Position numbers and translations under genes: made by a program. Shown one piece after another: positions 1 to 64,000 of a DNA stretch of 64,000 nucleotides; position 1 is the first letter of the stretch, and the number at the start of each line of letters is the position of its first letter. This stretch comes from Candidatus Woesearchaeota archaeon (GTDB taxonomy: Archaea; Nanobdellota; Nanobdellia; Woesearchaeales; SM23-78): positions 1-64,000 of the forward strand of contig JAFGRK010000018.1 of the NCBI GenBank assembly GCA_016935175.1, written 5' to 3'. A model generated the notes under the pieces. It had not been told where the DNA came from. It was given only the letters and a program-made list of their open reading frames with translations, and made no database searches.

Positions 1-2829
1 ACGCTTCAGTGTAAGCTTGATCGTTCTGGTTGTTATGATTATCCTAAGGTTTGTGGTGATGGTGTTGTTCAGCGTCCTAATGATGCTAATTTCAACGAGC
101 AGTGTGATGACCTTGACTTTAATGGAAGCACTTGCATGAGCTTAGGATATGGCACTGGCAACTTGAGCTGCCGCAATGACTGCAGGCTTGATACCGTTTA
201 TTGCTATAACCAGACCAACTTCTGTGGTGACAACCAGCTTAGGGCTGGAGAGCAGTGCGAAGGCACCCAATCAATACCTTGCAACATGTTGAATCCTCAG
301 TTCACTTCAACTACTCTAGCTAGTTGCATTCAATCCAACTGTACCTATAGCACCAGGTATTGCAATGGCGCTACTCAAGGGAGGTGTGGAGATAACATCG
401 TTCAGACCCCCAATACGGCAGGTCTCTATGAGCAATGTGATGGCTCAACAGGGGGCTTGCAATGCTCTCAGATTAACTCTCTGTTTGTAACAGGAACTCT
501 GACGTGTGGAGCAAACTGCCTTTACAACACGACCTTATGTGAGCTTTCCCCTCAGCGAATATGCGGTGATTATGCTGTTAATAGGCTGGGCGAGGTTTGC
601 GATGGTGAAGACTTTGCAGGAACTACTTGTGAGTCACTTGGCTTTTCAGGTGGAAACCTGTCATGCATCCAAGAAACCTGCCAGGTAAACACATCACAAT
701 GCATTAAGACCAACACTTCAAGGTTTTGTGGTGACGGAATCTTGCAGAAACCTAATGATGCCATCTTCATGGAACAGTGCGATGGCACTAACCTAAGCGG
801 AAAGACATGCACTAGCTTCACAGGATACACAGGAGGCAACTTAGCCTGCTATAGTGACTGCACATTTGATTATTCTAGCTGCTCAAGGGTTACCACCCCC
901 ACTTGCCAAGATGGCGTTAGAAACCAGATATCCGAAGAGTGCGACCGAACAGACCTGGTGGGTTTCACTTGTGGGTTCTTCGGGTTTACCAATGGCTCAT
1001 TGCTATGCACCAATGATTGCAAGCTAAACAAGTCTCTCTGCTCAAGCACAGCAGGCGCTTGCGGTGATAACATCGTTCAGAGGCCCAATGTCAAGGGGGC
1101 GGATGAGGAATGTGATGGATCTGACCTTGATGGCATGACTTGCGAAGATTTAGAATATGATATTGGAACACTGAAATGCAAGGGAGACTGCAGCTTTGAC
1201 CAGTCAAACTGCAGCTATTCTGAAGTTGAAGAAGGTTTCTGTGGAGATGGAATATTAGGCAGCTATGAGTTATGCGATGGGAATCTTTGGGGGCGTGTCA
1301 CTGGATGTGATTACTTTGAAACTTACTCTGGCGGAGTCTTGGCCTGCAGGTATGATAATTGCCAGTTTGACACTACTGGATGCCTGCCCGTCTCTGTGAT
1401 CCCTAATGCCTCTTGCTATGACCTTGAGAAAAATGGTGACGAGACCGATTTGAACTGCGGGGGCAGCTGCCCTTCGTGCATCAACGGGAGGACTTGCCTC
1501 ATAAATGGGGATTGCATCTCTAACTACTGCAAAAGCGGAATCTGTGTAGAGGCTAGCTGTGAAGATGACATGATGAATGGGCTTGAGACCGACATTGATT
1601 GCGGAGGCAACTGCAATGGTTGCGAAGAGGGAAAGGCTTGCAATTCAGGATCAGACTGCCTTTCAGGATTATTCTGCCATCCATTCAACAGGAAATGCAT
1701 CGCCCCTAGTTGCGATGACGGCTTCCAGAACGGTGATGAGACCGGAATTGACTGTGGTGGCAGCTGCCCATTAGCCTGCTCATCTAACCAAGGCTGCATG
1801 TCGGACAGGGATTGTGAGCAAGGAATGAATTGCGTAGCAGGCAAGTGCATTTCCAACCAGAATGCGGACTCTGATGGTGATGGCATGCCTGACTGGTGGG
1901 AGAACAGGTATTTCCTTGATGCTAATGATCCTTCTGACGCCTATCAAGACTTAGATAATGATGGTCGTACCAACCTTGATGAGTTTATAGATGGTACAGA
2001 TCCTACGCAGGCTGATGGATTTGTTGAGGAAAGCAAAAGCCCTCTACCCATGATCCTGCTTATAATAGGGATTATACTCATGCTTCTTAGCACAGGATTC
2101 CTTATTTATTCAAGGAAAGTGCTTGTGCCCCAACAAAGAAGGGCTGCTGCATCCGCAAGAATGGCCCAACAGCAAGCAGCTCAGCAAAAGCCAGGGATTA
2201 AGCCCTCTGCAATGTCAGGAGTAGGAGCCCCTGGTAGCTTAGCACAGAGGCTTGCCCAAAGGCAAGCTGCCAGAAAGAGTTCCTTGAAAGGGTTTGGTGA
2301 TGAAAAAGCTACTGAAGCAGGAAGCCAAGGAATAAAAACTGATGCATCATCTGTTGAGGGAACTAAACCCGACGAATCCAAAAAGCCTAAAGACGAGTTT
2401 ATCCCTATATCCAAGCTAGGGAAGATTGTGGACAAGGGCAAAGAGGCTGTCCATTCTGCACAGAAGCATGAAAAGCACAAGAGCGGGATTTTTGAGAAGC
2501 TAAAAGAGTTTACAATGGCTTATAGGAAGGGTGATAAAGGAGATAAAGAAAACCTTATGGAGAAGAAAAAGCAGGGTGAAGAAAAGGCTGGTATTAATGG
2601 CGCTGATAATGCTGATAAGCTGAAGCTTGATAAGCTTGACAAAAAACCCGATAATCAGCCCGATAAGCAGGCTGATAAAAAGGCAGATGACCGGCAGGAA
2701 GAGCAAAAGAATAAGCAGCAAGATAAAAAGCAAGATTCAGGAACAGATGAAAATAAGGAACCAGATAAAAATAAGGGCGCAGGAAAGAAACAGCCAGATA
2801 ATCCAGAGCCAAAACAAATTAAAGGATGA
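1..2829 (+). CDS. Cys-rich repeat surface protein, membrane anchored (5' end outside window)
   Basis: The frame is open from base 1, so the start lies upstream. The visible part has about eight Cys-rich units of the pattern CGDxxxQ...EQCDG...TC...GGxLxC...C, resembling the Myxococcus Cys-rich/DUF4215 type (nt 46-1395). Three shorter units follow with NGDET-DxxCGG-C cores (nt 1408-1860), then two calcium-loop motifs of thrombospondin-3/dockerin type, DSDGDGMPDW and DLDNDGRTNLDEF (nt 1864-2000). A single membrane segment (nt 2047-2110) is followed by a cytoplasmic tail of about 240 residues very rich in Lys, Asp and Gln. Many N-x-S/T sequons suggest a glycosylated, disulfide-rich extracellular part. 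It lies directly upstream of four pilin-like genes, so a shared surface appendage or adhesin role is possible; the function itself is unknown. Confidence 0.85.
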   Translation, partial: TLQCKLDRSGCYDYPKVCGDGVVQRPNDANFNEQCDDLDFNGSTCMSLGYGTGNLSCRNDCRLDTVYCYNQTNFCGDNQLRAGEQCEGTQSIPCNMLNPQFTSTTLASCIQSNCTYSTRYCNGATQGRCGDNIVQTPNTAGLYEQCDGSTGGLQCSQINSLFVTGTLTCGANCLYNTTLCELSPQRICGDYAVNRLGEVCDGEDFAGTTCESLGFSGGNLSCIQETCQVNTSQCIKTNTSRFCGDGILQKPNDAIFMEQCDGTNLSGKTCTSFTGYTGGNLACYSDCTFDYSSCSRVTTPTCQDGVRNQISEECDRTDLVGFTCGFFGFTNGSLLCTNDCKLNKSLCSSTAGACGDNIVQRPNVKGADEECDGSDLDGMTCEDLEYDIGTLKCKGDCSFDQSNCSYSEVEEGFCGDGILGSYELCDGNLWGRVTGCDYFETYSGGVLACRYDNCQFDTTGCLPVSVIPNASCYDLEKNGDETDLNCGGSCPSCINGRTCLINGDCISNYCKSGICVEASCEDDMMNGLETDIDCGGNCNGCEEGKACNSGSDCLSGLFCHPFNRKCIAPSCDDGFQNGDETGIDCGGSCPLACSSNQGCMSDRDCEQGMNCVAGKCISNQNADSDGDGMPDWWENRYFLDANDPSDAYQDLDNDGRTNLDEFIDGTDPTQADGFVEESKSPLPMILLIIGIILMLLSTGFLIYSRKVLVPQQRRAAASARMAQQQAAQQKPGIKPSAMSGVGAPGSLAQRLAQRQAARKSSLKGFGDEKATEAGSQGIKTDASSVEGTKPDESKKPKDEFIPISKLGKIVDKGKEAVHSAQKHEKHKSGIFEKLKEFTMAYRKGDKGDKENLMEKKKQGEEKAGINGADNADKLKLDKLDKKPDNQPDKQADKKADDRQEEQKNKQQDKKQDSGTDENKEPDKNKGAGKKQPDNPEPKQIKG

Positions 2830-2865
2830 TAGGATGAACATGACACGAGAGGTGAATATTCCTTG

Positions 2866-3414
2866 ATGAGAAAAGCCCAAATAAGCCAGGTTTTCACTTA
2901 CTTAATGGCTATCTTAGTAGTTGGTCTTATTGTTTTTGTAGGCTACAAAGGGGTGGCATGGATCCTGAACACTAATTGCGAGCATGGCAAGGCTGCCTTC
3001 CAAAAAGAGCTTTTTCAGCTGATTGATGACTACTCAGACAGAGGCTCTACAAGGGTTGAGATGCTATCTGCCCCTTGCGATGTCACTAAGGTATGCTTTG
3101 CTGACTTAAGCCATTGTGAAAATCCGGAACAAAACATCCCTGACTTCGAACCCTTTATCAGATCTTCTCTTGATGAAAAATACCGGGGGGTAGTTATAAG
3201 CTCTGTATATGATTGTGATAACATATATGCCAACATATTCATTGTAGGAAAGACTACTGAGCCGCTGGGCTACGCCCCTAAGCTAGTGCTTAAGCAAGAT
3301 GTTGGCAACAGCGATTATCCCTTCAAGTGCTTTGAGGTAAGGTCGGGGAAAATCAGGTTCTTGTTCAGGGGATTGGGCAGGAAGACCCAGTTAGAGGAAG
3401 CCCGGCCAGGCTAA
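2866..3414 (+). CDS. Pilin-like small membrane protein
   Basis: A protein of about 182 residues with the N-terminus MRKAQISQVFTYLMAIL followed by one hydrophobic helix (about residues 12-31) and a Cys-containing extracellular domain. The short basic leader, K-A-Q junction and immediate hydrophobic stretch resemble archaeal class III (type IV pilin) signal peptides. GAGAGGTGA (2847-2855) is a strong ribosome binding site; ATG 2866 fits it with normal spacing, and an in-frame TTG three bases earlier is the alternative. It is 36 nt downstream of the Cys-rich protein and first of four similar genes. The globular part was not recognised. Confidence 0.75.
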   Translation: MRKAQISQVFTYLMAILVVGLIVFVGYKGVAWILNTNCEHGKAAFQKELFQLIDDYSDRGSTRVEMLSAPCDVTKVCFADLSHCENPEQNIPDFEPFIRSSLDEKYRGVVISSVYDCDNIYANIFIVGKTTEPLGYAPKLVLKQDVGNSDYPFKCFEVRSGKIRFLFRGLGRKTQLEEARPG

Positions 3415-3461
3415 AGAGTTTTAGGGGTTTAGAAGGGTTTTAGGGCTTAGAAGGTGAGTTA

Positions 3462-4568
3462 ATGACAGTATTAGGGTTTCTTGGCAAAAAAGGCTTTGCC
3501 ATGCAGTTCAACTGGATATTCGTATTGATAGGTGGAGCAATCATATTCGGCTTCTTCTTCAGCCTTATAAATAACCTACTCCAAAGCGAGGACGTGAGCA
3601 CCAAGATAAAGGCGACCCAGGAAGTGGATGCCATGTTCAAGATAAATCTTGCCTCAGACAACACCCAGAAGACAATAGAATTTACCTCAAATATAAAGAT
3701 CAATTTCTTTGCCGAGCGTACCTCAACTTATTCTGAGTATTCTGTAGAGGGCTCTCCTAGGGCTGCCAGATATGATTATAATGCGATCTTCTCTCCTAAC
3801 GAGCTTGAGGGTGATGAGCTAATAGTCCAAAGCTTCGTACTCGATTTGCCTTTTAGGTCTATGCCCGTAGTTTATGTTACCAATAAGGAGGTAGAGTATG
3901 TGCTGCTAGGCATCTCCCCTGCTGTGCAAACCGTGCTCTCAGACTTGCCTGAAGACATCAACTGGAAGCAACACGAGGTTTTAGGTGACATGTCATCATA
4001 TCCTGACAGGAACTATGACAGGACTGTTTTTGTGACTGATAAGGAGACTTTTGACACCAGCGGCATGGCTTGGGTGAGATTCAATAACTTTAACAGGCCT
4101 GCAGAAAGAATATTCGCAGTAGTGATGGCTCCAGGCACAGGAACCATTGCAGGCTACGGCGAAATAAGCTTTTACAAGTATGATCCTAACCAAGGATTAG
4201 TACTGGCAGGCACCTCACCTTTCTTTGACCATAAGATCCTCACAGGAGCAATCATAAGCCACGATAGGGATATCTATGAGAATAACTTAAGGAAAGTATT
4301 GAGAAGGATAAACTTACTCACAGACCTTTATGTGAAAAAAGTAGAATATTACTGGGCAGATAATGAACTTGTGCTATGCAGGGGCCTGTACGGCGAAGTA
4401 TTAGAATTCCTTGACAGCCCAGGTGGCAATGAGGATGTCAAGGCTTGGTCACTTTATGAGGATGAGCTATCATATACTAACCTCGCATTGCTTTTTTCCG
4501 CTAGCAACCAGCTTAAAGCTTTTAATTCACAAATAGTAAGCGGCAGGGACTGCCCAGGAATATATTGA
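3462..4568 (+). CDS. Pilin-like membrane protein with large extracellular domain
   Basis: A 368-residue protein. KKGFAMQFNWIFVLIGG near the N-terminus combines a KKG site, typical of archaeal prepilin peptidase cleavage, with a hydrophobic helix (about residues 14-38). The remaining roughly 330 residues are predicted outside the membrane and have only two late Cys residues. AAGGTGAG ends four bases before ATG 3462 and supports that start. It shares strand and N-terminal architecture with its neighbours, which suggests minor pilins or pseudopilins of one system. No specific family was recognised for the globular domain. Confidence 0.75.
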   Translation: MTVLGFLGKKGFAMQFNWIFVLIGGAIIFGFFFSLINNLLQSEDVSTKIKATQEVDAMFKINLASDNTQKTIEFTSNIKINFFAERTSTYSEYSVEGSPRAARYDYNAIFSPNELEGDELIVQSFVLDLPFRSMPVVYVTNKEVEYVLLGISPAVQTVLSDLPEDINWKQHEVLGDMSSYPDRNYDRTVFVTDKETFDTSGMAWVRFNNFNRPAERIFAVVMAPGTGTIAGYGEISFYKYDPNQGLVLAGTSPFFDHKILTGAIISHDRDIYENNLRKVLRRINLLTDLYVKKVEYYWADNELVLCRGLYGEVLEFLDSPGGNEDVKAWSLYEDELSYTNLALLFSASNQLKAFNSQIVSGRDCPGIY

Positions 4569-4620
4569 AATCAGAATATTTAAATCAGAAAAAAATCAGA
4601 TAAATTGAAATCAGAAAAAA
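4566..4620. repeat. Short imperfect tandem repeat in spacer
   Basis: The spacer between two pilin-like genes consists of about four imperfect copies of AAATCAGAAWWW. It looks like the product of replication slippage and holds no gene. Confidence 0.7.
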
Positions 4621-4640
4621 CACATTGTGGCTAGAAGAAT

Positions 4641-5150
4641 ATGAGCAAAAGATCCCAGATGCAGATGACTGAGTCGGTTTTCGTGGTCTTCATCATACTG
4701 ATAATCATAGTCATGGGCTTTGTAATGTTCTCTAAATTCCAGGAAGCAAGCATAAAGGAGAACGAGAGGATGCTCAGGAACATAGATGTCATCAAGCTAG
4801 CCCACAGGATGAGCGCATGGCCTGAGCTAGAATGCTCCTTGGCAGGAACAGAAAGGTTTGTTTGCCTAGACATAGTGAAGTTATCTATTTTAGGGGACTT
4901 CATTAATGACAGCATGCATGAAGAAACTTATTCGTTCAACTACTACTATGACTTGCTAAAGGAATCAAAGGTTATTGTTAAAGAGATTTATCCTCCGCTT
5001 GCCCACCCTGAACTGCAAAACAGGTGGTCGCTTTACTATAATCCCGGCAAGACTGCCACTACGGACACTGTTTTTGTGCCTGTGAACCTTTACAACCCAT
5101 TATCAGAAACCTTTTCAATGGGTATGCTAGAAATACAGATATATGGGTGA
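4641..5150 (+). CDS. Pilin-like small membrane protein
   Basis: A protein of 169 residues. MSKRSQMQMTESVFVVF leads into one hydrophobic helix (about residues 11-29). The K/R-S-Q-M-Q-M-T-E start is characteristic of pilin-like proteins in DPANN genomes, where cleavage by the prepilin peptidase would leave Q at the mature N-terminus; this is a family inference. The extracellular part of about 135 residues has no recognised domain. No clear ribosome binding site precedes ATG 4641. It is third in a run of four genes of the same design. Confidence 0.75.
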   Translation: MSKRSQMQMTESVFVVFIILIIIVMGFVMFSKFQEASIKENERMLRNIDVIKLAHRMSAWPELECSLAGTERFVCLDIVKLSILGDFINDSMHEETYSFNYYYDLLKESKVIVKEIYPPLAHPELQNRWSLYYNPGKTATTDTVFVPVNLYNPLSETFSMGMLEIQIYG

Positions 5151-5231
5151 AGAAACAAGAGTAAACTAGTGGATGCTAAAATAATTGATTAAAAGAATAA
5201 ATGGCTAAATGAATATGAACGAAAGAATAAA

Positions 5232-5768
5232 ATGGCCGAAAGAACAAAATTTTTAAAAAAGAAATCTCAGATGGAAATGATAGGCTTGACAGTTATCGTA
5301 GTCATAGTCATAACAGGAATGCTTATAGCGACAGTGTATAAGTTCAACCACCCTACTACTAACATACAGAAAAGGTATTGGAACAGGGAATTAGCAACTA
5401 ACCTGCTGATTGCCATGACTCATACCAATGTGCCGGAATGCAACAACCTATCAGTGCGTGACTTGTTGCAGGACTGTGGAAGCGCATTTCCAAGGCTTAA
5501 CTGCTATGATAAGATGAGTTGCGAGGTGGTTAATAACACAATCTATGACATAATCAACAAGACTCTTATAAACCAAATGGTAAGCTTTGACCTCACAATA
5601 AGCTCTCCATTTAGGACAGACTTTGAAACTGGCCAACCGGTATTTGTCACGCATATAAATACTTTTGATTGCGGCCAAGGGATACATAATCAAGAGCAGG
5701 CTTTTGAAATGGTAAGGCTGGAAGGAAACCAGATGATGGAAATCAACCTCACCCTTTGCCTTGACTGA
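5232..5768 (+). CDS. Pilin-like small membrane protein
   Basis: A 178-residue protein with LKKKSQMEMIGLTVIV followed by a hydrophobic helix ending about residue 37, again a KK-S-Q pilin-like signal. The extracellular domain carries about seven Cys residues, enough for several disulfides. Last of the four-gene pilin-like run. Its final 20 bases overlap the 3' end of the convergent yjbQ-type gene, so the two transcripts must overlap at their ends. Confidence 0.75.
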   Translation: MAERTKFLKKKSQMEMIGLTVIVVIVITGMLIATVYKFNHPTTNIQKRYWNRELATNLLIAMTHTNVPECNNLSVRDLLQDCGSAFPRLNCYDKMSCEVVNNTIYDIINKTLINQMVSFDLTISSPFRTDFETGQPVFVTHINTFDCGQGIHNQEQAFEMVRLEGNQMMEINLTLCLD

Positions 5769-6159
5769 TTATGCTAACATTAATTTCTCTGTTTCGCCTA
5801 GGCCCGTCTAGCTCCACCAGCATAATGCTTTGCCAGGCCCCAAGCACCAGCTTGCCATTGCTAACTGGCACAATTTCCCCAGGCCCTAGCAAGGCTGCTT
5901 TTATATGCGCGCCTGCGTTGCCATCGACAGAGTCATGTAAGTAGCCTGCCTTGTCAGGAAATGCCTTGTTAAGGGCATTAAGGAAGTCTGTGCATATGTT
6001 CGGGTCATAGTTCTCATTGATGATGATAGCTGCTGTTGCGTGCTTGGCAAAAACATGGCAAATGCCTTGCTTAACCTTGCTCTGCTGGACTATATTGTTG
6101 ACTTTCCCAGTTATGTCTATTAGCTCTTGCTTTTTGTTTGTGTCTATAGTGAATATCAT
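5749..6159 (-). CDS. yjbQ: YjbQ/UPF0047 family protein
   Basis: A protein of about 136 residues of the YjbQ (UPF0047) family, called secondary thiamine-phosphate synthase in databases; the physiological role is not firmly known. Family signatures are the HATAAIIINEN segment, the HDSVDGNAGAHIKAALLG segment with putative metal-binding His, and GAWQSIMLVELDGPR near the C-terminus. The open frame extends upstream to 6276, but ATG 6159 (MIFTIDTNKK) matches the family start and is preceded by GGAGTGG. The extra upstream frame would overlap the divergent ABC gene's promoter, so it was excluded. Confidence 0.85.
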   Translation of the reverse strand: MIFTIDTNKKQELIDITGKVNNIVQQSKVKQGICHVFAKHATAAIIINENYDPNICTDFLNALNKAFPDKAGYLHDSVDGNAGAHIKAALLGPGEIVPVSNGKLVLGAWQSIMLVELDGPRRNREINVSIISQGKG

Positions 6160-6283
6160 TTTTCCACTCCGCCCTTCCCTGGGAAAACAGCTTGTTTTTA
6201 ATATTTTTTTAATAGCATCTATTCCTGGTTTGCAAGACAGCAATTTCATATAATGACCGCCACCTTTTTCTTTCATGGCAAAC

Positions 6284-6291
6284 TTTATATA
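6284..6291 (+). promoter_or_regulatory. TATA box of the ABC exporter operon
   Basis: TTTATATA at this site, preceded by GGCAAAC, lies 28 nt from its centre to ATG 6316, so the message would start at or very near the start codon (leaderless). Confidence 0.65.
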
Positions 6292-6315
6292 TGCCGCCCA
6301 TATTATTTGTTTGTA

Positions 6316-7302
6316 ATGGAAAGGCCGCCCATCCTTAAGGTCCAGCGCCTTACTAAGAGGTTCTGTAAGAAGACTATCCTAAGAGACATCTCGCTTGACA
6401 TTATTGAAGGGGAGATATTCGGTATTGTGGGCTCGAGCGGCAGCGGCAAGACCACCCTTCTCAAGACGATAGTGGGCTACTTGGCGCCTGAGCAGGGAGA
6501 TGTGAAGTTCCGTTATGATTACTATGTTAAGAAAAAGGATAAGGATGGAAAGCCGCTCTACGCCTCTGTTTATAGACAGCAGCAGATGGCAAGGAGCACT
6601 TTTGGATTTGCCAGCCAAGAGCCATCAATCTACCCCAAGCTGACTGTAAAGGAGAACCTGAAGTATTTCGGCTCCCTTTATAAGCTAAAGAAAAAGGCCC
6701 TTGAGTCGAACATAGATATACTTCTTGCGTTGATGGACTTGAAGGGCTCACAAAAGACCTTGGCAGGAGAGCTTTCTGGAGGGATGGAGCGAAGGCTGGA
6801 CATTGCTTGCGCATTGATTCATGACCCTGAAATACTTATTTTGGACGAGCCAACATCAGACCTTGACCCGCTCCTCCGCGACCATATATGGAGCTTGGTG
6901 CAGAAAATCAACAAGAAAGGCACAACCATAATCATGGCAAGCCACCACTTATCTGAGGTAGAGAACTTCTGCTCAAGGATAGCCATCATCAAGGACGGGA
7001 GAATAGTTGATGTGGCTAGCCCAGCAAGGCTCAAGACCAAGTATGCAGAGTCCCAGCAGATTAAAATCCAGAGCTATCCAGGAAGCTACGCAAACATCGT
7101 CAAGTCACTGAAAAAGCCAGGCAGCAAGCCGTTCGAGTTCAATATCAAAGGCTCAGAGCTGATATTATACTCGGATTATACCCAGGAGATTATGCATGAG
7201 TTGTTGCATACCTTGGAAGTGTTAAAGGAAGAGCTTATAGACATCAAGGTGTCAAGGCCAGGGCTTGATGAGCTTTTCCTAAAGCTAAACGCCAGAAAAT
7301 AA
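6316..7302 (+). CDS. ABC-2 type exporter, ATP-binding subunit
   Basis: ATPase of an ABC-2 (drug/polysaccharide/lipid efflux) transporter, about 328 residues. Visible motifs are Walker A GSSGSGKTT, the Q-loop SQEPSIYP, signature LSGGMERRLD, Walker B ILILDEPTSDLDP and the switch His in MASHHLSE. About 100 C-terminal residues form the usual extra domain of this subfamily. Start ATG 6316 (MERPPILKV) is chosen over the upstream ATG because a TATA box sits about 28 nt before it. The permease follows at 7411 on the same strand. The substrate cannot be told from sequence. Confidence 0.9.
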   Translation: MERPPILKVQRLTKRFCKKTILRDISLDIIEGEIFGIVGSSGSGKTTLLKTIVGYLAPEQGDVKFRYDYYVKKKDKDGKPLYASVYRQQQMARSTFGFASQEPSIYPKLTVKENLKYFGSLYKLKKKALESNIDILLALMDLKGSQKTLAGELSGGMERRLDIACALIHDPEILILDEPTSDLDPLLRDHIWSLVQKINKKGTTIIMASHHLSEVENFCSRIAIIKDGRIVDVASPARLKTKYAESQQIKIQSYPGSYANIVKSLKKPGSKPFEFNIKGSELILYSDYTQEIMHELLHTLEVLKEELIDIKVSRPGLDELFLKLNARK

Positions 7303-7356
7303 GCAAAGAGCCGGATGATAATCTTCACTTGGGCTTTAGTTGTATGATAATGTTAA

Positions 7357-7401
7357 AATGAAAGGGATAATGAAAGTGAGAAGGAGAATGAAAGGGAGAA
7401 A
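7357..7401. repeat. Short imperfect tandem repeat in spacer
   Basis: Three to four imperfect copies of AATGAAAGGGA fill the end of the spacer before the permease gene. GAAAGGGAG in the last copy may also act as the ribosome binding site. Confidence 0.6.
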
Positions 7402-7410
7402 TGCAAAGCC

Positions 7411-9504
7411 ATGAAATCAATAAGCATAATAAAAAAGAACTTCAAGCTTTTGGTAAGGTCGAAGTCATCAGCCTTCATAATACTATTAGGCCCGCTATTG
7501 ATAATCCTCCTTGTAGGATTGGTTTTCAGCGGCAAATCATCCTATGAGCTAAGCATAGGATATTTTGCGCCTGAGAAAAACAACCTGACAGATTCATTCA
7601 TACAAGCCCTGCAAAAAAGCAATTATTACCTTCATGAGTATCCTGCAGAGCAGGAATGCATACAGAAGATAGAGCAAGGAATAATACATACCTGCATAAT
7701 CTTTCCCATTGATTTCCAGGTAAGCAACCAGCAAGGCCAAGAACTGAAGTTCTTGGTTGATTATTCCAGGATAAGCCTTGTCTATGAGGTGATAGGCTCT
7801 GTTTCTGAGCTCTTAGAGATAAAGTCAGAGGAGCTTAGCTACTCAATGACCCAGCTTTTGCTTGACAAGCTGAATTTGACCCTTAAAGAGATAAGGAACG
7901 ACAAGTCTTTAGTAGATGGATTAAGCCAGAAGGCAAGCCTAGTCTTGCTAGAGCTCCAAAAAGCCAAGGATGATGCTGCTTCATTGGACCTGGAGCTCAG
8001 GAACATAAGTACGCAGGACATGAATGCCAGCTTAATAGAGATGAACTCCACTTTTGGGAACATATCCATAAAAGGCATTGAGCTGGTAAATATGAGCCAG
8101 GAATTGATTGATGAGCTTTCAGACTATCTTGATGCTAATGAGACCTCTGAGCTACAGCAAGAGTTTGATGAGCTAGAAGAAGAGCTCAGCGAGCTATACT
8201 ATAACCAGACCCCGGATTCCATTGACAGGCTCTATACAAGGATAGATGCTATTTCATCCTCCCTATCAGAGCTCGAATCCTCAATGGTCATCAATGAGGG
8301 CCTTAAAAAGGGTGCTTTGCAGAGGATTGACTCTTCAAGGAGCAACCTTACCTCCATGCAAAAAACTCTGGCTGACCTGAAGAGTTCCCTCTCAAGATCG
8401 CAGCTAGAGCTTGAGGCCATCACCATAACAAATGCCCAGGCTATTGTAAGCCCTGTCAATGTGAAGATAGAGCCCGTGGCAGCAGAAAGCTCCAGGGCGT
8501 TATTCGCCTTCCCATCATTACTTCTGCTTGTCATAATGTTTGTTGCCTTGCTATTATCAAGCACCTTGGTGCTTTTTGAGAAGAGTTCAAAAGCCAGCTT
8601 CAGGGTGAGCATCACCCCTACCAAGCCAAGCCTTTTCATCTTCACCACTTTTATGACCAGCCTGTTGATACTGCTGTTGCAGACCATAATCCTCTTGGGG
8701 CTGGCCAGCCATTTCCTGCACATACCATTATTCAAGAACCCTCTAACTTCTTTTCTGATAATACTTTCATCATCAATGTTCTTCATCACTCTAGGGATGC
8801 TTATAGGATATGTTCTATCAACACAGGAAGGGGCTGTGATGTCATCAATAGTCATGGGGTCAATACTTCTGTTCCTATCAAACCTGGTCTTCCCGTTGGA
8901 AAGCATAGCGCCTGCCTTAGTAGGCATAATCAAGTATAACCCTTATGTCATGTCATCAGAGCTATTGCGAAAATCCTTGCTTTTCAATACTGAGCTTTCA
9001 GGAGGTAATTTAGCAATTATCATGATGCTCTTTGGCGCAGCACTTGTCTTGTTGGCATTAATAATCACTATTTCTGCCTTTAAAGGCAGGAAGAGGATAA
9101 GGATCCTGGCATCAATAGCAGAAGAAAGCCCTAAAGGGTATTATAGCACAAAAGATGAGGGAGCTTCAAGGGTGACAGAAAAAAACAAGAGTAAATCAAG
9201 GCAGCTTATTCTTGAATTCGAGGTCTATGGAAAGAAGGCCGCCACTAAGGAAGAGCTTTTCAACCTAGTTTCTGACATGACTAAGACCGAGTTCGAGGAA
9301 AATGTGAACGAGAGGGAAAATAATATAGCGGTTTGGCTCGAAAAAGCTCTTGGAGAGAAAAAGCTGGCTTCAAAGCTTAGGAAGACTAATTCTAGGGAGG
9401 AAATCCTGGGAATTTTGGCAAAAGACTTAAAAAGCAGCCAAACAAGGGAAACAAGGGACAATTCAGAATTAGGGGAAAATTCTGATGGGGGTAAATGGGG
9501 TTGA
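7411..9504 (+). CDS. ABC-2 type exporter, permease with large extracellular coiled coil
   Basis: A 697-residue permease. One helix at about residues 20-38 is followed by an external region to about residue 365 that is largely coiled coil (heptad-rich Leu/Glu/Ser, many N-x-S/T sequons). A block of about five further helices follows (365-555), then a charged cytoplasmic tail of about 140 residues. This helix-large-loop-helices layout matches the ABC2_membrane_3/YhgE-like class. Its partner ATPase lies 108 nt upstream. The long extracellular stalk is larger than in ordinary ABC-2 permeases and may contact a surface substrate or the cell envelope; that is inference. Confidence 0.85.
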   Translation: MKSISIIKKNFKLLVRSKSSAFIILLGPLLIILLVGLVFSGKSSYELSIGYFAPEKNNLTDSFIQALQKSNYYLHEYPAEQECIQKIEQGIIHTCIIFPIDFQVSNQQGQELKFLVDYSRISLVYEVIGSVSELLEIKSEELSYSMTQLLLDKLNLTLKEIRNDKSLVDGLSQKASLVLLELQKAKDDAASLDLELRNISTQDMNASLIEMNSTFGNISIKGIELVNMSQELIDELSDYLDANETSELQQEFDELEEELSELYYNQTPDSIDRLYTRIDAISSSLSELESSMVINEGLKKGALQRIDSSRSNLTSMQKTLADLKSSLSRSQLELEAITITNAQAIVSPVNVKIEPVAAESSRALFAFPSLLLLVIMFVALLLSSTLVLFEKSSKASFRVSITPTKPSLFIFTTFMTSLLILLLQTIILLGLASHFLHIPLFKNPLTSFLIILSSSMFFITLGMLIGYVLSTQEGAVMSSIVMGSILLFLSNLVFPLESIAPALVGIIKYNPYVMSSELLRKSLLFNTELSGGNLAIIMMLFGAALVLLALIITISAFKGRKRIRILASIAEESPKGYYSTKDEGASRVTEKNKSKSRQLILEFEVYGKKAATKEELFNLVSDMTKTEFEENVNERENNIAVWLEKALGEKKLASKLRKTNSREEILGILAKDLKSSQTRETRDNSELGENSDGGKWG

Positions 9505-9666
9505 GGACAAACGGGGTTGGAAGTTTAATAAACTTTTTAAATAGAAGCCTTTAACTCAGCTTCAATAGAATGCGATATTGAAAATACGATATTAAGTATT
9601 TTATGAGCATATCGTTAAGCATATCGTGGTTTTGTTAAGTTTTTAGCAATAAGTGGGGGTGTAATC

Positions 9667-11553
9667 TTGAAGACTTCAAAGAAACAAGGATACCATGAGC
9701 AGGAATCTTCTGGGGGTGCTTATGATGAAAGCAGGCATAATCCAGAGCATGAGCAAAGGCATGAGCACAAGCATAAGAGCCATGCAGAGCAAAAAGCGCA
9801 TAAGAAGCAAGAGAAGCTCAGGTCCAGCAGCCAGAAAATACCAGGAGCAACTTATCCCATAGTTTCTGGCATAATCATCGTCATATTACTGACCTTGGTA
9901 ATAATCTTGCTCCTCAGAAAGCCATTCTCTGACACAACAGGAGGAGACACCACTCCCACTTACACTGGCGAGAAAGCCAAGGTAGAGTTCTATGTGATGA
10001 GCCAATGCCCTTATGGGACACAGGTAGTTGATGCCATAGGGCCTGTCCTTGAAAACCTCGGGGAAGCAGTGGATTTCCACTTGGATTACATTGTGACTGA
10101 GACTTCTCCAGGCACTTTCCAGAGTTTGCACGGAGCCAAGGAAGTGGCAGGCAACACAGCCCAGCTATGCGCCATAAAGTACTATCCTGATAATTACGAA
10201 TACATGAAGCTTATCTTGTGCCAGAACAAGGATTATGCCAATGTTGACACTAACTGGGAAAGCTGCGCAAAGGAAAACAATATGGATGTTGAAAAACTAA
10301 GGGCATGCATAACAGGAGAGGAAGGCAAGACCCTTCTCAGGGAGTCAATGCAAAAAGCCCAGCTAAGGAATGCCAGGGGAAGCCCCACTATTTACTTTGA
10401 TGACCAAGCATACGGAGGAGCAAGGGATTCCTTAAGCTTCCAAAGAGCCATATGCAACTCAATAGAGCATGAGGCTTGCGAAGAAATGCCTAAATGCGCT
10501 ACTGATGCGGACTGCAAAGAGCAACCGGGCAAGGAAGGCACTTGCAATAACCCAGGAACACCAGAATCTTCCTGCACTTACACAGACCCTGTTGCTGTGG
10601 AGTTGATTATACTCACATCAGAGGACTGCACAGGATCAGCTTGTGACACAACCAGGATTGTGCAAGTGTTCCAGCAATTGTTCCTTGGGATAAAGCAAAG
10701 GACAGTTGATATTAGCAGTGAGGAAGGAAAAGCCTTGATTGAGAAGCACAACCTAGAAGTTGTGCCTGTATACATCACTGACAGTAATGTTGTTAAGACC
10801 AAGACATGGATAGCTCAGCCAGACCTTAAGTCAGCGTTTGAGCAGCTAAGCGATGGCAGCTATAGGCTGTTGGACGAGGTCACAGGAGCAACTTATTTTG
10901 TGAGCGAAGAAGCAAGGCAGGAATTCTATGATGTTTTAGGAATAAAGCTTGGGGATAACAAGCCACAAATAGACTTCTTTGTGATGAGCTACTGCCCTTA
11001 CGGCAACCAGATGGAAGAGGCAGTAGAGCCAGCTTACCAGCTGCTCAAGGACAAGGCAATCTTCAACCCAAGATATGTCATCTACAGCAACTATGGCGGC
11101 GGAGGGCCTGATTATTGCATCTCAAACGGCAACCTTTGCTCAATGCACGGCATACAAGAGCTTAACCAGAACGTTAGGGAAGCATGCGTCAACAAGTACA
11201 TGGGAATTGATAAATGGTTTGAGTTCGCACTGGCCATGAATGATGAGTGCAACTACCAGAACGCAGACACCTGCTGGGAAGCAGTGGCAAAGAAGCTAGG
11301 CCTTGACACTGACAAGATAAAGAAATGCCAGGAAGAAGAGGCTGTTGAGCTAATGACTGTCGATAAGGCTTTAGGTGACAAGCTCGGAGTGAGCGGAAGC
11401 CCAACTACTTTCATTGACGGAGAGAGTTATGGCGGAGGAAGGACTGGGGAAGCAATCAAGCAAGCCTTGTGCGCAGCCTTTGAAACCCAGCCAAGCGAGT
11501 GCAGCACTACCTTGGACGGCTCAGCCACAGCAGTGGCTTCAGGCAGCTGCTAA
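9667..11553 (+). CDS. Membrane-anchored protein with three thioredoxin-like folds (DsbA-like)
   Basis: A 628-residue protein. A His/Lys/Glu-rich cytoplasmic segment (1-60) precedes one helix (about 63-84). Domain 1 is DsbA-like, with CPYG at 114-117 and a cis-Pro loop GSPTIYFD. A Cys-rich linker (CATDADCKEQ) follows, then a middle thioredoxin-like domain with CTGSAC and VVPVYI. Domain 3 repeats domain 1, with CPYG at 443-446 and GSPTTFID. Both CPYG sites lack the second Cys of the usual CxxC, so they are monothiol, although many other Cys are present. Likely role: extracellular thiol-disulfide chemistry for the Cys-rich surface proteins encoded nearby (inference). TTG 9667 follows GGGGGTG. 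Confidence 0.85.
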   Translation: MKTSKKQGYHEQESSGGAYDESRHNPEHEQRHEHKHKSHAEQKAHKKQEKLRSSSQKIPGATYPIVSGIIIVILLTLVIILLLRKPFSDTTGGDTTPTYTGEKAKVEFYVMSQCPYGTQVVDAIGPVLENLGEAVDFHLDYIVTETSPGTFQSLHGAKEVAGNTAQLCAIKYYPDNYEYMKLILCQNKDYANVDTNWESCAKENNMDVEKLRACITGEEGKTLLRESMQKAQLRNARGSPTIYFDDQAYGGARDSLSFQRAICNSIEHEACEEMPKCATDADCKEQPGKEGTCNNPGTPESSCTYTDPVAVELIILTSEDCTGSACDTTRIVQVFQQLFLGIKQRTVDISSEEGKALIEKHNLEVVPVYITDSNVVKTKTWIAQPDLKSAFEQLSDGSYRLLDEVTGATYFVSEEARQEFYDVLGIKLGDNKPQIDFFVMSYCPYGNQMEEAVEPAYQLLKDKAIFNPRYVIYSNYGGGGPDYCISNGNLCSMHGIQELNQNVREACVNKYMGIDKWFEFALAMNDECNYQNADTCWEAVAKKLGLDTDKIKKCQEEEAVELMTVDKALGDKLGVSGSPTTFIDGESYGGGRTGEAIKQALCAAFETQPSECSTTLDGSATAVASGSC

Positions 11554-11647
11554 GAAAAAATTATTTATCTTTTTACTTTTTCTTCTCTTTTTTAAAATCC
11601 CTGGCTTATTAAGAACATTTTTATAGTTATCCTTTCAACCAAGGTGC

Positions 11648-12292
11648 ATGATTATTCGTCAATATGAGCCTGCTGATAGGCAGAGCATTGAGGAAATTCA
11701 GTTCAATACCTATTTTCTTGGCAAGTCAATGAGTAAGTTTGTTAGCAACAGAAAGCCTTTTTCAGCAGAATTAGCACGTTATTTTGAAGAATCAGAAAGC
11801 ATTTTTGTAGCAGAGGATAAAGGCAGAATCGTCGGGTACTTAATTGGCTGTCTTGATGATTCCAAGCATAATAAAAGACTATCTTATGCGAATTTTGTTT
11901 TGAGTAACTTCACCAAAAGTCTTTTTTTTTCTAAACAAGATAGGGCTTATTGGGCCAGCAGATTTGCTTTCTTGTTTAATATCTTGATTGGTAAATCTGG
12001 TGAATTAAAAATGAAAACCCCGGCAAATGCAGGACACTTGCACATCAATCTATTGCCTTCCTCTAGAGGGAAAGGAGCAGGCTCAAAGCTTTTACAGGCT
12101 TTTTTTCGCTACGCAAAAAAGAAAGGTATTAAAGTTGTTCACGCAGACTCATTTGAGACCAGGCTAAACCCCAATAAGAGTTTTTGGATTAAGAACGGAT
12201 TTAAGCCATATTCAAGGATTAGGACTCTATCGTGGAAAAAGCAGCTTCCGAAAGAGGAAATCTATTACGTTTGCTATGTGAAGGCACTTTAA
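11648..12292 (+). CDS. GNAT family N-acetyltransferase
   Basis: A 214-residue acetyltransferase of the GCN5-related superfamily. The N-terminal MIIRQYEPADRQSIEEIQ is a typical GNAT strand-helix start, and the acetyl-CoA loop is seen as SSRGKGAGSKLLQAF (R/Q-x-x-G-x-G/A). The C-terminal strand pair NKSFWIKNGFK is also typical. The substrate is unknown. A T-rich TATA-like site (TTTTATAG, about 11619-11626) lies about 25 nt before the ATG, suggesting its own promoter. Its codons look more A/T-rich than those of the neighbouring genes. Confidence 0.85.
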   Translation: MIIRQYEPADRQSIEEIQFNTYFLGKSMSKFVSNRKPFSAELARYFEESESIFVAEDKGRIVGYLIGCLDDSKHNKRLSYANFVLSNFTKSLFFSKQDRAYWASRFAFLFNILIGKSGELKMKTPANAGHLHINLLPSSRGKGAGSKLLQAFFRYAKKKGIKVVHADSFETRLNPNKSFWIKNGFKPYSRIRTLSWKKQLPKEEIYYVCYVKAL

Positions 12293-12297
12293 TTAAG

Positions 12298-12864
12298 TCA
12301 TTTCAGAACAGCTTCTTTAGCCTTTATTATACCAACAGCTATTGTGCCTCCCGCCAGGGCAGTCACTAATTGAAGAATCCCCATTGTTGTCAGAAAGATA
12401 GTCGGCAGGACTGCTAGCTTGACCAATATAAGCGCTGATGTGAATAAGAAGGCTGTCTTGATGGCAGCTGGCAAGATAGGCATCACAACATTTGCTACTT
12501 GATTCTTTTTCTCAAGCTTCCTTCGCATCAAGTACTTGAAGCCATAAGCAAATAACGCGTTGCTTAGCCAGATGAAAGGTATCATATATATGAGGAGCAT
12601 GGTGAATGGCCCAAATATCAATCCTCGAGCAAGCACTCCTAGGCTTGGTAGCAGGATAATCGGCAGTAGCTTGTGGCCTTTAAGGTAAGTAGCCCCAAGT
12701 ATAAGTGCAGCATTAACTGCTATGCCTACTGCTAGCTGAGGATGGCCTATCAAGAAAGTCACAAAGAAGGATACTAATGAATATGCAATCATCTGAAGGT
12801 TCTCTTCAAGGGCAGTTGTGTCAAATATGCTTTCAAAGTAGGTCTTTTTTATTGTTTCGTACAT
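12298..12864 (-). CDS. Polytopic membrane protein at the end of the hydrogenase operon
   Basis: A 188-residue integral membrane protein with about five hydrophobic helices (around residues 25-40, 45-60, 66-80, 84-106, 125-150 and 155-180, some possibly paired) and few charged residues. No family was recognised. It follows hydA by 49 nt on the same strand, and its stop lies only 5 nt from the end of the convergent GNAT gene, so it is probably the last gene of the hydrogenase operon. HydABC enzymes are normally soluble, so a membrane partner would be unusual. Alternatives are an unrelated transporter component or an S-component-like protein. Confidence 0.7.
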   Translation of the reverse strand: MYETIKKTYFESIFDTTALEENLQMIAYSLVSFFVTFLIGHPQLAVGIAVNAALILGATYLKGHKLLPIILLPSLGVLARGLIFGPFTMLLIYMIPFIWLSNALFAYGFKYLMRRKLEKKNQVANVVMPILPAAIKTAFLFTSALILVKLAVLPTIFLTTMGILQLVTALAGGTIAVGIIKAKEAVLK

Positions 12865-12913
12865 TTTCTTTTCACCAAGTTTTTCTTTTTACCAACTCAT
12901 TTATGCAGCTTTT

Positions 12914-14668
12914 TCATTTATACGGCTTTTTTGAATATGATGTGTGAAGCAGTTTGTGCGCTCTTTCCCCGCCAAACTCCCCTAGGTACTCTGCGTATAT
13001 TTTCAGTGCTGAGGGGTTTTCATGGGACTTCCTGAATTTTTTTCTTTTATCTTCCTTGTTGATGGCATCCATGCGTTTTAGCAAGATTTCCTTGTTAGTC
13101 GGCCTTGGCTGCCCTCCGCCTCCAATGCATCCTCCATAGCAAGCCATTATCTCAATGAAGTGATAAGGGCTCTTGCCTTGTTTTATCTGCTCAAGAAGCT
13201 TTCTTGCCTCCCCAAGGGTGTGGACAACGCAAATCCTAACCTCTTTGCCAGCAAGTGTCAGGGTGGCTTCTTTCATAGTCTCCATGCCCCTAATGCCTTT
13301 GTATTCGATCTTCTCAAGGGATTTGCCTTCTAGCCAGTCAGCTGCTGTCCTTAATGCTGCTTCCATCACTCCTCCGCTCCTGCCAAAGATCACTCCTGCG
13401 CCTGTGCTCTCTCCTAGTGGGTTGTCAAATTCAGAGTCTGGCAGTTTCTCAAAGTCTATGTTCATCTGCTTTATTAGCTTGCCAAGCTCCACAGTTGTGA
13501 GCACATAGTCTGCTTCTTTAACAAATTCAGGCCTTTGTATCTCGTATTTCTTTGCAGTGCAGGGCATGATGTCAACCAAGATTATGTCTTCTGGTTTCTT
13601 GCCTATATTCTCAGCATAATAAGTTTTTATGAGAGACGCGAGTATGGCCTGCGGGCTCCTACAAGTGGACATGTGGTTTAGCTCTTCAAAGAAGAACTGC
13701 TCCCCGAACTTGATCCATGCAGGGCAGCAAGTAGTTATGAGCGGCAAGTCCCTGTTCTCCTTGAATCTCTTGATGAACTCAGTTGCTTCCTCGATTATCG
13801 TGATATCAGCTCCTAGGTCTGTGTCAAATACCTTCTCAAACCCAATCTTTCTTAGGGCGCTTACCATCTTGCCAGTCACATTAGTGCCTGGTTCCATGCC
13901 AAAGCATTCCCCAAGGGTTGCCCTGATAGAAGGTGCTGTCTGGGCTATTAGCATCTTGCCAGAGTTCAATGCATCAATGACGTGCTGCACCCCTGGCTTC
14001 TCAGATAAGGCTCCTGTCGGGCACACAATCACGCATTGGCCGCAGTTCACGCAAGCGCTCTTATCCATGGGATAGTCCAGTGCAGGGGTGATTATTGTGT
14101 CAAAGCCTCGCTTCTGGAAGCCTATGGCATGCACTGTCTGCACATCATTGCACATCCTAACGCACCTTCCGCAAAGAATGCACCTATTATCATTCCTAAC
14201 AATAGACACGCTTGAATCATCAACAGGCACATCGCGCTTCACTCCTGTGAACCTGCTCTGCTCTATCATGAGCTCTGAAGCATACCTTTGAAGCTTGCAA
14301 TTCAGGTTGCTAGGGCAGGTAGGGCAGTTAAGGTCATGGTTTGCTAGGAGCAGCTCAAGGTTAATCCTTCTTGCTTCAAGCAGCCTAGGTGTGTGGGTGT
14401 AGACTTTCATTCCTTCAGCTGGCTTAGTGCTGCAGGAAGTGGTTATTATGCGGTTGCCCCTCATCTCCACTTCTACAACGCACAGCCTGCAAGCAGCAGT
14501 CCTCTCAAGCCTTTCATGCATGCAGAAATGGGGTATCTTGATGCCATGCTCATCTGCTATATCAATAAGGTAATTATTAGGATCAACCATTATCTCTTCG
14601 TCGTTCAGGAATATCTTGACTTTCTGGACAACCGGGTTCACTGTTTGTTCTTTCTTTTTCCTTGGCAT
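12914..14668 (-). CDS. hydA: [FeFe] hydrogenase catalytic subunit (HydA/HndD type)
   Basis: Reversible H2 production at the H-cluster, 584 residues. Order: 2Fe-2S ferredoxin domain (C49, C60, C63, C79), His-ligated 4Fe-4S site (H111, C115, C118, C124), two 4Fe-4S sets (CILCGRC at 163-169 and CVNCGQC at 206-212), then the H-domain. L1 is TTCCPAW with C314 (proton relay) and C315 (ligand), L2 is MPCTAKK with C370, and L3 is MACYGGCIGGGGQP with C510 and C514. The small-subunit-like C-terminal segment (RKSHENP...LLHTSY) is present. All catalytic residues of group A enzymes are intact. It is co-directional with hydB and hydC. Maturases HydE, HydF and HydG are not in this window. Confidence 0.95.
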   Translation of the reverse strand: MPRKKKEQTVNPVVQKVKIFLNDEEIMVDPNNYLIDIADEHGIKIPHFCMHERLERTAACRLCVVEVEMRGNRIITTSCSTKPAEGMKVYTHTPRLLEARRINLELLLANHDLNCPTCPSNLNCKLQRYASELMIEQSRFTGVKRDVPVDDSSVSIVRNDNRCILCGRCVRMCNDVQTVHAIGFQKRGFDTIITPALDYPMDKSACVNCGQCVIVCPTGALSEKPGVQHVIDALNSGKMLIAQTAPSIRATLGECFGMEPGTNVTGKMVSALRKIGFEKVFDTDLGADITIIEEATEFIKRFKENRDLPLITTCCPAWIKFGEQFFFEELNHMSTCRSPQAILASLIKTYYAENIGKKPEDIILVDIMPCTAKKYEIQRPEFVKEADYVLTTVELGKLIKQMNIDFEKLPDSEFDNPLGESTGAGVIFGRSGGVMEAALRTAADWLEGKSLEKIEYKGIRGMETMKEATLTLAGKEVRICVVHTLGEARKLLEQIKQGKSPYHFIEIMACYGGCIGGGGQPRPTNKEILLKRMDAINKEDKRKKFRKSHENPSALKIYAEYLGEFGGERAHKLLHTSYSKKPYK

Positions 14669-14715
14669 CTTAGTTTATGCTCTCTTTTTGCTTTATGCTC
14701 TTTTTTGCTCTTTTC

Positions 14716-16506
14716 TCATTTCCTGTCTATTGCGTTAAACGCGCAAATATCATAACAATTGCCGCACTTGATGCATTTGGCTTGCTCAATCACATGCCTT
14801 TCCTTAATCCTTCCAGTAATAGCATTTGTAGGGCAAACCCTGGCGCAAGCGCCACAGCCAGTGCATTTCTCATTTATTATGTATTTCAATAGCTCAATAC
14901 ATACCTTGCTCGGGCATCTTTTCTCCTTGATATGAGCATCGTACTCCTCTGGGAACTTAGCAATAGTAGATAAGACTGGATTTGGGGCTGTCTTTCCAAG
15001 ATTGCAGAGTGAGTTATCCCTTATGTACTCTGCCAGGAGCTTTAGCTTTTTTATGTCCTGCTCAGTCCCAAGCCCTTTGGTTATCCTGTCAAGAATCTCA
15101 TTCATCCTAGTGTTGCCTTCCCTGCAAGGAGTGCACTTGCCGCAGCTCTCGCTCCTGGTAAAAGCTGTGAAGTATTTGGCAACATTGACCATGCATGACT
15201 CATCATTGATGACAACCATGCCTCCGCTGCCCATTATGGCGCCTGCGTTTTGCAATGGCTCATAATCAAGCGGCAGGTCAAGATCTGCCTCTGTCAAGCA
15301 TCCTCCTGATGGGCCTCCTATCTGGACAGCCTTGAAATTGGTGCCTTCAACAGGGCCTCCGCCTGCATCAAATATTATTTCCCTGAGCTTGGTTCCCATG
15401 GGAACTTCTACTATGCCTGTCCTTTTAACTTTCCCAGTCAAGCATATGTCCTTTGTTCCCTTGGTCTTCTCAGTGCCTATCTTGATGTACTCATCTACAC
15501 CCATTGCCAGAATCTTGGATATATTGGCTAGTGTGCCTACATTGTTGATGTTAGTGGGACAATCATACACTCCTTTATCTGCAGGGTAGGGCGGCCTGAA
15601 CCTTGGGTGGCCTCGCTTTCCCATGACTGAGGCTATGAGAGCTGTTTCTTCTCCACAAACAAAAGCCCCGGCACCTTTCTTTAAGATGATGTCAAAGTCA
15701 AAGCCTTCAACTCCCAGGATGCTCTTTCCAAGCAAGCCTTTATCCTTTAGCATTACCAGTGCTTTTTCAATAGTCTTGATAGCCAAGGGGTATTCTGTCC
15801 TGGTGTAGATTATGCCTTCTTTGGCTCCTGTGGCATAACTCGCGATAATCATTCCTTCGATGATAGAAAATGGATCGCTTTCCATCACTGTCCTGTTCAT
15901 GAAAGCACCAGGATCTCCTTCATCCCCATTGCACACAATAAACTTCCTTCCTTGCTTTGCAGCTAGGAAACCCCATTTCATGCCTGTAAGGAATCCTGCC
16001 CCTCCCCTGCCTCTGAGCTTTGACCTCTTGACTTCTTCAATCAGCTGGGAAGGCTGGAGCTTAAGAGCGTTGGCAAGGCCGGTAAAGCCCCCATTAGCTG
16101 CGTATTGTTCTAGGCTCAAGCCGTTGATAAAGCCGCAGTTCTTCATTACAATCCTTAGTTGCTTCTTGTAGAACTCAATATCCTCAAGCTTGTGGCCTAG
16201 GAGCATTTCCTCGCATACTTGGCTATTGCGGATGCTTTCAATCAGCTTGTCTGCCTTGTCCTCGGTTACATAGCCATAGATGCTTAGCAAGCCGTTCTGC
16301 TTTACCGTGACTATTGGCTCTGCATAGCAGCTTCCTGCGCAGCCCACCCCCTCAACAAGAAGGCTTAGGCCAGCAGTCTTGAGCTTTTCAAGGGTCTTGT
16401 CTGCTCCTGCGCTTATGCCGCAAGTAGCTACGCCAACAGTAATCCTGTCCTGCTCAAGCTCTTTTTTGCCTTTTTCAACATCCAGGATTTCGCTTATCTG
16501 CTTCAT
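14716..16506 (-). CDS. hydB: NuoF-like flavoprotein subunit of the hydrogenase (HydB/HndC)
   Basis: A 596-residue FMN/NAD(P)-binding subunit that passes electrons between NAD(P)H and the hydrogenase. The N-terminal thioredoxin-like 2Fe-2S domain has C29 and CAGSC at 56-60. The FMN site is GRGGAGF (166-172) with the NGDEGDPGAF loop (193-202). A SLBB region precedes ESCGKCTPC (453-461), the NuoF 4Fe-4S site. Two C-terminal ferredoxin motifs follow (CTGCGACARVCP and CIKCGNCYDIC). This layout is that of electron-bifurcating or NADP-reducing HydABC enzymes; bifurcation itself cannot be proved from sequence. It lies between hydC and hydA. Confidence 0.93.
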   Translation of the reverse strand: MKQISEILDVEKGKKELEQDRITVGVATCGISAGADKTLEKLKTAGLSLLVEGVGCAGSCYAEPIVTVKQNGLLSIYGYVTEDKADKLIESIRNSQVCEEMLLGHKLEDIEFYKKQLRIVMKNCGFINGLSLEQYAANGGFTGLANALKLQPSQLIEEVKRSKLRGRGGAGFLTGMKWGFLAAKQGRKFIVCNGDEGDPGAFMNRTVMESDPFSIIEGMIIASYATGAKEGIIYTRTEYPLAIKTIEKALVMLKDKGLLGKSILGVEGFDFDIILKKGAGAFVCGEETALIASVMGKRGHPRFRPPYPADKGVYDCPTNINNVGTLANISKILAMGVDEYIKIGTEKTKGTKDICLTGKVKRTGIVEVPMGTKLREIIFDAGGGPVEGTNFKAVQIGGPSGGCLTEADLDLPLDYEPLQNAGAIMGSGGMVVINDESCMVNVAKYFTAFTRSESCGKCTPCREGNTRMNEILDRITKGLGTEQDIKKLKLLAEYIRDNSLCNLGKTAPNPVLSTIAKFPEEYDAHIKEKRCPSKVCIELLKYIINEKCTGCGACARVCPTNAITGRIKERHVIEQAKCIKCGNCYDICAFNAIDRK

Positions 16507-16563
16507 AGGCTTTATACTCTTATTTGTTTCATTTCAATTTGCTTTAATTTGTTTCATTTCGCC

Positions 16564-17022
16564 TTATTTTAGCTCTGACAATATCTTATCTATCTTTTCC
16601 TCAGTAAGATTACCATACACTTTCTCATTAATCATCATAGCTGGCGCCTTGGCGCAAGCTCCTATGCAGTTCACAGGCACAAGGCTGAACTTGCCGTCAG
16701 GAGTTACTCCCCCAGCCTTTATGCCAAGTTTCTTTTCAAAATAGGTCAGGAGCTTGTCTGAGCGGAAAATGTGGCAGGCAGTGCCCCTGCAAATCTGGAT
16801 ATGGTATTTTCCTCTTGGTGTGAGCCTGAATGAAGAGTAGAATGTAGCAACCCCAGACACAGTCACAAAAGGCACATTGAGCTTTTTTGCCGCTCGCTCA
16901 AGCATTTCCTCAGAAAGGTAGCCAAATTCCTCTTGAAGGTCTTCGAGCACAGGGATTAAGTCTTCTTTTGTGCTATACTTCTTAAGAATCCTCTCAACCT
17001 CTTCCCACTCTGCCATTTTCAT
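16564..17022 (-). CDS. hydC: NuoE-like 2Fe-2S subunit of the hydrogenase (HydC/HndA)
   Basis: A 152-residue thioredoxin-like 2Fe-2S protein. The four ligands are in CRGTAC and CIGAC. The N-terminal helical part with YLSEEMLERAAKKLNVP is typical of NuoE, and the family loop GVATFYSSF is present. First gene of the operon hydC-hydB-hydA-membrane protein. A TATA-like TTTAAAAA at 17043-17050 (minus strand) lies about 25 nt upstream of ATG 17022, indicating a leaderless transcript from this ATG; a second in-frame ATG lies two codons on. Confidence 0.93.
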   Translation of the reverse strand: MKMAEWEEVERILKKYSTKEDLIPVLEDLQEEFGYLSEEMLERAAKKLNVPFVTVSGVATFYSSFRLTPRGKYHIQICRGTACHIFRSDKLLTYFEKKLGIKAGGVTPDGKFSLVPVNCIGACAKAPAMMINEKVYGNLTEEKIDKILSELK

Positions 17023-17042
17023 AAATAATATCAGTGATGATG

Positions 17043-17050
17043 TTTTTAAA
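17043..17050 (-). promoter_or_regulatory. TATA box of the hydrogenase operon
   Basis: On the minus strand this reads TTTAAAAA, with its centre about 25 nt before the hydC ATG. The 153-nt region to pta on the other strand is a divergent promoter region, so hydrogenase and pta-ackA may be co-regulated. Confidence 0.55.
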
Positions 17051-17175
17051 TCTTATGGTAAGGCTTTATTTAAGTGCTATAAACAGTTAACTTTTAATAA
17101 TGCAAAAATTTTAATAATCAAATCATACTCATAAGCAGCATCCTAGCATAATATGCTCATTAAGAGGTGAATCAC

Positions 17176-18162
17176 ATGAAACTAGCGTTTCTTGAGAATA
17201 TAAGGAAGAAAGCAAAGGCTAATCCAAAGGCTATTGTTTATCCTGAAGGAACAGAGGGGAGGGTTCTTAAGGCTGCTGACAAAGTGGCTAAGCAGGCGTT
17301 TGCCAAGGTAATTATCCTCGGGGATGAAGCTAGCATCATGGAGCAGGCCAAGAAGCTGAAGCTAAAGCTTAAGGGAGTTCTCATAATCAATCCTGGTAAG
17401 TATGAGCGCTTCGAAGAGATGGCTAATGCTTTTTATGAGCTAAGAAAGCACAAGGGTATAACTCTTGAGCAGGCGCGAGAGATTGTGAAGAAGACTAACT
17501 ACTTCGGCACCATGCTGGTGCAGATGGGAGAAGCAGACGGGCTTGTCAGTGGAAGCACTCACTCAACAGCAGACACTGTAAGGCCTGCTTTGGAGATTAT
17601 CAAGACTCATGAGAAATCCCATAAGGTATCAAGCTTCTTTTTCATGGTTATGGGTGGCAAGCCAATGCTATTTGCTGATTGCGCAATAATTATTGACCCT
17701 GATGCCAAGGACCTTGCTGGCATAGCCATTGACACAGCTAAGAGCGCTAAGGCTTTTGGGATAGAGCCAAGAGTAGCCATGCTCTCATTCTCAACCAAAG
17801 GCTCAGCAACTCATCCCAGTGTTGACAAGGTAAAAGAGGCTGTGGCTATTGCAAAGGGCACTATGCCAGAGCTGATTATTGACGGCGAGATGCAGGTGGA
17901 TGCTGCACTTGTTCCTGATGTGTGCATAAAGAAATGCCCTGATTGCATGATAAAAGGGGATGCTAACGTGCTCATATTCCCAGACCTTAACTCAGGCAAC
18001 ATTGCTTACAAGCTAGTGGAGAGGCTTGCCAAGGCAAGCGCAGTAGGACCTATACTGCAAGGGCTTAGGAAGCCTGTGAATGACCTTTCCAGGGGCTGCA
18101 GCGTTGATGATATAGTTGATGTGACAGCCATAACTGTGGTCGAGGCCCAGAACCGCCAGTGA
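17176..18162 (+). CDS. pta: Phosphate acetyltransferase
   Basis: Converts acetyl-CoA and phosphate to acetyl phosphate and CoA. The roughly 328-residue length matches the short, single-domain bacterial-type Pta. Family landmarks include KAIVYPEGTEGRVLKAA at the start, the substrate-site segment GLVSGSTHSTADTVRPAL, a CxxC-like pair in KKCPDCMIKG, and NVLIFPDLNSGNIAYKL. ATG 17176 is chosen over the in-frame GTG 17167 because that GTG is part of the ribosome binding site AAGAGGTGA. AckA follows 41 nt later, forming the classical acetate pathway, which is uncommon in archaea (most use ADP-forming acetyl-CoA synthetase). Confidence 0.95.
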   Translation: MKLAFLENIRKKAKANPKAIVYPEGTEGRVLKAADKVAKQAFAKVIILGDEASIMEQAKKLKLKLKGVLIINPGKYERFEEMANAFYELRKHKGITLEQAREIVKKTNYFGTMLVQMGEADGLVSGSTHSTADTVRPALEIIKTHEKSHKVSSFFFMVMGGKPMLFADCAIIIDPDAKDLAGIAIDTAKSAKAFGIEPRVAMLSFSTKGSATHPSVDKVKEAVAIAKGTMPELIIDGEMQVDAALVPDVCIKKCPDCMIKGDANVLIFPDLNSGNIAYKLVERLAKASAVGPILQGLRKPVNDLSRGCSVDDIVDVTAITVVEAQNRQ

Positions 18163-18203
18163 ATCGTTTTGTAGTTTCATCAAATCAAAAAAGAGGTGCA
18201 TGA

Positions 18204-19463
18204 GTGAATATTTTAGTGCTTAATTCAGGAAGCAGCTCTTTGAAGTACAAGTTCTTTGACATGGCTACAGAGAAAGCCTTGCTCTCAGGCCATATAGATG
18301 GCATAGGGCTTGAAAGGTGCCTTGTTAAGATGAGTATGGATGGTAGGAAAGAAGAGAGCAAAGCCCTGGTCAAGGACCATGTAGATGCAATAATTCTCGC
18401 CCTTAAGTCATTGAAAGACAAGCAAGTCATTGGCAGCTATGCAGACATCCATGCCATAGGCCACAGGGTGGTGCACGGGGGAGAAAAATACGAGCAGCCA
18501 ACATTGATTGACGAAAAGGTGATAAGGGCAATAAAGCAGTTGTTTGAGCTAGCGCCCCTTCACAACCCCCCTAATCTTGCAGGAATACTGGCTTGCAGGA
18601 AAATACTTCCCTCTGCCCCTCAAGTAGCTGTTTTTGACACAGCATTCCACCAGAGCATGCCTCCAGAAGCCTATCTTTATGGCTTGCCATATGAGCTTTA
18701 TGAGAAGCACAGGATAAGGAAGTATGGCTTCCACGGCACAAGCCACAAATACCTTTCTGAGCAGGCTGCTAAGCTGCTGGGCAAGAAAGAGGTAAAAGTA
18801 ATCACTTGCCACCTTGGGAATGGCTCATCCATCACAGCCATCAAGGACGGAAAGTCCATCAATACTTCCATGGGATTTACGCCAATGGATGGCTTGATAA
18901 TGGGCACAAGGACAGGAAGCATAGACCCTCAGATACCTGTCTTCCTGCTCAAGCATAAGCAGTATTCATTGGCAGATATGCAGGAAATATTCAACAAAAA
19001 ATCAGGGTTGTTTGGGATTTCAGGATTGACCCATGACGTTAGGGACTTGTGGAAAGCCAGTGTCAAGGGAAACTCAAGGGCTAAGCTGGCATTGTCATTG
19101 TTCTGCCACAGGGCAGCATTTTTCATTGGAGGGTATATTGCGCTCCTGGGAGGAATTGATGCTTTGGTGTTCTCAGCAGGCATAGGGGAGAATGCCTGGC
19201 ATATTAGGAGGCGAATATGCAAGTACCTTGAGCCGTTAGGCGTAGAGATTGATACAGGCCTTAACAGGAAGAACAATTCATTAATCATCTCCAAGCCTAG
19301 CTCTAAGGCAAAGATATTCGTCATCCCGACTAATGAGGAGCTTCAGATAGCCAGGGAGACAAAACAGCTGATTCTCGAGGCAAAGCCCTTGATCAAGGAT
19401 GCGAGGAGTTCTAGCAAGAGGCTTAAAGAGCTAATCAAGGAAAGAAATGAGGCTAAAAATTAG
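18204..19463 (+). CDS. ackA: Acetate kinase
   Basis: Makes ATP and acetate from acetyl phosphate and ADP. The ASKHA fold motifs are clear: NSGSSSLKYKFFD at the start, GHRVVHGG, FDTAFHQSMPP, YGFHGTSHKY, HLGNGSS, GTRTGSIDP and FSAGIGENA. Length 419 residues, with a basic C-terminal extension of about 20 residues beyond the usual 400. GTG 18204 starts the conserved N-terminus and follows AAGAGGTG at proper spacing; the ATG four bases earlier is out of frame. It forms an operon with pta. Confidence 0.96.
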   Translation: MNILVLNSGSSSLKYKFFDMATEKALLSGHIDGIGLERCLVKMSMDGRKEESKALVKDHVDAIILALKSLKDKQVIGSYADIHAIGHRVVHGGEKYEQPTLIDEKVIRAIKQLFELAPLHNPPNLAGILACRKILPSAPQVAVFDTAFHQSMPPEAYLYGLPYELYEKHRIRKYGFHGTSHKYLSEQAAKLLGKKEVKVITCHLGNGSSITAIKDGKSINTSMGFTPMDGLIMGTRTGSIDPQIPVFLLKHKQYSLADMQEIFNKKSGLFGISGLTHDVRDLWKASVKGNSRAKLALSLFCHRAAFFIGGYIALLGGIDALVFSAGIGENAWHIRRRICKYLEPLGVEIDTGLNRKNNSLIISKPSSKAKIFVIPTNEELQIARETKQLILEAKPLIKDARSSSKRLKELIKERNEAKN

Positions 19464-19493
19464 CCCTGGGTTGATATGTGGCTTAATATCTTT

Positions 19494-20420
19494 TTATGCT
19501 TTTCCACACCACTTCTTTAGCTGCTCCCACCTTAAGTCTATGTTATTCTGTATCTGCTCAACAATGTGGGCGTTCTCTGGCTTCATCAAGTGCCTGAACC
19601 TGCCTTGCAGCTTGAGCCACTCAATAATAGGCTTCTTGTTAATCCCAGGGTCATAGTTTAATATCCATGTGTCGTTCTCAATCTCAAACAAAGGCCAAAA
19701 GCAGGTGTCAACAGCCAGCTTGGCAAGCTTGATGCTCTGGCTAGAAGGGTATTTCCATCCCGGCACACAAGGAGAGAGCACATTGATGAATGCAGGGCCT
19801 TTGGCTGCAAAAGCCTTTTCAGACTTCCTTAATAAGTCCATGTAATTATGAGGGCTTGCCTGGGCAACATAAGGTATGTGGTGGGCTGCAACAACTGCAG
19901 TTAATTCTTTTTTGAACTGCTCTTTGCCTTTATGCGCTTTGCCGACAGCAGAAGTATTGGTCCATGCTCCGTAAGGCGTGCTGCTGCTTCTCTGTATTCC
20001 TGTGTTCATGTAGCCCTCATTATCGACGCATACATAGACAAAGTCATGTCCTCTCTCGAGTGCTCCTGAAAGTGATTGCAAGCCGATGTCATATGTGCCT
20101 CCATCTCCGCCAAAAGCCAGGAACTTGATTTCTTTGTTAATCTTGCCTGTCCTTTTCAAAGCCTTATAAGCTGCTTCAACTCCAGTGATGGTTGCTGCTG
20201 CGTTCTCAAAAGCATTATGTATCCAAGGAACTTTCCACGCAGTATAAGGGTAAATTGTTGTGCTGACTTCAAGGCAGCCAGTAGCATTAGACACGACTAT
20301 AGGGTCTTTTGTGCCTCTCATCACAGCTCTTGCTATTATTGGCAAGGCGCAGCCAGGGCAAAGCCTATGCCCAGATGCTAATCTTTCCCCGTCCAATGCT
20401 AGTTCACGTATGTTTGCCAT
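19494..20420 (-). CDS. porB: Pyruvate:ferredoxin oxidoreductase beta subunit
   Basis: Thiamine-diphosphate subunit of pyruvate:ferredoxin oxidoreductase, 308 residues. The ThDP motif is GGDGGTYDIGLQ...DNEGYMNTG, with Cys ligands for the proximal 4Fe-4S cluster in HRLCPGCA, the single ATGC Cys and a late CVPGW Cys. Last gene of the porG-porD-porA-porB operon. Its stop lies 30 nt from the end of the convergent ackA. A 2-oxoacid oxidoreductase for another substrate is possible, but the four-subunit layout beside pta-ackA favours pyruvate. Confidence 0.93.
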   Translation of the reverse strand: MANIRELALDGERLASGHRLCPGCALPIIARAVMRGTKDPIVVSNATGCLEVSTTIYPYTAWKVPWIHNAFENAAATITGVEAAYKALKRTGKINKEIKFLAFGGDGGTYDIGLQSLSGALERGHDFVYVCVDNEGYMNTGIQRSSSTPYGAWTNTSAVGKAHKGKEQFKKELTAVVAAHHIPYVAQASPHNYMDLLRKSEKAFAAKGPAFINVLSPCVPGWKYPSSQSIKLAKLAVDTCFWPLFEIENDTWILNYDPGINKKPIIEWLKLQGRFRHLMKPENAHIVEQIQNNIDLRWEQLKKWCGKA

Positions 20421-20433
20421 TTTAGTTTTTTTT

Positions 20434-20460
20434 AGGCTGTCCGCCGATTGAGGACCAATA
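20434..20460 (+). repeat. Inverted half copy of the porA/aspS leader element
   Basis: Reads CTGTCCGCCGATTGAGGACC on the plus strand. It matches the hairpin half (GTCC-loop-GAGGACCAA) of the element before porA, but in opposite orientation, so porA is flanked by an inverted pair of about 27 bp. Confidence 0.6.
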
Positions 20461-20469
20461 AATTTTTAG

Positions 20470-21660
20470 TTATTCTCTCACTCCTAAATACCTCACAAGC
20501 TCTCCAAGGTTTCCATTCTTAATTTCTTCAAGCTCTGCAAATACTTTCCTTATCTGCTCCAGGTCTAATTCCCTGCCTCCTAGGCCGTAAATGTAGTTGA
20601 TTAGTATTGGCTTGTCTTGTTTTTCTTGCTCGTGGAATGAGCTTCTGACCTCATGGAACAATGGCCCTCCTAGTGCTCCAAAGCTTGCAGCCCTGTCAAG
20701 CACAGCCACAACTTTAGCATGCTTTAGCTTTTCCACAACCTGCTCATTAAGCCAAGGCCTGAACACCCTCATCTTTAATAGTCCAACTTTCTCTCCTTTA
20801 GCTCTTAGCTCGTCAACAATCACTTTGGTGCTTCCTGCGCTGCTGTTAGAGCAGAAAATCACTTTCTCAGCATCATCAAGCATATATCCCTCAAAGAAAT
20901 CATACTCTTTGCCAACTATCTTGCCAAACTCATCAAAGACTTGCCTGATTACCTTCTTGCTGTGTTCCATGGCATCAATCTGCTGGCGCTTGTGCTCAAA
21001 ATAATAGTCAAAAAAGTCAAGAGGGCCATAAGTAACTGGCTTGTCAACATCAAGCAAAGGATAATGAGGCTTGTAAGCTCCTATGAATGCTTTTGCAGTG
21101 GCATCATCAATTATTTCCACTGTCTCAACGCAATGGCTTGTTATGAATCCGTCCTGACATACCATTACTGGCAAGAGCACATCAGGGTGCTCAGCAATCC
21201 TTACTGCCATGAGAGTGTTCTCATAGGCTTCTTCGCCAGTCTCTGAGTAGAGCTGTATCCATCCGCTGTCCCTGCATCCCATGCTGTCTGAATGGTCGCA
21301 GTGGATGTTGATCGGGCCGCTAAGAGCACGATTGACAACGTTCATGACAATAGGAAGCCTTGTGCCAGAGGCAATATAGACTATTTCCCACATCAAAGCC
21401 AAGCCATTAGCGCTTGTGGCGGTCATAGCCCTTGCGCCTGCTGCGCTTGCGCCAACGCACGCGCTCATAGCGCTATGCTCAGACTCAACAGTCACTAGCT
21501 CAGTATCAACCTCTCCGTCAGCAACAAACTGTGAGAAATTATGCATTATCTCAGTCTGCGGAGTAATAGGATAAGCAGCTACAACGTCAGGGTTCACCTG
21601 CTTCATAGCCTCTGCAGTACACTCTGCTCCTGTCATTGCGCGTTTTGTCTTGGTTACCAT
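20470..21660 (-). CDS. porA: Pyruvate:ferredoxin oxidoreductase alpha subunit
   Basis: A protein of about 396 residues. The AAYPITPQTEIM segment and ESEHSAMSACVGASAAGARAMTATS are classic signatures of the pyrimidine-binding half of the ThDP site in 2-oxoacid:ferredoxin oxidoreductases. SNSSAGSTK and the CoA-site-like C-terminal domain follow. The open frame extends to 21750, but ATG 21660 (MVTKTKRAMTG) fits the family start; the extra part is the leader element. Third gene of porGDAB. Confidence 0.94.
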   Translation of the reverse strand: MVTKTKRAMTGAECTAEAMKQVNPDVVAAYPITPQTEIMHNFSQFVADGEVDTELVTVESEHSAMSACVGASAAGARAMTATSANGLALMWEIVYIASGTRLPIVMNVVNRALSGPINIHCDHSDSMGCRDSGWIQLYSETGEEAYENTLMAVRIAEHPDVLLPVMVCQDGFITSHCVETVEIIDDATAKAFIGAYKPHYPLLDVDKPVTYGPLDFFDYYFEHKRQQIDAMEHSKKVIRQVFDEFGKIVGKEYDFFEGYMLDDAEKVIFCSNSSAGSTKVIVDELRAKGEKVGLLKMRVFRPWLNEQVVEKLKHAKVVAVLDRAASFGALGGPLFHEVRSSFHEQEKQDKPILINYIYGLGGRELDLEQIRKVFAELEEIKNGNLGELVRYLGVRE

Positions 21661-21667
21661 TTTTTTA

Positions 21668-21764
21668 TTTCCCCTGGAGGGCAAATAATCTCTTTCTTTT
21701 TTAAGTAATTTTTTTCCCTTAATCAAGCATGAACATGATTTGGTCCTCATTTGCCGGACAGGCT
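21668..21764 (-). repeat. Leader-like conserved element upstream of porA
   Basis: On the minus strand the spacer starts just after the porD stop with CCTGTCCGGC...GAGGACCAAATCAT, where GTCC/GGAC can form a hairpin. It continues through an A-rich middle of about 50 nt and ends ATTTGCCCTCCAGGGGAAA just before porA. The same two ends, with a different middle, occur before aspS (48326-48430). CAAAT near the 5' end can pair with ATTTG near the 3' end in both copies. It may be a cis-acting RNA leader or a repeat; no known riboswitch was recognised. Confidence 0.55.
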
Positions 21765-22178
21765 TCAGTCCTTGAACTCATTCTCCTCATGCATCTCTAT
21801 TGCCTTGAACGGGCATTCTGAGGCGCATATGCCGCAACCCTTGCAAAAGTCAAGGTTAAAGCCCCCGAAGTTGCCAAGGTTAGGCTTGTCGCTCACTCCC
21901 TTATGCCCCTTGTTAGGATCATTCACCCCGCCTACTTTTATGGCTGAGTCAGGGCAGAGCATCCAGCAAATCATGCAATTAGTGCATAGCTCTGGCTTAT
22001 GAACAGGCCTAAATGTCCTCCAGGCCCCTGTCTTGTAGCCTACGCTGTTGCCTGGCTCAAGGATTTTCCCTCCAATAGGTATATCTTTCCAGCCTTTCAG
22101 CTTTTTTTCCCCTTGCCCTTTAGCTTCTTGGCTTTTAGCTGCTTCTTCTTTTTTAGCCTCTTCACTTTCATTGCTCAT
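21765..22178 (-). CDS. porD: Pyruvate:ferredoxin oxidoreductase delta subunit (2[4Fe-4S] ferredoxin)
   Basis: A 137-residue ferredoxin-like subunit with two complete 4Fe-4S motifs, CTNCMICWMLCP and CKGCGICASECP, which carry electrons from PorAB to external ferredoxin. The N-terminal 45 residues are Lys/Glu-rich and longer than in typical PorD. ATG overlaps the porG stop by 4 nt (translational coupling). Confidence 0.95.
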   Translation of the reverse strand: MSNESEEAKKEEAAKSQEAKGQGEKKLKGWKDIPIGGKILEPGNSVGYKTGAWRTFRPVHKPELCTNCMICWMLCPDSAIKVGGVNDPNKGHKGVSDKPNLGNFGGFNLDFCKGCGICASECPFKAIEMHEENEFKD

Positions 22179-22747
22179 AGCTTTACCTCATTATAAGCCC
22201 TGACAAATGCATTGATGTTCTTGTCAGCTATGTCCTTGCCAAGGTCGTGAACAAAATGATCGTACAAATGCTTTTTTAGCTCTTCATAATCAACAATATT
22301 AGTGGCTTTCTCTATTGCTCCAAGCATTGCAGTGTTGGTTATGGGCTTTCCTAGCTCTTCCAGAGCTATCTTGACAGCATCCAATACCACAATCCTTCCT
22401 TTGAAGCCTGTGAGCTGCCTGACATCTTCAACTCCTTGGCTGGTGTTGGCTATCAATACCCCGTTCTGCTCATCCAAGCCTTCAGCTACACGTATGCTTT
22501 TCAAAAGCGTAGGGTCAAAAACCGCAACCAAGTCAGGGTTGGTGACTCCTGTGTGCAATAGGATTTTCTTGTCGCTTATGCGCGTGAAGGCTTTCATAGG
22601 GGCTCCTTGCCTTTCTGCGCCGTACTCAGGAAAGCTTTGCACATACTTGCCTGATTCCATGGCTGCCTCTGCAAGCACAGCAGCAGCAGTCTTGGCTCCC
22701 TGGCCACCTCTGCCGTGGAGCCTTATCTCAAAGATGTCCTTTGGCAT
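22175..22747 (-). CDS. porG: Pyruvate:ferredoxin oxidoreductase gamma subunit
   Basis: A 190-residue CoA-binding-type gamma subunit with the family opening RLHGRGGQGAKTAAAVLAEA and the loop SFPEYGAERQGAP. First gene of the operon. A CATATAAA box at 22771-22778 on the minus strand lies about 28 nt before the ATG and there is no ribosome binding site, so translation is probably leaderless. The operon is divergent from ppsA. Confidence 0.95.
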   Translation of the reverse strand: MPKDIFEIRLHGRGGQGAKTAAAVLAEAAMESGKYVQSFPEYGAERQGAPMKAFTRISDKKILLHTGVTNPDLVAVFDPTLLKSIRVAEGLDEQNGVLIANTSQGVEDVRQLTGFKGRIVVLDAVKIALEELGKPITNTAMLGAIEKATNIVDYEELKKHLYDHFVHDLGKDIADKNINAFVRAYNEVKL

Positions 22748-22770
22748 AGGAAAAAATAATGGCTTAATAC

Positions 22771-22778
22771 TTTATATG
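22771..22778 (-). promoter_or_regulatory. TATA box of porGDAB
   Basis: CATATAAA on the minus strand, about 28 nt from centre to the porG ATG. It shares the 167-nt intergenic region with the divergent ppsA promoter. Confidence 0.55.
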
Positions 22779-22828
22779 TTTTTCGCATAGAACTTCCATA
22801 TTTTCACATGGTTATGATTTTCAAAAGA

Positions 22829-22836
22829 TTTATATA
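22829..22836 (+). promoter_or_regulatory. TATA box of ppsA
   Basis: AAAAGATTTATATACTTT contains a strong BRE/TATA combination. The predicted start near 22862 leaves a leader of about 50 nt that carries the ribosome binding site AAGAGGTGAG. The same AAAAGATTTATATAC core precedes the pilus ATPase gene at 60.8 kb. Confidence 0.7.
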
Positions 22837-22914
22837 CTTTCAAGATTAAGGGCTTTTCATTAGAGAAAATCATATTTAATTGGTGAGATCCAGATAAAAA
22901 GAGGTGAGTATTGA

Positions 22915-25338
22915 GTGGTAGATAAGCATAATGCTTTTGTTCTGTGGTTTGACCAGATAGGCATTGATGATGTTAAATATGTTGGCGGCAAGAATGCCAG
23001 CCTTGGGGAGATGTACACCCACCTGACTCATCGGGGAGTGTCTGTGCCTAATGGTTTTGCAATAACTGCCAAGGCTTATTTCTACCTCCTGGAAAAAGCA
23101 GGAGTTATGAGTGAGATGAAAGAATTGTTGTCAGGGCTTAACACCAGGAACATCCAACAGCTGCAAAAGACAGGCCACAGGGTCAGGGAATTGATAAGGA
23201 CTGCAGAGATACCTCATGACTTGAGAAAGCAGATATACGAGGCTTACCGGGACCTTTGCGGGGCTTATAGCAAGGACCGCTCTGACATTGATGTGGCTGT
23301 GAGGAGCAGCGCAACAGCAGAGGATTTGCCTGATGCCAGCTTTGCAGGCCAGCAAGAGACTTACCTCAACATAAGGGGGGAGGAGCAATTGCTTGATGCC
23401 TGCAAAAAATGCTTTGCCAGCCTATTCACCAATAGGGCTATCAGCTACAGGCAGGACAAGGGATTTGACCATTTCAAGATAGGCCTCAGCATCGGGGTTC
23501 AGAAGATGGTTCGCTCTGACAAGGCATGCTCTGGGGTGATGTTCACCATTGACACAGAGACCGGTTTTAGGGATGTCATCATAATCAATGGCTCATACGG
23601 CTTAGGGGAGAACATTGTCCAAGGAGTGGTTAATCCTGATGAGTTCATGGTCTTCAAGCCCACGCTTAAGCATGGCTTCAAGTCTATCATCAACAAGAAG
23701 CTTGGCTCTAAAGAGATAAAGATGATTTATGATACTCATGGCAACAAGAGCACCCGCAACATACAGGTGCCTATTAATGAGAGGAAGAAATTTGTCCTCA
23801 CAGATGATGAGATTGCCACCCTAGCCCACTGGGGGTGCATAATAGAGGAGCATTATTCCAGGAAGGCAGACAAGCATAAGCCCATGGACATTGAATGGGC
23901 AAAGGATGGCGTGACCAAGCAATTATTCATTGTGCAGGCAAGGCCAGAGACCGTGCACTCACAAAAAGACATGACCAAGCTAATCAAGTACGTGCTAAAA
24001 GAGCAAGGCCCAATGATAATCAACGGCGAGTCAGTAGGCAATAGGATTGGCAGCGGAAGGGTAAGGGTCATAGAGAATGTTTCTAACATCAACAAGTTCA
24101 AGGAAGGAGAAGTCCTTGTGACTGACATGACAGACCCTGACTGGGAGCCTATAATGAAGATAGCCAGCGCCATTGTGACTAACAGGGGCGGCAGGACTTG
24201 CCATGCAGCCATCATCTCCCGTGAGCTAGGCATACCTTGCGTTGTTGGCACAGAAAAAGCCACAGAAGTAATCAAGGACAAGCAAGAAGTCACTGTTGAC
24301 TGCAGCCAAGGGGAAGAAGGGTTTATCTACCAAGGCTTGCTCAAGTTCGAGATAGAAGAGCTGGACATAGGCTCATTACCCACGACTAAGACCAAGATCA
24401 TGATGAACATAGCAGACCCATTGCAAGCCTTCAAGGAGAGCTTTATCCCTAATGACGGGGTGGGGTTGGCAAGGGAGGAGTTCATCATCAACTCAGAGAT
24501 CAAGATACACCCTCTCGCATTGCTGAAGTTCAGCAAGATAAAGGATGAGAAATTAAAGAACAAGATAAATATGCTTACTAACGGCTATGCTAACAAGGAA
24601 GACTTCTTCATCAACAGGCTGGCAAGAGGCATAGGAATGATAGCAGCCTCATTCTACCCTAAGCCAGTCATTGTCAGGATGAGCGACTTCAAGAGCAATG
24701 AGTACGCCAACCTGATAGGGGGGAAACTTTTTGAGCCAGTAGAAGATAACCCGATGATTGGCTGGAGGGGAGCCTCAAGGTACTACAGCGAGGACTATAG
24801 GGAAGCATTTGCGCTTGAATGCAGGGCAATACTCAAGGCAAGGGATGAGTTCGGTCTGAAGAACATAAAAGTGATGATACCCTTCTGTAGGACTATTGAT
24901 GAAGCCCAGAAAGTGATACAAGTCATGCACGAATCAGGCTTGAAGCAGAAAGAGCACGGTCTTGAGGTTTATGCCATGTGCGAGATACCTAGCAACGTCA
25001 TAATGGCAGAAGAGTTCCTTGACATTTTTGACGGCTTCTCAATAGGCAGCAATGACCTGACGCAATTGACACTAGGGTTGGACAGGGACTCTGAGCTGGT
25101 AAAAGACATCTATGATGAGAGGAATGAGGCAGTCAAGAAGCTAATAAGGCAAGTCATTGAGATTGCGAACAGGAAAGGCAAGTACATAGGCTTGTGCGGC
25201 CAGGCTCCGTCAGACTTCGAGGACTTTGCAGAGTTCCTGGTAGAGGCAGGCATCCACAGCATCAGCCTAAACCCAGACACAGTAATCAAGACCACACTCA
25301 AGATTGCTGAGAAGGAAAGCCAATTAGGGATAAGGTAA
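22915..25338 (+). CDS. ppsA: Phosphoenolpyruvate synthase
   Basis: Interconverts pyruvate + ATP and PEP + AMP + phosphate. 807 residues, the usual PpsA length. Visible are the N-terminal ATP-grasp part (GGKNASLGEM, VRSSATAEDLPDASFAGQQET), the swivelling phospho-His domain with catalytic H430 in GGRTCHAAIISRELGIP, and the PEP/pyruvate-binding C-terminal barrel with GSNDLTQLTLGLDR and catalytic C761 in LCGQAPS. GTG 22915 is correctly spaced after AAGAGGTGAG. Divergent from porGDAB, so it sits at the PEP-pyruvate node of the fermentation island; direction in the cell cannot be read from sequence. Confidence 0.96.
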   Translation: MVDKHNAFVLWFDQIGIDDVKYVGGKNASLGEMYTHLTHRGVSVPNGFAITAKAYFYLLEKAGVMSEMKELLSGLNTRNIQQLQKTGHRVRELIRTAEIPHDLRKQIYEAYRDLCGAYSKDRSDIDVAVRSSATAEDLPDASFAGQQETYLNIRGEEQLLDACKKCFASLFTNRAISYRQDKGFDHFKIGLSIGVQKMVRSDKACSGVMFTIDTETGFRDVIIINGSYGLGENIVQGVVNPDEFMVFKPTLKHGFKSIINKKLGSKEIKMIYDTHGNKSTRNIQVPINERKKFVLTDDEIATLAHWGCIIEEHYSRKADKHKPMDIEWAKDGVTKQLFIVQARPETVHSQKDMTKLIKYVLKEQGPMIINGESVGNRIGSGRVRVIENVSNINKFKEGEVLVTDMTDPDWEPIMKIASAIVTNRGGRTCHAAIISRELGIPCVVGTEKATEVIKDKQEVTVDCSQGEEGFIYQGLLKFEIEELDIGSLPTTKTKIMMNIADPLQAFKESFIPNDGVGLAREEFIINSEIKIHPLALLKFSKIKDEKLKNKINMLTNGYANKEDFFINRLARGIGMIAASFYPKPVIVRMSDFKSNEYANLIGGKLFEPVEDNPMIGWRGASRYYSEDYREAFALECRAILKARDEFGLKNIKVMIPFCRTIDEAQKVIQVMHESGLKQKEHGLEVYAMCEIPSNVIMAEEFLDIFDGFSIGSNDLTQLTLGLDRDSELVKDIYDERNEAVKKLIRQVIEIANRKGKYIGLCGQAPSDFEDFAEFLVEAGIHSISLNPDTVIKTTLKIAEKESQLGIR

Positions 25339-25388
25339 GAATTCTTTTTTTCAATAATTATTTAAATAACTTGAAAAACTGATAAGGC

Positions 25389-25601
25389 ATGCCTATAAAA
25401 ATAGATTATGAGAAATGCTGTTGGAAAGATAGCAAGTGCACTAGCTGCTGCTGCGGCGGAAAGACCTGCAATGGCTGCGTAGAAGCCTGCCCTACTGGAG
25501 CGATGACTCGCGGCAAAAAGGTTGAATATGACCAGTCATTATGCACTGATTGCCAAGCTTGCATAGCAGCCTGCAGCCATGAAGCTATTTCTTTAGCTTG
25601 A
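25389..25601 (+). CDS. Unusual Cys-rich 2[4Fe-4S] ferredoxin
   Basis: A 70-residue ferredoxin with 13 Cys. The second cluster motif is CTDCQACIAACS (C52, C55, C58, C62, with Ser in place of the usual Pro). The first uses CNGCVEACP (C27, C30, C34) and a Cys from the stretch CTSCCCGGK (17-25). C10/C11 and the CCC run are extra. It follows ppsA by 50 nt with its own TATA-like TATTTAAATA near 25361. It probably exchanges electrons with Por and the hydrogenase; the extra Cys could bind another metal or be structural. Confidence 0.88.
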   Translation: MPIKIDYEKCCWKDSKCTSCCCGGKTCNGCVEACPTGAMTRGKKVEYDQSLCTDCQACIAACSHEAISLA

Positions 25602-25644
25602 AGAAATATGATGAAGAAAAAATAAAAATTTTAAGCTAAACAAT

Positions 25645-27180
25645 TTAAGGGCATTCTCCCCTGAAGTAAGCCCATTCCTCGCACTCAACCCCGTTAGGAA
25701 GGATGCACATCCCTATCTGGCCCTCATTCTCATAGTCATCCCTTAGCTCAAGAGTGCCTCCTTGCTCTACGCAATAAGCAGAGGCGGGGTTGGCTAGTTG
25801 GGTTGAGCCTGTGCTTCCAGGGCTAGTGCTGCTAGTTTCATCAGTGATTTCTTCATCATTTCCTTCTGAGCCATCAATGGTGTTAGGGCACTCTCCCTCT
25901 GTCCAGTAAACAACTTTTTCGTCAGCGCAAGCAGTGCACTTGTTGCCATAGGTTTGGGCGCAAGGATAAGCTAAGCACTGTATGCTTGAGTCAAACCATC
26001 CGCATACAGGCATGTATTCCTTGGTGCAGGCTTCGGGTCTTGGCTCTGTGCAGTAATTCTTTAAAGTTTCTGCTTCGCATAAGCTGCAAAGCTCCTGATT
26101 CAATTCAAGATTATGTTCGCACATCCTTGCATAGCCGAAGCTGTCTTCACAGAACTCGATGATCGTCTCATAATCGGATTTTCCCTTTCCGATGCAGTCG
26201 GCTGCGCAGTTGCAAGGGGTTTCCAGATCGTCGCACACTCCGTCGCCACAGCGGATGCAAGTTCCAATCGGGTTGCCGCTCATCATTCCCGTACCATAGC
26301 ATTTATCAGCAACAGAGATATCAGTGTCCGTGCCTGATTGCCACTCTGTCAGCCCGTCGCAACAGTGCTCGGGAAATTTGTCCTTATATACCCATGAGAA
26401 ACTCTCCCCTTCCTCTGCACATTTCTTCAATGAGCACTCTCCCTGAACATAGCTGTCTATATTCCTGCTAGCGCATGCAGAGCATTTATTGCCATAAGTA
26501 ACCCCATCATCTCCGCACACAGGCATGTACTCCATTGTGCATATCTCTGCTGCTTTCTCTTCCTCTGTGCACACATGGGCTTCAGGGCATTCTCCCCTGA
26601 AATAAGCCCATTCCTCGCATTCCACGCCCGAGGGAAGGATGCAGTAGCCTACCTGACCTTCAGCTTCATCCCTGATATCCAAGGTACCTCCCTGCTCTTC
26701 ACAGTAGACAGAAGCAGGATTAGGCATGCCTACTCCTCCAGGGCAAGGGAAGAACTCACAGTTATTATAAGGATCCCTTCCGACTGCTGAGCCATCAGGG
26801 CATACCTTAGCATCTTCTGTGCAAGCAATAGCTTCTTCCTTTATCTCCCAATCCCTAAGGCTTACTTGGAATCTTTCCTGGTTGTCATTCCTTTGTAATT
26901 CCACATCAAAGCAACCAACGCACCTTAATGTCTCTACTTCAATAACCGTTACAGGATAGCTAAGGGGTGCGACTGCTATCTTAGCAGCCTTTGCCTGGCT
27001 CTCATCAAGCTCCCAAGACCTGGTGCATGCGCCAATATCAGCATCCCAGCTGTAGCCTGCGCTTTCAATGCATCCGTGCTCGTCCTTGTCATTGCCAACT
27101 ATTGGGCCTGGCTGGTATGTGCAGCCTATTATTGCTATCATTGCTACAATCAATCCTGCAATCAAAAGTTGTGTTTTCAT
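25645..27180 (-). CDS. Secreted lipoprotein-like protein with Kazal-type and DUF333 domains
   Basis: A 511-residue protein. The signal peptide ends in the lipobox-like AIIGC, with the modified Cys at 20. Two DUF333-type segments (NPASVYCEEQGGTL and NPASAYCVEQGGTL, each ending EEWAYFRGEC) enclose two Kazal-like inhibitor segments (MEYMPVCGDDGVTYGNKC and a longer variant with TYGNKCTAC) and a CGDGVCDDLE Cys-rich unit. A Ser/Thr/Glu-rich linker precedes the last DUF333. It is probably an extracellular anchored protease-inhibitor-like or binding protein. GCGAGGTGA precedes the ATG, with a TATA-like ATTTAAATAC near 27240-27250. Confidence 0.85.
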   Translation of the reverse strand: MKTQLLIAGLIVAMIAIIGCTYQPGPIVGNDKDEHGCIESAGYSWDADIGACTRSWELDESQAKAAKIAVAPLSYPVTVIEVETLRCVGCFDVELQRNDNQERFQVSLRDWEIKEEAIACTEDAKVCPDGSAVGRDPYNNCEFFPCPGGVGMPNPASVYCEEQGGTLDIRDEAEGQVGYCILPSGVECEEWAYFRGECPEAHVCTEEEKAAEICTMEYMPVCGDDGVTYGNKCSACASRNIDSYVQGECSLKKCAEEGESFSWVYKDKFPEHCCDGLTEWQSGTDTDISVADKCYGTGMMSGNPIGTCIRCGDGVCDDLETPCNCAADCIGKGKSDYETIIEFCEDSFGYARMCEHNLELNQELCSLCEAETLKNYCTEPRPEACTKEYMPVCGWFDSSIQCLAYPCAQTYGNKCTACADEKVVYWTEGECPNTIDGSEGNDEEITDETSSTSPGSTGSTQLANPASAYCVEQGGTLELRDDYENEGQIGMCILPNGVECEEWAYFRGECP

Positions 27181-27274
27181 TTGTTTTTCACCTCGCTTTT
27201 ATGCGAAAATATGCTCTTAATAGCATAGTAGGAATTACTAAGTATTTAAATATGTTTTAGTCTACAAACCAAGT

Positions 27275-27320
27275 TGAAGCTATGATAAGGCTAATTCCGG
27301 GATTTATGCTTAGCTTCAAG
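27275..27320. promoter_or_regulatory. Inverted repeat upstream of the winged-helix gene
   Basis: TTGAAGCTA (27275-27283) and TAGCTTCAA (27312-27320) form a perfect 9-bp inverted repeat with a 28-nt gap. It lies between the divergent lipoprotein and winged-helix promoters, so it may be an operator for either gene. Confidence 0.45.
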
Positions 27321-27343
27321 CTAGATTGCAACCATATAAACCT

Positions 27344-27353
27344 TTAAATATAT
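27344..27353 (+). promoter_or_regulatory. TATA box of the winged-helix regulator gene
   Basis: TTTAAATATA is centred about 26 nt before ATG 27374, indicating a leaderless message and deciding the start. Confidence 0.6.
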
Positions 27354-27373
27354 GCATATCTTTCTTAACTACC

Positions 27374-28174
27374 ATGGCAAAAGACCCATTTTTACTGGTA
27401 TCATTGGAGGAGAACGAGTCCAAGGCATTGGCGCAAGTTATGAGCAATGACACTGCAAGGAAGATACTTGATTTTTTAAGCAAGGATGAGTCAGCCACAG
27501 AGACAGACATTGCGAATAAATTAAAGGTGCCATTGTCAACAGTGCACTATAATTTACAGGCGCTTGTAAAAGCTAACCTTGTCAAAGCAGAGGAATTCCA
27601 TTATTCTGAAAAAGGAAAGGAAGTATTGCATTATTCTCTTGCCAACAAGCTAATCATAATTGCTCCTAAGAATACTAGGACTGAGAGCTTTAGGGACAAG
27701 CTCAGGGGCATACTGCCCGTAGCACTCATAACCCTGGCTGTAGGAGCAGTAATCCAATTATTGAATAAGTTCATGTTCAGGGCAGGAGAGGCAGGGGCCA
27801 AGCTGATGGCAGCAGCCCCTAGTGCAATGCCAATGGCAGCTGATTATGCAGCCAGAGGCGCAGGAGGAGTTGCAGAGCAGGCAATAGAGAAGGCAGCAGT
27901 GCCAGTGGCAGAGGAAGCAGGGGGCTTGATGATGACTGCAGCAAGCGACTCGGCAGAAATGCTTGTAGAGAATGCTACCAATATAACCCAGAACATCACT
28001 GAGACTGTGGCTGAAGTTGTTAATGAAGTGGCTGAGCCGATAGCCAGGCCAGTCGTGCAGGTAATCCAGCAGACGCCGCCAACCAACATCGCGATGTGGT
28101 TCTTGATAGGCGCAGGATTCACAATTGTGCTCCTAATAATCTGGTATTGGTTTGTGACCAGGAAGAAGGCGTAA
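27374..28174 (+). CDS. Membrane-anchored winged-helix (ArsR-like) regulator
   Basis: About 266 residues. An N-terminal winged helix-turn-helix (residues 10-80; TETDIANKLKVPLSTVHYNLQALVKANLV is the recognition region, quoted as TETDIANKL / STVHYNLQALV) is of ArsR type. A helix ILPVALITLAVGAVIQLL follows at about 108, then an Ala/Glu-rich extracytoplasmic stretch with sequons, and a C-terminal helix ending WYWFVTRKKA. DNA-binding domains tied to the membrane are known in archaea and suggest envelope signal sensing. ATG 27374 is chosen by TATA position; upstream in-frame codons would lie inside the promoter. The signal and target genes are unknown. Confidence 0.8.
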   Translation: MAKDPFLLVSLEENESKALAQVMSNDTARKILDFLSKDESATETDIANKLKVPLSTVHYNLQALVKANLVKAEEFHYSEKGKEVLHYSLANKLIIIAPKNTRTESFRDKLRGILPVALITLAVGAVIQLLNKFMFRAGEAGAKLMAAAPSAMPMAADYAARGAGGVAEQAIEKAAVPVAEEAGGLMMTAASDSAEMLVENATNITQNITETVAEVVNEVAEPIARPVVQVIQQTPPTNIAMWFLIGAGFTIVLLIIWYWFVTRKKA

Positions 28175-28257
28175 GTTTTCTGGATTTCTTATCTTTTTTG
28201 CGAAAAATCATAATAGCATTATATTAACCACAGTGTTTCATAATATGTTCAGAAACA

Positions 28258-28288
28258 TTTAAATATACTTCGGTATACTGTGGTATAC
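28258..28288 (+). promoter_or_regulatory. Promoter and phased operator-like repeats of the toxin-antitoxin pair
   Basis: TTTAAATATA (28258-28267) is the TATA box for the ATG at 28290. TATAC occurs at 28264, 28274 and 28284, exactly 10 bp apart, twice as the palindrome GTATAC. Face-of-helix spacing suits cooperative binding by a ribbon-helix-helix antitoxin, the usual autoregulation of such modules (inference). Confidence 0.6.
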
Positions 28289-28289
28289 T

Positions 28290-28529
28290 ATGAGCGACAC
28301 AACCATAAAAGTGCATGACGACACCAAGTCAGAGCTTGACAGCTTCAGGGAATACAAGAATGAGAGCTATGATGAAGTAATCAAGAAAGTGCTTTACATA
28401 GCTAAGAATGTGAAAGACAAGCCTGAGCTGAGCAAGGAGACTGTTGAAGCCATAGAGAAAGCCAGGGAAAGGATAAGAAAAGGGAAGTTTGTCACAGAAG
28501 CCGAAGCACGCAAGAGGCTAGGGCTGTGA
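28290..28529 (+). CDS. Antitoxin of a RelBE-like module
   Basis: A 79-residue protein. The N-terminal strand TIKVHDDTKSEL and helix YDEVIKKVLY fit a ribbon-helix-helix DNA-binding fold of VapB/RelB-type archaeal antitoxins, and the charged C-terminal helix would wrap the toxin. The toxin start overlaps its stop (GTGA), giving translational coupling. Phased TATAC repeats overlap its promoter. Confidence 0.82.
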   Translation: MSDTTIKVHDDTKSELDSFREYKNESYDEVIKKVLYIAKNVKDKPELSKETVEAIEKARERIRKGKFVTEAEARKRLGL

Positions 28530-28774
28530 ATTATGAACTAATAATAGATGAAGAAGCAATAAGGTTCCTGGAAAAGCAAGAGAGAAATATCAGGAGAAGA
28601 ATCTTCTCTAAGCTGCAACAGGCAAAGAAAAATCCCCAGCACTACTTCCAAAGGCTTGAAGGCAGGCTAGACTACAAGCTAAGAGTCGGCCATTACAGGG
28701 TGATAGCAGACATAACAGCCAATAAGATAATGGTAACGCTCATAAGGCACAGGAAGGATGTTTATAAGAGGTGA
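28526..28774 (+). CDS. relE: RelE/ParE-family toxin
   Basis: An 82-residue toxin of the RelE/ParE superfamily, usually a ribosome-dependent mRNA endonuclease. Typical are the opening YELIIDEEAIRFLEK, the PQHYFQRLEG segment, LDYKLRVGHYRVIAD and the terminal RHRKDVYKR with basic and Tyr catalytic-type residues. It starts at GTG 28526 inside the antitoxin stop. Confidence 0.9.
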   Translation: MNYELIIDEEAIRFLEKQERNIRRRIFSKLQQAKKNPQHYFQRLEGRLDYKLRVGHYRVIADITANKIMVTLIRHRKDVYKR

Positions 28775-28778
28775 GTTC

Positions 28779-28842
28779 GCAGATTTATGATTCTACTCCT
28801 AGTCATCTGGTGTTGGTTTGTGACGAGGAAGGGGAAGTGGGC
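28779..28842 (+). pseudogene. Degenerate copy of the 3' end of the winged-helix regulator gene
   Basis: About 64 nt after the toxin resemble the last 63 nt of the regulator gene (28113-28175): both contain ATCTGGT-TTGGTTTGTGAC and would encode a VIWCWFVTRK-like helix end. The stop codon is lost and there is no upstream coding part. It suggests that the toxin-antitoxin pair lies within or beside a decayed second copy of the regulator. Confidence 0.6.
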
Positions 28843-28866
28843 ATTCTTGGGATGTTGTTATTTATT

Positions 28867-30297
28867 TCACCCAGGTTTTGCTTTTCTGGAAAATGAAATA
28901 AACAATATGATCAAAGTACAAATAATCGCAAAGTATGGGAATATAAACCCATAATCAACATAAAATGTGTGTTTTTTAATAGGCATAACATTTCCAATTG
29001 CAGTGCCGGTTTTTCCCAAGCCTATGTTTTGAGTTATCCTCCCTTTCGGATCAATTATTTGAGAGATTCCTGATGTAGTTGTTCTTGCTATAAACCTTCC
29101 ATTTTCAACAGCTCGCATAGAAGTCATGGCAGAGTGCTGCAAATGCTGCGTTTTGCTCCAATCCATTGCATCGTAAGTGGGAATAAACAGCATTTCTGCG
29201 CCATTTTTAACTATGTTTCTTGCTACATAACTGTAATCCGCATCATAGCAGATAAAAATTCCGATATTCCCATGTTCGGTCTGGAAAACCGAATATTCTT
29301 TTCCAGGGTCTCCATCATTAAAGAATTGAATAGGATTCATCTTATAATATCTACCTGAAATTTCTCCTGAAGGATTAATTAAATAGGCACTGTTGTAATA
29401 ACCTAATTTACCATCGTCATTCTTATCTTTGCTGCCAACAATCATGTATGCTGAATATTTTATAGTAATATTCTGGATTTCTTTCAATAAAAGCTCATCT
29501 TCATTTAGATAAGTAGGCAAGGCGTATTCGGGCAACAGGATGAAGTCAACATCAGTGTTGAGTGTATTTATCAGACTTCTATATGCGCGGAATTCAGATG
29601 ATTCATCTTGAACAAGAGCAACTTTTACCTCAGGGGAATAATTCTCATTCATATAGTATATTCCAGAGGAAATAATTGCCAATATAATTACTAATACGGA
29701 GGCGCCAACCGCAATCTTTTCTTTAGTACTATCATTATTGACAAATAAATAAACAATAAAAGAATTTATGAAAATTATCAACGCTGTAATGCCGTACTGG
29801 CCAAGAATGCTTGAAAATTGAAGTGCGGGTAAAAAATTATGTTGGCTGTAGCCTATATTCATCCATGAGAATTTTAATATCCAGAATTCTGATTTAACAA
29901 ATTCAATTGCAGTCCAAATAATTGCTGGTGAAAGCAGGATCACCCATCTTGATTTTAGCTTGTTATAAACATAACTTAGGCAATATGCAAAAAAATAAGG
30001 ATACACACACAATACTAGAAGCAAAAAGAGGCCAAACCAACCAAAAATATGATACACCCAGTGGAGAGTTCCAAAATAAAATACTATGCCAAATACAAAC
30101 CCTGTTACTGGAGCTTCATCATATAATATGCCAAATATCTTTTTATGCTCGAAAGGAGTAATTATGATGGCGTATAACAAAGGAGCTAGTGCAACCCAGA
30201 TTAGGAAAGATAAATTGTACGGGGGAAATGATAATATGCAAAGAATTCCAGACAACGCTGCAAGTAAAAACGGGTTTTTTAATGCCTTTTTATCCAT
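28867..30297 (-). CDS. lnt: Apolipoprotein N-acyltransferase-like membrane protein
   Basis: A 476-residue protein. Six or so N-terminal helices (residues 10-215) precede a nitrilase-type domain (about 225-450) and a final helix (about 451-470). The catalytic triad of the nitrilase/Lnt family is visible: Glu in LLPEYALP, Lys in YYKMNPIQF, Cys in FICYDADY. Lnt acylates the N-terminal Cys of lipoproteins in Gram-negative bacteria; in an archaeon the substrate would be unclear, though a lipobox protein is encoded nearby. Its codons look clearly more A/T-rich than those of the neighbours, consistent with recent transfer. Confidence 0.85.
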   Translation of the reverse strand: MDKKALKNPFLLAALSGILCILSFPPYNLSFLIWVALAPLLYAIIITPFEHKKIFGILYDEAPVTGFVFGIVFYFGTLHWVYHIFGWFGLFLLLVLCVYPYFFAYCLSYVYNKLKSRWVILLSPAIIWTAIEFVKSEFWILKFSWMNIGYSQHNFLPALQFSSILGQYGITALIIFINSFIVYLFVNNDSTKEKIAVGASVLVIILAIISSGIYYMNENYSPEVKVALVQDESSEFRAYRSLINTLNTDVDFILLPEYALPTYLNEDELLLKEIQNITIKYSAYMIVGSKDKNDDGKLGYYNSAYLINPSGEISGRYYKMNPIQFFNDGDPGKEYSVFQTEHGNIGIFICYDADYSYVARNIVKNGAEMLFIPTYDAMDWSKTQHLQHSAMTSMRAVENGRFIARTTTSGISQIIDPKGRITQNIGLGKTGTAIGNVMPIKKHTFYVDYGFIFPYFAIICTLIILFISFSRKAKPG

Positions 30298-30352
30298 CAG
30301 TTTATCATTCTAGTTTAAGAATATAAATTTTTCTAGTTAATTTATTTATCCC

Positions 30353-31204
30353 CTACGCCCTCATCGCTGCATAGAATGTGTCGAATATGGGCATGTCTGT
30401 GGTGATGCTTATGAAGTCATAGCCTAGGTGCTCGCATGTGCTCTTGATGGCGTGGATGTGGTATTCTATCTTATCACGGTAGCCCTTGATGAGCCTGTTG
30501 CTGATGAAGGTCCTTAGCTTGCTGTGCAGCTCGCTATCCTCTAGTATCATATCCCCGTACATGGGCAGCTTCCTCTCATCAGGGTCTAATACTTGGATGG
30601 CTACTACTTCATGCTTGGTATACCTAGCCAGCACGTTTTTTATGTCCTCCAGGTCGTACAGGAAGTCCGATATGATCACTATGAAGCTCTTGCTGTGCAT
30701 ATACTTCTTGTACTCATCAAGAGTCTTCCCTAGCTCTGACTTGCCTTCAACCTTTAGCTTCTCAAGCATTCCTAGGATGTTGAGCAGCTGGTTCATCCCC
30801 TTTCTCGCCCTGAGATAATTCAGCTCATCTGAGAAGGTTGAGAAGTTAAACTTCTCATTGTTCCTAAGGGCCATGTAGGCAAATCCCATTCCTATCATGC
30901 TTGCATAGTCAAATTTGCTTATCTTCCTGCCGTACTTCATGCTGCCGCTAGCATCAACTATGATATGCACTGTCATGTTCCTCTCTTCTTCGAACTGCTT
31001 GACAAAGAACTTGTCAGTCCTGGAATAAATCTTCCAGTCTATAGCCCTGAAATCATCTCCAGGCACATAATCCTTATAGTCTGCGAATATCAGACCGTGG
31101 CCTAGCGCCCTGCTCTGCCTTTCCCCGTGGAACCTGGACAATACTCTTCTTTTCAGGATTATATTGAACCTGTCCAGCTCTTTTAGGAATGATATGTCAA
31201 TCAT
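30353..31204 (-). CDS. DUF58 protein with VWA-like domain
   Basis: About 283 residues. The DUF58 signature GLIFADYKDYVPGDDFRAIDWKIYSRT-type segment (DYVPGDDFRAIDW seen) precedes a MIDAS-type motif DASGSMKYG. The family typically works with a MoxR ATPase, encoded just upstream on the same strand. The open frame runs to 31267, but ATG 31204 (MIDISFLKEL) fits the family and excludes the structured repeat upstream. Last gene of the six-gene VWA operon. Confidence 0.88.
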   Translation of the reverse strand: MIDISFLKELDRFNIILKRRVLSRFHGERQSRALGHGLIFADYKDYVPGDDFRAIDWKIYSRTDKFFVKQFEEERNMTVHIIVDASGSMKYGRKISKFDYASMIGMGFAYMALRNNEKFNFSTFSDELNYLRARKGMNQLLNILGMLEKLKVEGKSELGKTLDEYKKYMHSKSFIVIISDFLYDLEDIKNVLARYTKHEVVAIQVLDPDERKLPMYGDMILEDSELHSKLRTFISNRLIKGYRDKIEYHIHAIKSTCEHLGYDFISITTDMPIFDTFYAAMRA

Positions 31205-31219
31205 TTTTTCAGCTCTTGC

Positions 31220-31332
31220 AAAAAGCCGCCAGCCGGAGCCCGGAGGGCGCGTCCCCACCGGCAGCAACCACTGTGCAAATCACTCGCAAATGCTCGTGAT
31301 GTTGCAGCAGTTGCAGGTTGCGGCGGCTTTTT
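31220..31332 (+). repeat. Structured dispersed element, copy R1 (candidate ncRNA family)
   Basis: Closing stem AAAAGCCGCC (31221-31230) pairs with GGCGGCTTTT (31322-31331). Inside are a short G/C hairpin (GCCGG/CCGGC, 31232-31262) and a long hairpin (GCAACC at 31264 with GGTTGC ending 31321, then ACTG/CAGT, TGCAA/TTGCA and ATCAC/GTGAT) capped by loop TCGCAAATGCTC. The same architecture and loop occur at 38215 and 60004. It lies between the moxR and DUF58 genes. The T-rich right end resembles a terminator. Confidence 0.75.
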
Positions 31333-31348
31333 TGGTGACTTTTTTTGC

Positions 31349-32308
31349 CTAATTTTTCAATAGCTCCTTTATCACATCATCAGCTGTCTTACCGTCTCGC
31401 TCCGCCTTGAAGTTAAGTATTATCCTATGCCTGAGCACTGGGTAGGCCATGTCTTCTATGTCCTTTGCGCTCACGTATTTCCTGCCGTTAAGCAAGGCTT
31501 TTGCTTTTGCAGCCAAGATGAGGCCGATGCTAGCCCTTGGGCTTGCTCCGTACTCTATAAGGTCCTTTGCAGTCCTGGTCTTGGCCACAACCTCCAATGC
31601 CCTTTTCTTTATGTCATCTGCTATAGGCACTTGCCTTGTAAGCTGCTGCAACAGCACAAGTGATTCCTTGCTTAATAATGACTTGACTTCTCGCACCGCT
31701 TCCTCCTTGGTGAACCTGTTGATTATTTCCATCTCATCATCAAACTTAGGGTAAGCCACCAGTATCTTTAGCAAGAACCTGTCTACCTGGGCTTCTGGCA
31801 AAGGGTAGGTACCTTCCATATCTATGGGGTTCTGGGTTGCTAGCACAAAGAAAGGGGCTTCTAATGGGAAAGTCTGGTTTCCCACTGTGACTTGCTTTTC
31901 CTGCATAGCCTCTAGCAACGCTGACTGCGTCTTGGGTGTTGCCCTGTTGATCTCATCGGCTAGGATTATGTTGGCAAAGATAGGGCCTTTCTGGAACCTG
32001 AACATCTTCTTGCCCTTATCCTCTTCAATGACATAGGTTCCTATGATGTCGCTGGGCATGAGGTCAGGAGTGTTCTGTATCCTGCTGAACTTCAAGTCTA
32101 ACACACTGGAGATGGTCTTTACCATGGTAGTCTTTCCCAAGCCAGGATAGCTCTCCAATAATGCATTGGCATCGCAGAGTATTGCTATCAATACCTGCTC
32201 TATGACTTCTTCCTGCCCGACTATGACTTTGCTTATCTCTTTTGTGACATTGCTGAAAGTCTCCTTGAGCTTCTCAATGTTGCGCACGTTCTCGATGTTC
32301 TTAACCAT
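31349..32308 (-). CDS. MoxR-family AAA+ ATPase
   Basis: A protein of about 319 residues. Walker A is YPGLGKTT, Walker B ILADEINRA with sensor/arginine region TPKTQSALLEAMQEKQV, and the MoxR landmark LATQNPIDMEGTYPLPEAQVDRF is present (quoted in part). MoxR ATPases act as chaperones that mature or regulate VWA-domain partners, here the co-directional DUF58 and BatA-like proteins. ATG 32308 follows GGGAGGCGAG; the in-frame ATG six codons earlier contains that site and was rejected. Confidence 0.93.
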   Translation of the reverse strand: MVKNIENVRNIEKLKETFSNVTKEISKVIVGQEEVIEQVLIAILCDANALLESYPGLGKTTMVKTISSVLDLKFSRIQNTPDLMPSDIIGTYVIEEDKGKKMFRFQKGPIFANIILADEINRATPKTQSALLEAMQEKQVTVGNQTFPLEAPFFVLATQNPIDMEGTYPLPEAQVDRFLLKILVAYPKFDDEMEIINRFTKEEAVREVKSLLSKESLVLLQQLTRQVPIADDIKKRALEVVAKTRTAKDLIEYGASPRASIGLILAAKAKALLNGRKYVSAKDIEDMAYPVLRHRIILNFKAERDGKTADDVIKELLKN

Positions 32309-32358
32309 TTTCAACTCGCCTCCCATTACTATTTTGTTATTATCTTGCCACTTGCCTT

Positions 32359-33150
32359 TTATATGTCCTTTATCCTTTGAGTGTAATTAGCAGCCTGCTC
32401 TGCATCATCAAGCAGTTTCTGGCTGCTGAAAGCATCCGGATTTGCCCCTATCTCTTGCACCACCCCTCCTTGCCTCAAGGCCTCATCCTCTGCCTCGCTT
32501 ACCTGGGTGAAGTCTATCTTGCTCAGGCTAGGGTTCATGTTAAGGTCTATCTGGTCGTTGCCTAGCTTGGCAACACTGGCATCCCCGTATATGACCTCTG
32601 TCTCATTAAAGGCAAGCTCAGCCAGGCTGCCTTCTGCAAAAATCTCTTCTTTCCCTGGAATCATGAATCTGAGCTTGTCAAATGGTATGTCTATCTTTTC
32701 AAGGTCTATGCTAATAGCAGATACAAAAACTATGAGGAACACCAATGCCACAGCACTAATCACCCTTACGATAATCCTTCTGGAATCCATCAGGTTGCCT
32801 GTTGAGACTGTTTTCATCTTCCCTTTTAGCTCTTCAAAGAGCGCAGCCATCATGATGTTGTCCTGGCTCATGTTGTCATGGGCGGTCCTTAGCATCTCCT
32901 TTACCTGCGGGTTAGCATCCTCCATCTGCTTAAGCCTCATCCTCTTGATGTTAAGGCTCATGCTTATGAAAAAGAAAACCATGGCAAACACTCCTGGCAT
33001 AAGGATGATGTACAGCAGCCTGATGTTGAAGAATGATATCACAAAATAGGCTATGAGGAAAACCATGATGGCATCTAGGAAGCTGTTGATGAAGGCTACT
33101 TTTAGCATCTCACCCTTCACTTCTATGAACAATGACTTTATTCGATCCAT
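32359..33150 (-). CDS. Membrane protein of the MoxR/VWA operon
   Basis: A 263-residue protein with two helices at about 18-65 and one at about 127-147, a charged helical cytoplasmic segment between them (KRMRLKQMEDANPQVKEML) and an acidic C-terminal part of about 110 residues. No known family was recognised. It lies between the coiled-coil gene and moxR with gaps of about 50 nt, so it probably belongs to the same complex. Confidence 0.75.
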   Translation of the reverse strand: MDRIKSLFIEVKGEMLKVAFINSFLDAIMVFLIAYFVISFFNIRLLYIILMPGVFAMVFFFISMSLNIKRMRLKQMEDANPQVKEMLRTAHDNMSQDNIMMAALFEELKGKMKTVSTGNLMDSRRIIVRVISAVALVFLIVFVSAISIDLEKIDIPFDKLRFMIPGKEEIFAEGSLAELAFNETEVIYGDASVAKLGNDQIDLNMNPSLSKIDFTQVSEAEDEALRQGGVVQEIGANPDAFSSQKLLDDAEQAANYTQRIKDI

Positions 33151-33197
33151 CTTTATCCTTTACTAATCCATTGGAAAATCTATTCCTAAATCTGTTC

Positions 33198-33707
33198 TTA
33201 AATAAGGCAAGTACTATCTCCGTCATTGTCAACAAGGCATTTTACATCCTCTTTCAGGTTATCGACTTGCCTGTTAAGGGAGTTGACTTGGGAATTTAGC
33301 GAGCTTATAGTCCTGTTGAGCTCAATGATCTTGTTGTTGGCTTGGTCTATGCTCTTCTTGTAGCTTTCCATAAGCACAGTAGTCCTTGTCAGCTCTGCCT
33401 GGGTGCTTGTTAGCTCTGTTTTCTTCTTCTCAAGCTCAGCTGCCTTTTGCTCGTATAAGGTATCGTATTTGCGTATGTCAGTCTCTGTGCTATTAAGGTT
33501 TTTCAGGGTGTTGGAAAGCACTTCAGTGGTCAAGGAGAGGTTTTGCTCGCATATAGAGAGGCGGCTGGCTGTGGTTTCGAGCTCATTCTTCTTGTTCTTT
33601 AGGGTGTTCTGGTAATAGACACTGGCCCCGAGCATCCCGAGAAGAATTAGTATTATTATCATCAAAAGGAACATATTAAGCTTTTTTCCCATGAATCCTG
33701 AGCTCAT
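33198..33707 (-). CDS. Membrane-anchored coiled-coil protein of the VWA operon
   Basis: About 169 residues. One helix (MFLLMIIILILLGMLG) near the N-terminus is followed by about 120 residues of continuous coiled coil rich in Glu, Lys, Asn and Ser, ending in CLVDNDGDSTCLI with a Cys pair and a calcium-loop-like DNDGD. Several N-x-S/T sequons suggest the coil faces outside. ATG 33707 has AGGAGAGG at normal spacing; ATG 33716 would have none. Function not recognised. Confidence 0.75.
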   Translation of the reverse strand: MSSGFMGKKLNMFLLMIIILILLGMLGASVYYQNTLKNKKNELETTASRLSICEQNLSLTTEVLSNTLKNLNSTETDIRKYDTLYEQKAAELEKKKTELTSTQAELTRTTVLMESYKKSIDQANNKIIELNRTISSLNSQVNSLNRQVDNLKEDVKCLVDNDGDSTCLI

Positions 33708-33751
33708 ATAAATCATCCTCTCCTGTTTTTGAAAATTAACTGTTCTGAAAA

Positions 33752-36187
33752 TTACCTGTTATGCTTCCTCTCCCTTGACTTTCTTATTGCTATCTCAGCC
33801 AAAAATATTATGGCTGCTGCAAGCAAGAAGGGCCAGATGATTGTAGTCCTCTCAACCCTGGTGGTTTTTGAGATGCTTTTCACAAAGCTGACAATATCCT
33901 TAGCCTCTGTTGGTTTAAAAACTTTTCCGCCGCTTATCATCACCACTTCTTCCAACGAAGGGTTCATACCGAGATTCTGGTATTCTAATTCATAGTTCAC
34001 AGCAAAGCCTTTGCCAAGCACATGGTTAAAGCCTTTCTGGCCTGCTATCAGCTGTGCCTTGTACTGGTTCTCCCCCGCCCTGGTAAAGCTCATGCCTGCT
34101 GCGCTGGGGTACTTATCACTCTTGACAAACACCTCGACCGGCTGGTCTATCCTGGCATCAGCTATCACCACGTAATAAGGCTCTTTTCTCTGCGGGTCCC
34201 CAATGACCCAGTTGGTTATCCTTGTGAGCAGGATGGAGTTCTTCTGGTTAAGCAAATCACCTAGGTTGTTGTTGCCGCTGAAAACATTAAGCGTTGCTAC
34301 CCTTCCAAGCCCGTAGTTCCACACAGTCACAGCAGGCTCTCCGTGCTGGGTGCTCACAAGTAACTGCGCGCTGCTCTTAGGTATAACCTGGTTATAGCCG
34401 TAAAGGGATGCATCCAGCTCTAAGCCTTGGGTTATGAAATGATACTGGTTGAGGATGAATAGGTCAAACAGCTCGCCGAACTTAGTCTCTTCCGGGTCTC
34501 CGAACAGTATTTTGAGCCTGTTCTCCTGGTTGGCTGGGAAATAAATCCCCCCTCCATTATAGGCCACTGCTTTAAGGAACTCTTCGTCCACTCCCTTGCC
34601 ACTTCCCACCACATAGACCTTTACTCCTCGTGAATTTATTGTCTTTGCAGCGTCAAGGGTCTGCTGCTGGATTTGGCTGTTGCCTGTGACTCCATCTGTT
34701 ATCATGATGATGTTGCTGCTGGCACCCACGCTCTCTTTTATCAACGCATAGGCTCCGCTTAGGCCTATGTGGAAGAATGACTGGCTAGGAGGCTGCTGCA
34801 CCCTTGAAATCTTGTCAATAAGCTCGCTCTTGCTAAGGAACAAGGGCCTTAGCTCTTGCACCACAGCGTTCTTGTCGCCGAAAACAGTCACTCCTACGCT
34901 GTTGTCAGGGCCTAGGCTGTTGATCACGCTGATAGCCAATGCCTTGTTTATGTCCTGCTGGTTTGATTTTACCTCTTCCCTATGAAGCCTTCCCTGGTCA
35001 TCATAGTATAGGTTATAGCTTGTTCCTGTGCTTCCTGAAAAGTCAATGGCAATGACTATGTTGCTGCTGCCTCTCCTGCGTGCAGCCTTGCCTACGCTTA
35101 CAGGAAGGTATGACTCCAGGGTCGAGCCTTTGTAGTTTCCCCTGTCAAAGCTGTCAAATCCTCCGATGGCAAACAACCCATTGCCATAATACCCTCCTTC
35201 CTCATCCACCAAGTAGTCTGCAAGCTTCTCAACCCCTGATATTGGCATGGGCATGTCATTGAGTATGACTGCATAATATTCATTCACATTATCAGGTATC
35301 CTGTTGGTCTTGGTGACATCATAAAGCTCATTGAATATTTTCTCAACCAGGTCGGGGGCTTCTGTCACCAAGAGCACCTTGGGCTTGGGCAAAACGCTCA
35401 CCACCTTATAGAACACATTGTTGTTCGTAAAATAATCCTTTTCAGCGCTTACCTCTGCCATTATCTCATGGTCTCCTTGGCTAAAGCTTCTCTTGAACTC
35501 AAACACATTATTGGTGGTCTCTTCCTCAATCACACTTTCGCCATCAACAGTCACTTTAAGCCTTGCCTTTTGGCTGCCTAGGTTAGTAATCCTTACCCTG
35601 AAAGCGCTCTCCACATCAGCAACAGCTGTTTCAGGCCCGACGATATATATCCCTATTTCCTTGTTCTTCTCTTCAAGCTCAACCATGCTTATGGTGCTGT
35701 TGAGGCTGGCAGCTAGCAGAGCCACTTTTTCAAGAGAGGTACCTTGGTTGGAGTTACCATCTGTTATGAGCAATAGGGATGTATCTTTTTCAAGATAGCT
35801 AAGAAGGTTGTCTCCCATGTCAGATTCCATTCCTGAGCCGATGCTCCTTACTACAATAGGCATCTCTTGCTCTAGCCTTTCCTCTAATCCCGGAAGGAAT
35901 TCTGTGTCTAATACCTGCATTGAAGTTGTATTGTCTAATAGTATGAGCAGTTTGGGGTTTCCAGGTGTGGTCAGGGTGACTTCTCCAAAAGGCTTTGCCA
36001 GGGCAGTCACCAGCAGTATGAATATCAAAGTCCTTGTGACCAGCATGATAATCTTGAACTTTTTCTTTTCTTTCTTGTCGCCAAAATCAAGGTCTATGAA
36101 CCTTTTGAAAAGCAGGAAGATGAATATTAACATTATAGGGATAAGCCAAAAGAATGCTTCAGACCTGAGCAAGTTGCTTATCATCAT
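33752..36187 (-). CDS. Large VWA-domain membrane protein
   Basis: About 811 residues. Two N-terminal helices precede a first VWA-like segment (LLILLDNTTSMQVL) and a beta-rich region. A second, canonical VWA domain near residue 385 has the MIDAS motif DFSGSTGTS (with IMITDGVTG further on), inside a BatA/glutamine-amidotransferase-like framework (YYGNGLFAIGGFDSF). A C-terminal helix (IIWPFLLAAAIIFLAEIAI) ends the protein. Start ATG 36187 follows GAGGTGACC; its upstream neighbour ends 2 nt away, so translation is probably coupled. Confidence 0.85.
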   Translation of the reverse strand: MMISNLLRSEAFFWLIPIMLIFIFLLFKRFIDLDFGDKKEKKKFKIIMLVTRTLIFILLVTALAKPFGEVTLTTPGNPKLLILLDNTTSMQVLDTEFLPGLEERLEQEMPIVVRSIGSGMESDMGDNLLSYLEKDTSLLLITDGNSNQGTSLEKVALLAASLNSTISMVELEEKNKEIGIYIVGPETAVADVESAFRVRITNLGSQKARLKVTVDGESVIEEETTNNVFEFKRSFSQGDHEIMAEVSAEKDYFTNNNVFYKVVSVLPKPKVLLVTEAPDLVEKIFNELYDVTKTNRIPDNVNEYYAVILNDMPMPISGVEKLADYLVDEEGGYYGNGLFAIGGFDSFDRGNYKGSTLESYLPVSVGKAARRRGSSNIVIAIDFSGSTGTSYNLYYDDQGRLHREEVKSNQQDINKALAISVINSLGPDNSVGVTVFGDKNAVVQELRPLFLSKSELIDKISRVQQPPSQSFFHIGLSGAYALIKESVGASSNIIMITDGVTGNSQIQQQTLDAAKTINSRGVKVYVVGSGKGVDEEFLKAVAYNGGGIYFPANQENRLKILFGDPEETKFGELFDLFILNQYHFITQGLELDASLYGYNQVIPKSSAQLLVSTQHGEPAVTVWNYGLGRVATLNVFSGNNNLGDLLNQKNSILLTRITNWVIGDPQRKEPYYVVIADARIDQPVEVFVKSDKYPSAAGMSFTRAGENQYKAQLIAGQKGFNHVLGKGFAVNYELEYQNLGMNPSLEEVVMISGGKVFKPTEAKDIVSFVKSISKTTRVERTTIIWPFLLAAAIIFLAEIAIRKSRERKHNR

Positions 36188-36188
36188 C

Positions 36189-38066
36189 CTATAGGTCACC
36201 TCTTGCCTTTATATAGAGGAATTCCAGCAACAATATGATTATGACTCCTACCAAAAGGTAGTCTGTAAGCTCAAATGGAACTTTTTCCTTGAATTTTTCG
36301 CTGGTCTGGGCAAACCCTTCTTCATCTGTGTTTCCTTGGTTATTGACATCAGATTCCTTATTGTTTATCAGGTTGACGGCCAGAGCCCTGTCATTGAGCG
36401 AATATAACCCCATGCTCTCAAGCGCCAGCTGGTCAGTGGTTATAGCCCCTTCTGGAGTTGCTATTTTCTGCGCTTCTCCAAAGACAATCATGCTGCCAGT
36501 CTTATAGTTAAGCTCATAAAGCGAGGGCGTATTGGTGGCAAAGTCCATAATCCTTTTCCAGAAAGTGAAATAGTAAGGTGTCTTGGCAAAGCTAGCATCT
36601 GCCTCCTTATCCTCATCCAGTATGCCATAGAAGAACACTTTGCCATTCCCAAGGCTATTAAAGGTTATCAATAAGTTCTTGTCATCAGCTGCTGCCAAAG
36701 TCACTATTGGCTTTTCAGGCATTAGGCTCATGCTGAAATATTTCTTTGTAATCCCGAACTCTATGTCAGCTGTCAGGCTCTCGCTTGCTCCCGGGATGAT
36801 GTTGGCTCCTGCCTCTGACTTTATAGTATCATTTGCCCACATAGGCAGCAATCCCTGGTAGTCAATGCTTAGCATGCTCGGGCTGGATTGCGCAATGATT
36901 ATTGCCGCGCTCCCTTTTTCATCTAGCTCTTTCTTCACCCCATCATAAGTCCCTGGCAACACCAGCCCCGGGTTGATATCCTTGAAGATGAACACATCAT
37001 ACCCTCCCAAGTCAGGGATTTTTGGTGGGATGGCTATCTCTATCTCTATGTTTTTCATCACATCCAATACATTGAAAAGGAAAGTCCTCTCAGGATTAGG
37101 GGTATTAGTTATCATCAGAACTTTTTTCTTGACATCACTTACAGTGCTTATGTAAGCAGTGTTATCAGGCCCAAAACCGTCTTTGGCGCCCTGCAGTTCG
37201 ATCTCTAGCTTGCTAGTGCCTGGAGGTGTTGAAAAGCTGAAAAGCTCTTGTGAGTTAGCAGGGATGCTCAGGTATTCCTCCAGGTCATTTATCCTGGCCT
37301 TAACATTTGCCTCCTCCTGGTTATAGTTCTTGATGACTGCAGTGGTCTTCTTCTCATCAATCTTTAAGTCAACAATCCCCACATTGTTCACTGCCTTGTT
37401 AACGCTCAGGAAATCAACCTTTATTCCCTGACTCTCCAAGGTCTTCCTTGCAGTGGATAGGCTGCTATCAGTCTCAGTATCAATGAAATCACTGATGACC
37501 ACTACTCTTGAGTCTGCTTTGGCATAGGCTCCTGCAGCATTTATGGAATCATAAAGGTTAGTGGTGGTGTCTGTGGGCTTTAAGCCGTTAAGATAGTCTT
37601 TTATCTCACCAGATGACTTGTCAATCAATACAACATTAGGGGTCTTCTTAACGATGATAAGGGTGTTGACCAGGCCCAGGTTCTTCTTGGCAAGGCTTAT
37701 TGCTTCCTCAAACCTAGTTCCTCCATCATAGTCTGCTTTCATGCTGGCGCTCGCATCGAGCACTATGACTGTGTTCTTGAACAATGATTCTTTAGCAACA
37801 TTGATGTAAGGCTTGGCAAGGGATAGCAGCAGGAGCAATAGTGCAAGCAGCTGCAACAGGAAGAGCAAGTCATGGATTAGCCTCCTGAAAAAAGTGGTCT
37901 TCTTGTCCCTTCCCATGTCCTTGAAAAGGAACATGAGCGTAGGTATTACTTCATGCTTAGGCTTAGGCCTGATAAAGTATATGAGCAAGAAAGGTATGAG
38001 CAACAGAAGCGCATAGAGCAGCGTAGGCTCAAGAAAGAAATTTGCAGCGTTAGACATCAAATCCAC
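36189..38066 (-). CDS. BatA-like VWA-domain membrane protein
   Basis: About 625 residues. The BatA N-terminal domain (LLYALLLLIPFLLIYFIRP, helices at about 12-32 and 58-80) is followed by a VWA domain with DASASMKAD and VVISDFIDTETD, an immunoglobulin-like/Gatase-like middle part and one C-terminal helix (YLLVGVIIILLLEFLYI). First gene of the operon. GGTGA at 38073-38077 fits GTG 38066; GTG 38072 and ATG 38057 are alternatives. Likely part of a MoxR-VWA membrane complex of unknown task. Confidence 0.85.
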   Translation of the reverse strand: MDLMSNAANFFLEPTLLYALLLLIPFLLIYFIRPKPKHEVIPTLMFLFKDMGRDKKTTFFRRLIHDLLFLLQLLALLLLLLSLAKPYINVAKESLFKNTVIVLDASASMKADYDGGTRFEEAISLAKKNLGLVNTLIIVKKTPNVVLIDKSSGEIKDYLNGLKPTDTTTNLYDSINAAGAYAKADSRVVVISDFIDTETDSSLSTARKTLESQGIKVDFLSVNKAVNNVGIVDLKIDEKKTTAVIKNYNQEEANVKARINDLEEYLSIPANSQELFSFSTPPGTSKLEIELQGAKDGFGPDNTAYISTVSDVKKKVLMITNTPNPERTFLFNVLDVMKNIEIEIAIPPKIPDLGGYDVFIFKDINPGLVLPGTYDGVKKELDEKGSAAIIIAQSSPSMLSIDYQGLLPMWANDTIKSEAGANIIPGASESLTADIEFGITKKYFSMSLMPEKPIVTLAAADDKNLLITFNSLGNGKVFFYGILDEDKEADASFAKTPYYFTFWKRIMDFATNTPSLYELNYKTGSMIVFGEAQKIATPEGAITTDQLALESMGLYSLNDRALAVNLINNKESDVNNQGNTDEEGFAQTSEKFKEKVPFELTDYLLVGVIIILLLEFLYIKARGDL

Positions 38067-38144
38067 TTTCACTCACCACTTCCCTTAACTTAGCTTAATA
38101 CTTTTCCCTCTTAACCTATTACTTGTTCCTCTAACTATTAAAAT

Positions 38145-38190
38145 CTGTATCTGATACAGTAAGCTTAATTATCGCAAGTCTTTTTATAAA
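38145..38190 (-). promoter_or_regulatory. Promoter and palindrome of the VWA operon
   Basis: TTTATAAA at 38183-38190 is a TATA box usable on either strand. On the minus strand it predicts a start near 38160, directly before the perfect palindrome CTGTATC-T-GATACAG (38145-38159). A dyad at the start site is a good candidate repressor operator. On the plus strand the same box predicts a start near 38213, at the left end of element R2. Confidence 0.5.
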
Positions 38191-38214
38191 TTTTGCGTAA
38201 GATGCGAATGAAGG

Positions 38215-38325
38215 GTAAAGTCGCCTTGACCACCCCGAGGGGGCGACCCCCGGTCAAACAGCCGCAGTGCAGGTCATTCGCTTAGCTCATGACGCAGCAC
38301 TTGCTGTAGGCTGTGGCGACTTTAC
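38215..38325 (+). repeat. Structured dispersed element, copy R2 (candidate ncRNA family)
   Basis: A perfect 11-bp closing stem GTAAAGTCGCC / GGCGACTTTAC encloses hairpin TTGACC...GGTCAA (38226-38257) and a long hairpin ACAGCC/GGCTGT, GTGC/GCAC, GTCAT/ATGAC with loop TCGCTTAGCTC (38278-38288). It shares architecture and apical loop with R1 and R3. A TATA box at 38183-38190 would place a plus-strand transcript start about 2 nt before the element. Confidence 0.75.
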
Positions 38326-38344
38326 TAAAGATGATAAAACAAAC

Positions 38345-39247
38345 TCAAGAAATCATGCTCAGTGCCAGCTCTGCAGCGCCTATGGCTCCGCTGAGCTCTC
38401 CTAGCTTGCTCTTCCTTATCTTGCAGGCCTTGGCAAGGCTTGGGTGGGCGTACTTGTTGACTACTTTCTGCACATCCTTGTAATAGGGCAGGTTGCTCAC
38501 TCCTCCGCCGATGATAATAGCTTCGGGGTTGAAGATGTTGATAAGGTTTGCCAGGAATATGCCTGTGAAATAAACTGTCTCTGCGTAAACCTTTCGCGAG
38601 AATTCATCCTTCTTGTTGAGTATGATCACTGGGGAATAAGTTTTCTTGCCGCTTAGCTCCTCATAGCGCCTGATGATGCTAGGGCCTGAAATCAGGTCTT
38701 CAACTTCCTTTATGCCTTTTATATGGCCTGCCTCATGAATGTCAAGCACCAGTTTAGTATGGCCTGCTTCCCCTGCGCCTCCAATAGCTCCCCTGTATAT
38801 CATGTTGTCAATTACAATGCCAGTGCCTATGCCTGTGCCAATGATCACTCCTATTGAGTCCTTGCATTCAATGGCTGCTCCTTGCATGTGCTCTGCCAAT
38901 GCAAAGCAGTTAGCATCATTCTCAAGCCAAACTTTAAGCTTAGTCCTTTTTTGCAGCTCTTTTTTCAGGTTAAAGCCTTCAAGCTTCTTTATGTTAGGCA
39001 TGCAAGTCATCCTGCCGCTTGAAAGGGCAAAACCGGGAGTGGCAAGCCCAATGCCTTTTACTTCTTCAGACTTACCAGCCCTTAGAACATTGATTACTTC
39101 TAGGATGTTCTTGATAATCTTTTGCCTTCTGAGCCTGGCTTGTGTTGGGTGCTCATAAGCTTTCACAACCCTTCCTTTCTCATCCAACAGCACCCCTTTT
39201 ATCTTGGTGCCTCCGAGATCAATGCCTATGACTAAAATCTTTTTCAC
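38345..39247 (-). CDS. ROK-family sugar kinase
   Basis: A 300-residue ROK protein (glucose, fructose or amino-sugar kinase class). The phosphate loop IGIDLGGTKIKGVLLD, the adenosine region and the catalytic Asp in WLENDANCFALAE are clear, and the GTGIGTGIV loop is present. The zinc motif CxCGxxGC of many ROK kinases is absent, and there is no DNA-binding domain, so this is a kinase rather than a repressor. It follows the aldolase gene by 48 nt on the same strand, fitting a sugar-phosphate pathway. Substrate not determinable. Confidence 0.88.
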   Translation of the reverse strand: MKKILVIGIDLGGTKIKGVLLDEKGRVVKAYEHPTQARLRRQKIIKNILEVINVLRAGKSEEVKGIGLATPGFALSSGRMTCMPNIKKLEGFNLKKELQKRTKLKVWLENDANCFALAEHMQGAAIECKDSIGVIIGTGIGTGIVIDNMIYRGAIGGAGEAGHTKLVLDIHEAGHIKGIKEVEDLISGPSIIRRYEELSGKKTYSPVIILNKKDEFSRKVYAETVYFTGIFLANLINIFNPEAIIIGGGVSNLPYYKDVQKVVNKYAHPSLAKACKIRKSKLGELSGAIGAAELALSMIS

Positions 39248-39276
39248 CCTTTTAATTTTTAAACTAAGGCTGAACC

Positions 39277-39312
39277 CCTAAATCTTATTATCTGCCTAAA
39301 TCTTATTGTCTG
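39277..39312. repeat. 18-bp tandem duplication across a stop codon
   Basis: CCTAAATCTTATTATCTG is repeated at once with one mismatch (Rv: A to G). The aldolase stop codon lies in one unit, so the downstream unit would encode the same DNKI-stop ending again; a recent slippage duplication. Confidence 0.75.
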
Positions 39313-40153
39313 ACTTGAAAATAATGATCTTGTCCTCAACCACCCTGGCCACGGTCTTGCTGACCTCCCCGAGGTAATGGTAAGGCACATCATCCTTTCT
39401 GTTAGTCACTCCCTGCAATAAAGCCCTGGCAAAAGCCACCCTCACATCTGTGTTGATGTTTATCTTGTTCATGCCCAGCTCAATGGCTTTTTGATAATCC
39501 TCAGCCAAGGTTCCTGAGCCTCCGTGAAGCACGAGAAATTTTCCAGTGGCTTGCTTGATGGCTTTTAGCCTGTCAAAATCAAGCTTTTTCTGCTCCTTCC
39601 ACAACCCATGGGCATTGCCAATGCTAATGGCAAGAGAATCAACCTTGGTCTTCTTAACATATTCCTTTGCCTGCTCAGGCTTGGTAAGCATGTCCTCCTT
39701 AATCACGTCCTTGAGGCTTTCTGTATGAGTTGTTGAGCCTCCAGTGATGCCACCAAGCTCTCCTTCAATGAACACTCCGTGCCTATGGGCGTATCTCGCA
39801 GCCTGCTTGGTCTGCTTTAAGTTCTCATCATACTCAAGCCTTGAGCCGTCAAAATGCACAGAGGGATAGCCTGCATCAACCACTTTTTTTATCTCCTCAA
39901 AAGTCTTGGTGTGGTCTGCGTGCAGCACGACATGAGGATATTTCCTGAAGATGGCCTTATAGGCTGCCACGCTTTCCTCGCAGCCAAAATAAGCCCTTTC
40001 CCCCTCGCTCATGGAGATGATTATTGGAGCTTTCTTGCTCATAGCCCCAGAGATTATGCCTTTAAGTATCTCATTGGTTGAGAAGTTAAAGGCGCCGATG
40101 GCAAAGCCTTGCTTGTCAGCCTGCCTGTAAAGCTTGATAATCTTCCTTCTCAT
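39296..40153 (-). CDS. fba: Class II fructose-bisphosphate aldolase family protein
   Basis: About 285 residues. Zinc-dependent aldolase signatures: catalytic Asp and His in LHADHTKTFEE, the SVHFDGSRLEYDENL segment, Glu in EGELGGITGG, His in SIGNAHGLWK and VLHGGSGT, and NKININTDVR near the C-terminus. Substrate may be fructose or tagatose bisphosphate, or a related ketose. ATG 40153 follows GGGGTGGACC; upstream in-frame codons were rejected. Class II enzymes are bacterial-type and unusual in archaea, which mostly use other aldolases. Confidence 0.92.
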   Translation of the reverse strand: MRRKIIKLYRQADKQGFAIGAFNFSTNEILKGIISGAMSKKAPIIISMSEGERAYFGCEESVAAYKAIFRKYPHVVLHADHTKTFEEIKKVVDAGYPSVHFDGSRLEYDENLKQTKQAARYAHRHGVFIEGELGGITGGSTTHTESLKDVIKEDMLTKPEQAKEYVKKTKVDSLAISIGNAHGLWKEQKKLDFDRLKAIKQATGKFLVLHGGSGTLAEDYQKAIELGMNKININTDVRVAFARALLQGVTNRKDDVPYHYLGEVSKTVARVVEDKIIIFKSDNKI

Positions 40154-40270
40154 AAGGTCCACCCCTTTTAGCAATAAATGCAAAAGTCCTTTAATGATTT
40201 AAATGTTTTTGTTTTTGACTTCCTCAAAAGATAGAAAAATATAAATATGCCTGAAAAAGCAGTTAGGAGA

Positions 40271-40606
40271 ATGGGATTTTTTAAGCACACGCCAAAAGAT
40301 GATTTAGTGCAATTCCTTAGCACAAAGGAGAAGCAGCTCGAGGTGATAGAGGAGAAGAGGGAAGAGTTCTTAAGCGTTCTTAGGATTATAAGGAAGAACA
40401 TCAAGTCCTATGCTGTTTTGGACAAGCAAGCAGCCCAGGACTTTCAGCACCTGATTGACAGGCTCATGACCAAGAGCTCCCACGATACCTCAATCACAAT
40501 AGCCTTGAAGACTGCAGAAGCCTTAAGTGAGAGGATATTGCATAAAAAAAATCTGTTTGGCAAGCAGGACATTGATGAGTTCCTAAAGAGGATTGGCTGG
40601 ATTTGA
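40271..40606 (+). CDS. Small helical protein of unknown function
   Basis: 111 residues, charged and all-helical (KEKQLEVIEEKREEFLSVL and following heptads), with no membrane segment and no recognised family. A TATA-like AAATATAAAT at 40236-40245 is about 30 nt before ATG 40271 (MGFFKHTPKD), which suggests a leaderless start there. The in-frame ATG 40247 is possible but would lie inside the promoter. It precedes the Mre11-like gene by about 107 nt on the same strand. Confidence 0.65.
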   Translation: MGFFKHTPKDDLVQFLSTKEKQLEVIEEKREEFLSVLRIIRKNIKSYAVLDKQAAQDFQHLIDRLMTKSSHDTSITIALKTAEALSERILHKKNLFGKQDIDEFLKRIGWI

Positions 40607-40713
40607 CTTTGCCTTTGCTCGGCACTAACCCAGGCTGAAATAAGCTTTTAGCTAGTATAATATTTGTGATGGCCAGCATAAGATTTATAACCATCAACAA
40701 AAACCCTTTTTCT

Positions 40714-41919
40714 ATGAGATTTGCTCACTTGGCAGACGTGCACATAGGCTCGTGGAGAGATCCTGCCCTTAGGGATATGAGCATGGAGGCTTTAAAGAGG
40801 GCAGTGCATATCATCCTGGAGAAAAAGCCTGACTTTGTCCTCATAGCAGGAGACTTGTTCAACACTTCTATGCCTGCAATAGACCACCTCAAGCAAGCAG
40901 TCATGCTCTTGAAAAGGATAAAAAAGCAAGGAATAAGCACTTATGCTGTGCCAGGAAGCCATGACTACAGCCCTGGCGGCAGGACTATACTGGATGTGCT
41001 TGAAGAGGCCGAGCTCTTGGTGAATGTGATGAAAGGGGAAGTTATAGGCAACAAGCTAAGGCTCAAGTTCACAGTTGATGCCAAGACCGGAGCGAAAATT
41101 ACTGGCATAAGAGGGAAGAGAGGAAGCCTTGAGAGAAAAGACTTTGACATGCTAGACACAGAAACCCTTGAGAAAGAGCCAGGGTTCAAGATTTTCATGT
41201 TCCACACAGCAATTGATGAGCTAAAGCCAGAGGAAATGGAAAAGATGGAATCAATGCCTGCGACAGAGATGCCGAGGAGGTTTGACTATTATGCAGGAGG
41301 CCACGTTCATATCGTAGAGAAGAAGGATGAGCCTGAGCACAAGAACCTTGTGTACCCAGGGCCTGTTTTCCCTGCAAATTTTGCAGAGCTATGGAAGCTG
41401 GGCAGAGGCGGGTTCTACTTTTATGAGGATGGAAAACTGGAATTCCAGCCCCTTAACCTGAAGAACACCTTTAGGATTGAAGTGAATGCTGAGGGCAAGA
41501 CTCCTGAGCAGCTCAACCATGAGCTAGAATCTAAGATTCAAGGAAAAGAGTTCAACAACACCATTGTGCTGATAAAAGTCTCAGGCACCCTTAAGAGCGG
41601 CAAGCCAAGCGACATAGACTTCAAAGGAATAATCTCAGAGCTTTATGCTAAATCTGCTTATTTTGTGATGAGAAACACCTCGCAGCTGACATCTACAGAG
41701 TTTGAGGCTGCCAGGATAAGCTCTGGCACAGCAGAGCAGATAGAGGAAGAGCTCATCAAAGAGTGGGCAGGCAAGTCCAAGGCTAGCTTTGCTGCAAAAG
41801 AGGAAGAGCTAATAAAAGAGCTGCTCCAGCTGCTCAGCGAGGAGCAAAAAGAAGGAGAGAAGAAATACGAGTATGATGCAAGGATGAAAAAAGAGGCTGA
41901 TAGGATACTTGGGATTTAA
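40714..41919 (+). CDS. Mre11-like DNA repair nuclease
   Basis: About 401 residues. Calcineurin-like phosphoesterase motifs of SbcD/Mre11: LADVHIG (D8, H10), GDLFNT, PGSHDYS, MFHTA and GGHVHI. C-terminal helical region is acidic and Lys-rich. Mre11 normally works with Rad50, but no Rad50 gene is adjacent: the downstream gene is convergent. ATG 40714 lies about 27 nt from TTTATAA (near 40684), so the message is probably leaderless. Confidence 0.9.
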   Translation: MRFAHLADVHIGSWRDPALRDMSMEALKRAVHIILEKKPDFVLIAGDLFNTSMPAIDHLKQAVMLLKRIKKQGISTYAVPGSHDYSPGGRTILDVLEEAELLVNVMKGEVIGNKLRLKFTVDAKTGAKITGIRGKRGSLERKDFDMLDTETLEKEPGFKIFMFHTAIDELKPEEMEKMESMPATEMPRRFDYYAGGHVHIVEKKDEPEHKNLVYPGPVFPANFAELWKLGRGGFYFYEDGKLEFQPLNLKNTFRIEVNAEGKTPEQLNHELESKIQGKEFNNTIVLIKVSGTLKSGKPSDIDFKGIISELYAKSAYFVMRNTSQLTSTEFEAARISSGTAEQIEEELIKEWAGKSKASFAAKEEELIKELLQLLSEEQKEGEKKYEYDARMKKEADRILGI

Positions 41920-41926
41920 AGATGTT

Positions 41927-42175
41927 TCAATTTTGATGGTAATTAGCTAACGGGAATTTTAGGTCAGGGCATTCAGGGTCTAATTCTTTCATTTTCTCGT
42001 GTTGTTTAACAAGATTTTCTCTTGCTTGGTATAAGCTATTGGAAATATAATGCCCGAGTTGTTCTCCGCAGCTCAGGCTGTCAGCAAGATTATAATAATT
42101 CACATAAGCTTTCTTAAGCCTTGCTTTCTGAATTTTCTTACAGATTTCTTCTAACATCATATTCGCCCTTGCCAT
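41927..42175 (-). CDS. Small hypothetical protein downstream of the macrodomain gene
   Basis: 82 residues, helical (EEICKKIQKARLKKAYVNYY) with no recognised family. It begins 7 nt after the macrodomain gene's stop on the same strand and ends 7 nt from the convergent Mre11-like gene, which supports a real, co-transcribed gene. Evidence beyond position and codon pattern is thin. Confidence 0.5.
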   Translation of the reverse strand: MARANMMLEEICKKIQKARLKKAYVNYYNLADSLSCGEQLGHYISNSLYQARENLVKQHEKMKELDPECPDLKFPLANYHQN

Positions 42176-42181
42176 TTAAGC

Positions 42182-42700
42182 TCATTTCATCACCTGCCTT
42201 ATGGTATCATTAAAAGCCCCAACCATCTCCTCATCAATATCTATAAGAATGATTCTTTCAATGCTCTTGAACTTTATGCTTTTAATGGCCTTGAGCATTG
42301 ATTTTGCAGCTTCTGTTTTTTTCAATCCTCCAACACCAGTTCCCATTCCAGGGATTGCAATGCTCCTGAAGCCTTCATTGTCAGCAAGCTCAAGAGCTGC
42401 CTTGGTTGCGCAGAAAACCTTGTGAGGGTCAGTTCTTTCAGCAGGATTATGCATGGTAGGAGCGTGGATGACCTTCTTACATACCAAGTCACCAGCGCCA
42501 GTGATAGCAGCCTCTCCGACCTGGATAGGAGCCTTGGAGATGGCTTCCTCCTCGATGATGTCACCCCCCACCTTCTTGATGACCCCGGCAACACCTCCGC
42601 CCATATAGCCAAAGCTGTTGGCGGGATTGACAATGGCCTCTACTTCGCAGGTGGTGATGCTGGAATTCTTTACAATTATATCGGGAATATTCTTTTTCAT
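42182..42700 (-). CDS. Macrodomain (ADP-ribose-binding) protein
   Basis: A 172-residue single macrodomain. The ligand-binding stretches VNPANSFGYMGGGVAGVI and IPGMGTGVGGL are conserved, and IHAPTMHNPAER fits the second nucleotide loop. Such stand-alone enzymes bind ADP-ribose and often remove it from proteins or deacetylate O-acetyl-ADP-ribose. ATG 42700 is used; no clear ribosome binding site precedes it. Confidence 0.9.
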   Translation of the reverse strand: MKKNIPDIIVKNSSITTCEVEAIVNPANSFGYMGGGVAGVIKKVGGDIIEEEAISKAPIQVGEAAITGAGDLVCKKVIHAPTMHNPAERTDPHKVFCATKAALELADNEGFRSIAIPGMGTGVGGLKKTEAAKSMLKAIKSIKFKSIERIILIDIDEEMVGAFNDTIRQVMK

Positions 42701-42804
42701 ACTCTTAAGGAATATTATGTTTCTTTAAAAGGTTTGCTTATCGGGATTTTACCAAAAAACATATAAAAACCACTGATTATGTATCCTTGAGAAAGAGGTG
42801 TTTG

Positions 42805-44070
42805 TTGGTTAAGGAAGTCATCATACCGCCGGTTCCTTCTAAGGGTAAGCAGACTAAGCTAGAGGAAGGATTCTTGAAGGCAGAGGAGCTGCCGCCGTTT
42901 GAGGAGCATGAGTACACTATTCCTGAGCGCGGGGGTGATGCTTCACAGCATGAGACTAACCAGGAATACAATGAAAAAGCTATTGGGGACTTTGAGAAAA
43001 CTTCTAGTGGGGATGATGCCAAGAGACCATCTTATGAGCAGATTCCTTACAGCGTTGCGCACAAGGTTATAAGAGGCACTTGCCTGCTGGCCATGCTCAT
43101 ATGGTTGGTTCTTATAATACTCTTAGGCATGTGGCTCACCACTGCCAACACATTCATAGGATTATTGCCAATCCTCTTGACTATCATTGTAACTTATATT
43201 GTCCTTGATAATTATCACCTTGAGAACGGCCTCATATTATTTTTTCCCTTTGTATTTACAGCCATATTTTTTATTCTTGGATTGTCAAATAACCTTCCTA
43301 AAGGCATGGACTATGCTTTGCTTAGTACCGTGAACGTAATCTTTGGGTTGTTGTTTGATATAGTTATAATAATGCAGTACAGTATCCTTAGGAGGCGCAG
43401 GAAGATAAGGGAGCGGGAAGAGATAGCAGTTGATGAGCATGGAGATGAACAGCCAGAAGAGGAGGATGTGAAAGAAGAAGAGCCAGCAGAAGAGCCAAAG
43501 GAGCAGCCTAAGGTTTGCATAAGGCTTGACACAGATGAAGGCCTGAAGGGATTTGTGAGCAGTATTGAGGACAAGGCCAAGGCCATCAATGCAGCCATAG
43601 GCAGGGTTTACAATGTCAAGCACGGAGGAAGCGAGGCTTTGAGGAAGAAGATAAGGATTGATGCAGAGCATTACAACGAGATAAACGAGCTGAAGAACTT
43701 GCCTCTTGACAAAAGGAGGATTCTGGCTATTGAGCTTCTCAGGAAGATCAAGGACAAATTAGACTTGCTTATGAAGCACGAGAATGAAGTGTTTGATAAA
43801 GGAGAGCTGCAGCGCCTAGCCAACCTTGAGAGGGATGTTGATGGTGATTACAGGATACTGGATGTCTTGGTCCAGAATGACAAAGACCCTGTCCAGTCAT
43901 ACTATGACGGCGCAGTTGAGTTCTGTGATGAAGCCCTTGATGAGCTGGTGGCTAGCGAGCTGGAGACCATGAAAGAGAAGTCCAGCGAGCGCAAGAAAAG
44001 GAAGATAGAGCGGGCTAAGAAAGCAATAGAAGAGGCTAAAGGCAAGGCAAGCCAGGTAATTGCTGACTGA
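42805..44070 (+). CDS. Membrane protein with cytoplasmic helical C-terminal domain
   Basis: About 421 residues. A hydrophilic N-terminal segment of about 85 residues precedes four helices (about 90-205 in total). An acidic linker (EEEPAEEPKEQP) and a charged, mainly helical domain of about 170 residues then follow (KIRIDAEHYNEINELKNLP and later Lys/Glu-rich coil). No family was recognised. GAAAGAGGTG at 42791-42800 points to TTG 42805 as start; the upstream in-frame TTG contains that site. Confidence 0.75.
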   Translation: MVKEVIIPPVPSKGKQTKLEEGFLKAEELPPFEEHEYTIPERGGDASQHETNQEYNEKAIGDFEKTSSGDDAKRPSYEQIPYSVAHKVIRGTCLLAMLIWLVLIILLGMWLTTANTFIGLLPILLTIIVTYIVLDNYHLENGLILFFPFVFTAIFFILGLSNNLPKGMDYALLSTVNVIFGLLFDIVIIMQYSILRRRRKIREREEIAVDEHGDEQPEEEDVKEEEPAEEPKEQPKVCIRLDTDEGLKGFVSSIEDKAKAINAAIGRVYNVKHGGSEALRKKIRIDAEHYNEINELKNLPLDKRRILAIELLRKIKDKLDLLMKHENEVFDKGELQRLANLERDVDGDYRILDVLVQNDKDPVQSYYDGAVEFCDEALDELVASELETMKEKSSERKKRKIERAKKAIEEAKGKASQVIAD

Positions 44071-44071
44071 G

Positions 44072-44124
44072 TCTATATTTTTAGTTTAATCTATATTTTT
44101 ATTTAGTTTAATCTATATTTTTAT
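44072..44124. repeat. Imperfect tandem repeat in convergent spacer
   Basis: Three copies of TCTATATTTTTAGTTTAA-type units fill the space between convergent genes. The T-runs could also end the upstream transcript. Confidence 0.65.
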
Positions 44125-44166
44125 ATTCTACAATCTCTTAAGATTCCACACTTTTTCACTAAGACT

Positions 44167-45465
44167 CTAAGGCTTATACCTCATCGGTGTCCTTGGAAAA
44201 GGAATAGCATCTTTTATGTTGTCTAAGCCGCAAACCCACGAGATAAGCCTTTCAACCCCTAAGCCGTATCCTCCATGGGGCACGCTGCCATACTTCCTGG
44301 TGTCTAGGTAGAATGTGTAGTTGCCTGGGTTTTCTCCCATCTCCACAAGCCTTCTTTTCAGCTTTTCAATATCATGCTCCCTTTGGCTTCCGCCAATGAT
44401 CTCTCCGTAGCCTTCTGGAGCTATGAAATCACATCCTTGCACAGTCCTGGAATCATCAGGTGCCTCCATCATGTAGAAAGCCTTGACTTCCTTAGGATAG
44501 TTGGTGCAGATGATAAAAGTGTCAAAGAGCGCAGAGAGCTTGTCCTCCTCAATTGTCCTCAGGTCTTTTCCCCACTCGATATCCATCTTGCATTTTTCCT
44601 TTAGCAGCTTAATGGCTTCAGTGTAAGTCATCCTTGCAAAAGGCTTCTTGAGGCTTGGCTCAATCTTTTTTATGTCTCTTTCAAGAATCTTAAGCTCTTC
44701 CTGGTTTACTTCAAGCACTTTCTTTATGACATGCTTGATTGCGCCTTCGCCAACATCCTGTATGTCCTTGAAAGTGCTCCAGGCAACTTCCATCTCGCAA
44801 TGCCAGTATTCTGTGAGGTGCCTTGAGGTCTTGCTCTTTTCTGCCCTAAAGCTAGGTGCCATGGTATAAATCTTTTCAAGCGCAAATATTGCAGGCTCAG
44901 CATAAAGCTGCCAGGTCTGGGCGAGGAAGACGTCTTTCTTATCAAAGTATTCTGCGCGAAAGAGAGTGCTTCCTCCTTCGCATTGCACAGACTGGAATAT
45001 GGGGCTCTGGTACTCATAGAATCCATTGCTCCTGAAATATTCATGCAAAGCACCAAATACTGTGCTCCTTATCTTGAGTATGGCAGTCATCTTCCTAGTC
45101 CTCAAGGAGAGGTGCCTGTTGTCATCCATGAACTCCCTGTTCTGGTCAGCAGCCAATGGGAAGTTATCGCTCATGCCTACCACTGTGAACTCCTCAACTT
45201 CAATCTCAAACCCCGAAGGAGCTCTCTTATCCTCCTTTATAGTCCCAGTCACCTCAAGAGATGCTTCTATCTGTAGCTTGTCAGCTTCCTTGAACTTGTC
45301 CTCAGAGAACTTCTCTTTCTTGATGACGCACTGGATGATGTCAGTGGCATCCCTGAGGACGACAAATTTGACTTTGTTGCTTCCTCGCTCACGATAAACC
45401 CAGCCCCTTACACTGACCTTGCCAGTGGCTTTCTTCATTGCTTCCTTGATTGACAAATATTTCAT
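44167..45465 (-). CDS. asnS: Asparaginyl-tRNA synthetase
   Basis: About 432 residues, class II. The OB-fold anticodon domain (KVSVRGWVYRERGS, LRDATDIIQCVI) is followed by motif 2 (FRAEKSKTSRHLTEYW), the AsnRS-type GEIIGGSQREHD segment and motif 3 (GYGLGVERLISWV), ending PRTPMRYKP. The HLTEYWHCEMEV and GGSQRE features separate it from AspRS. ATG 45465 follows AGGTGATATTC; the longer frame to 45582 lies in the upstream gene's end. Last gene of the tRNA-synthetase operon. Confidence 0.93.
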   Translation of the reverse strand: MKYLSIKEAMKKATGKVSVRGWVYRERGSNKVKFVVLRDATDIIQCVIKKEKFSEDKFKEADKLQIEASLEVTGTIKEDKRAPSGFEIEVEEFTVVGMSDNFPLAADQNREFMDDNRHLSLRTRKMTAILKIRSTVFGALHEYFRSNGFYEYQSPIFQSVQCEGGSTLFRAEYFDKKDVFLAQTWQLYAEPAIFALEKIYTMAPSFRAEKSKTSRHLTEYWHCEMEVAWSTFKDIQDVGEGAIKHVIKKVLEVNQEELKILERDIKKIEPSLKKPFARMTYTEAIKLLKEKCKMDIEWGKDLRTIEEDKLSALFDTFIICTNYPKEVKAFYMMEAPDDSRTVQGCDFIAPEGYGEIIGGSQREHDIEKLKRRLVEMGENPGNYTFYLDTRKYGSVPHGGYGLGVERLISWVCGLDNIKDAIPFPRTPMRYKP

Positions 45466-45541
45466 GAATATCACCTTCCTAAACCTATTTAGTGGACAAG
45501 ATTTTATAAAATTAACTGATATTGGCTGGCTGATGCAAGAA

Positions 45542-46003
45542 TCATATTGAGAAATCCTCAATCCTTGGCTTGAGGAGTGCAAGATAATCTTTTGTCTTCA
45601 GCTTCAATGATTTTGTCCTCTCACCTGCATTGAAAGCCATGAATTCATTCGCAGGGATGGTCCTATCCACTATTAAGTCAAACCCAAAGATGTTGGCAAA
45701 AGGAGGCACTCCTCCTGGCAAGCAGCCAGTGAGTTGGGTGACTTCATCAGGATTTGCAAACCTCAGGCTCTCTATTCCTAGCAATTCCTTTACCCTGCGC
45801 GAATCAATCTTTTTTGCTGCGCTAAGCACTAGCATGACAAACTTGCTGTCTGCCTTGAGAATCATGGCCTTGGCGCCAATCTTAATATCTTCCCCTCGGG
45901 CTTTTGCAGCCTCTTCGCTAGTGCGAACTTCTTCATGCTCCTTGAACTCATAGCTTATCTTGTTCTCGTCAAGGAATGATTTTAATCTCTCAAAAGCTCC
46001 CAT
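45542..46003 (-). CDS. YbaK/ProX-type aminoacyl-tRNA deacylase
   Basis: A 153-residue YbaK-domain protein. The catalytic-type Lys in KAMILKADSKFVMLVL, the substrate loop GCLPGGVPPFANIFG and RTSEEAAKARG are typical of free-standing trans-editing domains that deacylate mischarged tRNA. It sits between genes for AspRS/UMPH-1 and AsnRS. Which tRNA it edits is not clear. Confidence 0.9.
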   Translation of the reverse strand: MGAFERLKSFLDENKISYEFKEHEEVRTSEEAAKARGEDIKIGAKAMILKADSKFVMLVLSAAKKIDSRRVKELLGIESLRFANPDEVTQLTGCLPGGVPPFANIFGFDLIVDRTIPANEFMAFNAGERTKSLKLKTKDYLALLKPRIEDFSI

Positions 46004-46026
46004 TGTTCATCTTTCCTTGTTTTTCA

Positions 46027-46881
46027 TTAAGCCTTGATTATCTCTTTAAGCATCTTATTGACATAAAGCATGTCCTTGTTGCCAGTGATTATAACGTCAT
46101 AGCCTTTCTTGTACTTGCTCATCCTTTGCTTATCATGCTTGTGATTATAAAACCCTATCTTGACTATGCACTCATGCTTCATACCATCTGCCATGGTCAG
46201 GTCGCCGAGTGAGTCTCCTAGCAGGATGACGTTTTTCCTCTTCTTGATTTGCTTTTTATAAGCAGAGATCCTTATTAGCCCCTCATTCTTGTTAAATACA
46301 TGTACCAATGGCCGGCTATAGCCTACAGCAGCGCCTTTCTTATTGAAAATGAAAAAATTAGATACTATGTGTACATTGGCTGAAAGCAAGCCTTTGTCCT
46401 TAAGATGCTTTTCTATGAGGTTGCCTACTCCTGCTGAGAAAACCAGGAACGGGATGTTATTTTTCTTAAGGCTGCTGAAAAGCTCCCTGGCGCCTCGGCG
46501 CAAATAAAGATTGTACTTATCAATGGCTTGCTGGATTATTGCCTTGCTCATCCCGTGCTTTACAGCCAATTCAAAATATTTTTCCCACCACTCATCCATC
46601 TTTCTTTTCTTGTAGCCCATTTGAAGCAAAGGCGATATCTCAATAGGATAATAGTATTTTAGCATTTCCTTAGCTTTCCTTATGAATTCCTCTGAGCCTA
46701 TGTCTCTTTCCAATGGGTCGTAAGATGTGGATGCTCCTGCTTTTTTTGAGGTTACCCTGGTAAGTGTTTTGTCAAAGTCGCTAATGACGTGCAGCAGCTC
46801 GGTGCCTCCTTTTTTCATCTGCCTAATCTTTTTCTCGAGCTTATTCTTGTCTCTTATGATGATGTTTTTTGCTTTAGCCAT
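46027..46881 (-). CDS. UMPH-1-like HAD phosphatase (pyrimidine 5'-nucleotidase type)
   Basis: A 284-residue HAD hydrolase. Motif I is SDFDKTLT (D35, D37), motif II FSAGVG and motif III/IV GDSLGDLTMADG. The layout with a helical cap after SYDPLERD resembles the UMPH-1/NT5C3 family, which removes phosphate from pyrimidine nucleoside monophosphates and is best known in eukaryotes. It is 10 nt downstream of aspS. Another phosphatase substrate is possible. Confidence 0.85.
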   Translation of the reverse strand: MAKAKNIIIRDKNKLEKKIRQMKKGGTELLHVISDFDKTLTRVTSKKAGASTSYDPLERDIGSEEFIRKAKEMLKYYYPIEISPLLQMGYKKRKMDEWWEKYFELAVKHGMSKAIIQQAIDKYNLYLRRGARELFSSLKKNNIPFLVFSAGVGNLIEKHLKDKGLLSANVHIVSNFFIFNKKGAAVGYSRPLVHVFNKNEGLIRISAYKKQIKKRKNVILLGDSLGDLTMADGMKHECIVKIGFYNHKHDKQRMSKYKKGYDVIITGNKDMLYVNKMLKEIIKA

Positions 46882-46891
46882 AAGAAATGCC

Positions 46892-48304
46892 TTATTTGCC
46901 TTTGCCCTTGACCTTTATGCCTAGCTCGTCAAGCTGCTCATCTGTCACTTCAGATGGCGCATCCATCACAGGGTCCCTTGCAGACTTGTCTTTTGGGAAC
47001 GCAATCATCTCCCTTATTGAGTCTGCGCCGCTGATGACCATTAGCAGCCTGTCAATTCCAGGAGCAATCCCTCCGTGCGGTGGCACTCCGTAGCTGAAGG
47101 CTTCGAGCAAGTGCGCAAATTCTTTTTTCTGCTGCTCTGTAAATCCTATCAGGTCGAATATCTTGGCTTGGACAGCTGCATCATGTATCCTTATGCTTCC
47201 TCCACCCACTTCAAAGCCATTAAGCACCAGGTCGTGCTGGTATGACTTGGCCTTTCCAGGCTCCTTGTCCAGCAAGGGGATGTCTTCTTCCTTTGGGGCT
47301 GTGAACATGTGGTGTGAAGGCCCCCATTCCTGGCCTGCGCCGTGGAAGAAGTCTTCCTGGGTCTGCTTTACAAACAACGGGAAGTTGAGCACCCAGCAGA
47401 ATGCCAGCTCATCCTTGTCATTCTTGTCCTTCCTCATGTCGGGCTTGTCACTGCCGTACTTAGCCTTTGCATCTGCGTGGTTAATCCTTGGGAAAGGCAC
47501 CTGGCTTATCTTCTTGTCTGGGAAAATCTTTTTTATCATCTCAATGAACAGCTCTTCCACCAGGTTCAGGATGTCTTCCTGCTCTACAAAGCTCATCTCA
47601 ATGTCCAGCTGGTAGAACTCTCCAGGGCACCTGTCAGCCCTTGCATCCTCATCCCTGAAGCAAGGAGCAATCTGGAAATACCTGTCCATGCCAGCAACCA
47701 TCAATAATTGCTTGTACTGCTGGGGTGATTGCGGCAAAGCATAGAATTTTCCTTGGTGAATCCTACTTGGCACTAAATAATCCCTTGCCCCTTCAGGCGT
47801 TGACTTGGTAAGTATAGGTGTGGTTATCTCCAGGAATCCTTTCTTGTCAAGGTATTCCCTTATGAACTGGATAGCCTTATGCCTCAAGGTCATGCTCTTG
47901 ACCATCTTTGGCCTTCGCAAGTCCAAGTACCTGTACTTTAGGCGCACGTCCTCTGTTGAGGCAACATTCTCGCTGAGCTCCAAAGGAAGGGGGGCTGCTT
48001 TGCTCAGGATGTTGACTTCGCTTGCAGAGAGCTCAACTTCTCCTGTCACAAGCTCTTTTTTCACCTGGTTCTCAGGCCTCTTCTTCACTTCTCCCTTGGC
48101 CTGGATTACTGTCTCCCTCCTTATCTCACCGAGCTTCTTGGTAATCTCAGGGTTGACAAACACCTGGGTTATGCCATACCTGTCCCTTAGCATTATGAAG
48201 CTTAATTTCCCCTGAATCCTATGGGTCTCTACCCAGCCGCAAAGAGCCACTTTCTTTCCAGCATCACTTCCCCTTAATTCTCCGCAAGTATGTGTCCTTA
48301 GCAT
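46892..48304 (-). CDS. aspS: Aspartyl-tRNA synthetase, bacterial type without GAD insertion
   Basis: About 470 residues. Bacterial-type landmarks are RYLDLRRPKM, TPEGARDYLVPSR, ALPQSPQQYKQLLMV, the motif 2 FRDEDARADR and motif 3 GIAPGIDRLLMVI. After GSDKPDMR the sequence goes straight to LAFCWVLNFPLF, so the roughly 120-residue GAD domain normally inserted there in bacterial AspRS is missing, which explains the short length. A typical archaeal AspRS would be shorter still and different. ATG 48304 follows AGGTGATAAGC; the in-frame GTG 48313 is part of that site. A leader element precedes the gene. Confidence 0.93.
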   Translation of the reverse strand: MLRTHTCGELRGSDAGKKVALCGWVETHRIQGKLSFIMLRDRYGITQVFVNPEITKKLGEIRRETVIQAKGEVKKRPENQVKKELVTGEVELSASEVNILSKAAPLPLELSENVASTEDVRLKYRYLDLRRPKMVKSMTLRHKAIQFIREYLDKKGFLEITTPILTKSTPEGARDYLVPSRIHQGKFYALPQSPQQYKQLLMVAGMDRYFQIAPCFRDEDARADRCPGEFYQLDIEMSFVEQEDILNLVEELFIEMIKKIFPDKKISQVPFPRINHADAKAKYGSDKPDMRKDKNDKDELAFCWVLNFPLFVKQTQEDFFHGAGQEWGPSHHMFTAPKEEDIPLLDKEPGKAKSYQHDLVLNGFEVGGGSIRIHDAAVQAKIFDLIGFTEQQKKEFAHLLEAFSYGVPPHGGIAPGIDRLLMVISGADSIREMIAFPKDKSARDPVMDAPSEVTDEQLDELGIKVKGKGK

Positions 48305-48325
48305 GCTTATCACCTAGTTTTTCGT

Positions 48326-48430
48326 TTTCCCCCGGAGGGCAAATATTATTTTTCGTTTTATCATCTTAGTCTTTACTTTTTTTCTTGTTAACGTGAAAAA
48401 TGATTTGGTCCTCACACGCCGGACTGGCTT
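48326..48430 (-). repeat. Leader-like conserved element upstream of aspS
   Basis: On the minus strand: CCAGTCCGGC...GAGGACCAAATCAT just after the preceding stop, an A-rich middle of about 60 nt, and ATTTGCCCTCCGGGGGAAAA about 20 nt before the aspS start. The two ends match those before porA; the middle does not. The GTCC/GGAC hairpin and CAAAT/ATTTG pairing are kept. Possible cis-regulatory RNA. Confidence 0.55.
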
Positions 48431-48436
48431 ACTCAT

Positions 48437-49069
48437 TCACATCAAAAACTTCACTTCGCAGCCAGCGTTCTCCCTGAAAGTTTCAGCATCGCTTGCGCTG
48501 CCTACAATGGTGCCATAGTGCATGGGTATTGCTACATTGCACCTCTTGAAAGTCTTTGTGGCCTGGGCTGCTTCCATTGCGTTCATGGTATAAGTGCCTC
48601 CTACAGGCAAGAGTGCTATGTCAACATCAATGTCTTTCATCTCAGGTATCAGGTCTGTGTCTCCTGAATGATAAACCTTGACTCCGTTCATCTGGACTAT
48701 GAAGCCAACCCAGTCATTATCCTTAGGGTGGTATTGCTTGTTAATGTTATAGGCAGGCACAGCAGTGATAGTCTCGCTGTTAATCTTAATGGTCTTGCCA
48801 GGCTCAATAAGCACAATGCCCTTAACTTTGAGGTGGTTGAGCTTGCTCATGGCATCAGCTACTGTGATGATAATGGTGTTTTCATCGCTTATCATCTCAA
48901 CATCATTAGGGCTGCAATGGTCATAATGCGAATGGGTTACCAGCACGACATCTGCCTTTTCCAATCCAGGACCTGAAAGCTCAAAAGGGTCAATATAGAT
49001 GACCTTGCCGTTCTTGAGCTTAACAGAGGCATGATGGAACAATTCAATGTCGATTCCCAGTACTTTCAT
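48437..49069 (-). CDS. UPF0173 metallo-beta-lactamase-fold hydrolase
   Basis: A 210-residue MBL-fold protein. The metal motif HSHYDHCSP (H46, H48, D50, H51) and later ligands in VYHSGDTDL and AIPMHYGT place it in the UPF0173 (YtkL-like) group of small metal-dependent hydrolases of unknown substrate. First gene of the minus-strand run leading to aspS and asnS, separated from aspS by the leader element. Confidence 0.92.
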   Translation of the reverse strand: MKVLGIDIELFHHASVKLKNGKVIYIDPFELSGPGLEKADVVLVTHSHYDHCSPNDVEMISDENTIIITVADAMSKLNHLKVKGIVLIEPGKTIKINSETITAVPAYNINKQYHPKDNDWVGFIVQMNGVKVYHSGDTDLIPEMKDIDVDIALLPVGGTYTMNAMEAAQATKTFKRCNVAIPMHYGTIVGSASDAETFRENAGCEVKFLM

Positions 49070-49202
49070 GATATCACCTTGCCAATGTCAACTTATGGAT
49101 TATCGCACCCTATTAGTCCTTATAGAAGCAGCATCCTTATTTAAAGTTAATGCTCAAATAAGCGCTAAAATTAATGCTCGTAACTCGTATCTAATAAAAA
49201 AG

Positions 49203-49210
49203 TTTATATA
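49203..49210 (+). promoter_or_regulatory. TATA box of the giant surface protein gene
   Basis: AAAAAGTTTATATAGC; predicted start near 49233, leaving about 30 nt of leader with AAGGGTGG before ATG 49263. Confidence 0.65.
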
Positions 49211-49262
49211 GCTTTATCCCAAATAAGCAGGTTACACTAGTGTATTAAGGGTGGTTTAATAG

Positions 49263-52200
49263 ATGAAGAACCCATTTTATAGAGGGAGCGCTTTAGTCAT
49301 ATTTCTAAGCCTTATAGTCCTCGCCCTAGTTCTTGCTGCGCCTTCAGAAGATGAAGGCAAGACCACCCTTATTTCTGATCATGGTAAGGCCTATAAGGTC
49401 CAGGAAAATCCAACCATTGACTTTGACTATGAGAGAGGGTTCGACCCAATCAAATATGTAATCCAAATTTTCTCAGACCCAAGGGAAGCCAAGCTCACAA
49501 AAGACGGGAAGGAAATAGCTGCAGACATAAGAGTAGAGAAGACAGCTTACGGCAAGTACTCAGTTGAGATACCCAAGCCAAGGCAGTTCAAGCCAGGGCT
49601 CTATACTGTAACATTGACTAATGACGGAGAGACCATAGAGCAAGACTTCCTTTGGGGAGTGTTAGCTATCAACACGCATAAGTCAATCTACCTACCTGGG
49701 GAGGAAGCCTTCATAGCAATGGCAGTATTGGATGATGGGGGAAGGATGGTGTGTGATGCTGATGTGACACTTGAGATAACCAATCCTTCAGGAATAAAAT
49801 CAACCCTTAGCACTGGTGAAGGAACAATAGTTGTTTCTCCTACCTGCCATTATTATTCAGTCACTGACATGCCTGATTATTATTCTTATTACACTATGCA
49901 AGAAGCAGGCACTTATCAGGTAGTTCTTACAGCCATTACTAAGAATGGTGAGAGGACTCTTACAGACAATTTCTTTGTTCAGGAAACTGTTGATTATGAT
50001 GTTTCAAGGAAAGGCCCTACAAGGATTTATCCAAGGGATATTTACACAATGGAATTCACCATCACCCCCGGTAGGGCTTATTCTGGTGTTATCAGAGAGT
50101 ATGTTCCTGCTAGCTTTAAGATTATGCCTCAGGAGGGATTATCAGTTATGACAGTTGGTGATTTAAAGGTTCTTGAATGGAGAACAAGCCTTAGCCAAGG
50201 CCAATCCCAGGTCTTGAGCTATGATTTTGATGCTCCTGACATCTCACCTTATTTCTTTACTTTGGGAAAGCTTGAGATAGGCAACTGGCAAGAGGCAAGG
50301 GATTGGATGATTGCTAGTGATGCGGTTTATGTTGTTAATTACACTGGTGATGATACTTGGAGTGCCCCTGAAGGAATTGCTTGGGCATTTATAGAGTGCT
50401 GGGGCGGTGGAGGTGGTGGTGGAGGCTCAAATGCTGGTAAGACTAACTTCGGTGGTGGTGGTGGTGCTGGAGGTCAGTATGCTGCTAGCAACATTACTAA
50501 TCTTCCAGCAGGAAATTATGCTATTGTTGTTGGTAGTGCAGGAGCTGCTGGTCTTGCTGCTGGCGGCAATGGCGGTGCTGGTGGTAACAGCACATTCAAT
50601 GGGTCCACTGTTAAAGCTGTTGGAGGAGCAGGAGGAATTGCTAATGCAGGAGCAGGAGGCACTGGTGAAAATAGCACTGGAATTGGTCAAATAGTATATC
50701 GTGGTGGTAGCGGTTACACTGGAGGCGCTTCTGGCGGTGCTGGAGGCGGAGGAGCTGGAAGTAGTGGTGCTGGAGGTGACGCTACTGGTGTTGGCACTAA
50801 CCCTGGATCTGGCACTGCTGAATTCGGCGGTGCTGGCGGCAATGGTGGCGCTGATGCTGATGGCAGCCCTGGAAGCGATTATGGCGGTGGCGGTGGAGGA
50901 GGCGAGACTGGGCCGTCTGGTGGAAGCGGTACTCCAATGGCAGGTGGTGCTGGCGCTCAGGGATATGTAAGGATTACTTATATGATTGCTGACGCTGCTG
51001 ATGAGGAAGCTCCAACAGTCACTATCAACACAGGTCTCAACAATACTGTCTTCACTACTAGAACTCCTACTTTTGACTATACTTTCTCAGACAGCATTAG
51101 CGAATATGCTAACTGCACCCTATACATTAATGATACAGCCCGTAATACTACCCTTAATGTTGCTAACGGCACAGCAACCAAGTACCTAACAGCCAACACT
51201 TCTCTTGTTGACAGCAACTACTCTGTTTACATCAACTGCACTGATGCCTCTGGCAATGTTGGCATGTCTGGTGTTTTGAGGGTTGCTGTGGATGCTACTG
51301 CTCCAGCTATTACAGGGGTGCTTAACCATAGCATCACAGACACTTTTGCGATGATTAACTGGACTACTGACCAGATTGCCAATGGCAGTGTCAAGTACGG
51401 CACAGGGCTTGACATGAGCACCGGGACTGTAATTCATACAAGCCTGCTCTCTGCGCATAATATCTCTTTGGCTGGCTTGAGTGCTAGCACGCTTTACTAT
51501 TACAATATCACTAGCTGTGATGCCCATGGCAACTGTAATATGACAGGGCCTTATAACTTCACCACTACAGCAGCTCCTGATAATACTCCTCCTACTGTGA
51601 ATATCAATGCTGGGCTTAACAACACTGTTTTCACTACTAGAACCCCTACTTTTGACTACAATTTTAATGACACCACTAGCTCTGTTGCTAATTGCACTTT
51701 GTTCATTAATGATACTGCCCGCAATACTACCCTTAATGTTGTTAATGGAACATCAACGAAGTACCTTACATCTGATTCTTCTCTTGTTGACAGCAATTAT
51801 TCTGTTTACATAAACTGCACTGATGCCTCTGGCAATATTGGAAAGTCTGATGTTTTAAGGGTTGCTGTGGATGCTACTGCTCCTGCAATCACTGGTGTGC
51901 TTAACCATAGCATCACTAGCAGCTTTGCCATGGTTAATTGGACTACTAGCGAGCTTGCTAATGGCAGTGTCAAGTACGGCACAGGGCTTGACATGGGTAC
52001 TGGGACTGTGGTCCACACCAATCTGCTCACTGCGCATAATATTTCCCTTAGCGGCCTGGGCAGCACCACATTCTACTACTATAATATTACTAGCTGCGAC
52101 CCTCATGGATGGTGCAACATCACAGGACCTTATAACTTCACCACCTCAACAGGACCAGATACCACTGCGCCAACAGTTTCCATCAACACTTCATTGGATA

Positions 52201-55200
52201 ATTTCTGGACCAATGATAACACTCCTGAAGTCCAGTATTACTTCACTGACAGTAGGAGCAGCACTGCTAACTGCACCTTGTACTTTGATGATGCAGTATA
52301 TAATTACACAGCCAGTGTGGCCAATGGCACAGCATGGAAAGCCATGATTGCTAACAATTCCTTGCCTGATAAGAACTACAGTGTGTATGTGAACTGCACT
52401 GACAACAGCAGCAACATAGGCAAGAGCAGCGTAGTGCACATAATTGTTGACACAGCACTCCCGGGTGTGAGGGCAATAACTCCTATAACAGCTAACTGGA
52501 GCTCAACAGCCACCCCTAATTTTATTTTTAACTTCACTGACAGCTCAAGCTCAACTGCTAACTGCACATTATACGTTGGCACTAGCAGCAGAGGCAACAA
52601 TGCCAGCACTATCAACATTACAGCCACCACCATAACTTCTAGCTCTCTCTCAGCAGGAACTTATTCCTGGAATGTGACTTGCATTGACATGGCTGGTAAC
52701 AGTAATGGAAGCACTGCCAGGACCATAACCATTGATAGCTCTGCTCCTACTGTCACTCCTAGCAGCCCAGGAGACAATGAATGGACGACTGACACAACCC
52801 CTGATTTTGTGTTCACAACTACAGATTCGCTAGATAACCTTCTCAACTGTACCCTCTGGGTTGATGGCACTAGTTATGCTAACAATGCCAGCACCATAAA
52901 TAATACAGCCACTACTCTTACTGCCAGCCCTGCCTTGTCTGAGGCTAGCCATTCATGGGCTGTTAATTGCACTGACGATGCCAGCAACACAGGCCACACC
53001 ACTGCCAGGACTATTTACATTGACAATACCGCTTCAACAGTCAATATCAACATCACCCAGAACGGCTCTGCATTTGGAACAAGCACTCCTATCATCGGGT
53101 TTAATTTCAGTGACAGCGTAAGCACTACTGCGAACTGCTCATTATACTTCAATAACACAAAATACAACCACACCAACAACATGAATGTAAACACCCAATA
53201 TTCCTTGCTTGTAAATACAAGCCTTACAGACAGCAATTACACCGTTTACATCAACTGTTCTGACAAGGCTGGCAAAATAGGCAAGTCAGGAGTGCTGACA
53301 GTTGAGATAGATACAAGAGCCCCAGCAATAACTAGTGTGAATAATAATAGCATCACCACGAGCACTGCCAGGGTTAATTGGACTACTAATGAGGAGGCTA
53401 ATGGCAGTGTCAAGTATGGCACAAGCCTTGCTATGTCTGACGGAACTTCTGTTCACACTAATCTGCTTGCTTTGCATAATGTCTCGCTTTCAGGACTTAG
53501 CAGCGAGACAGTTTATTATTATAACATCACTAGCTGCGATGCGAGCTCCAATTGCAACATTACCGGTCCCTACAACTTCACCACGGCGTCTGGAGCCACA
53601 CCCGACACAACCGCCCCCACAGTCAATATAAATGCGCTTTTGGATAATATCTTCACAACAGATACTACGCCTGATGTTGACTTTAATTTCACTGATAGCA
53701 GGAGCAGCACTGCTAACTGCACGCTATATTTTGATGATACAGGCAGGAATCATACGAGCGGCATAGCGAATAACTCCCAGAAGACCCTGACAGCGAATGC
53801 CACCTTGAGCGATAAGAACTATAGTGTCTATGTGAACTGCACTGATAATTCTAGCAACATCGGCAAGAGCAGCGTAATCCGCATCATCCTCGACACTACC
53901 GCTCCCACCGTCAGGATTAACGCAACCCTTAATAACACCATCATTGCCAGCTATACTCCTAGCTTTGACTTTAACTTCACCGATGGCTTAAGCCCTTCTG
54001 CTAATTGCACTTTGTACGTAAATGGCACAGGCTATGATTATGTGGCTAGTTTAGCTAACTTCACCCAAGACACCCTTACAGCCAATGCTAGCGTCCAAAA
54101 CGGGAATTACTTTGTGAATATTAATTGTACTGACAGGGCTGGTAGGGTAGGAAAATCAGGCACTCTTAACATCACTATCTATGTTGCTTCATATGTTATA
54201 ACTAATCCTCCTGCTGATACTAAGTTTGTGTTAACTAATGACACAGGCACGGATATTACAAGCATAGGTCAGACTGGCATAATTAATGTGCTTGCAGGAA
54301 AATATGCAGGCTCAGGCAATTATTCGGCAATTTTGATCTTCAACTTCTCAGAAGACATAGACACGACCAACCTGGTACTTGATATAAATCTCTCAAGCAG
54401 GAAATCACTGTTCCATAATAGCTCAACTATAACCGGCTTGATAAACATATCGCTCTTAATCCCTAATGTGAGGAATACCAATAAGGTTTACATATGCCCT
54501 GGAGCTACAAGCCTTGAGCAAGTCAATGCTAGCTGCCCAGGGGTGATAAACATAAGTGTAGGCCAGGAAAGCAACGGCATGACAGTCTCCTCTGTCTCTT
54601 ATGATGGAGAAGACTATTATCTCGTGACCAACATCACTGGCACTGGAGGAGGAGAGCCAGACCCTACTTCGCCTCTGCAATGCGTGTTTGTCCAAGACAC
54701 TACTTGCCCTGCAGGCACTGCCAAGCTTATTGGCTTAAAGAATGACTCCGGTGGCTATATTAATGCCCATGCCCAGAACAAGACCATTGAGACCTATCCT
54801 TATTCATTATGCTGCAACAGCACCAATGCCTCAATTACCATATCCACTGACTGCCCGGGTGACGACACAGTCATAAGGCTTTCTAACCAGACCAACGCCC
54901 ACGTGGAGCTTGGGAACCTAAGCAACTATTCATACACTGCGTGCATAGGGAGTGACTGGAAAAAAGCTAATTGCGAATACCCAACTAGCAGCTGCGCTGA
55001 GAATTATGCCTGCATCATGAGCATTGCCAGCAGTGAAGGAGACAATCAGACCAATGCCCATGTCGGAGCCTGCTTAACCTATGACCAGAAGGTTTGCTGT
55101 GCCCTGACCAATTTTGCTCCTCCAGCCCCAACCCTTGTAAGCCCAGACGATGATAATACCACTGTGTTTGATAGGAGAGTCAATTTTGTCTGGAGCTCTC

Positions 55201-55841
55201 CAGGAGCAGATCCTGATGGGGATACTGTAGATTACACCCTCAATGCAAGCTGTGGAGGATGCTCTGCAGGCTGCTATGAGCCATCCATATCAGACATATC
55301 CACCGCCAATTACACAGTCCCGAATGCCTTGTGCGTCGATGTGGACTATAACTGGACTGTGAGCGCCTGCGATACCTATGATAGCTGCAATACATCTACA
55401 CAATTCACTTTCAGGATTACCAGCGTAGCAGACATGATACTGACAGTGAATGCCACCAGCTTTGGGGACATGGCATTAGGAGAGAACAATGATACTGAGG
55501 ATGATAGCCCTGCTCCAATGGTAGCAAGGAACGTAGGGAACGTGCTGCTCAATGTGACTATTAACGCAACCAACCTTTTCAGCACAGTAGATATGAATGC
55601 CTATAACTTCCAGTTCAAGGCTGATGACGAGCCAGAGCCAGGTAGCTACGAGATTAGCTGCTCACAGGACTCTGCATTCGCCTTCATGAGCAATGTCACT
55701 CCAAAGACCCTGTTCTGCAACCTATCCTATGTCGACGCTAATGATGAAAGCCAGATAGAATACAATGTGACTGTGCCCATTAGCGAGCCGCCAGGTGCCA
55801 AGAGCAGCAGTATAGAGGTAAGCTTTGTTAAGAGTGAATGA
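49263..55841 (+). CDS. Giant secreted surface protein with Gly-rich, Ig-like and FN3-like domains
   Basis: 2192 residues. A signal peptide (about 1-25) precedes a beta-rich N-terminal region with a macroglobulin-like segment (SIYLPGEEAFIAMAV). A Gly-rich domain spans about 380-571 (WSAPEG start, long GGAGG runs). Then come eight Ig-like modules (each NCTLY...NYSVYVNCTD) and three FN3-like modules (NWTT...NGSVKYG...YYYNITSC), about 580-1640. The C-terminal part is Cys-rich with three NAH(A/V) units followed by a TV-x-F-x-W FN3-like domain. Very many N-x-S/T sequons. No C-terminal membrane helix or sorting signal is seen. Modules 1-2 repeat almost exactly at DNA level. Likely S-layer-like or adhesion protein. 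Confidence 0.9.
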   Translation: MKNPFYRGSALVIFLSLIVLALVLAAPSEDEGKTTLISDHGKAYKVQENPTIDFDYERGFDPIKYVIQIFSDPREAKLTKDGKEIAADIRVEKTAYGKYSVEIPKPRQFKPGLYTVTLTNDGETIEQDFLWGVLAINTHKSIYLPGEEAFIAMAVLDDGGRMVCDADVTLEITNPSGIKSTLSTGEGTIVVSPTCHYYSVTDMPDYYSYYTMQEAGTYQVVLTAITKNGERTLTDNFFVQETVDYDVSRKGPTRIYPRDIYTMEFTITPGRAYSGVIREYVPASFKIMPQEGLSVMTVGDLKVLEWRTSLSQGQSQVLSYDFDAPDISPYFFTLGKLEIGNWQEARDWMIASDAVYVVNYTGDDTWSAPEGIAWAFIECWGGGGGGGGSNAGKTNFGGGGGAGGQYAASNITNLPAGNYAIVVGSAGAAGLAAGGNGGAGGNSTFNGSTVKAVGGAGGIANAGAGGTGENSTGIGQIVYRGGSGYTGGASGGAGGGGAGSSGAGGDATGVGTNPGSGTAEFGGAGGNGGADADGSPGSDYGGGGGGGETGPSGGSGTPMAGGAGAQGYVRITYMIADAADEEAPTVTINTGLNNTVFTTRTPTFDYTFSDSISEYANCTLYINDTARNTTLNVANGTATKYLTANTSLVDSNYSVYINCTDASGNVGMSGVLRVAVDATAPAITGVLNHSITDTFAMINWTTDQIANGSVKYGTGLDMSTGTVIHTSLLSAHNISLAGLSASTLYYYNITSCDAHGNCNMTGPYNFTTTAAPDNTPPTVNINAGLNNTVFTTRTPTFDYNFNDTTSSVANCTLFINDTARNTTLNVVNGTSTKYLTSDSSLVDSNYSVYINCTDASGNIGKSDVLRVAVDATAPAITGVLNHSITSSFAMVNWTTSELANGSVKYGTGLDMGTGTVVHTNLLTAHNISLSGLGSTTFYYYNITSCDPHGWCNITGPYNFTTSTGPDTTAPTVSINTSLDNFWTNDNTPEVQYYFTDSRSSTANCTLYFDDAVYNYTASVANGTAWKAMIANNSLPDKNYSVYVNCTDNSSNIGKSSVVHIIVDTALPGVRAITPITANWSSTATPNFIFNFTDSSSSTANCTLYVGTSSRGNNASTINITATTITSSSLSAGTYSWNVTCIDMAGNSNGSTARTITIDSSAPTVTPSSPGDNEWTTDTTPDFVFTTTDSLDNLLNCTLWVDGTSYANNASTINNTATTLTASPALSEASHSWAVNCTDDASNTGHTTARTIYIDNTASTVNINITQNGSAFGTSTPIIGFNFSDSVSTTANCSLYFNNTKYNHTNNMNVNTQYSLLVNTSLTDSNYTVYINCSDKAGKIGKSGVLTVEIDTRAPAITSVNNNSITTSTARVNWTTNEEANGSVKYGTSLAMSDGTSVHTNLLALHNVSLSGLSSETVYYYNITSCDASSNCNITGPYNFTTASGATPDTTAPTVNINALLDNIFTTDTTPDVDFNFTDSRSSTANCTLYFDDTGRNHTSGIANNSQKTLTANATLSDKNYSVYVNCTDNSSNIGKSSVIRIILDTTAPTVRINATLNNTIIASYTPSFDFNFTDGLSPSANCTLYVNGTGYDYVASLANFTQDTLTANASVQNGNYFVNINCTDRAGRVGKSGTLNITIYVASYVITNPPADTKFVLTNDTGTDITSIGQTGIINVLAGKYAGSGNYSAILIFNFSEDIDTTNLVLDINLSSRKSLFHNSSTITGLINISLLIPNVRNTNKVYICPGATSLEQVNASCPGVINISVGQESNGMTVSSVSYDGEDYYLVTNITGTGGGEPDPTSPLQCVFVQDTTCPAGTAKLIGLKNDSGGYINAHAQNKTIETYPYSLCCNSTNASITISTDCPGDDTVIRLSNQTNAHVELGNLSNYSYTACIGSDWKKANCEYPTSSCAENYACIMSIASSEGDNQTNAHVGACLTYDQKVCCALTNFAPPAPTLVSPDDDNTTVFDRRVNFVWSSPGADPDGDTVDYTLNASCGGCSAGCYEPSISDISTANYTVPNALCVDVDYNWTVSACDTYDSCNTSTQFTFRITSVADMILTVNATSFGDMALGENNDTEDDSPAPMVARNVGNVLLNVTINATNLFSTVDMNAYNFQFKADDEPEPGSYEISCSQDSAFAFMSNVTPKTLFCNLSYVDANDESQIEYNVTVPISEPPGAKSSSIEVSFVKSE
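51000..52160 (+). repeat. Tandem duplication of an Ig+FN3 module pair
   Basis: Two adjacent units of about 575 bp inside the giant gene are highly similar at DNA level, for example TTCACTACTAGAACYCCTAC in both. A third, more diverged FN3 unit lies at 53310-53590. This indicates recent expansion within the gene. Confidence 0.75.
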
Positions 55842-55896
55842 TGTGATGATGTGATGATTAGCAAAACCAAAGCTAGCCAAAAAGAGGTCACCTAGA

Positions 55897-57072
55897 ATGA
55901 AAATAAAACCTTTCAAAGAGAAGAGCTTATTCCCATTTATATCGCTGATCTTAATCCTATTTTTGAATTTGGCGCTAAGTGCAGCACTAGTAACTTCCCT
56001 TGGGGTCAGCCCTGCAGGCAAGACTGTCACATTCACCCCAAATACTGATTTTGAAATAGATTTTTACATAATCAACTCTGAAAGGAATAATATGCAGATT
56101 AGCGTTGGAGGAGTAGGAGAGCTTTCAGACATGATGTTCTTTGACCAGCAGATAATAACCCTGACTGAGTCAGATGATAAGGTCCCTTTTAGGCTAATCC
56201 TGAAATTGCCAGCTGGCATGGAACCTGGCATCAGGACCAGCAACATCAAGCTGACTCCTATTCTGCCAGAGAATGAGGACGATATGCTCTCTGCCTATCT
56301 AGCACCGCAGATACCTATCAAAGTCAGGGTGCCATACCCGAGCAAATACGCTGACATATCCATAGTTGTGCAGAGCGTGGATGAAGGCACCCCAGTACCA
56401 ATATATATTGAGTTTGACAACCTAGGCTCTGAAAGGATAACAAGCGCAGGGGCAGAGCTAAGGCTTTATGACCCTGAAGGAGAGCTGATATCAGAAATGG
56501 CAGCTCCTGAGATCAGCATTGAAAAAGACTCACTTGGCAAGACCAAGGCAGAGCCTGCCCCGATCCTAAGAAGAGGAATATACAGGGTAGTAGCTGATGC
56601 TTACTATGATGGTGTTGATAAGGTTATAGACATGAATATCTCTCTTGGAGACCCCTTGCTGACTGCAAGGGAGCTGCTGACTAAGCAGCTAGAGATACAG
56701 CCAGTCAGCAAGGTAGGCTTGAAGGCTTATAATGATTGGAATGCAGAGCTCTCAGTCACAGGGTTCTTGGAGATAGAGGACAAAAAGACAGAGATGCCTG
56801 TGTTCAAGTTCGAGAAGAATGCAGAGCAGGAGATAAGCAGCTTCCTTGAGACATCAGGGCTTGAGCCTGGAGAGTACAACCTCACAGTCACATGGGTTTA
56901 TGCTAACCAGATGAAAAGGGACGTGTTCCCTGTCAAGATTATTGAGAAAAAGCCAGAGCCAGCCATATCCTGGCCAAGGATACTCATAGGGTTGGCTGCC
57001 TTGGCAGTGATGATAGCGACCTTGGCAATTTTGCTCGCATTGCTGAAAAGAAAAAAGCCTCGCACAAACTAA
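55897..57072 (+). CDS. Secreted protein with C-terminal membrane anchor
   Basis: 391 residues. A signal peptide (LFPFISLILILFLNLALSAA) is followed by about three beta-sandwich-like segments (SPAGKTVTFTP, ITLTESDDKVPFRL, PVPIYIEFDNLGS) resembling archaeal S-layer or CARDB-type domains. A C-terminal helix (ILIGLAALAVMIATLAIL) with a short basic tail ends the protein. It begins 56 nt after the giant gene, with AAAAAGAGGTC as ribosome binding site, so the two are probably co-transcribed. It may anchor the giant protein, which lacks its own anchor (inference). Confidence 0.8.
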   Translation: MKIKPFKEKSLFPFISLILILFLNLALSAALVTSLGVSPAGKTVTFTPNTDFEIDFYIINSERNNMQISVGGVGELSDMMFFDQQIITLTESDDKVPFRLILKLPAGMEPGIRTSNIKLTPILPENEDDMLSAYLAPQIPIKVRVPYPSKYADISIVVQSVDEGTPVPIYIEFDNLGSERITSAGAELRLYDPEGELISEMAAPEISIEKDSLGKTKAEPAPILRRGIYRVVADAYYDGVDKVIDMNISLGDPLLTARELLTKQLEIQPVSKVGLKAYNDWNAELSVTGFLEIEDKKTEMPVFKFEKNAEQEISSFLETSGLEPGEYNLTVTWVYANQMKRDVFPVKIIEKKPEPAISWPRILIGLAALAVMIATLAILLALLKRKKPRTN

Positions 57073-57080
57073 TGACATAC

Positions 57081-57121
57081 CAGTATCATCCAATATCATC
57101 TAGTATCATATCCGGTATCAT
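57081..57121. repeat. Short imperfect tandem repeat in spacer
   Basis: Four imperfect copies of a roughly 10-bp unit AGTATCATCY. No gene is seen in the 140-nt spacer apart from the next gene's promoter (TTTAAATA near 57180). Confidence 0.6.
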
Positions 57122-57212
57122 ATTAATACTCATTAAATAATCATTAAGAGGGTTAAAGAAGCCCAAAGGAGCGAAACCTTTAAATAGGTATGCTTACAGA
57201 AATGGAGGTATT

Positions 57213-57770
57213 ATGGCAAGTTCGTTTGGTAATGCAATAGGCTTCATGGGAGAATTAGGAGTCTATGACGTGGTGCTGCCTTTCTTGATGATATTCACCC
57301 TTGTCTTTGCAATACTTGAGAAGACCAAGATATACGGCACAGAAAAGATTGGTGGTCAGGAGTACACCAGGAAGAACCTTAATGGCATGACAGCCTTTGT
57401 AATGGCATTTTTTGTCGTCGCATCAACCAGGCTGGTAGCAGTCATCAACGAGGTCCTGGCAAGCACAGTGCTCCTTCTCTTGCTTTCAGTATGCTTCCTG
57501 CTCTTAGCAGGCAGCTTCCACTCTGGCAAAGAGGAATTCTTCCTCAAGGGAGGCTGGAACAAGCTCTTCATGTTCATCATGTTCATCGGCATAGTCCTGA
57601 TTTTCCTGCACGCGCTGGGCTGGCTCGATATAATCTGGGTAAGCCTAATCCATAATTTTGACTCAGTAATCACCTCTACCATAGTCCTCCTGGTAATAGT
57701 AGTAGTTGCGATAGTCTATATAACAGGAGGATTTGACAAGAAGAAAAGTGGAGGAAGCAAAGAAGGATAA
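57213..57770 (+). CDS. Polytopic membrane protein, paralogue 1 of 3
   Basis: 185 residues with about five helices. The N-terminal motif YDVVLPFLMIFTLVFAILEKTKIYG recurs in the next gene as VLLPFILVFTIVFATLQKTKI (both quoted in part), marking them as paralogues. The family was not recognised. ATG 57213 has both GGAGGT at 4 nt and a TATA-like TTTAAATA about 28 nt upstream. The position between surface proteins and pilus/secretion genes suggests an envelope or export role. Confidence 0.8.
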   Translation: MASSFGNAIGFMGELGVYDVVLPFLMIFTLVFAILEKTKIYGTEKIGGQEYTRKNLNGMTAFVMAFFVVASTRLVAVINEVLASTVLLLLLSVCFLLLAGSFHSGKEEFFLKGGWNKLFMFIMFIGIVLIFLHALGWLDIIWVSLIHNFDSVITSTIVLLVIVVVAIVYITGGFDKKKSGGSKEG

Positions 57771-57869
57771 GGGCAGGATAAGTGCAAGATATAAAAGCCT
57801 AAGTGCAATAAAAAACGAAAACATAATAAGCAAGTTATGTTATAAAAAAGCCAAAGGAGGTTAGTGAAA

Positions 57870-58466
57870 ATGGTGTTTCAGAACTTTATATATATGTTGG
57901 ATATGTGGGGAGTGACAGATGTTCTTTTGCCGTTTATACTGGTGTTTACCATAGTCTTTGCCACATTGCAGAAGACCAAGATTCTTGGTGATGGCAAGAA
58001 AAACTACAACGTAATGGTAGCCCTAGTCATGGGCTTGGCAGTTGTCATACCGCACATAGTGGGCAGGTACCCTTTCAACTTTGACCCTGTCAATGTGATA
58101 AATGCATCACTGCCCCAGGTATCAATAATCCTAGTGGCAATAATAATGCTGCTGCTGATAATAGGTATATTCGGGAATGAGATAGACATCGCAGGTACAT
58201 CCCTTGCAGGATGGGTTGTACTGCTTGCCATCATTGCAGTGTTACTGATATTTGGTTCAGCAGTCGGCTGGTTCCCATTGCCAATCTACCTGAACTTCCT
58301 GCTTGACCCAGAGCTCCAGGCTCTCATAGTGATGATTCTTGTCTTTGGCATCATTATCTGGTTCATAACCAAGGATGATACCCAGAAGGAACAAAAAGGA
58401 GAGAAGGGTTTAGGCCACTTCCTCGAGGAGATGGGCAAGGGACTAAAAAAGAAAGGTGGAAAATAA
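57870..58466 (+). CDS. Polytopic membrane protein, paralogue 2 of 3
   Basis: About 198 residues with five helices and a basic C-terminal tail (GKGLKKKGGK). It shares the VLLPFILVFTIVFA-xLxKTKI motif with paralogue 1. AAAGGAGG at 57853-57860 fits ATG 57870 better than the in-frame GTG 57864. It belongs to a three-gene run on the plus strand. Confidence 0.8.
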   Translation: MVFQNFIYMLDMWGVTDVLLPFILVFTIVFATLQKTKILGDGKKNYNVMVALVMGLAVVIPHIVGRYPFNFDPVNVINASLPQVSIILVAIIMLLLIIGIFGNEIDIAGTSLAGWVVLLAIIAVLLIFGSAVGWFPLPIYLNFLLDPELQALIVMILVFGIIIWFITKDDTQKEQKGEKGLGHFLEEMGKGLKKKGGK

Positions 58467-58571
58467 GCTTAAAGCCCTAACAAATTATTTTATTAGCTTT
58501 TTTACTTATGATTTTTTGACTAACTGATAACACAGACATGATTAAGTTCCATAATAATCCCTAAAATTAAA

Positions 58572-59186
58572 ATGGCCACACTCCTTGATGTCGGATTACT
58601 AGAGCATTTCGGGATAATCTTTGTAATCCTTCTTGTATTCCTCATCCTCTTCGGCCTTCTGGAATATATCAAGGCCTTTGGCGAGGGAAAAAAGGGCATG
58701 CATGCCATGATAGCCCTTTCAGTGGCATTCCTCTTCCTTGTCTCAAAGCTAGCCACTAACATGGTGTCCTTCATGGTGCCCTGGTTTATGGTGGCTGTCA
58801 TCTTCATCTTTTTACTCTTATTCCTCATAAGGATGTTCGGGGTTGGAGAAGGCGACATGGTAAAGCTTATCAAGGACCCTAATGCCTACCCATGGATAAT
58901 AGCCATAGCAGTGATTATACTCTTGTTCGCCTTGAGCAACACTTTTGGCCAATCCCTGCTTGAGAAAGGCGGAGGCGGTGGAGGCGCTGGCACTCCCACA
59001 TCAGACCCTGCTATAAGCCAAGACCCAGGCACAATATCACCTGATTACAGCACTACCAGCACAGCAACATCAAGCTTCGCAACTAATTTCCTTAACACGT
59101 TAAGGAATCCGAAAGTTCTTGGGCTATTGTTCATATTCTTAGTGGGAATGTTCGCACTTATCTTCCTGACCAAGACTGCCAAGTAG
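58572..59186 (+). CDS. Polytopic membrane protein, paralogue 3 of 3
   Basis: 204 residues. The opening LLEHFGIIFVILLVFLILFGLLEYIKAFGEGK is a diverged version of the paralogue motif (seen as LLVFLILFGLLEYIKAFG). About four helices in the first 130 residues, a Gly/Ser/Thr-rich linker (GGGGGGAGTPTSDP) and a final helix near the C-terminus. No clear ribosome binding site before ATG 58572. Function unknown. Confidence 0.78.
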   Translation: MATLLDVGLLEHFGIIFVILLVFLILFGLLEYIKAFGEGKKGMHAMIALSVAFLFLVSKLATNMVSFMVPWFMVAVIFIFLLLFLIRMFGVGEGDMVKLIKDPNAYPWIIAIAVIILLFALSNTFGQSLLEKGGGGGGAGTPTSDPAISQDPGTISPDYSTTSTATSSFATNFLNTLRNPKVLGLLFIFLVGMFALIFLTKTAK

Positions 59187-59295
59187 GAGAAGGCTAAGAT
59201 AAGAATAAAAATCCTAAAATAAGAAAATAACCTTTCTAGGGGCTAATCTTTATTCTTTATCAGGCAGCGGCCTTTATGAGATGTTTTTTAAGTTT

Positions 59296-59898
59296 TCAGA
59301 TCGGCCCTTTTTTTAAGGCTTGGGTTATCCTTGCAAGCTCGCTCACATTCTCAGTGAACAAGGGCAGGACCTTGGAGAACACCTTTTCCATGGCCTTGAC
59401 TTCAGCACCCACTTCCAGGATGTTCTTGTCATATTCCCCTATCTTTCCGATAACCGCCTGGTGGAGCTTGTCAAAGCTGTCCTGAAGGCTTTCAAAACGC
59501 TGCTCAATCCTGGCAAGCTTGTTCTCCACCTCGTTCTTCCATTCAACAATCTTGTTAATATCCTTGCCTAGCTCATCCCATTTCTCCTCAATCACGCTCT
59601 CGATGAGCTCCTCAACTTCCTCATTACCCATTCCAACCATGCTTCCTCCCTCCTCATAGCCTTGTCCAAGCCCCTGGCTTGCATCCCCAGCACCGCTAGG
59701 CAGCGGCGCATTGCTTCCCCCTTGGAAAGCTGGCGCTCCAGATACCAAGTCTGCCTGGTTTAAGGCATCGAATATCTGCGTGGATGAATACCCATTCCTC
59801 TGCAAAGCCTGTACAATCTGGTTATTGTCAAAGCCCTTTATCCTCATAGCCCTGACTTGGTCAATAGGCAGGTTATCAGGCTTATTGAACAAAGGCAA
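59296..59898 (-). CDS. Coiled-coil protein with N-terminal UBA-like helices
   Basis: 200 residues. The N-terminal part (AMRIKGFDNNQIVQALQRNGYS) has the three-helix pattern of UBA-like domains. A Gly/Ser/Ala-rich linker follows, then coiled coil (about 95-195). No membrane segment. TTG 59898 is chosen because AGAGGTGCATGG precedes it at normal spacing and the nearby ATG is out of frame. It runs opposite to the membrane paralogues but beside pilus-related genes. Function unknown. Confidence 0.75.
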   Translation of the reverse strand: MPLFNKPDNLPIDQVRAMRIKGFDNNQIVQALQRNGYSSTQIFDALNQADLVSGAPAFQGGSNAPLPSGAGDASQGLGQGYEEGGSMVGMGNEEVEELIESVIEEKWDELGKDINKIVEWKNEVENKLARIEQRFESLQDSFDKLHQAVIGKIGEYDKNILEVGAEVKAMEKVFSKVLPLFTENVSELARITQALKKGPI

Positions 59899-59972
59899 CC
59901 ATGCACCTCTTTTGCTTCAGCGCAATCTTTTATAAAAATTCACTGACACTTTTCAAATTTATAAAATCCAGC

Positions 59973-59980
59973 TATATAAA
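59973..59980 (+). promoter_or_regulatory. TATA box positioned for element R3
   Basis: TATATAAA; an archaeal start about 26 nt beyond its centre falls at about 60003, one base before the left end of R3. Confidence 0.5.
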
Positions 59981-60003
59981 TGTTATGTTGTAACCCCGGC
60001 TAT

Positions 60004-60169
60004 GTTGAAAAAGTCACCCTCGGCACCCCGGCTGGGGTGACCCCCGCCTCTGCAGCCATTGTGCAAGCCATTCGCAAAGCTCATGGCGTTGCACTTGCAG
60101 CAGGTGCTCAGAAGTGCGCTTCTGGCACCGCAAGAGGTTACTCTTGCAGGCTGCGGCAACTTTTTCAAC
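60004..60169 (+). repeat. Structured dispersed element, copy R3 (candidate ncRNA family)
   Basis: Closing stem GTTGAAAAAGT (60004-60014) pairs with ACTTTTTCAAC (60159-60169). Inside are hairpin GTCACCC/GGGTGAC, the conserved long hairpin GCAGCC/GGCTGC with GTGCAA/TTGCAC and GCCAT/ATGGC and loop TCGCAAAGCTC, and two extra hairpins absent from R1 and R2: GGTGC-TCAGAAG with CTTCTG-GCACC, and GCAAGAG-GTTA-CTCTTGC. It accounts for most of the only gene-free stretch over 300 nt (59899-60209). Confidence 0.75.
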
Positions 60170-60209
60170 GCACCTGTTGTAACCCTGTGGTCTTTAGCCT
60201 ATTTGCAGC

Positions 60210-60662
60210 CTATTGCTTCCTTTCACTCAACAGCTTTTCCCTGACCTTCTCCTCAAGCATCTTCTTGAGCTCAGCTCTCGTCACAAAATTCATAGGCTGC
60301 CATATGTCTAGGTAGCGCTCAACCACCTTGAAATCATTCTTGCTCACCAAGTTTTTTATCTCACTGCTGATGAGCCTTAGCTTGTCCTTGATGTCATTTA
60401 TGTCGCGCTTGACTTCAACAGTATCATCTGACAAGAGCTTCACATCAGCCCTTATGTCCTTGTCCATGGCTATTATGCCCTGCTCAGAAGCCTGCAGCCT
60501 GCCCCTTAGGTTAGAGTACCTTTCCTCAAGAATCCTAAGGTTAGCTGCAAGGCTATTGACGCTCTTGGCAATCCTGCCAACCATCTCTATATCAACATCC
60601 TGCTTCCTAAGGTGCTCCTCGGGTGGAGGCGGCTGTCCTGCCACAAAACTAGGGTCAACCAT
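60210..60662 (-). CDS. FlaC/ArlC-like archaellum-type accessory protein
   Basis: 150 residues, mostly coiled coil, ending in a segment DIWQPMNFVTRAELKKML like the conserved end of archaellum accessory proteins FlaC/D/E. In such systems this protein class forms a cytoplasmic ring around the motor ATPase. It lies divergent from the FlaI/TadA-like ATPase gene with 226 nt between them. No archaellin or FlaH is seen in the window, so a related pilus is more likely than a complete archaellum. Confidence 0.72.
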   Translation of the reverse strand: MVDPSFVAGQPPPPEEHLRKQDVDIEMVGRIAKSVNSLAANLRILEERYSNLRGRLQASEQGIIAMDKDIRADVKLLSDDTVEVKRDINDIKDKLRLISSEIKNLVSKNDFKVVERYLDIWQPMNFVTRAELKKMLEEKVREKLLSERKQ

Positions 60663-60811
60663 GAGATTAGTGTCTTGCTCCTTTAGTATTTAATGTTTTT
60701 GGTATGAATATTTACAATAAATCCCAGCCTAGTGATAACTTAAAATTTGATTATGCCCCATCATATTATTATTTTATAATTATTCTTATTGTTGATAGTT
60801 TAAGCAAAAGA

Positions 60812-60819
60812 TTTATATA
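60812..60819 (+). promoter_or_regulatory. TATA box of the pilus/secretion ATPase gene
   Basis: AAAAGATTTATATACC, nearly identical to the ppsA promoter. The predicted start near 60842 gives a leader of about 45 nt. Confidence 0.68.
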
Positions 60820-60888
60820 CCTTGCTTGGCGTATTTGAATCTGGCTAGATAAAGCTATAGAAAATTTGAAAAAAGAGGGCGGGATTAG

Positions 60889-63186
60889 TTGATTACGGAC
60901 AAGGGAAAGCCAGGGCTTCCTTCAGAGGTGGTGAGGGAAGGAGAGGACACTATTCTTAGGATTAATTGCGATGAACTCACCACAGTGCCTTCTATCGAGG
61001 AAAACCCAAGCCTAATGTCCTATACTATTGACAGGCTTATTGAGAATAAGGCCACTACCAAGATTGTCTTCACCCAGAAAAGGGACTATGAATACGACTA
61101 TGCCCAGACCCGCCTGCTGCTTGAAATGGCCTTGCTCTATAACAGGCTGATAAAGCAGAAAGACCTGTTCAGCTATGAGGCTATGCGCCTGAAGACAGCT
61201 CCGAGGTATGTCGATAGCATCTACACCCAGATTCACCAGCTGATTTTTGACATATTGAAAAAAGATCCTATAACCTGCTATACTGAGCTTAGGAGGCTGC
61301 TAAGGCATGAGAAGATATCAGCTGATGCTGAGCAAGGGGAAGCAGCCAACGCCCACAGGCTATACGTCAAGCTTATCACTTTTCTGTTGCAGGAGCTTGA
61401 CAAGACCAGGCTGATAACCATAGCAATGCCCTTCCTTCCAGGGCATAAGCCCTATGACAGGAGCATTTACACCAAGATATTCACTCCTACCATCAAGCCT
61501 GACTTCATGTTCACCAAGCTCATGGCTACCTATCCTAGGGGAGGGGTAGAGCTTGAGAACTATAATGTCGGCAACACAGAAGTGGTTGTTTTTGACCAGG
61601 AAGATGATGTGCAATACCTTTATCACATAACCCCTCCTGAATTTAAGCTTAACGAGGAAGAATACGAGCTGCTTGACCTTGCAAGGAATATCATAGCAGA
61701 GCATAAGCCAACAAGGCAGGAATTTATTGACCCGACCAGAATGAGGGAGGTATTCTATAATGTCGGGCATGACTTATTAGAGGAGCTCTCAACCTACAGG
61801 AATGTGAAGGTTAATGATGAGAAGCTTCACGAGCTAACCATGATACTAATAAGGTACACAGTCGGGTTTGGACTTATTGAAGTCTTATTAGAGGACCCGA
61901 GGATACAGGACATAACCTTCAACAGCCCTCCAGGCCAGAGCCCGATATTCCTAGTGCATCAGGATTACGGTGATTGCAAGACTAACATAATACCAAGCAT
62001 AAGCGATGCTGAGAGCTGGGCATCCAAGCTAAGGATGATTAGCGGAAGGCCATTGGACGAAGCCAACCCTGTGCTAGACACTGAGATAACCATTCCGGGC
62101 ATTGCAAGGGCAAGGGTAGGCGCAATAGCCCCTCCCCTGAATCCTTTTGGGATAGCATATGCTTTTAGGCGCCACCGTGACAAGCCATGGACCCTACCTT
62201 TATTTGTGCACCAGAAAATGATAACCAGCCTTGCAGCAGGGCTAATAAGCTTCATAGTGGACGGCAACAGGACATTATTAGTGGCAGGAACCAGGAGTGC
62301 AGGAAAGACCAGCCTGCTAGGGAGCGTCATGGTGGAGATAATGAGAAAATACAGGATCATCACCATCGAGGACACATTAGAGCTGCCTACTGAAAGCTTG
62401 CGCAGCCTAGGGTATAATATCCAGCCAATGAAAGTGGCATCAGCACTATCAAAAGGCTCAGCAGAAGTGCCTGCTGATGAAGGCATAAGGACCACGCTAA
62501 GGCTGGGGGATTCTGCGCTTGTCGTGGGAGAAGTAAGGAGCACTGAAGCAGCTGCCTTGTACGAGGCTATGAGAGTAGGAGCCCTTGCTAACGTGGTAGC
62601 AGGAACCATCCACGGAGACAGCCCTTACGGAGTATTTGACAGGGTGGTCAATGACTTGAAGGTCCCAAGGACCAGCTTCAAGGCAACAGACATAATAATC
62701 GTCGCTAACCCTATCAGGAGCCCTGATGGGCTGCACAGGTGGAGGAGAGTCACCCAGATAACCGAGGTGAGAAAGGAATGGGAAGATGACCCGCTGCGCG
62801 AGCATGGCTTTGTTGACCTAATGAAGTATGACGCCAAGACCGACCAGCTAGAGCCTACTGACGAGCTGATTAATGGCGATAGCGACATCCTCAAGGCAAT
62901 AGCAGGCAATGTAAAGGACTGGGCAGGCAACTGGGATGCTGTCTGGGCTAATATCCAGCTTAGGGCCAGGATGAAGGAAGAGCTGGTCATGACTGCAGAA
63001 TCAGAGAAGAACATGGACTTATTAGAGGCCAAGTTTGTCATCCAGTGCAATGACCATTTCCACAAGATATGCGACAAGGTAAAGGAGAAGACAGGCAAGT
63101 TGGATGCTGACAGGATATTCTTTGAGTGGAAGGAATGGCTTCACAGGGAGATACGCAAGGAGAAGAGCAAACTAGGCCGGGTTTAG
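60889..63186 (+). CDS. Type II/IV secretion (FlaI/TadA-like) ATPase
   Basis: 765 residues. Secretion ATPase with Walker A GTRSAGKTS (about 467-475), Asp box TIEDTLELP, Walker B-type ALVVGEVRSTEA and His box GTIHGDSPYGVFDRV. It powers assembly of type IV pilus-like filaments at the cytoplasmic membrane. It is longer than FlaI (about 530 residues) because of an N-terminal part of about 230 residues (YDYAQTRLLLEMALLYNRL). TTG 60889 follows GAGGGCGGG. A TadC-like gene follows at 63312. Confidence 0.92.
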   Translation: MITDKGKPGLPSEVVREGEDTILRINCDELTTVPSIEENPSLMSYTIDRLIENKATTKIVFTQKRDYEYDYAQTRLLLEMALLYNRLIKQKDLFSYEAMRLKTAPRYVDSIYTQIHQLIFDILKKDPITCYTELRRLLRHEKISADAEQGEAANAHRLYVKLITFLLQELDKTRLITIAMPFLPGHKPYDRSIYTKIFTPTIKPDFMFTKLMATYPRGGVELENYNVGNTEVVVFDQEDDVQYLYHITPPEFKLNEEEYELLDLARNIIAEHKPTRQEFIDPTRMREVFYNVGHDLLEELSTYRNVKVNDEKLHELTMILIRYTVGFGLIEVLLEDPRIQDITFNSPPGQSPIFLVHQDYGDCKTNIIPSISDAESWASKLRMISGRPLDEANPVLDTEITIPGIARARVGAIAPPLNPFGIAYAFRRHRDKPWTLPLFVHQKMITSLAAGLISFIVDGNRTLLVAGTRSAGKTSLLGSVMVEIMRKYRIITIEDTLELPTESLRSLGYNIQPMKVASALSKGSAEVPADEGIRTTLRLGDSALVVGEVRSTEAAALYEAMRVGALANVVAGTIHGDSPYGVFDRVVNDLKVPRTSFKATDIIIVANPIRSPDGLHRWRRVTQITEVRKEWEDDPLREHGFVDLMKYDAKTDQLEPTDELINGDSDILKAIAGNVKDWAGNWDAVWANIQLRARMKEELVMTAESEKNMDLLEAKFVIQCNDHFHKICDKVKEKTGKLDADRIFFEWKEWLHREIRKEKSKLGRV

Positions 63187-63311
63187 TCAGGATTAATAAG
63201 GGCAATAAACAGCCAGTAAGAATGACCAAGGTTAAGTTATCATAAGCACTTACTCATCACAAAGGCACTAAATCATCACTTTCATAGATTGCATAAGAGG
63301 CTAAAAAACCA

Positions 63312-64000
63312 ATGGCCACTGAAAAAGACCAATTATCGCAGCTAAGGGCAAAGTATGAGAAGCAGATACAAAAGAGCTTTGGCGAGAAATCAGACCACAG
63401 GGGCAGCCCTGGGAAGCCAGAGGACCAGCCCCTGACTTCAAAAGATTATGATGAGTTCAAGAAAGAAAACCTATCTGCACATCTTTCTGCTTATGAGAAG
63501 CTATGCAACTGGTCAGAGAAATTGCTGAAGGCAGAGCCTGACAAAAAAAAGCTTCCTGAGCTTGAAGAGGCAATCAAGATATGCCACTTGAACGTCACGC
63601 CACAAGGAGTGACCAGCCTTTCTTTGACAGCGCCATTGATAGTAGCCTTAGGCCTGATAACCATAACTTACCTAATCCCTTCTTTTATATCGCCTGGAAG
63701 CGGCAGCATGTTCTTTGTAATGTTCGGGCTATTCGCAGCAGCAGGGATGATAATACCCATCCAAAAGATGCCTTTTTTTCTTGCCAATAACTGGAGGATG
63801 AAAGCAAGCAACCAGATGGTACTTTCCATATTCTACATAGTCACTTACATGAGGCACACCAGCAACCTTGAGAGGGCTATCAGCTTTGCAGCAGAGCACC
63901 TAGCCCCGCCTCTCTCATTAGATCTGAAAAAAGTGCTTTGGGACATAGAGTCTGAGAAATTTGACTCGCTAAAGGAAAGCCTTGATGACTACCTCCAGAC
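63312..64000 (+). CDS. TadC/FlaJ-like pilus assembly membrane protein (3' end outside window)
   Basis: Open from ATG 63312 (MATEKDQLSQLRAKYEK) to the window end, 229 codons. After about 105 hydrophilic residues come two helices (SLTAPLIVALGLITITYLI and FFVMFGLFAAAGMIIP). Then comes the cytoplasmic GspF-type segment NQMVLSIFYIVTYMRHTSNLERAISFAAEH (seen as SIFYIVTYMRHTSNLERAI), characteristic of archaeal TadC/FlaJ platform proteins. It lies 125 nt downstream of the ATPase gene, its usual partner. Confidence 0.85.
   Translation, partial: MATEKDQLSQLRAKYEKQIQKSFGEKSDHRGSPGKPEDQPLTSKDYDEFKKENLSAHLSAYEKLCNWSEKLLKAEPDKKKLPELEEAIKICHLNVTPQGVTSLSLTAPLIVALGLITITYLIPSFISPGSGSMFFVMFGLFAAAGMIIPIQKMPFFLANNWRMKASNQMVLSIFYIVTYMRHTSNLERAISFAAEHLAPPLSLDLKKVLWDIESEKFDSLKESLDDYLQ

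Follow-up and report, generated by a model that had tools for sequence, protein, structure and literature searches.

Intact trimeric [FeFe] hydrogenases in Woesearchaeales genomes without detectable HydE, HydF or HydG

A trimeric group A [FeFe] hydrogenase with every cofactor ligand in place is encoded by a Woesearchaeota archaeon in whose draft genome (G000, 93.6% complete) profile searches found none of the maturases HydE, HydF and HydG. The hydrogenase genes lie within a 64,000-nucleotide stretch of this genome, the whole of which is referred to here as the window. The reading that we favour, with a probability of roughly 0.6, is that this HydABC complex makes H2 using a diiron subcluster that would come from a HydEFG-free route, and that a membrane protein encoded beside it, here called M, is tied to the catalytic subunit. 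We know of no system with worked-out maturation in which in vivo H-cluster assembly does not require the full HydEFG set.

The catalytic subunit HydA (584 aa) is encoded on the minus strand at positions 12914..14668, where the plus strand is filled with stop codons. It exceeds the cut-offs of both NF040763 (790 bits against 765) and TIGR02512 (495 bits against 406), and contains the Pfam domains Fe_hyd_lg_C (PF02906) and Fe_hyd_SSU (PF02256). The H-cluster cysteines C315, C370, C510 and C514 are intact along with the relay cysteine C314, and no accessory-cluster ligand is missing (C49/60/63/79, H111/C115/118/124, C163/166/169/173 and C206/209/212/216). The group A motifs TSCCP, PCxxKxxE and MACxxGC appear as ITTCCPAW, IMPCTAKKYE and EIMACYGGCIGGGGQP, and the top PDB sequence matches are the HydA subunits of the HydABC complexes 8a6t, 7q4v and 7p5h. 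The family scores and the recovery of every cysteine that it had named thus bear out the first-pass annotation, which had described an [FeFe] hydrogenase of group A from an archaeon, complete in its active site; that interpretation overlooked the strand, HydB and HydC, the fermentation neighbours and a fourth gene.

Upstream of hydA by 47 bp lies hydB (14716..16506, minus strand), encoding a 596-aa NuoF-like FMN/NADH subunit (TIGR01959, PF01512, PF10589, Fer4) with a C-terminal ferredoxin-like region for two [4Fe-4S] clusters (C548-C588). A further 57 bp upstream is hydC (16564..17022, minus strand), encoding a 152-aa NuoE-like [2Fe-2S] subunit (TIGR01958, PF01257) with C78, C83, C119 and C123. 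The gene for M (188 aa; 12298..12864, minus strand) follows hydA by 49 bp in the same direction, and we infer that hydC-hydB-hydA-M is a single co-directional four-gene operon. The adjoining NuoF-like HydB and NuoE-like HydC are those of a trimeric group A3 enzyme. Electron bifurcation by the window's HydABC is uncertain because NF040763, the family of its HydA, is named in NCBIfam for NADH-dependent enzymes of group A6. In many other archaeal loci HydB is only ~370 aa long. In each of two genomes (G254, locus L148; G032, locus L155), a single contig bears two complete tandem HydABC sets, which represent the two archaeal HydB length classes (~370 aa and ~600 aa).

The surrounding genes read as a compact module converting pyruvate to acetate and H2. 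Genes for phosphate acetyltransferase (pta, 17167..18162, plus strand; TIGR00651) and acetate kinase (ackA, 18204..19463, plus strand; TIGR00016) are followed by those for the pyruvate:ferredoxin oxidoreductase subunits on the minus strand: beta (porB, 19494..20420; top match NF008819, under its cut-off), alpha (porA, 20470..21750; top match NF040682, slightly under its cut-off), the ferredoxin-type delta (porD, 21765..22178; TIGR02179, over cut-off) and gamma (porG, 22175..22747; TIGR02175, over cut-off). Beyond them lies a PEP synthase (pyruvate, water dikinase) gene (22915..25338, plus strand; TIGR01418). In the proposed scheme, HydABC would be soluble and trimeric, an [FeFe] hydrogenase of NADH/ferredoxin-linked (electron-bifurcating) type; it would re-oxidise the NADH and ferredoxin produced by glycolysis and Por and release H2, while Pta-AckA would yield ATP and acetate alongside. 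H2 evolution and its direction, confurcation and the presence of a [2Fe] subcluster are predictions. Elsewhere the window encodes an apolipoprotein N-acyltransferase-like protein that is unexpected in an archaeon (28867-30297, minus strand; LNT_N and CN_hydrolase), a protein of 2192 aa, possibly a surface adhesin, in which Ig-like and glycine-rich domains occur (49263-55841, plus strand), and a type II/IV secretion ATPase (60889-63186, plus strand).

The first-pass annotation had noted that the maturases were not nearby, which proved an understatement. Models of HydE, HydF and HydG were run over 47 HydA-positive genomes, all drafts of uncultured organisms, comprising 45 above the TIGR02512 cut-off and two with partial genes. 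The three maturases were found all together or not at all, and they are missing from 41 of the 47 genomes, the window's included (40 of the 46 others). The genome-wide search that the annotation had called for recovered no hydE, hydF or hydG; that the enzyme is inactive or misbinned does not follow from this, in view of purifying selection, the retained residues and synteny in a congener.

Residues at the diiron site and along the proton path are preserved in the maturase-less set. With CpI numbering assigned by motif, the relay C299 and E279, E282, S319, M353 and K358 are each present in 41/41 sequences and M497 in 39/39; we take the roles of these residues in CpI to be established. They are identical in archaea with HydEFG, archaea without HydEFG and nearly all bacteria sampled. 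Between close pairs of maturase-less HydA genes, dN/dS is 0.056-0.103. Moreover, the slot between a thioredoxin-like gene and pta (window 11554-17166, compared with L335 of G165 and L330 of G184) holds M-HydABC in the window and in the congener G105 and a [NiFe] hydrogenase in the congeners G165 and G184, the latter enzyme assigned by Pfam for large and small subunits in G184 and by similarity of the translations in G165. We argue from this exchange of [NiFe] and [FeFe] enzymes within a fermentation locus that H2 turnover is the trait under selection. The purifying selection, the retained diiron-pocket and proton-path residues and the [NiFe] enzyme in the same slot make it probable that the window's HydABC is an active enzyme that has a diiron centre. 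Should it carry a real [2Fe] subcluster in the absence of HydEFG, as we propose, this subcluster would be made or obtained by a route not using those proteins.

One version of this proposal is that an endogenous maturation pathway of another kind stands in for HydEFG, which we consider a serious candidate at somewhat below even odds. It would account for an active site that is conserved and selected without HydEFG, and the window's genome contains 15 radical SAM loci, several without an assigned function; however, none of the ten radical SAM proteins that were profiled there is of the HydE or HydG type, and M is the only gene family kept beside HydABC in many loci. A different explanation, that HydABC lacks the diiron site and carries the [4Fe-4S] cubane only, acting either as an NADH:ferredoxin oxidoreductase or to buffer electrons, would fit a genome without HydEFG, since assembly of the cubane needs only the general Fe-S machinery. 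We judge it unlikely, as the diiron-site and proton-path residues are kept in all 41 sequences and the slot is filled by another H2 enzyme in two congeners.

Protein M matched no family in Pfam or NCBIfam (one chance-level match, E 0.07), and a 38-sequence profile of it found no sequence relative in the PDB. It is encoded beside HydABC, in either orientation, in 18 of 46 HydA loci examined. Across 288 genomes of the order, M occurs in 37/47 HydA-positive versus 4/241 HydA-negative genomes (Fisher p 7e-33), and the association persists when tested inside families (15 of them informative, drawn from genomes with a family label; CMH p 1.2e-6). A mirror-tree comparison of M and HydA gave r 0.38 (0/2000 permutations), a value that carries no species-tree control and that we do not count as evidence. 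Of the four HydA-negative genomes with M, one (G184) has M adjoining a gene for a 353-aa HydA-like protein, and the remaining genomes (G094, G179 and G196) yielded no [FeFe] domain. Outside the order, M adjoins HydA-like proteins of 303 aa (G423) and 282 aa (G491), and in G498 it lies near a HydABC set that is 75-78% identical to other archaeal sets. Since M also adjoins such short single-subunit [FeFe] hydrogenases, it is tied to the catalytic subunit and not to HydB or HydC; by this genomic association M is functionally linked to the [FeFe] catalytic subunit, whatever the partners of the latter. No M was found within the flanks examined of 70 bacterial HydA loci. In one family (f7), a protein beside M labelled 'HydC' was a false assignment and reads as a PheRS alpha chain.

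The idea that M replaces HydEFG was rejected, as M is present in 4/6 genomes with the maturases and 33/41 without them. M is not indispensable either, because M went undetected in ten HydA-positive genomes, including G160 (100% complete) and G049 (99%). AlphaFold models of two M proteins have six transmembrane helices, with pLDDT values of 92 (the window's M) and 94, and for both the top PDB matches in Foldseek are ECF S-components (RibU, ThiT and 5edl; probability 0.85-1.00). The match to 5kbw has a probability of 1.00 and TM-scores of 0.61/0.66; across the matches TM does not go beyond about 0.6 and the E-values of 0.08-1.1 are non-significant, and we therefore describe the predicted fold, with reserve, as weakly S-component-like. 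A search of BFVD gave nothing informative. The modelled M has six transmembrane helices, as RibU and ThiT do, and a topology that may be similar to theirs; it shows no detected sequence similarity to S-components, and its genome has no EcfT. EcfT (PF02361) was absent from 28 of 29 genomes tested, including the window's, with a weak match in G004 only.

These features bear on another version of the proposal, in which a diiron precursor or Fe-CO-CN synthon would be salvaged from H2-evolving neighbours, with M as the solute-binding membrane part and spontaneous insertion into apo-HydA. Synthetic [2Fe]adt can be loaded into apo-HydA in vitro, and the same holds inside living E. coli and cyanobacteria; HydEFG is missing, M goes with [FeFe] catalytic subunits that come in two architectures, and its model weakly resembles RibU and ThiT. 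Against this, EcfT is lacking and the Foldseek E-values are not significant, M also occurs where the maturases do, 8 of the 41 maturase-less genomes have no M, and the diiron precursor is labile. Salvage is accordingly doubtful, and we would give even less credence to its general form, that Woesearchaeota and other DPANN archaea do without HydEFG because they salvage the diiron cofactor or an Fe-CO-CN precursor across species via M. Literature searches on ECF transporters together with the H-cluster returned nothing relevant.

That the maturases are present but were missed, through incomplete binning or the HMMs used, appears very improbable. The genomes are drafts, the window's being 93.6% complete, yet among those with completeness of 90% or more and contamination of 5% or less, 27/30 lack the maturases, as against ~2 expected from incompleteness. 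The models detect a full hydG-hydE-hydF cluster in each of the six HydEFG-positive relatives, and the same HydG model detected the gene in 36/42 bacterial genomes whose HydA is related. In G498, a 919-kb single contig bearing HydABC and M, no full-length match to HydEFG reached significance, and profile searches found no HydEFG in G065, whose largest contig is 1.0 Mb. The contigs with hydGEF operons also hold genes common to other woesearchaeal contigs, and these operons are therefore probably native to their archaeal genomes. In five of the six HydEFG-positive genomes (L192-L195 and L197) an apparent transcription regulator of ~150 aa is kept beside hydG in divergent orientation.

Five genomes with an isolated hydG (G184, of the window's genus, G151, G242, G245 and G255) were rejected as ordinary HydEFG-positive cases. 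In these loci (L330:8391-16222, L331, L332, L333 and L334) hydG pairs with a gene fusing HypC (PF01455) to a HydE-like radical SAM protein, with a BATS domain as well in 4/5, and HydF was not found nearby. The pair adjoins [NiFe] hydrogenase genes in L330 (by Pfam) and L332 (by sequence), and L330 also encodes a HycI-like protease. This arrangement suggests that HydE and HydG may have been recruited to build the Fe-CO-CN moiety in a [NiFe] hydrogenase; a literature search on HydG together with HypC found nothing relevant.

[FeFe] hydrogenases are common in the window's order, with 45 of the 288 sampled genomes exceeding the TIGR02512 cut-off, so the earlier description of such enzymes as rare in archaea fails for this group. 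Among HydA loci in public genomes, the nine closest to the window's are all labelled Woesearchaeota, Nanoarchaeota or archaeon (63-74% identity) and bacterial relatives begin at ~50%, which agrees with the archaeal host genome stated in the first-pass annotation. In the HydA tree the sampled bacterial sequences form a single clade (support 99), and those from archaea fall into several groups. The window's HydA clusters with those of G105, which has no HydEFG, and of G169 and G112, which do, and HydEFG-positive and -negative genomes are interleaved such that at least five changes are forced. The congener G105 likewise has the window's operon together with its flanks. Most [FeFe] hydrogenases are bacterial, but the separate bacterial clade, the synteny in G105 and the recurrence of such a HydA in 45 genomes of the order leave practically no likelihood that the window's contig is misbinned bacterial DNA.

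So-called ultraminimal [FeFe] hydrogenases have reportedly been described from DPANN archaea; the HydA-like proteins of 282-353 aa beside M (G491, G423 and G184) presumably resemble them, and the window's enzyme differs in being of the full-length trimeric type. A short HydA-like gene was also found in G068 (L329, C22:55418-56077, minus strand; PF02906, 103 bits), a genome that is 100% complete and has neither M nor HydG.

A 2021 study described group A3 enzymes of the trimeric type from Woesearchaeota (Huang et al. 2021, PMC8421398), and the window's enzyme is of this already published kind, sharing with them NuoF-like and NuoE-like partners, conserved P1-P3 motifs and the link to Por. The main text of that article contains no match for 'matur', 'HydE' or 'HydG', and we found in it neither the absence of hydEFG nor the M family nor the exchange for a [NiFe] enzyme. 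No report of the missing maturases was found in the literature searched, and priority for this observation is uncertain. The electron-bifurcating HydABC enzymes of bacteria (Thermotoga maritima 7p5h; Acetobacterium woodii 7q4v, 8a6t) are alike in subunits and cofactor ligands; unlike the window's enzyme, bacterial relatives mostly occur with HydG, and none has M in the flanks examined.

Two points deserve to be followed: the maturases are missing while the enzyme is intact and under selection, and M, a membrane protein not described before, co-occurs with it tightly. HydEFG-free maturation is a standing question for protists such as Entamoeba. An [FeFe] hydrogenase gene without HydEFG has been noted in Entamoeba and in Rhodospirillum rubrum (PMC4967309); while those are isolated cases, in the archaeal order 41 of 47 genomes are without HydEFG, and the enzyme is a HydABC complex with an intact proton path. 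This set is large, phylogenetically replicated and prokaryotic, and because it combines intact enzymes, matched HydEFG-positive relatives and M as a co-travelling candidate, the maturation question becomes directly testable. If true, either a new route of maturation or the sharing of the cofactor among cells would help in the production of [FeFe] hydrogenases, and would alter the genome-based prediction of H2 production by DPANN archaea.
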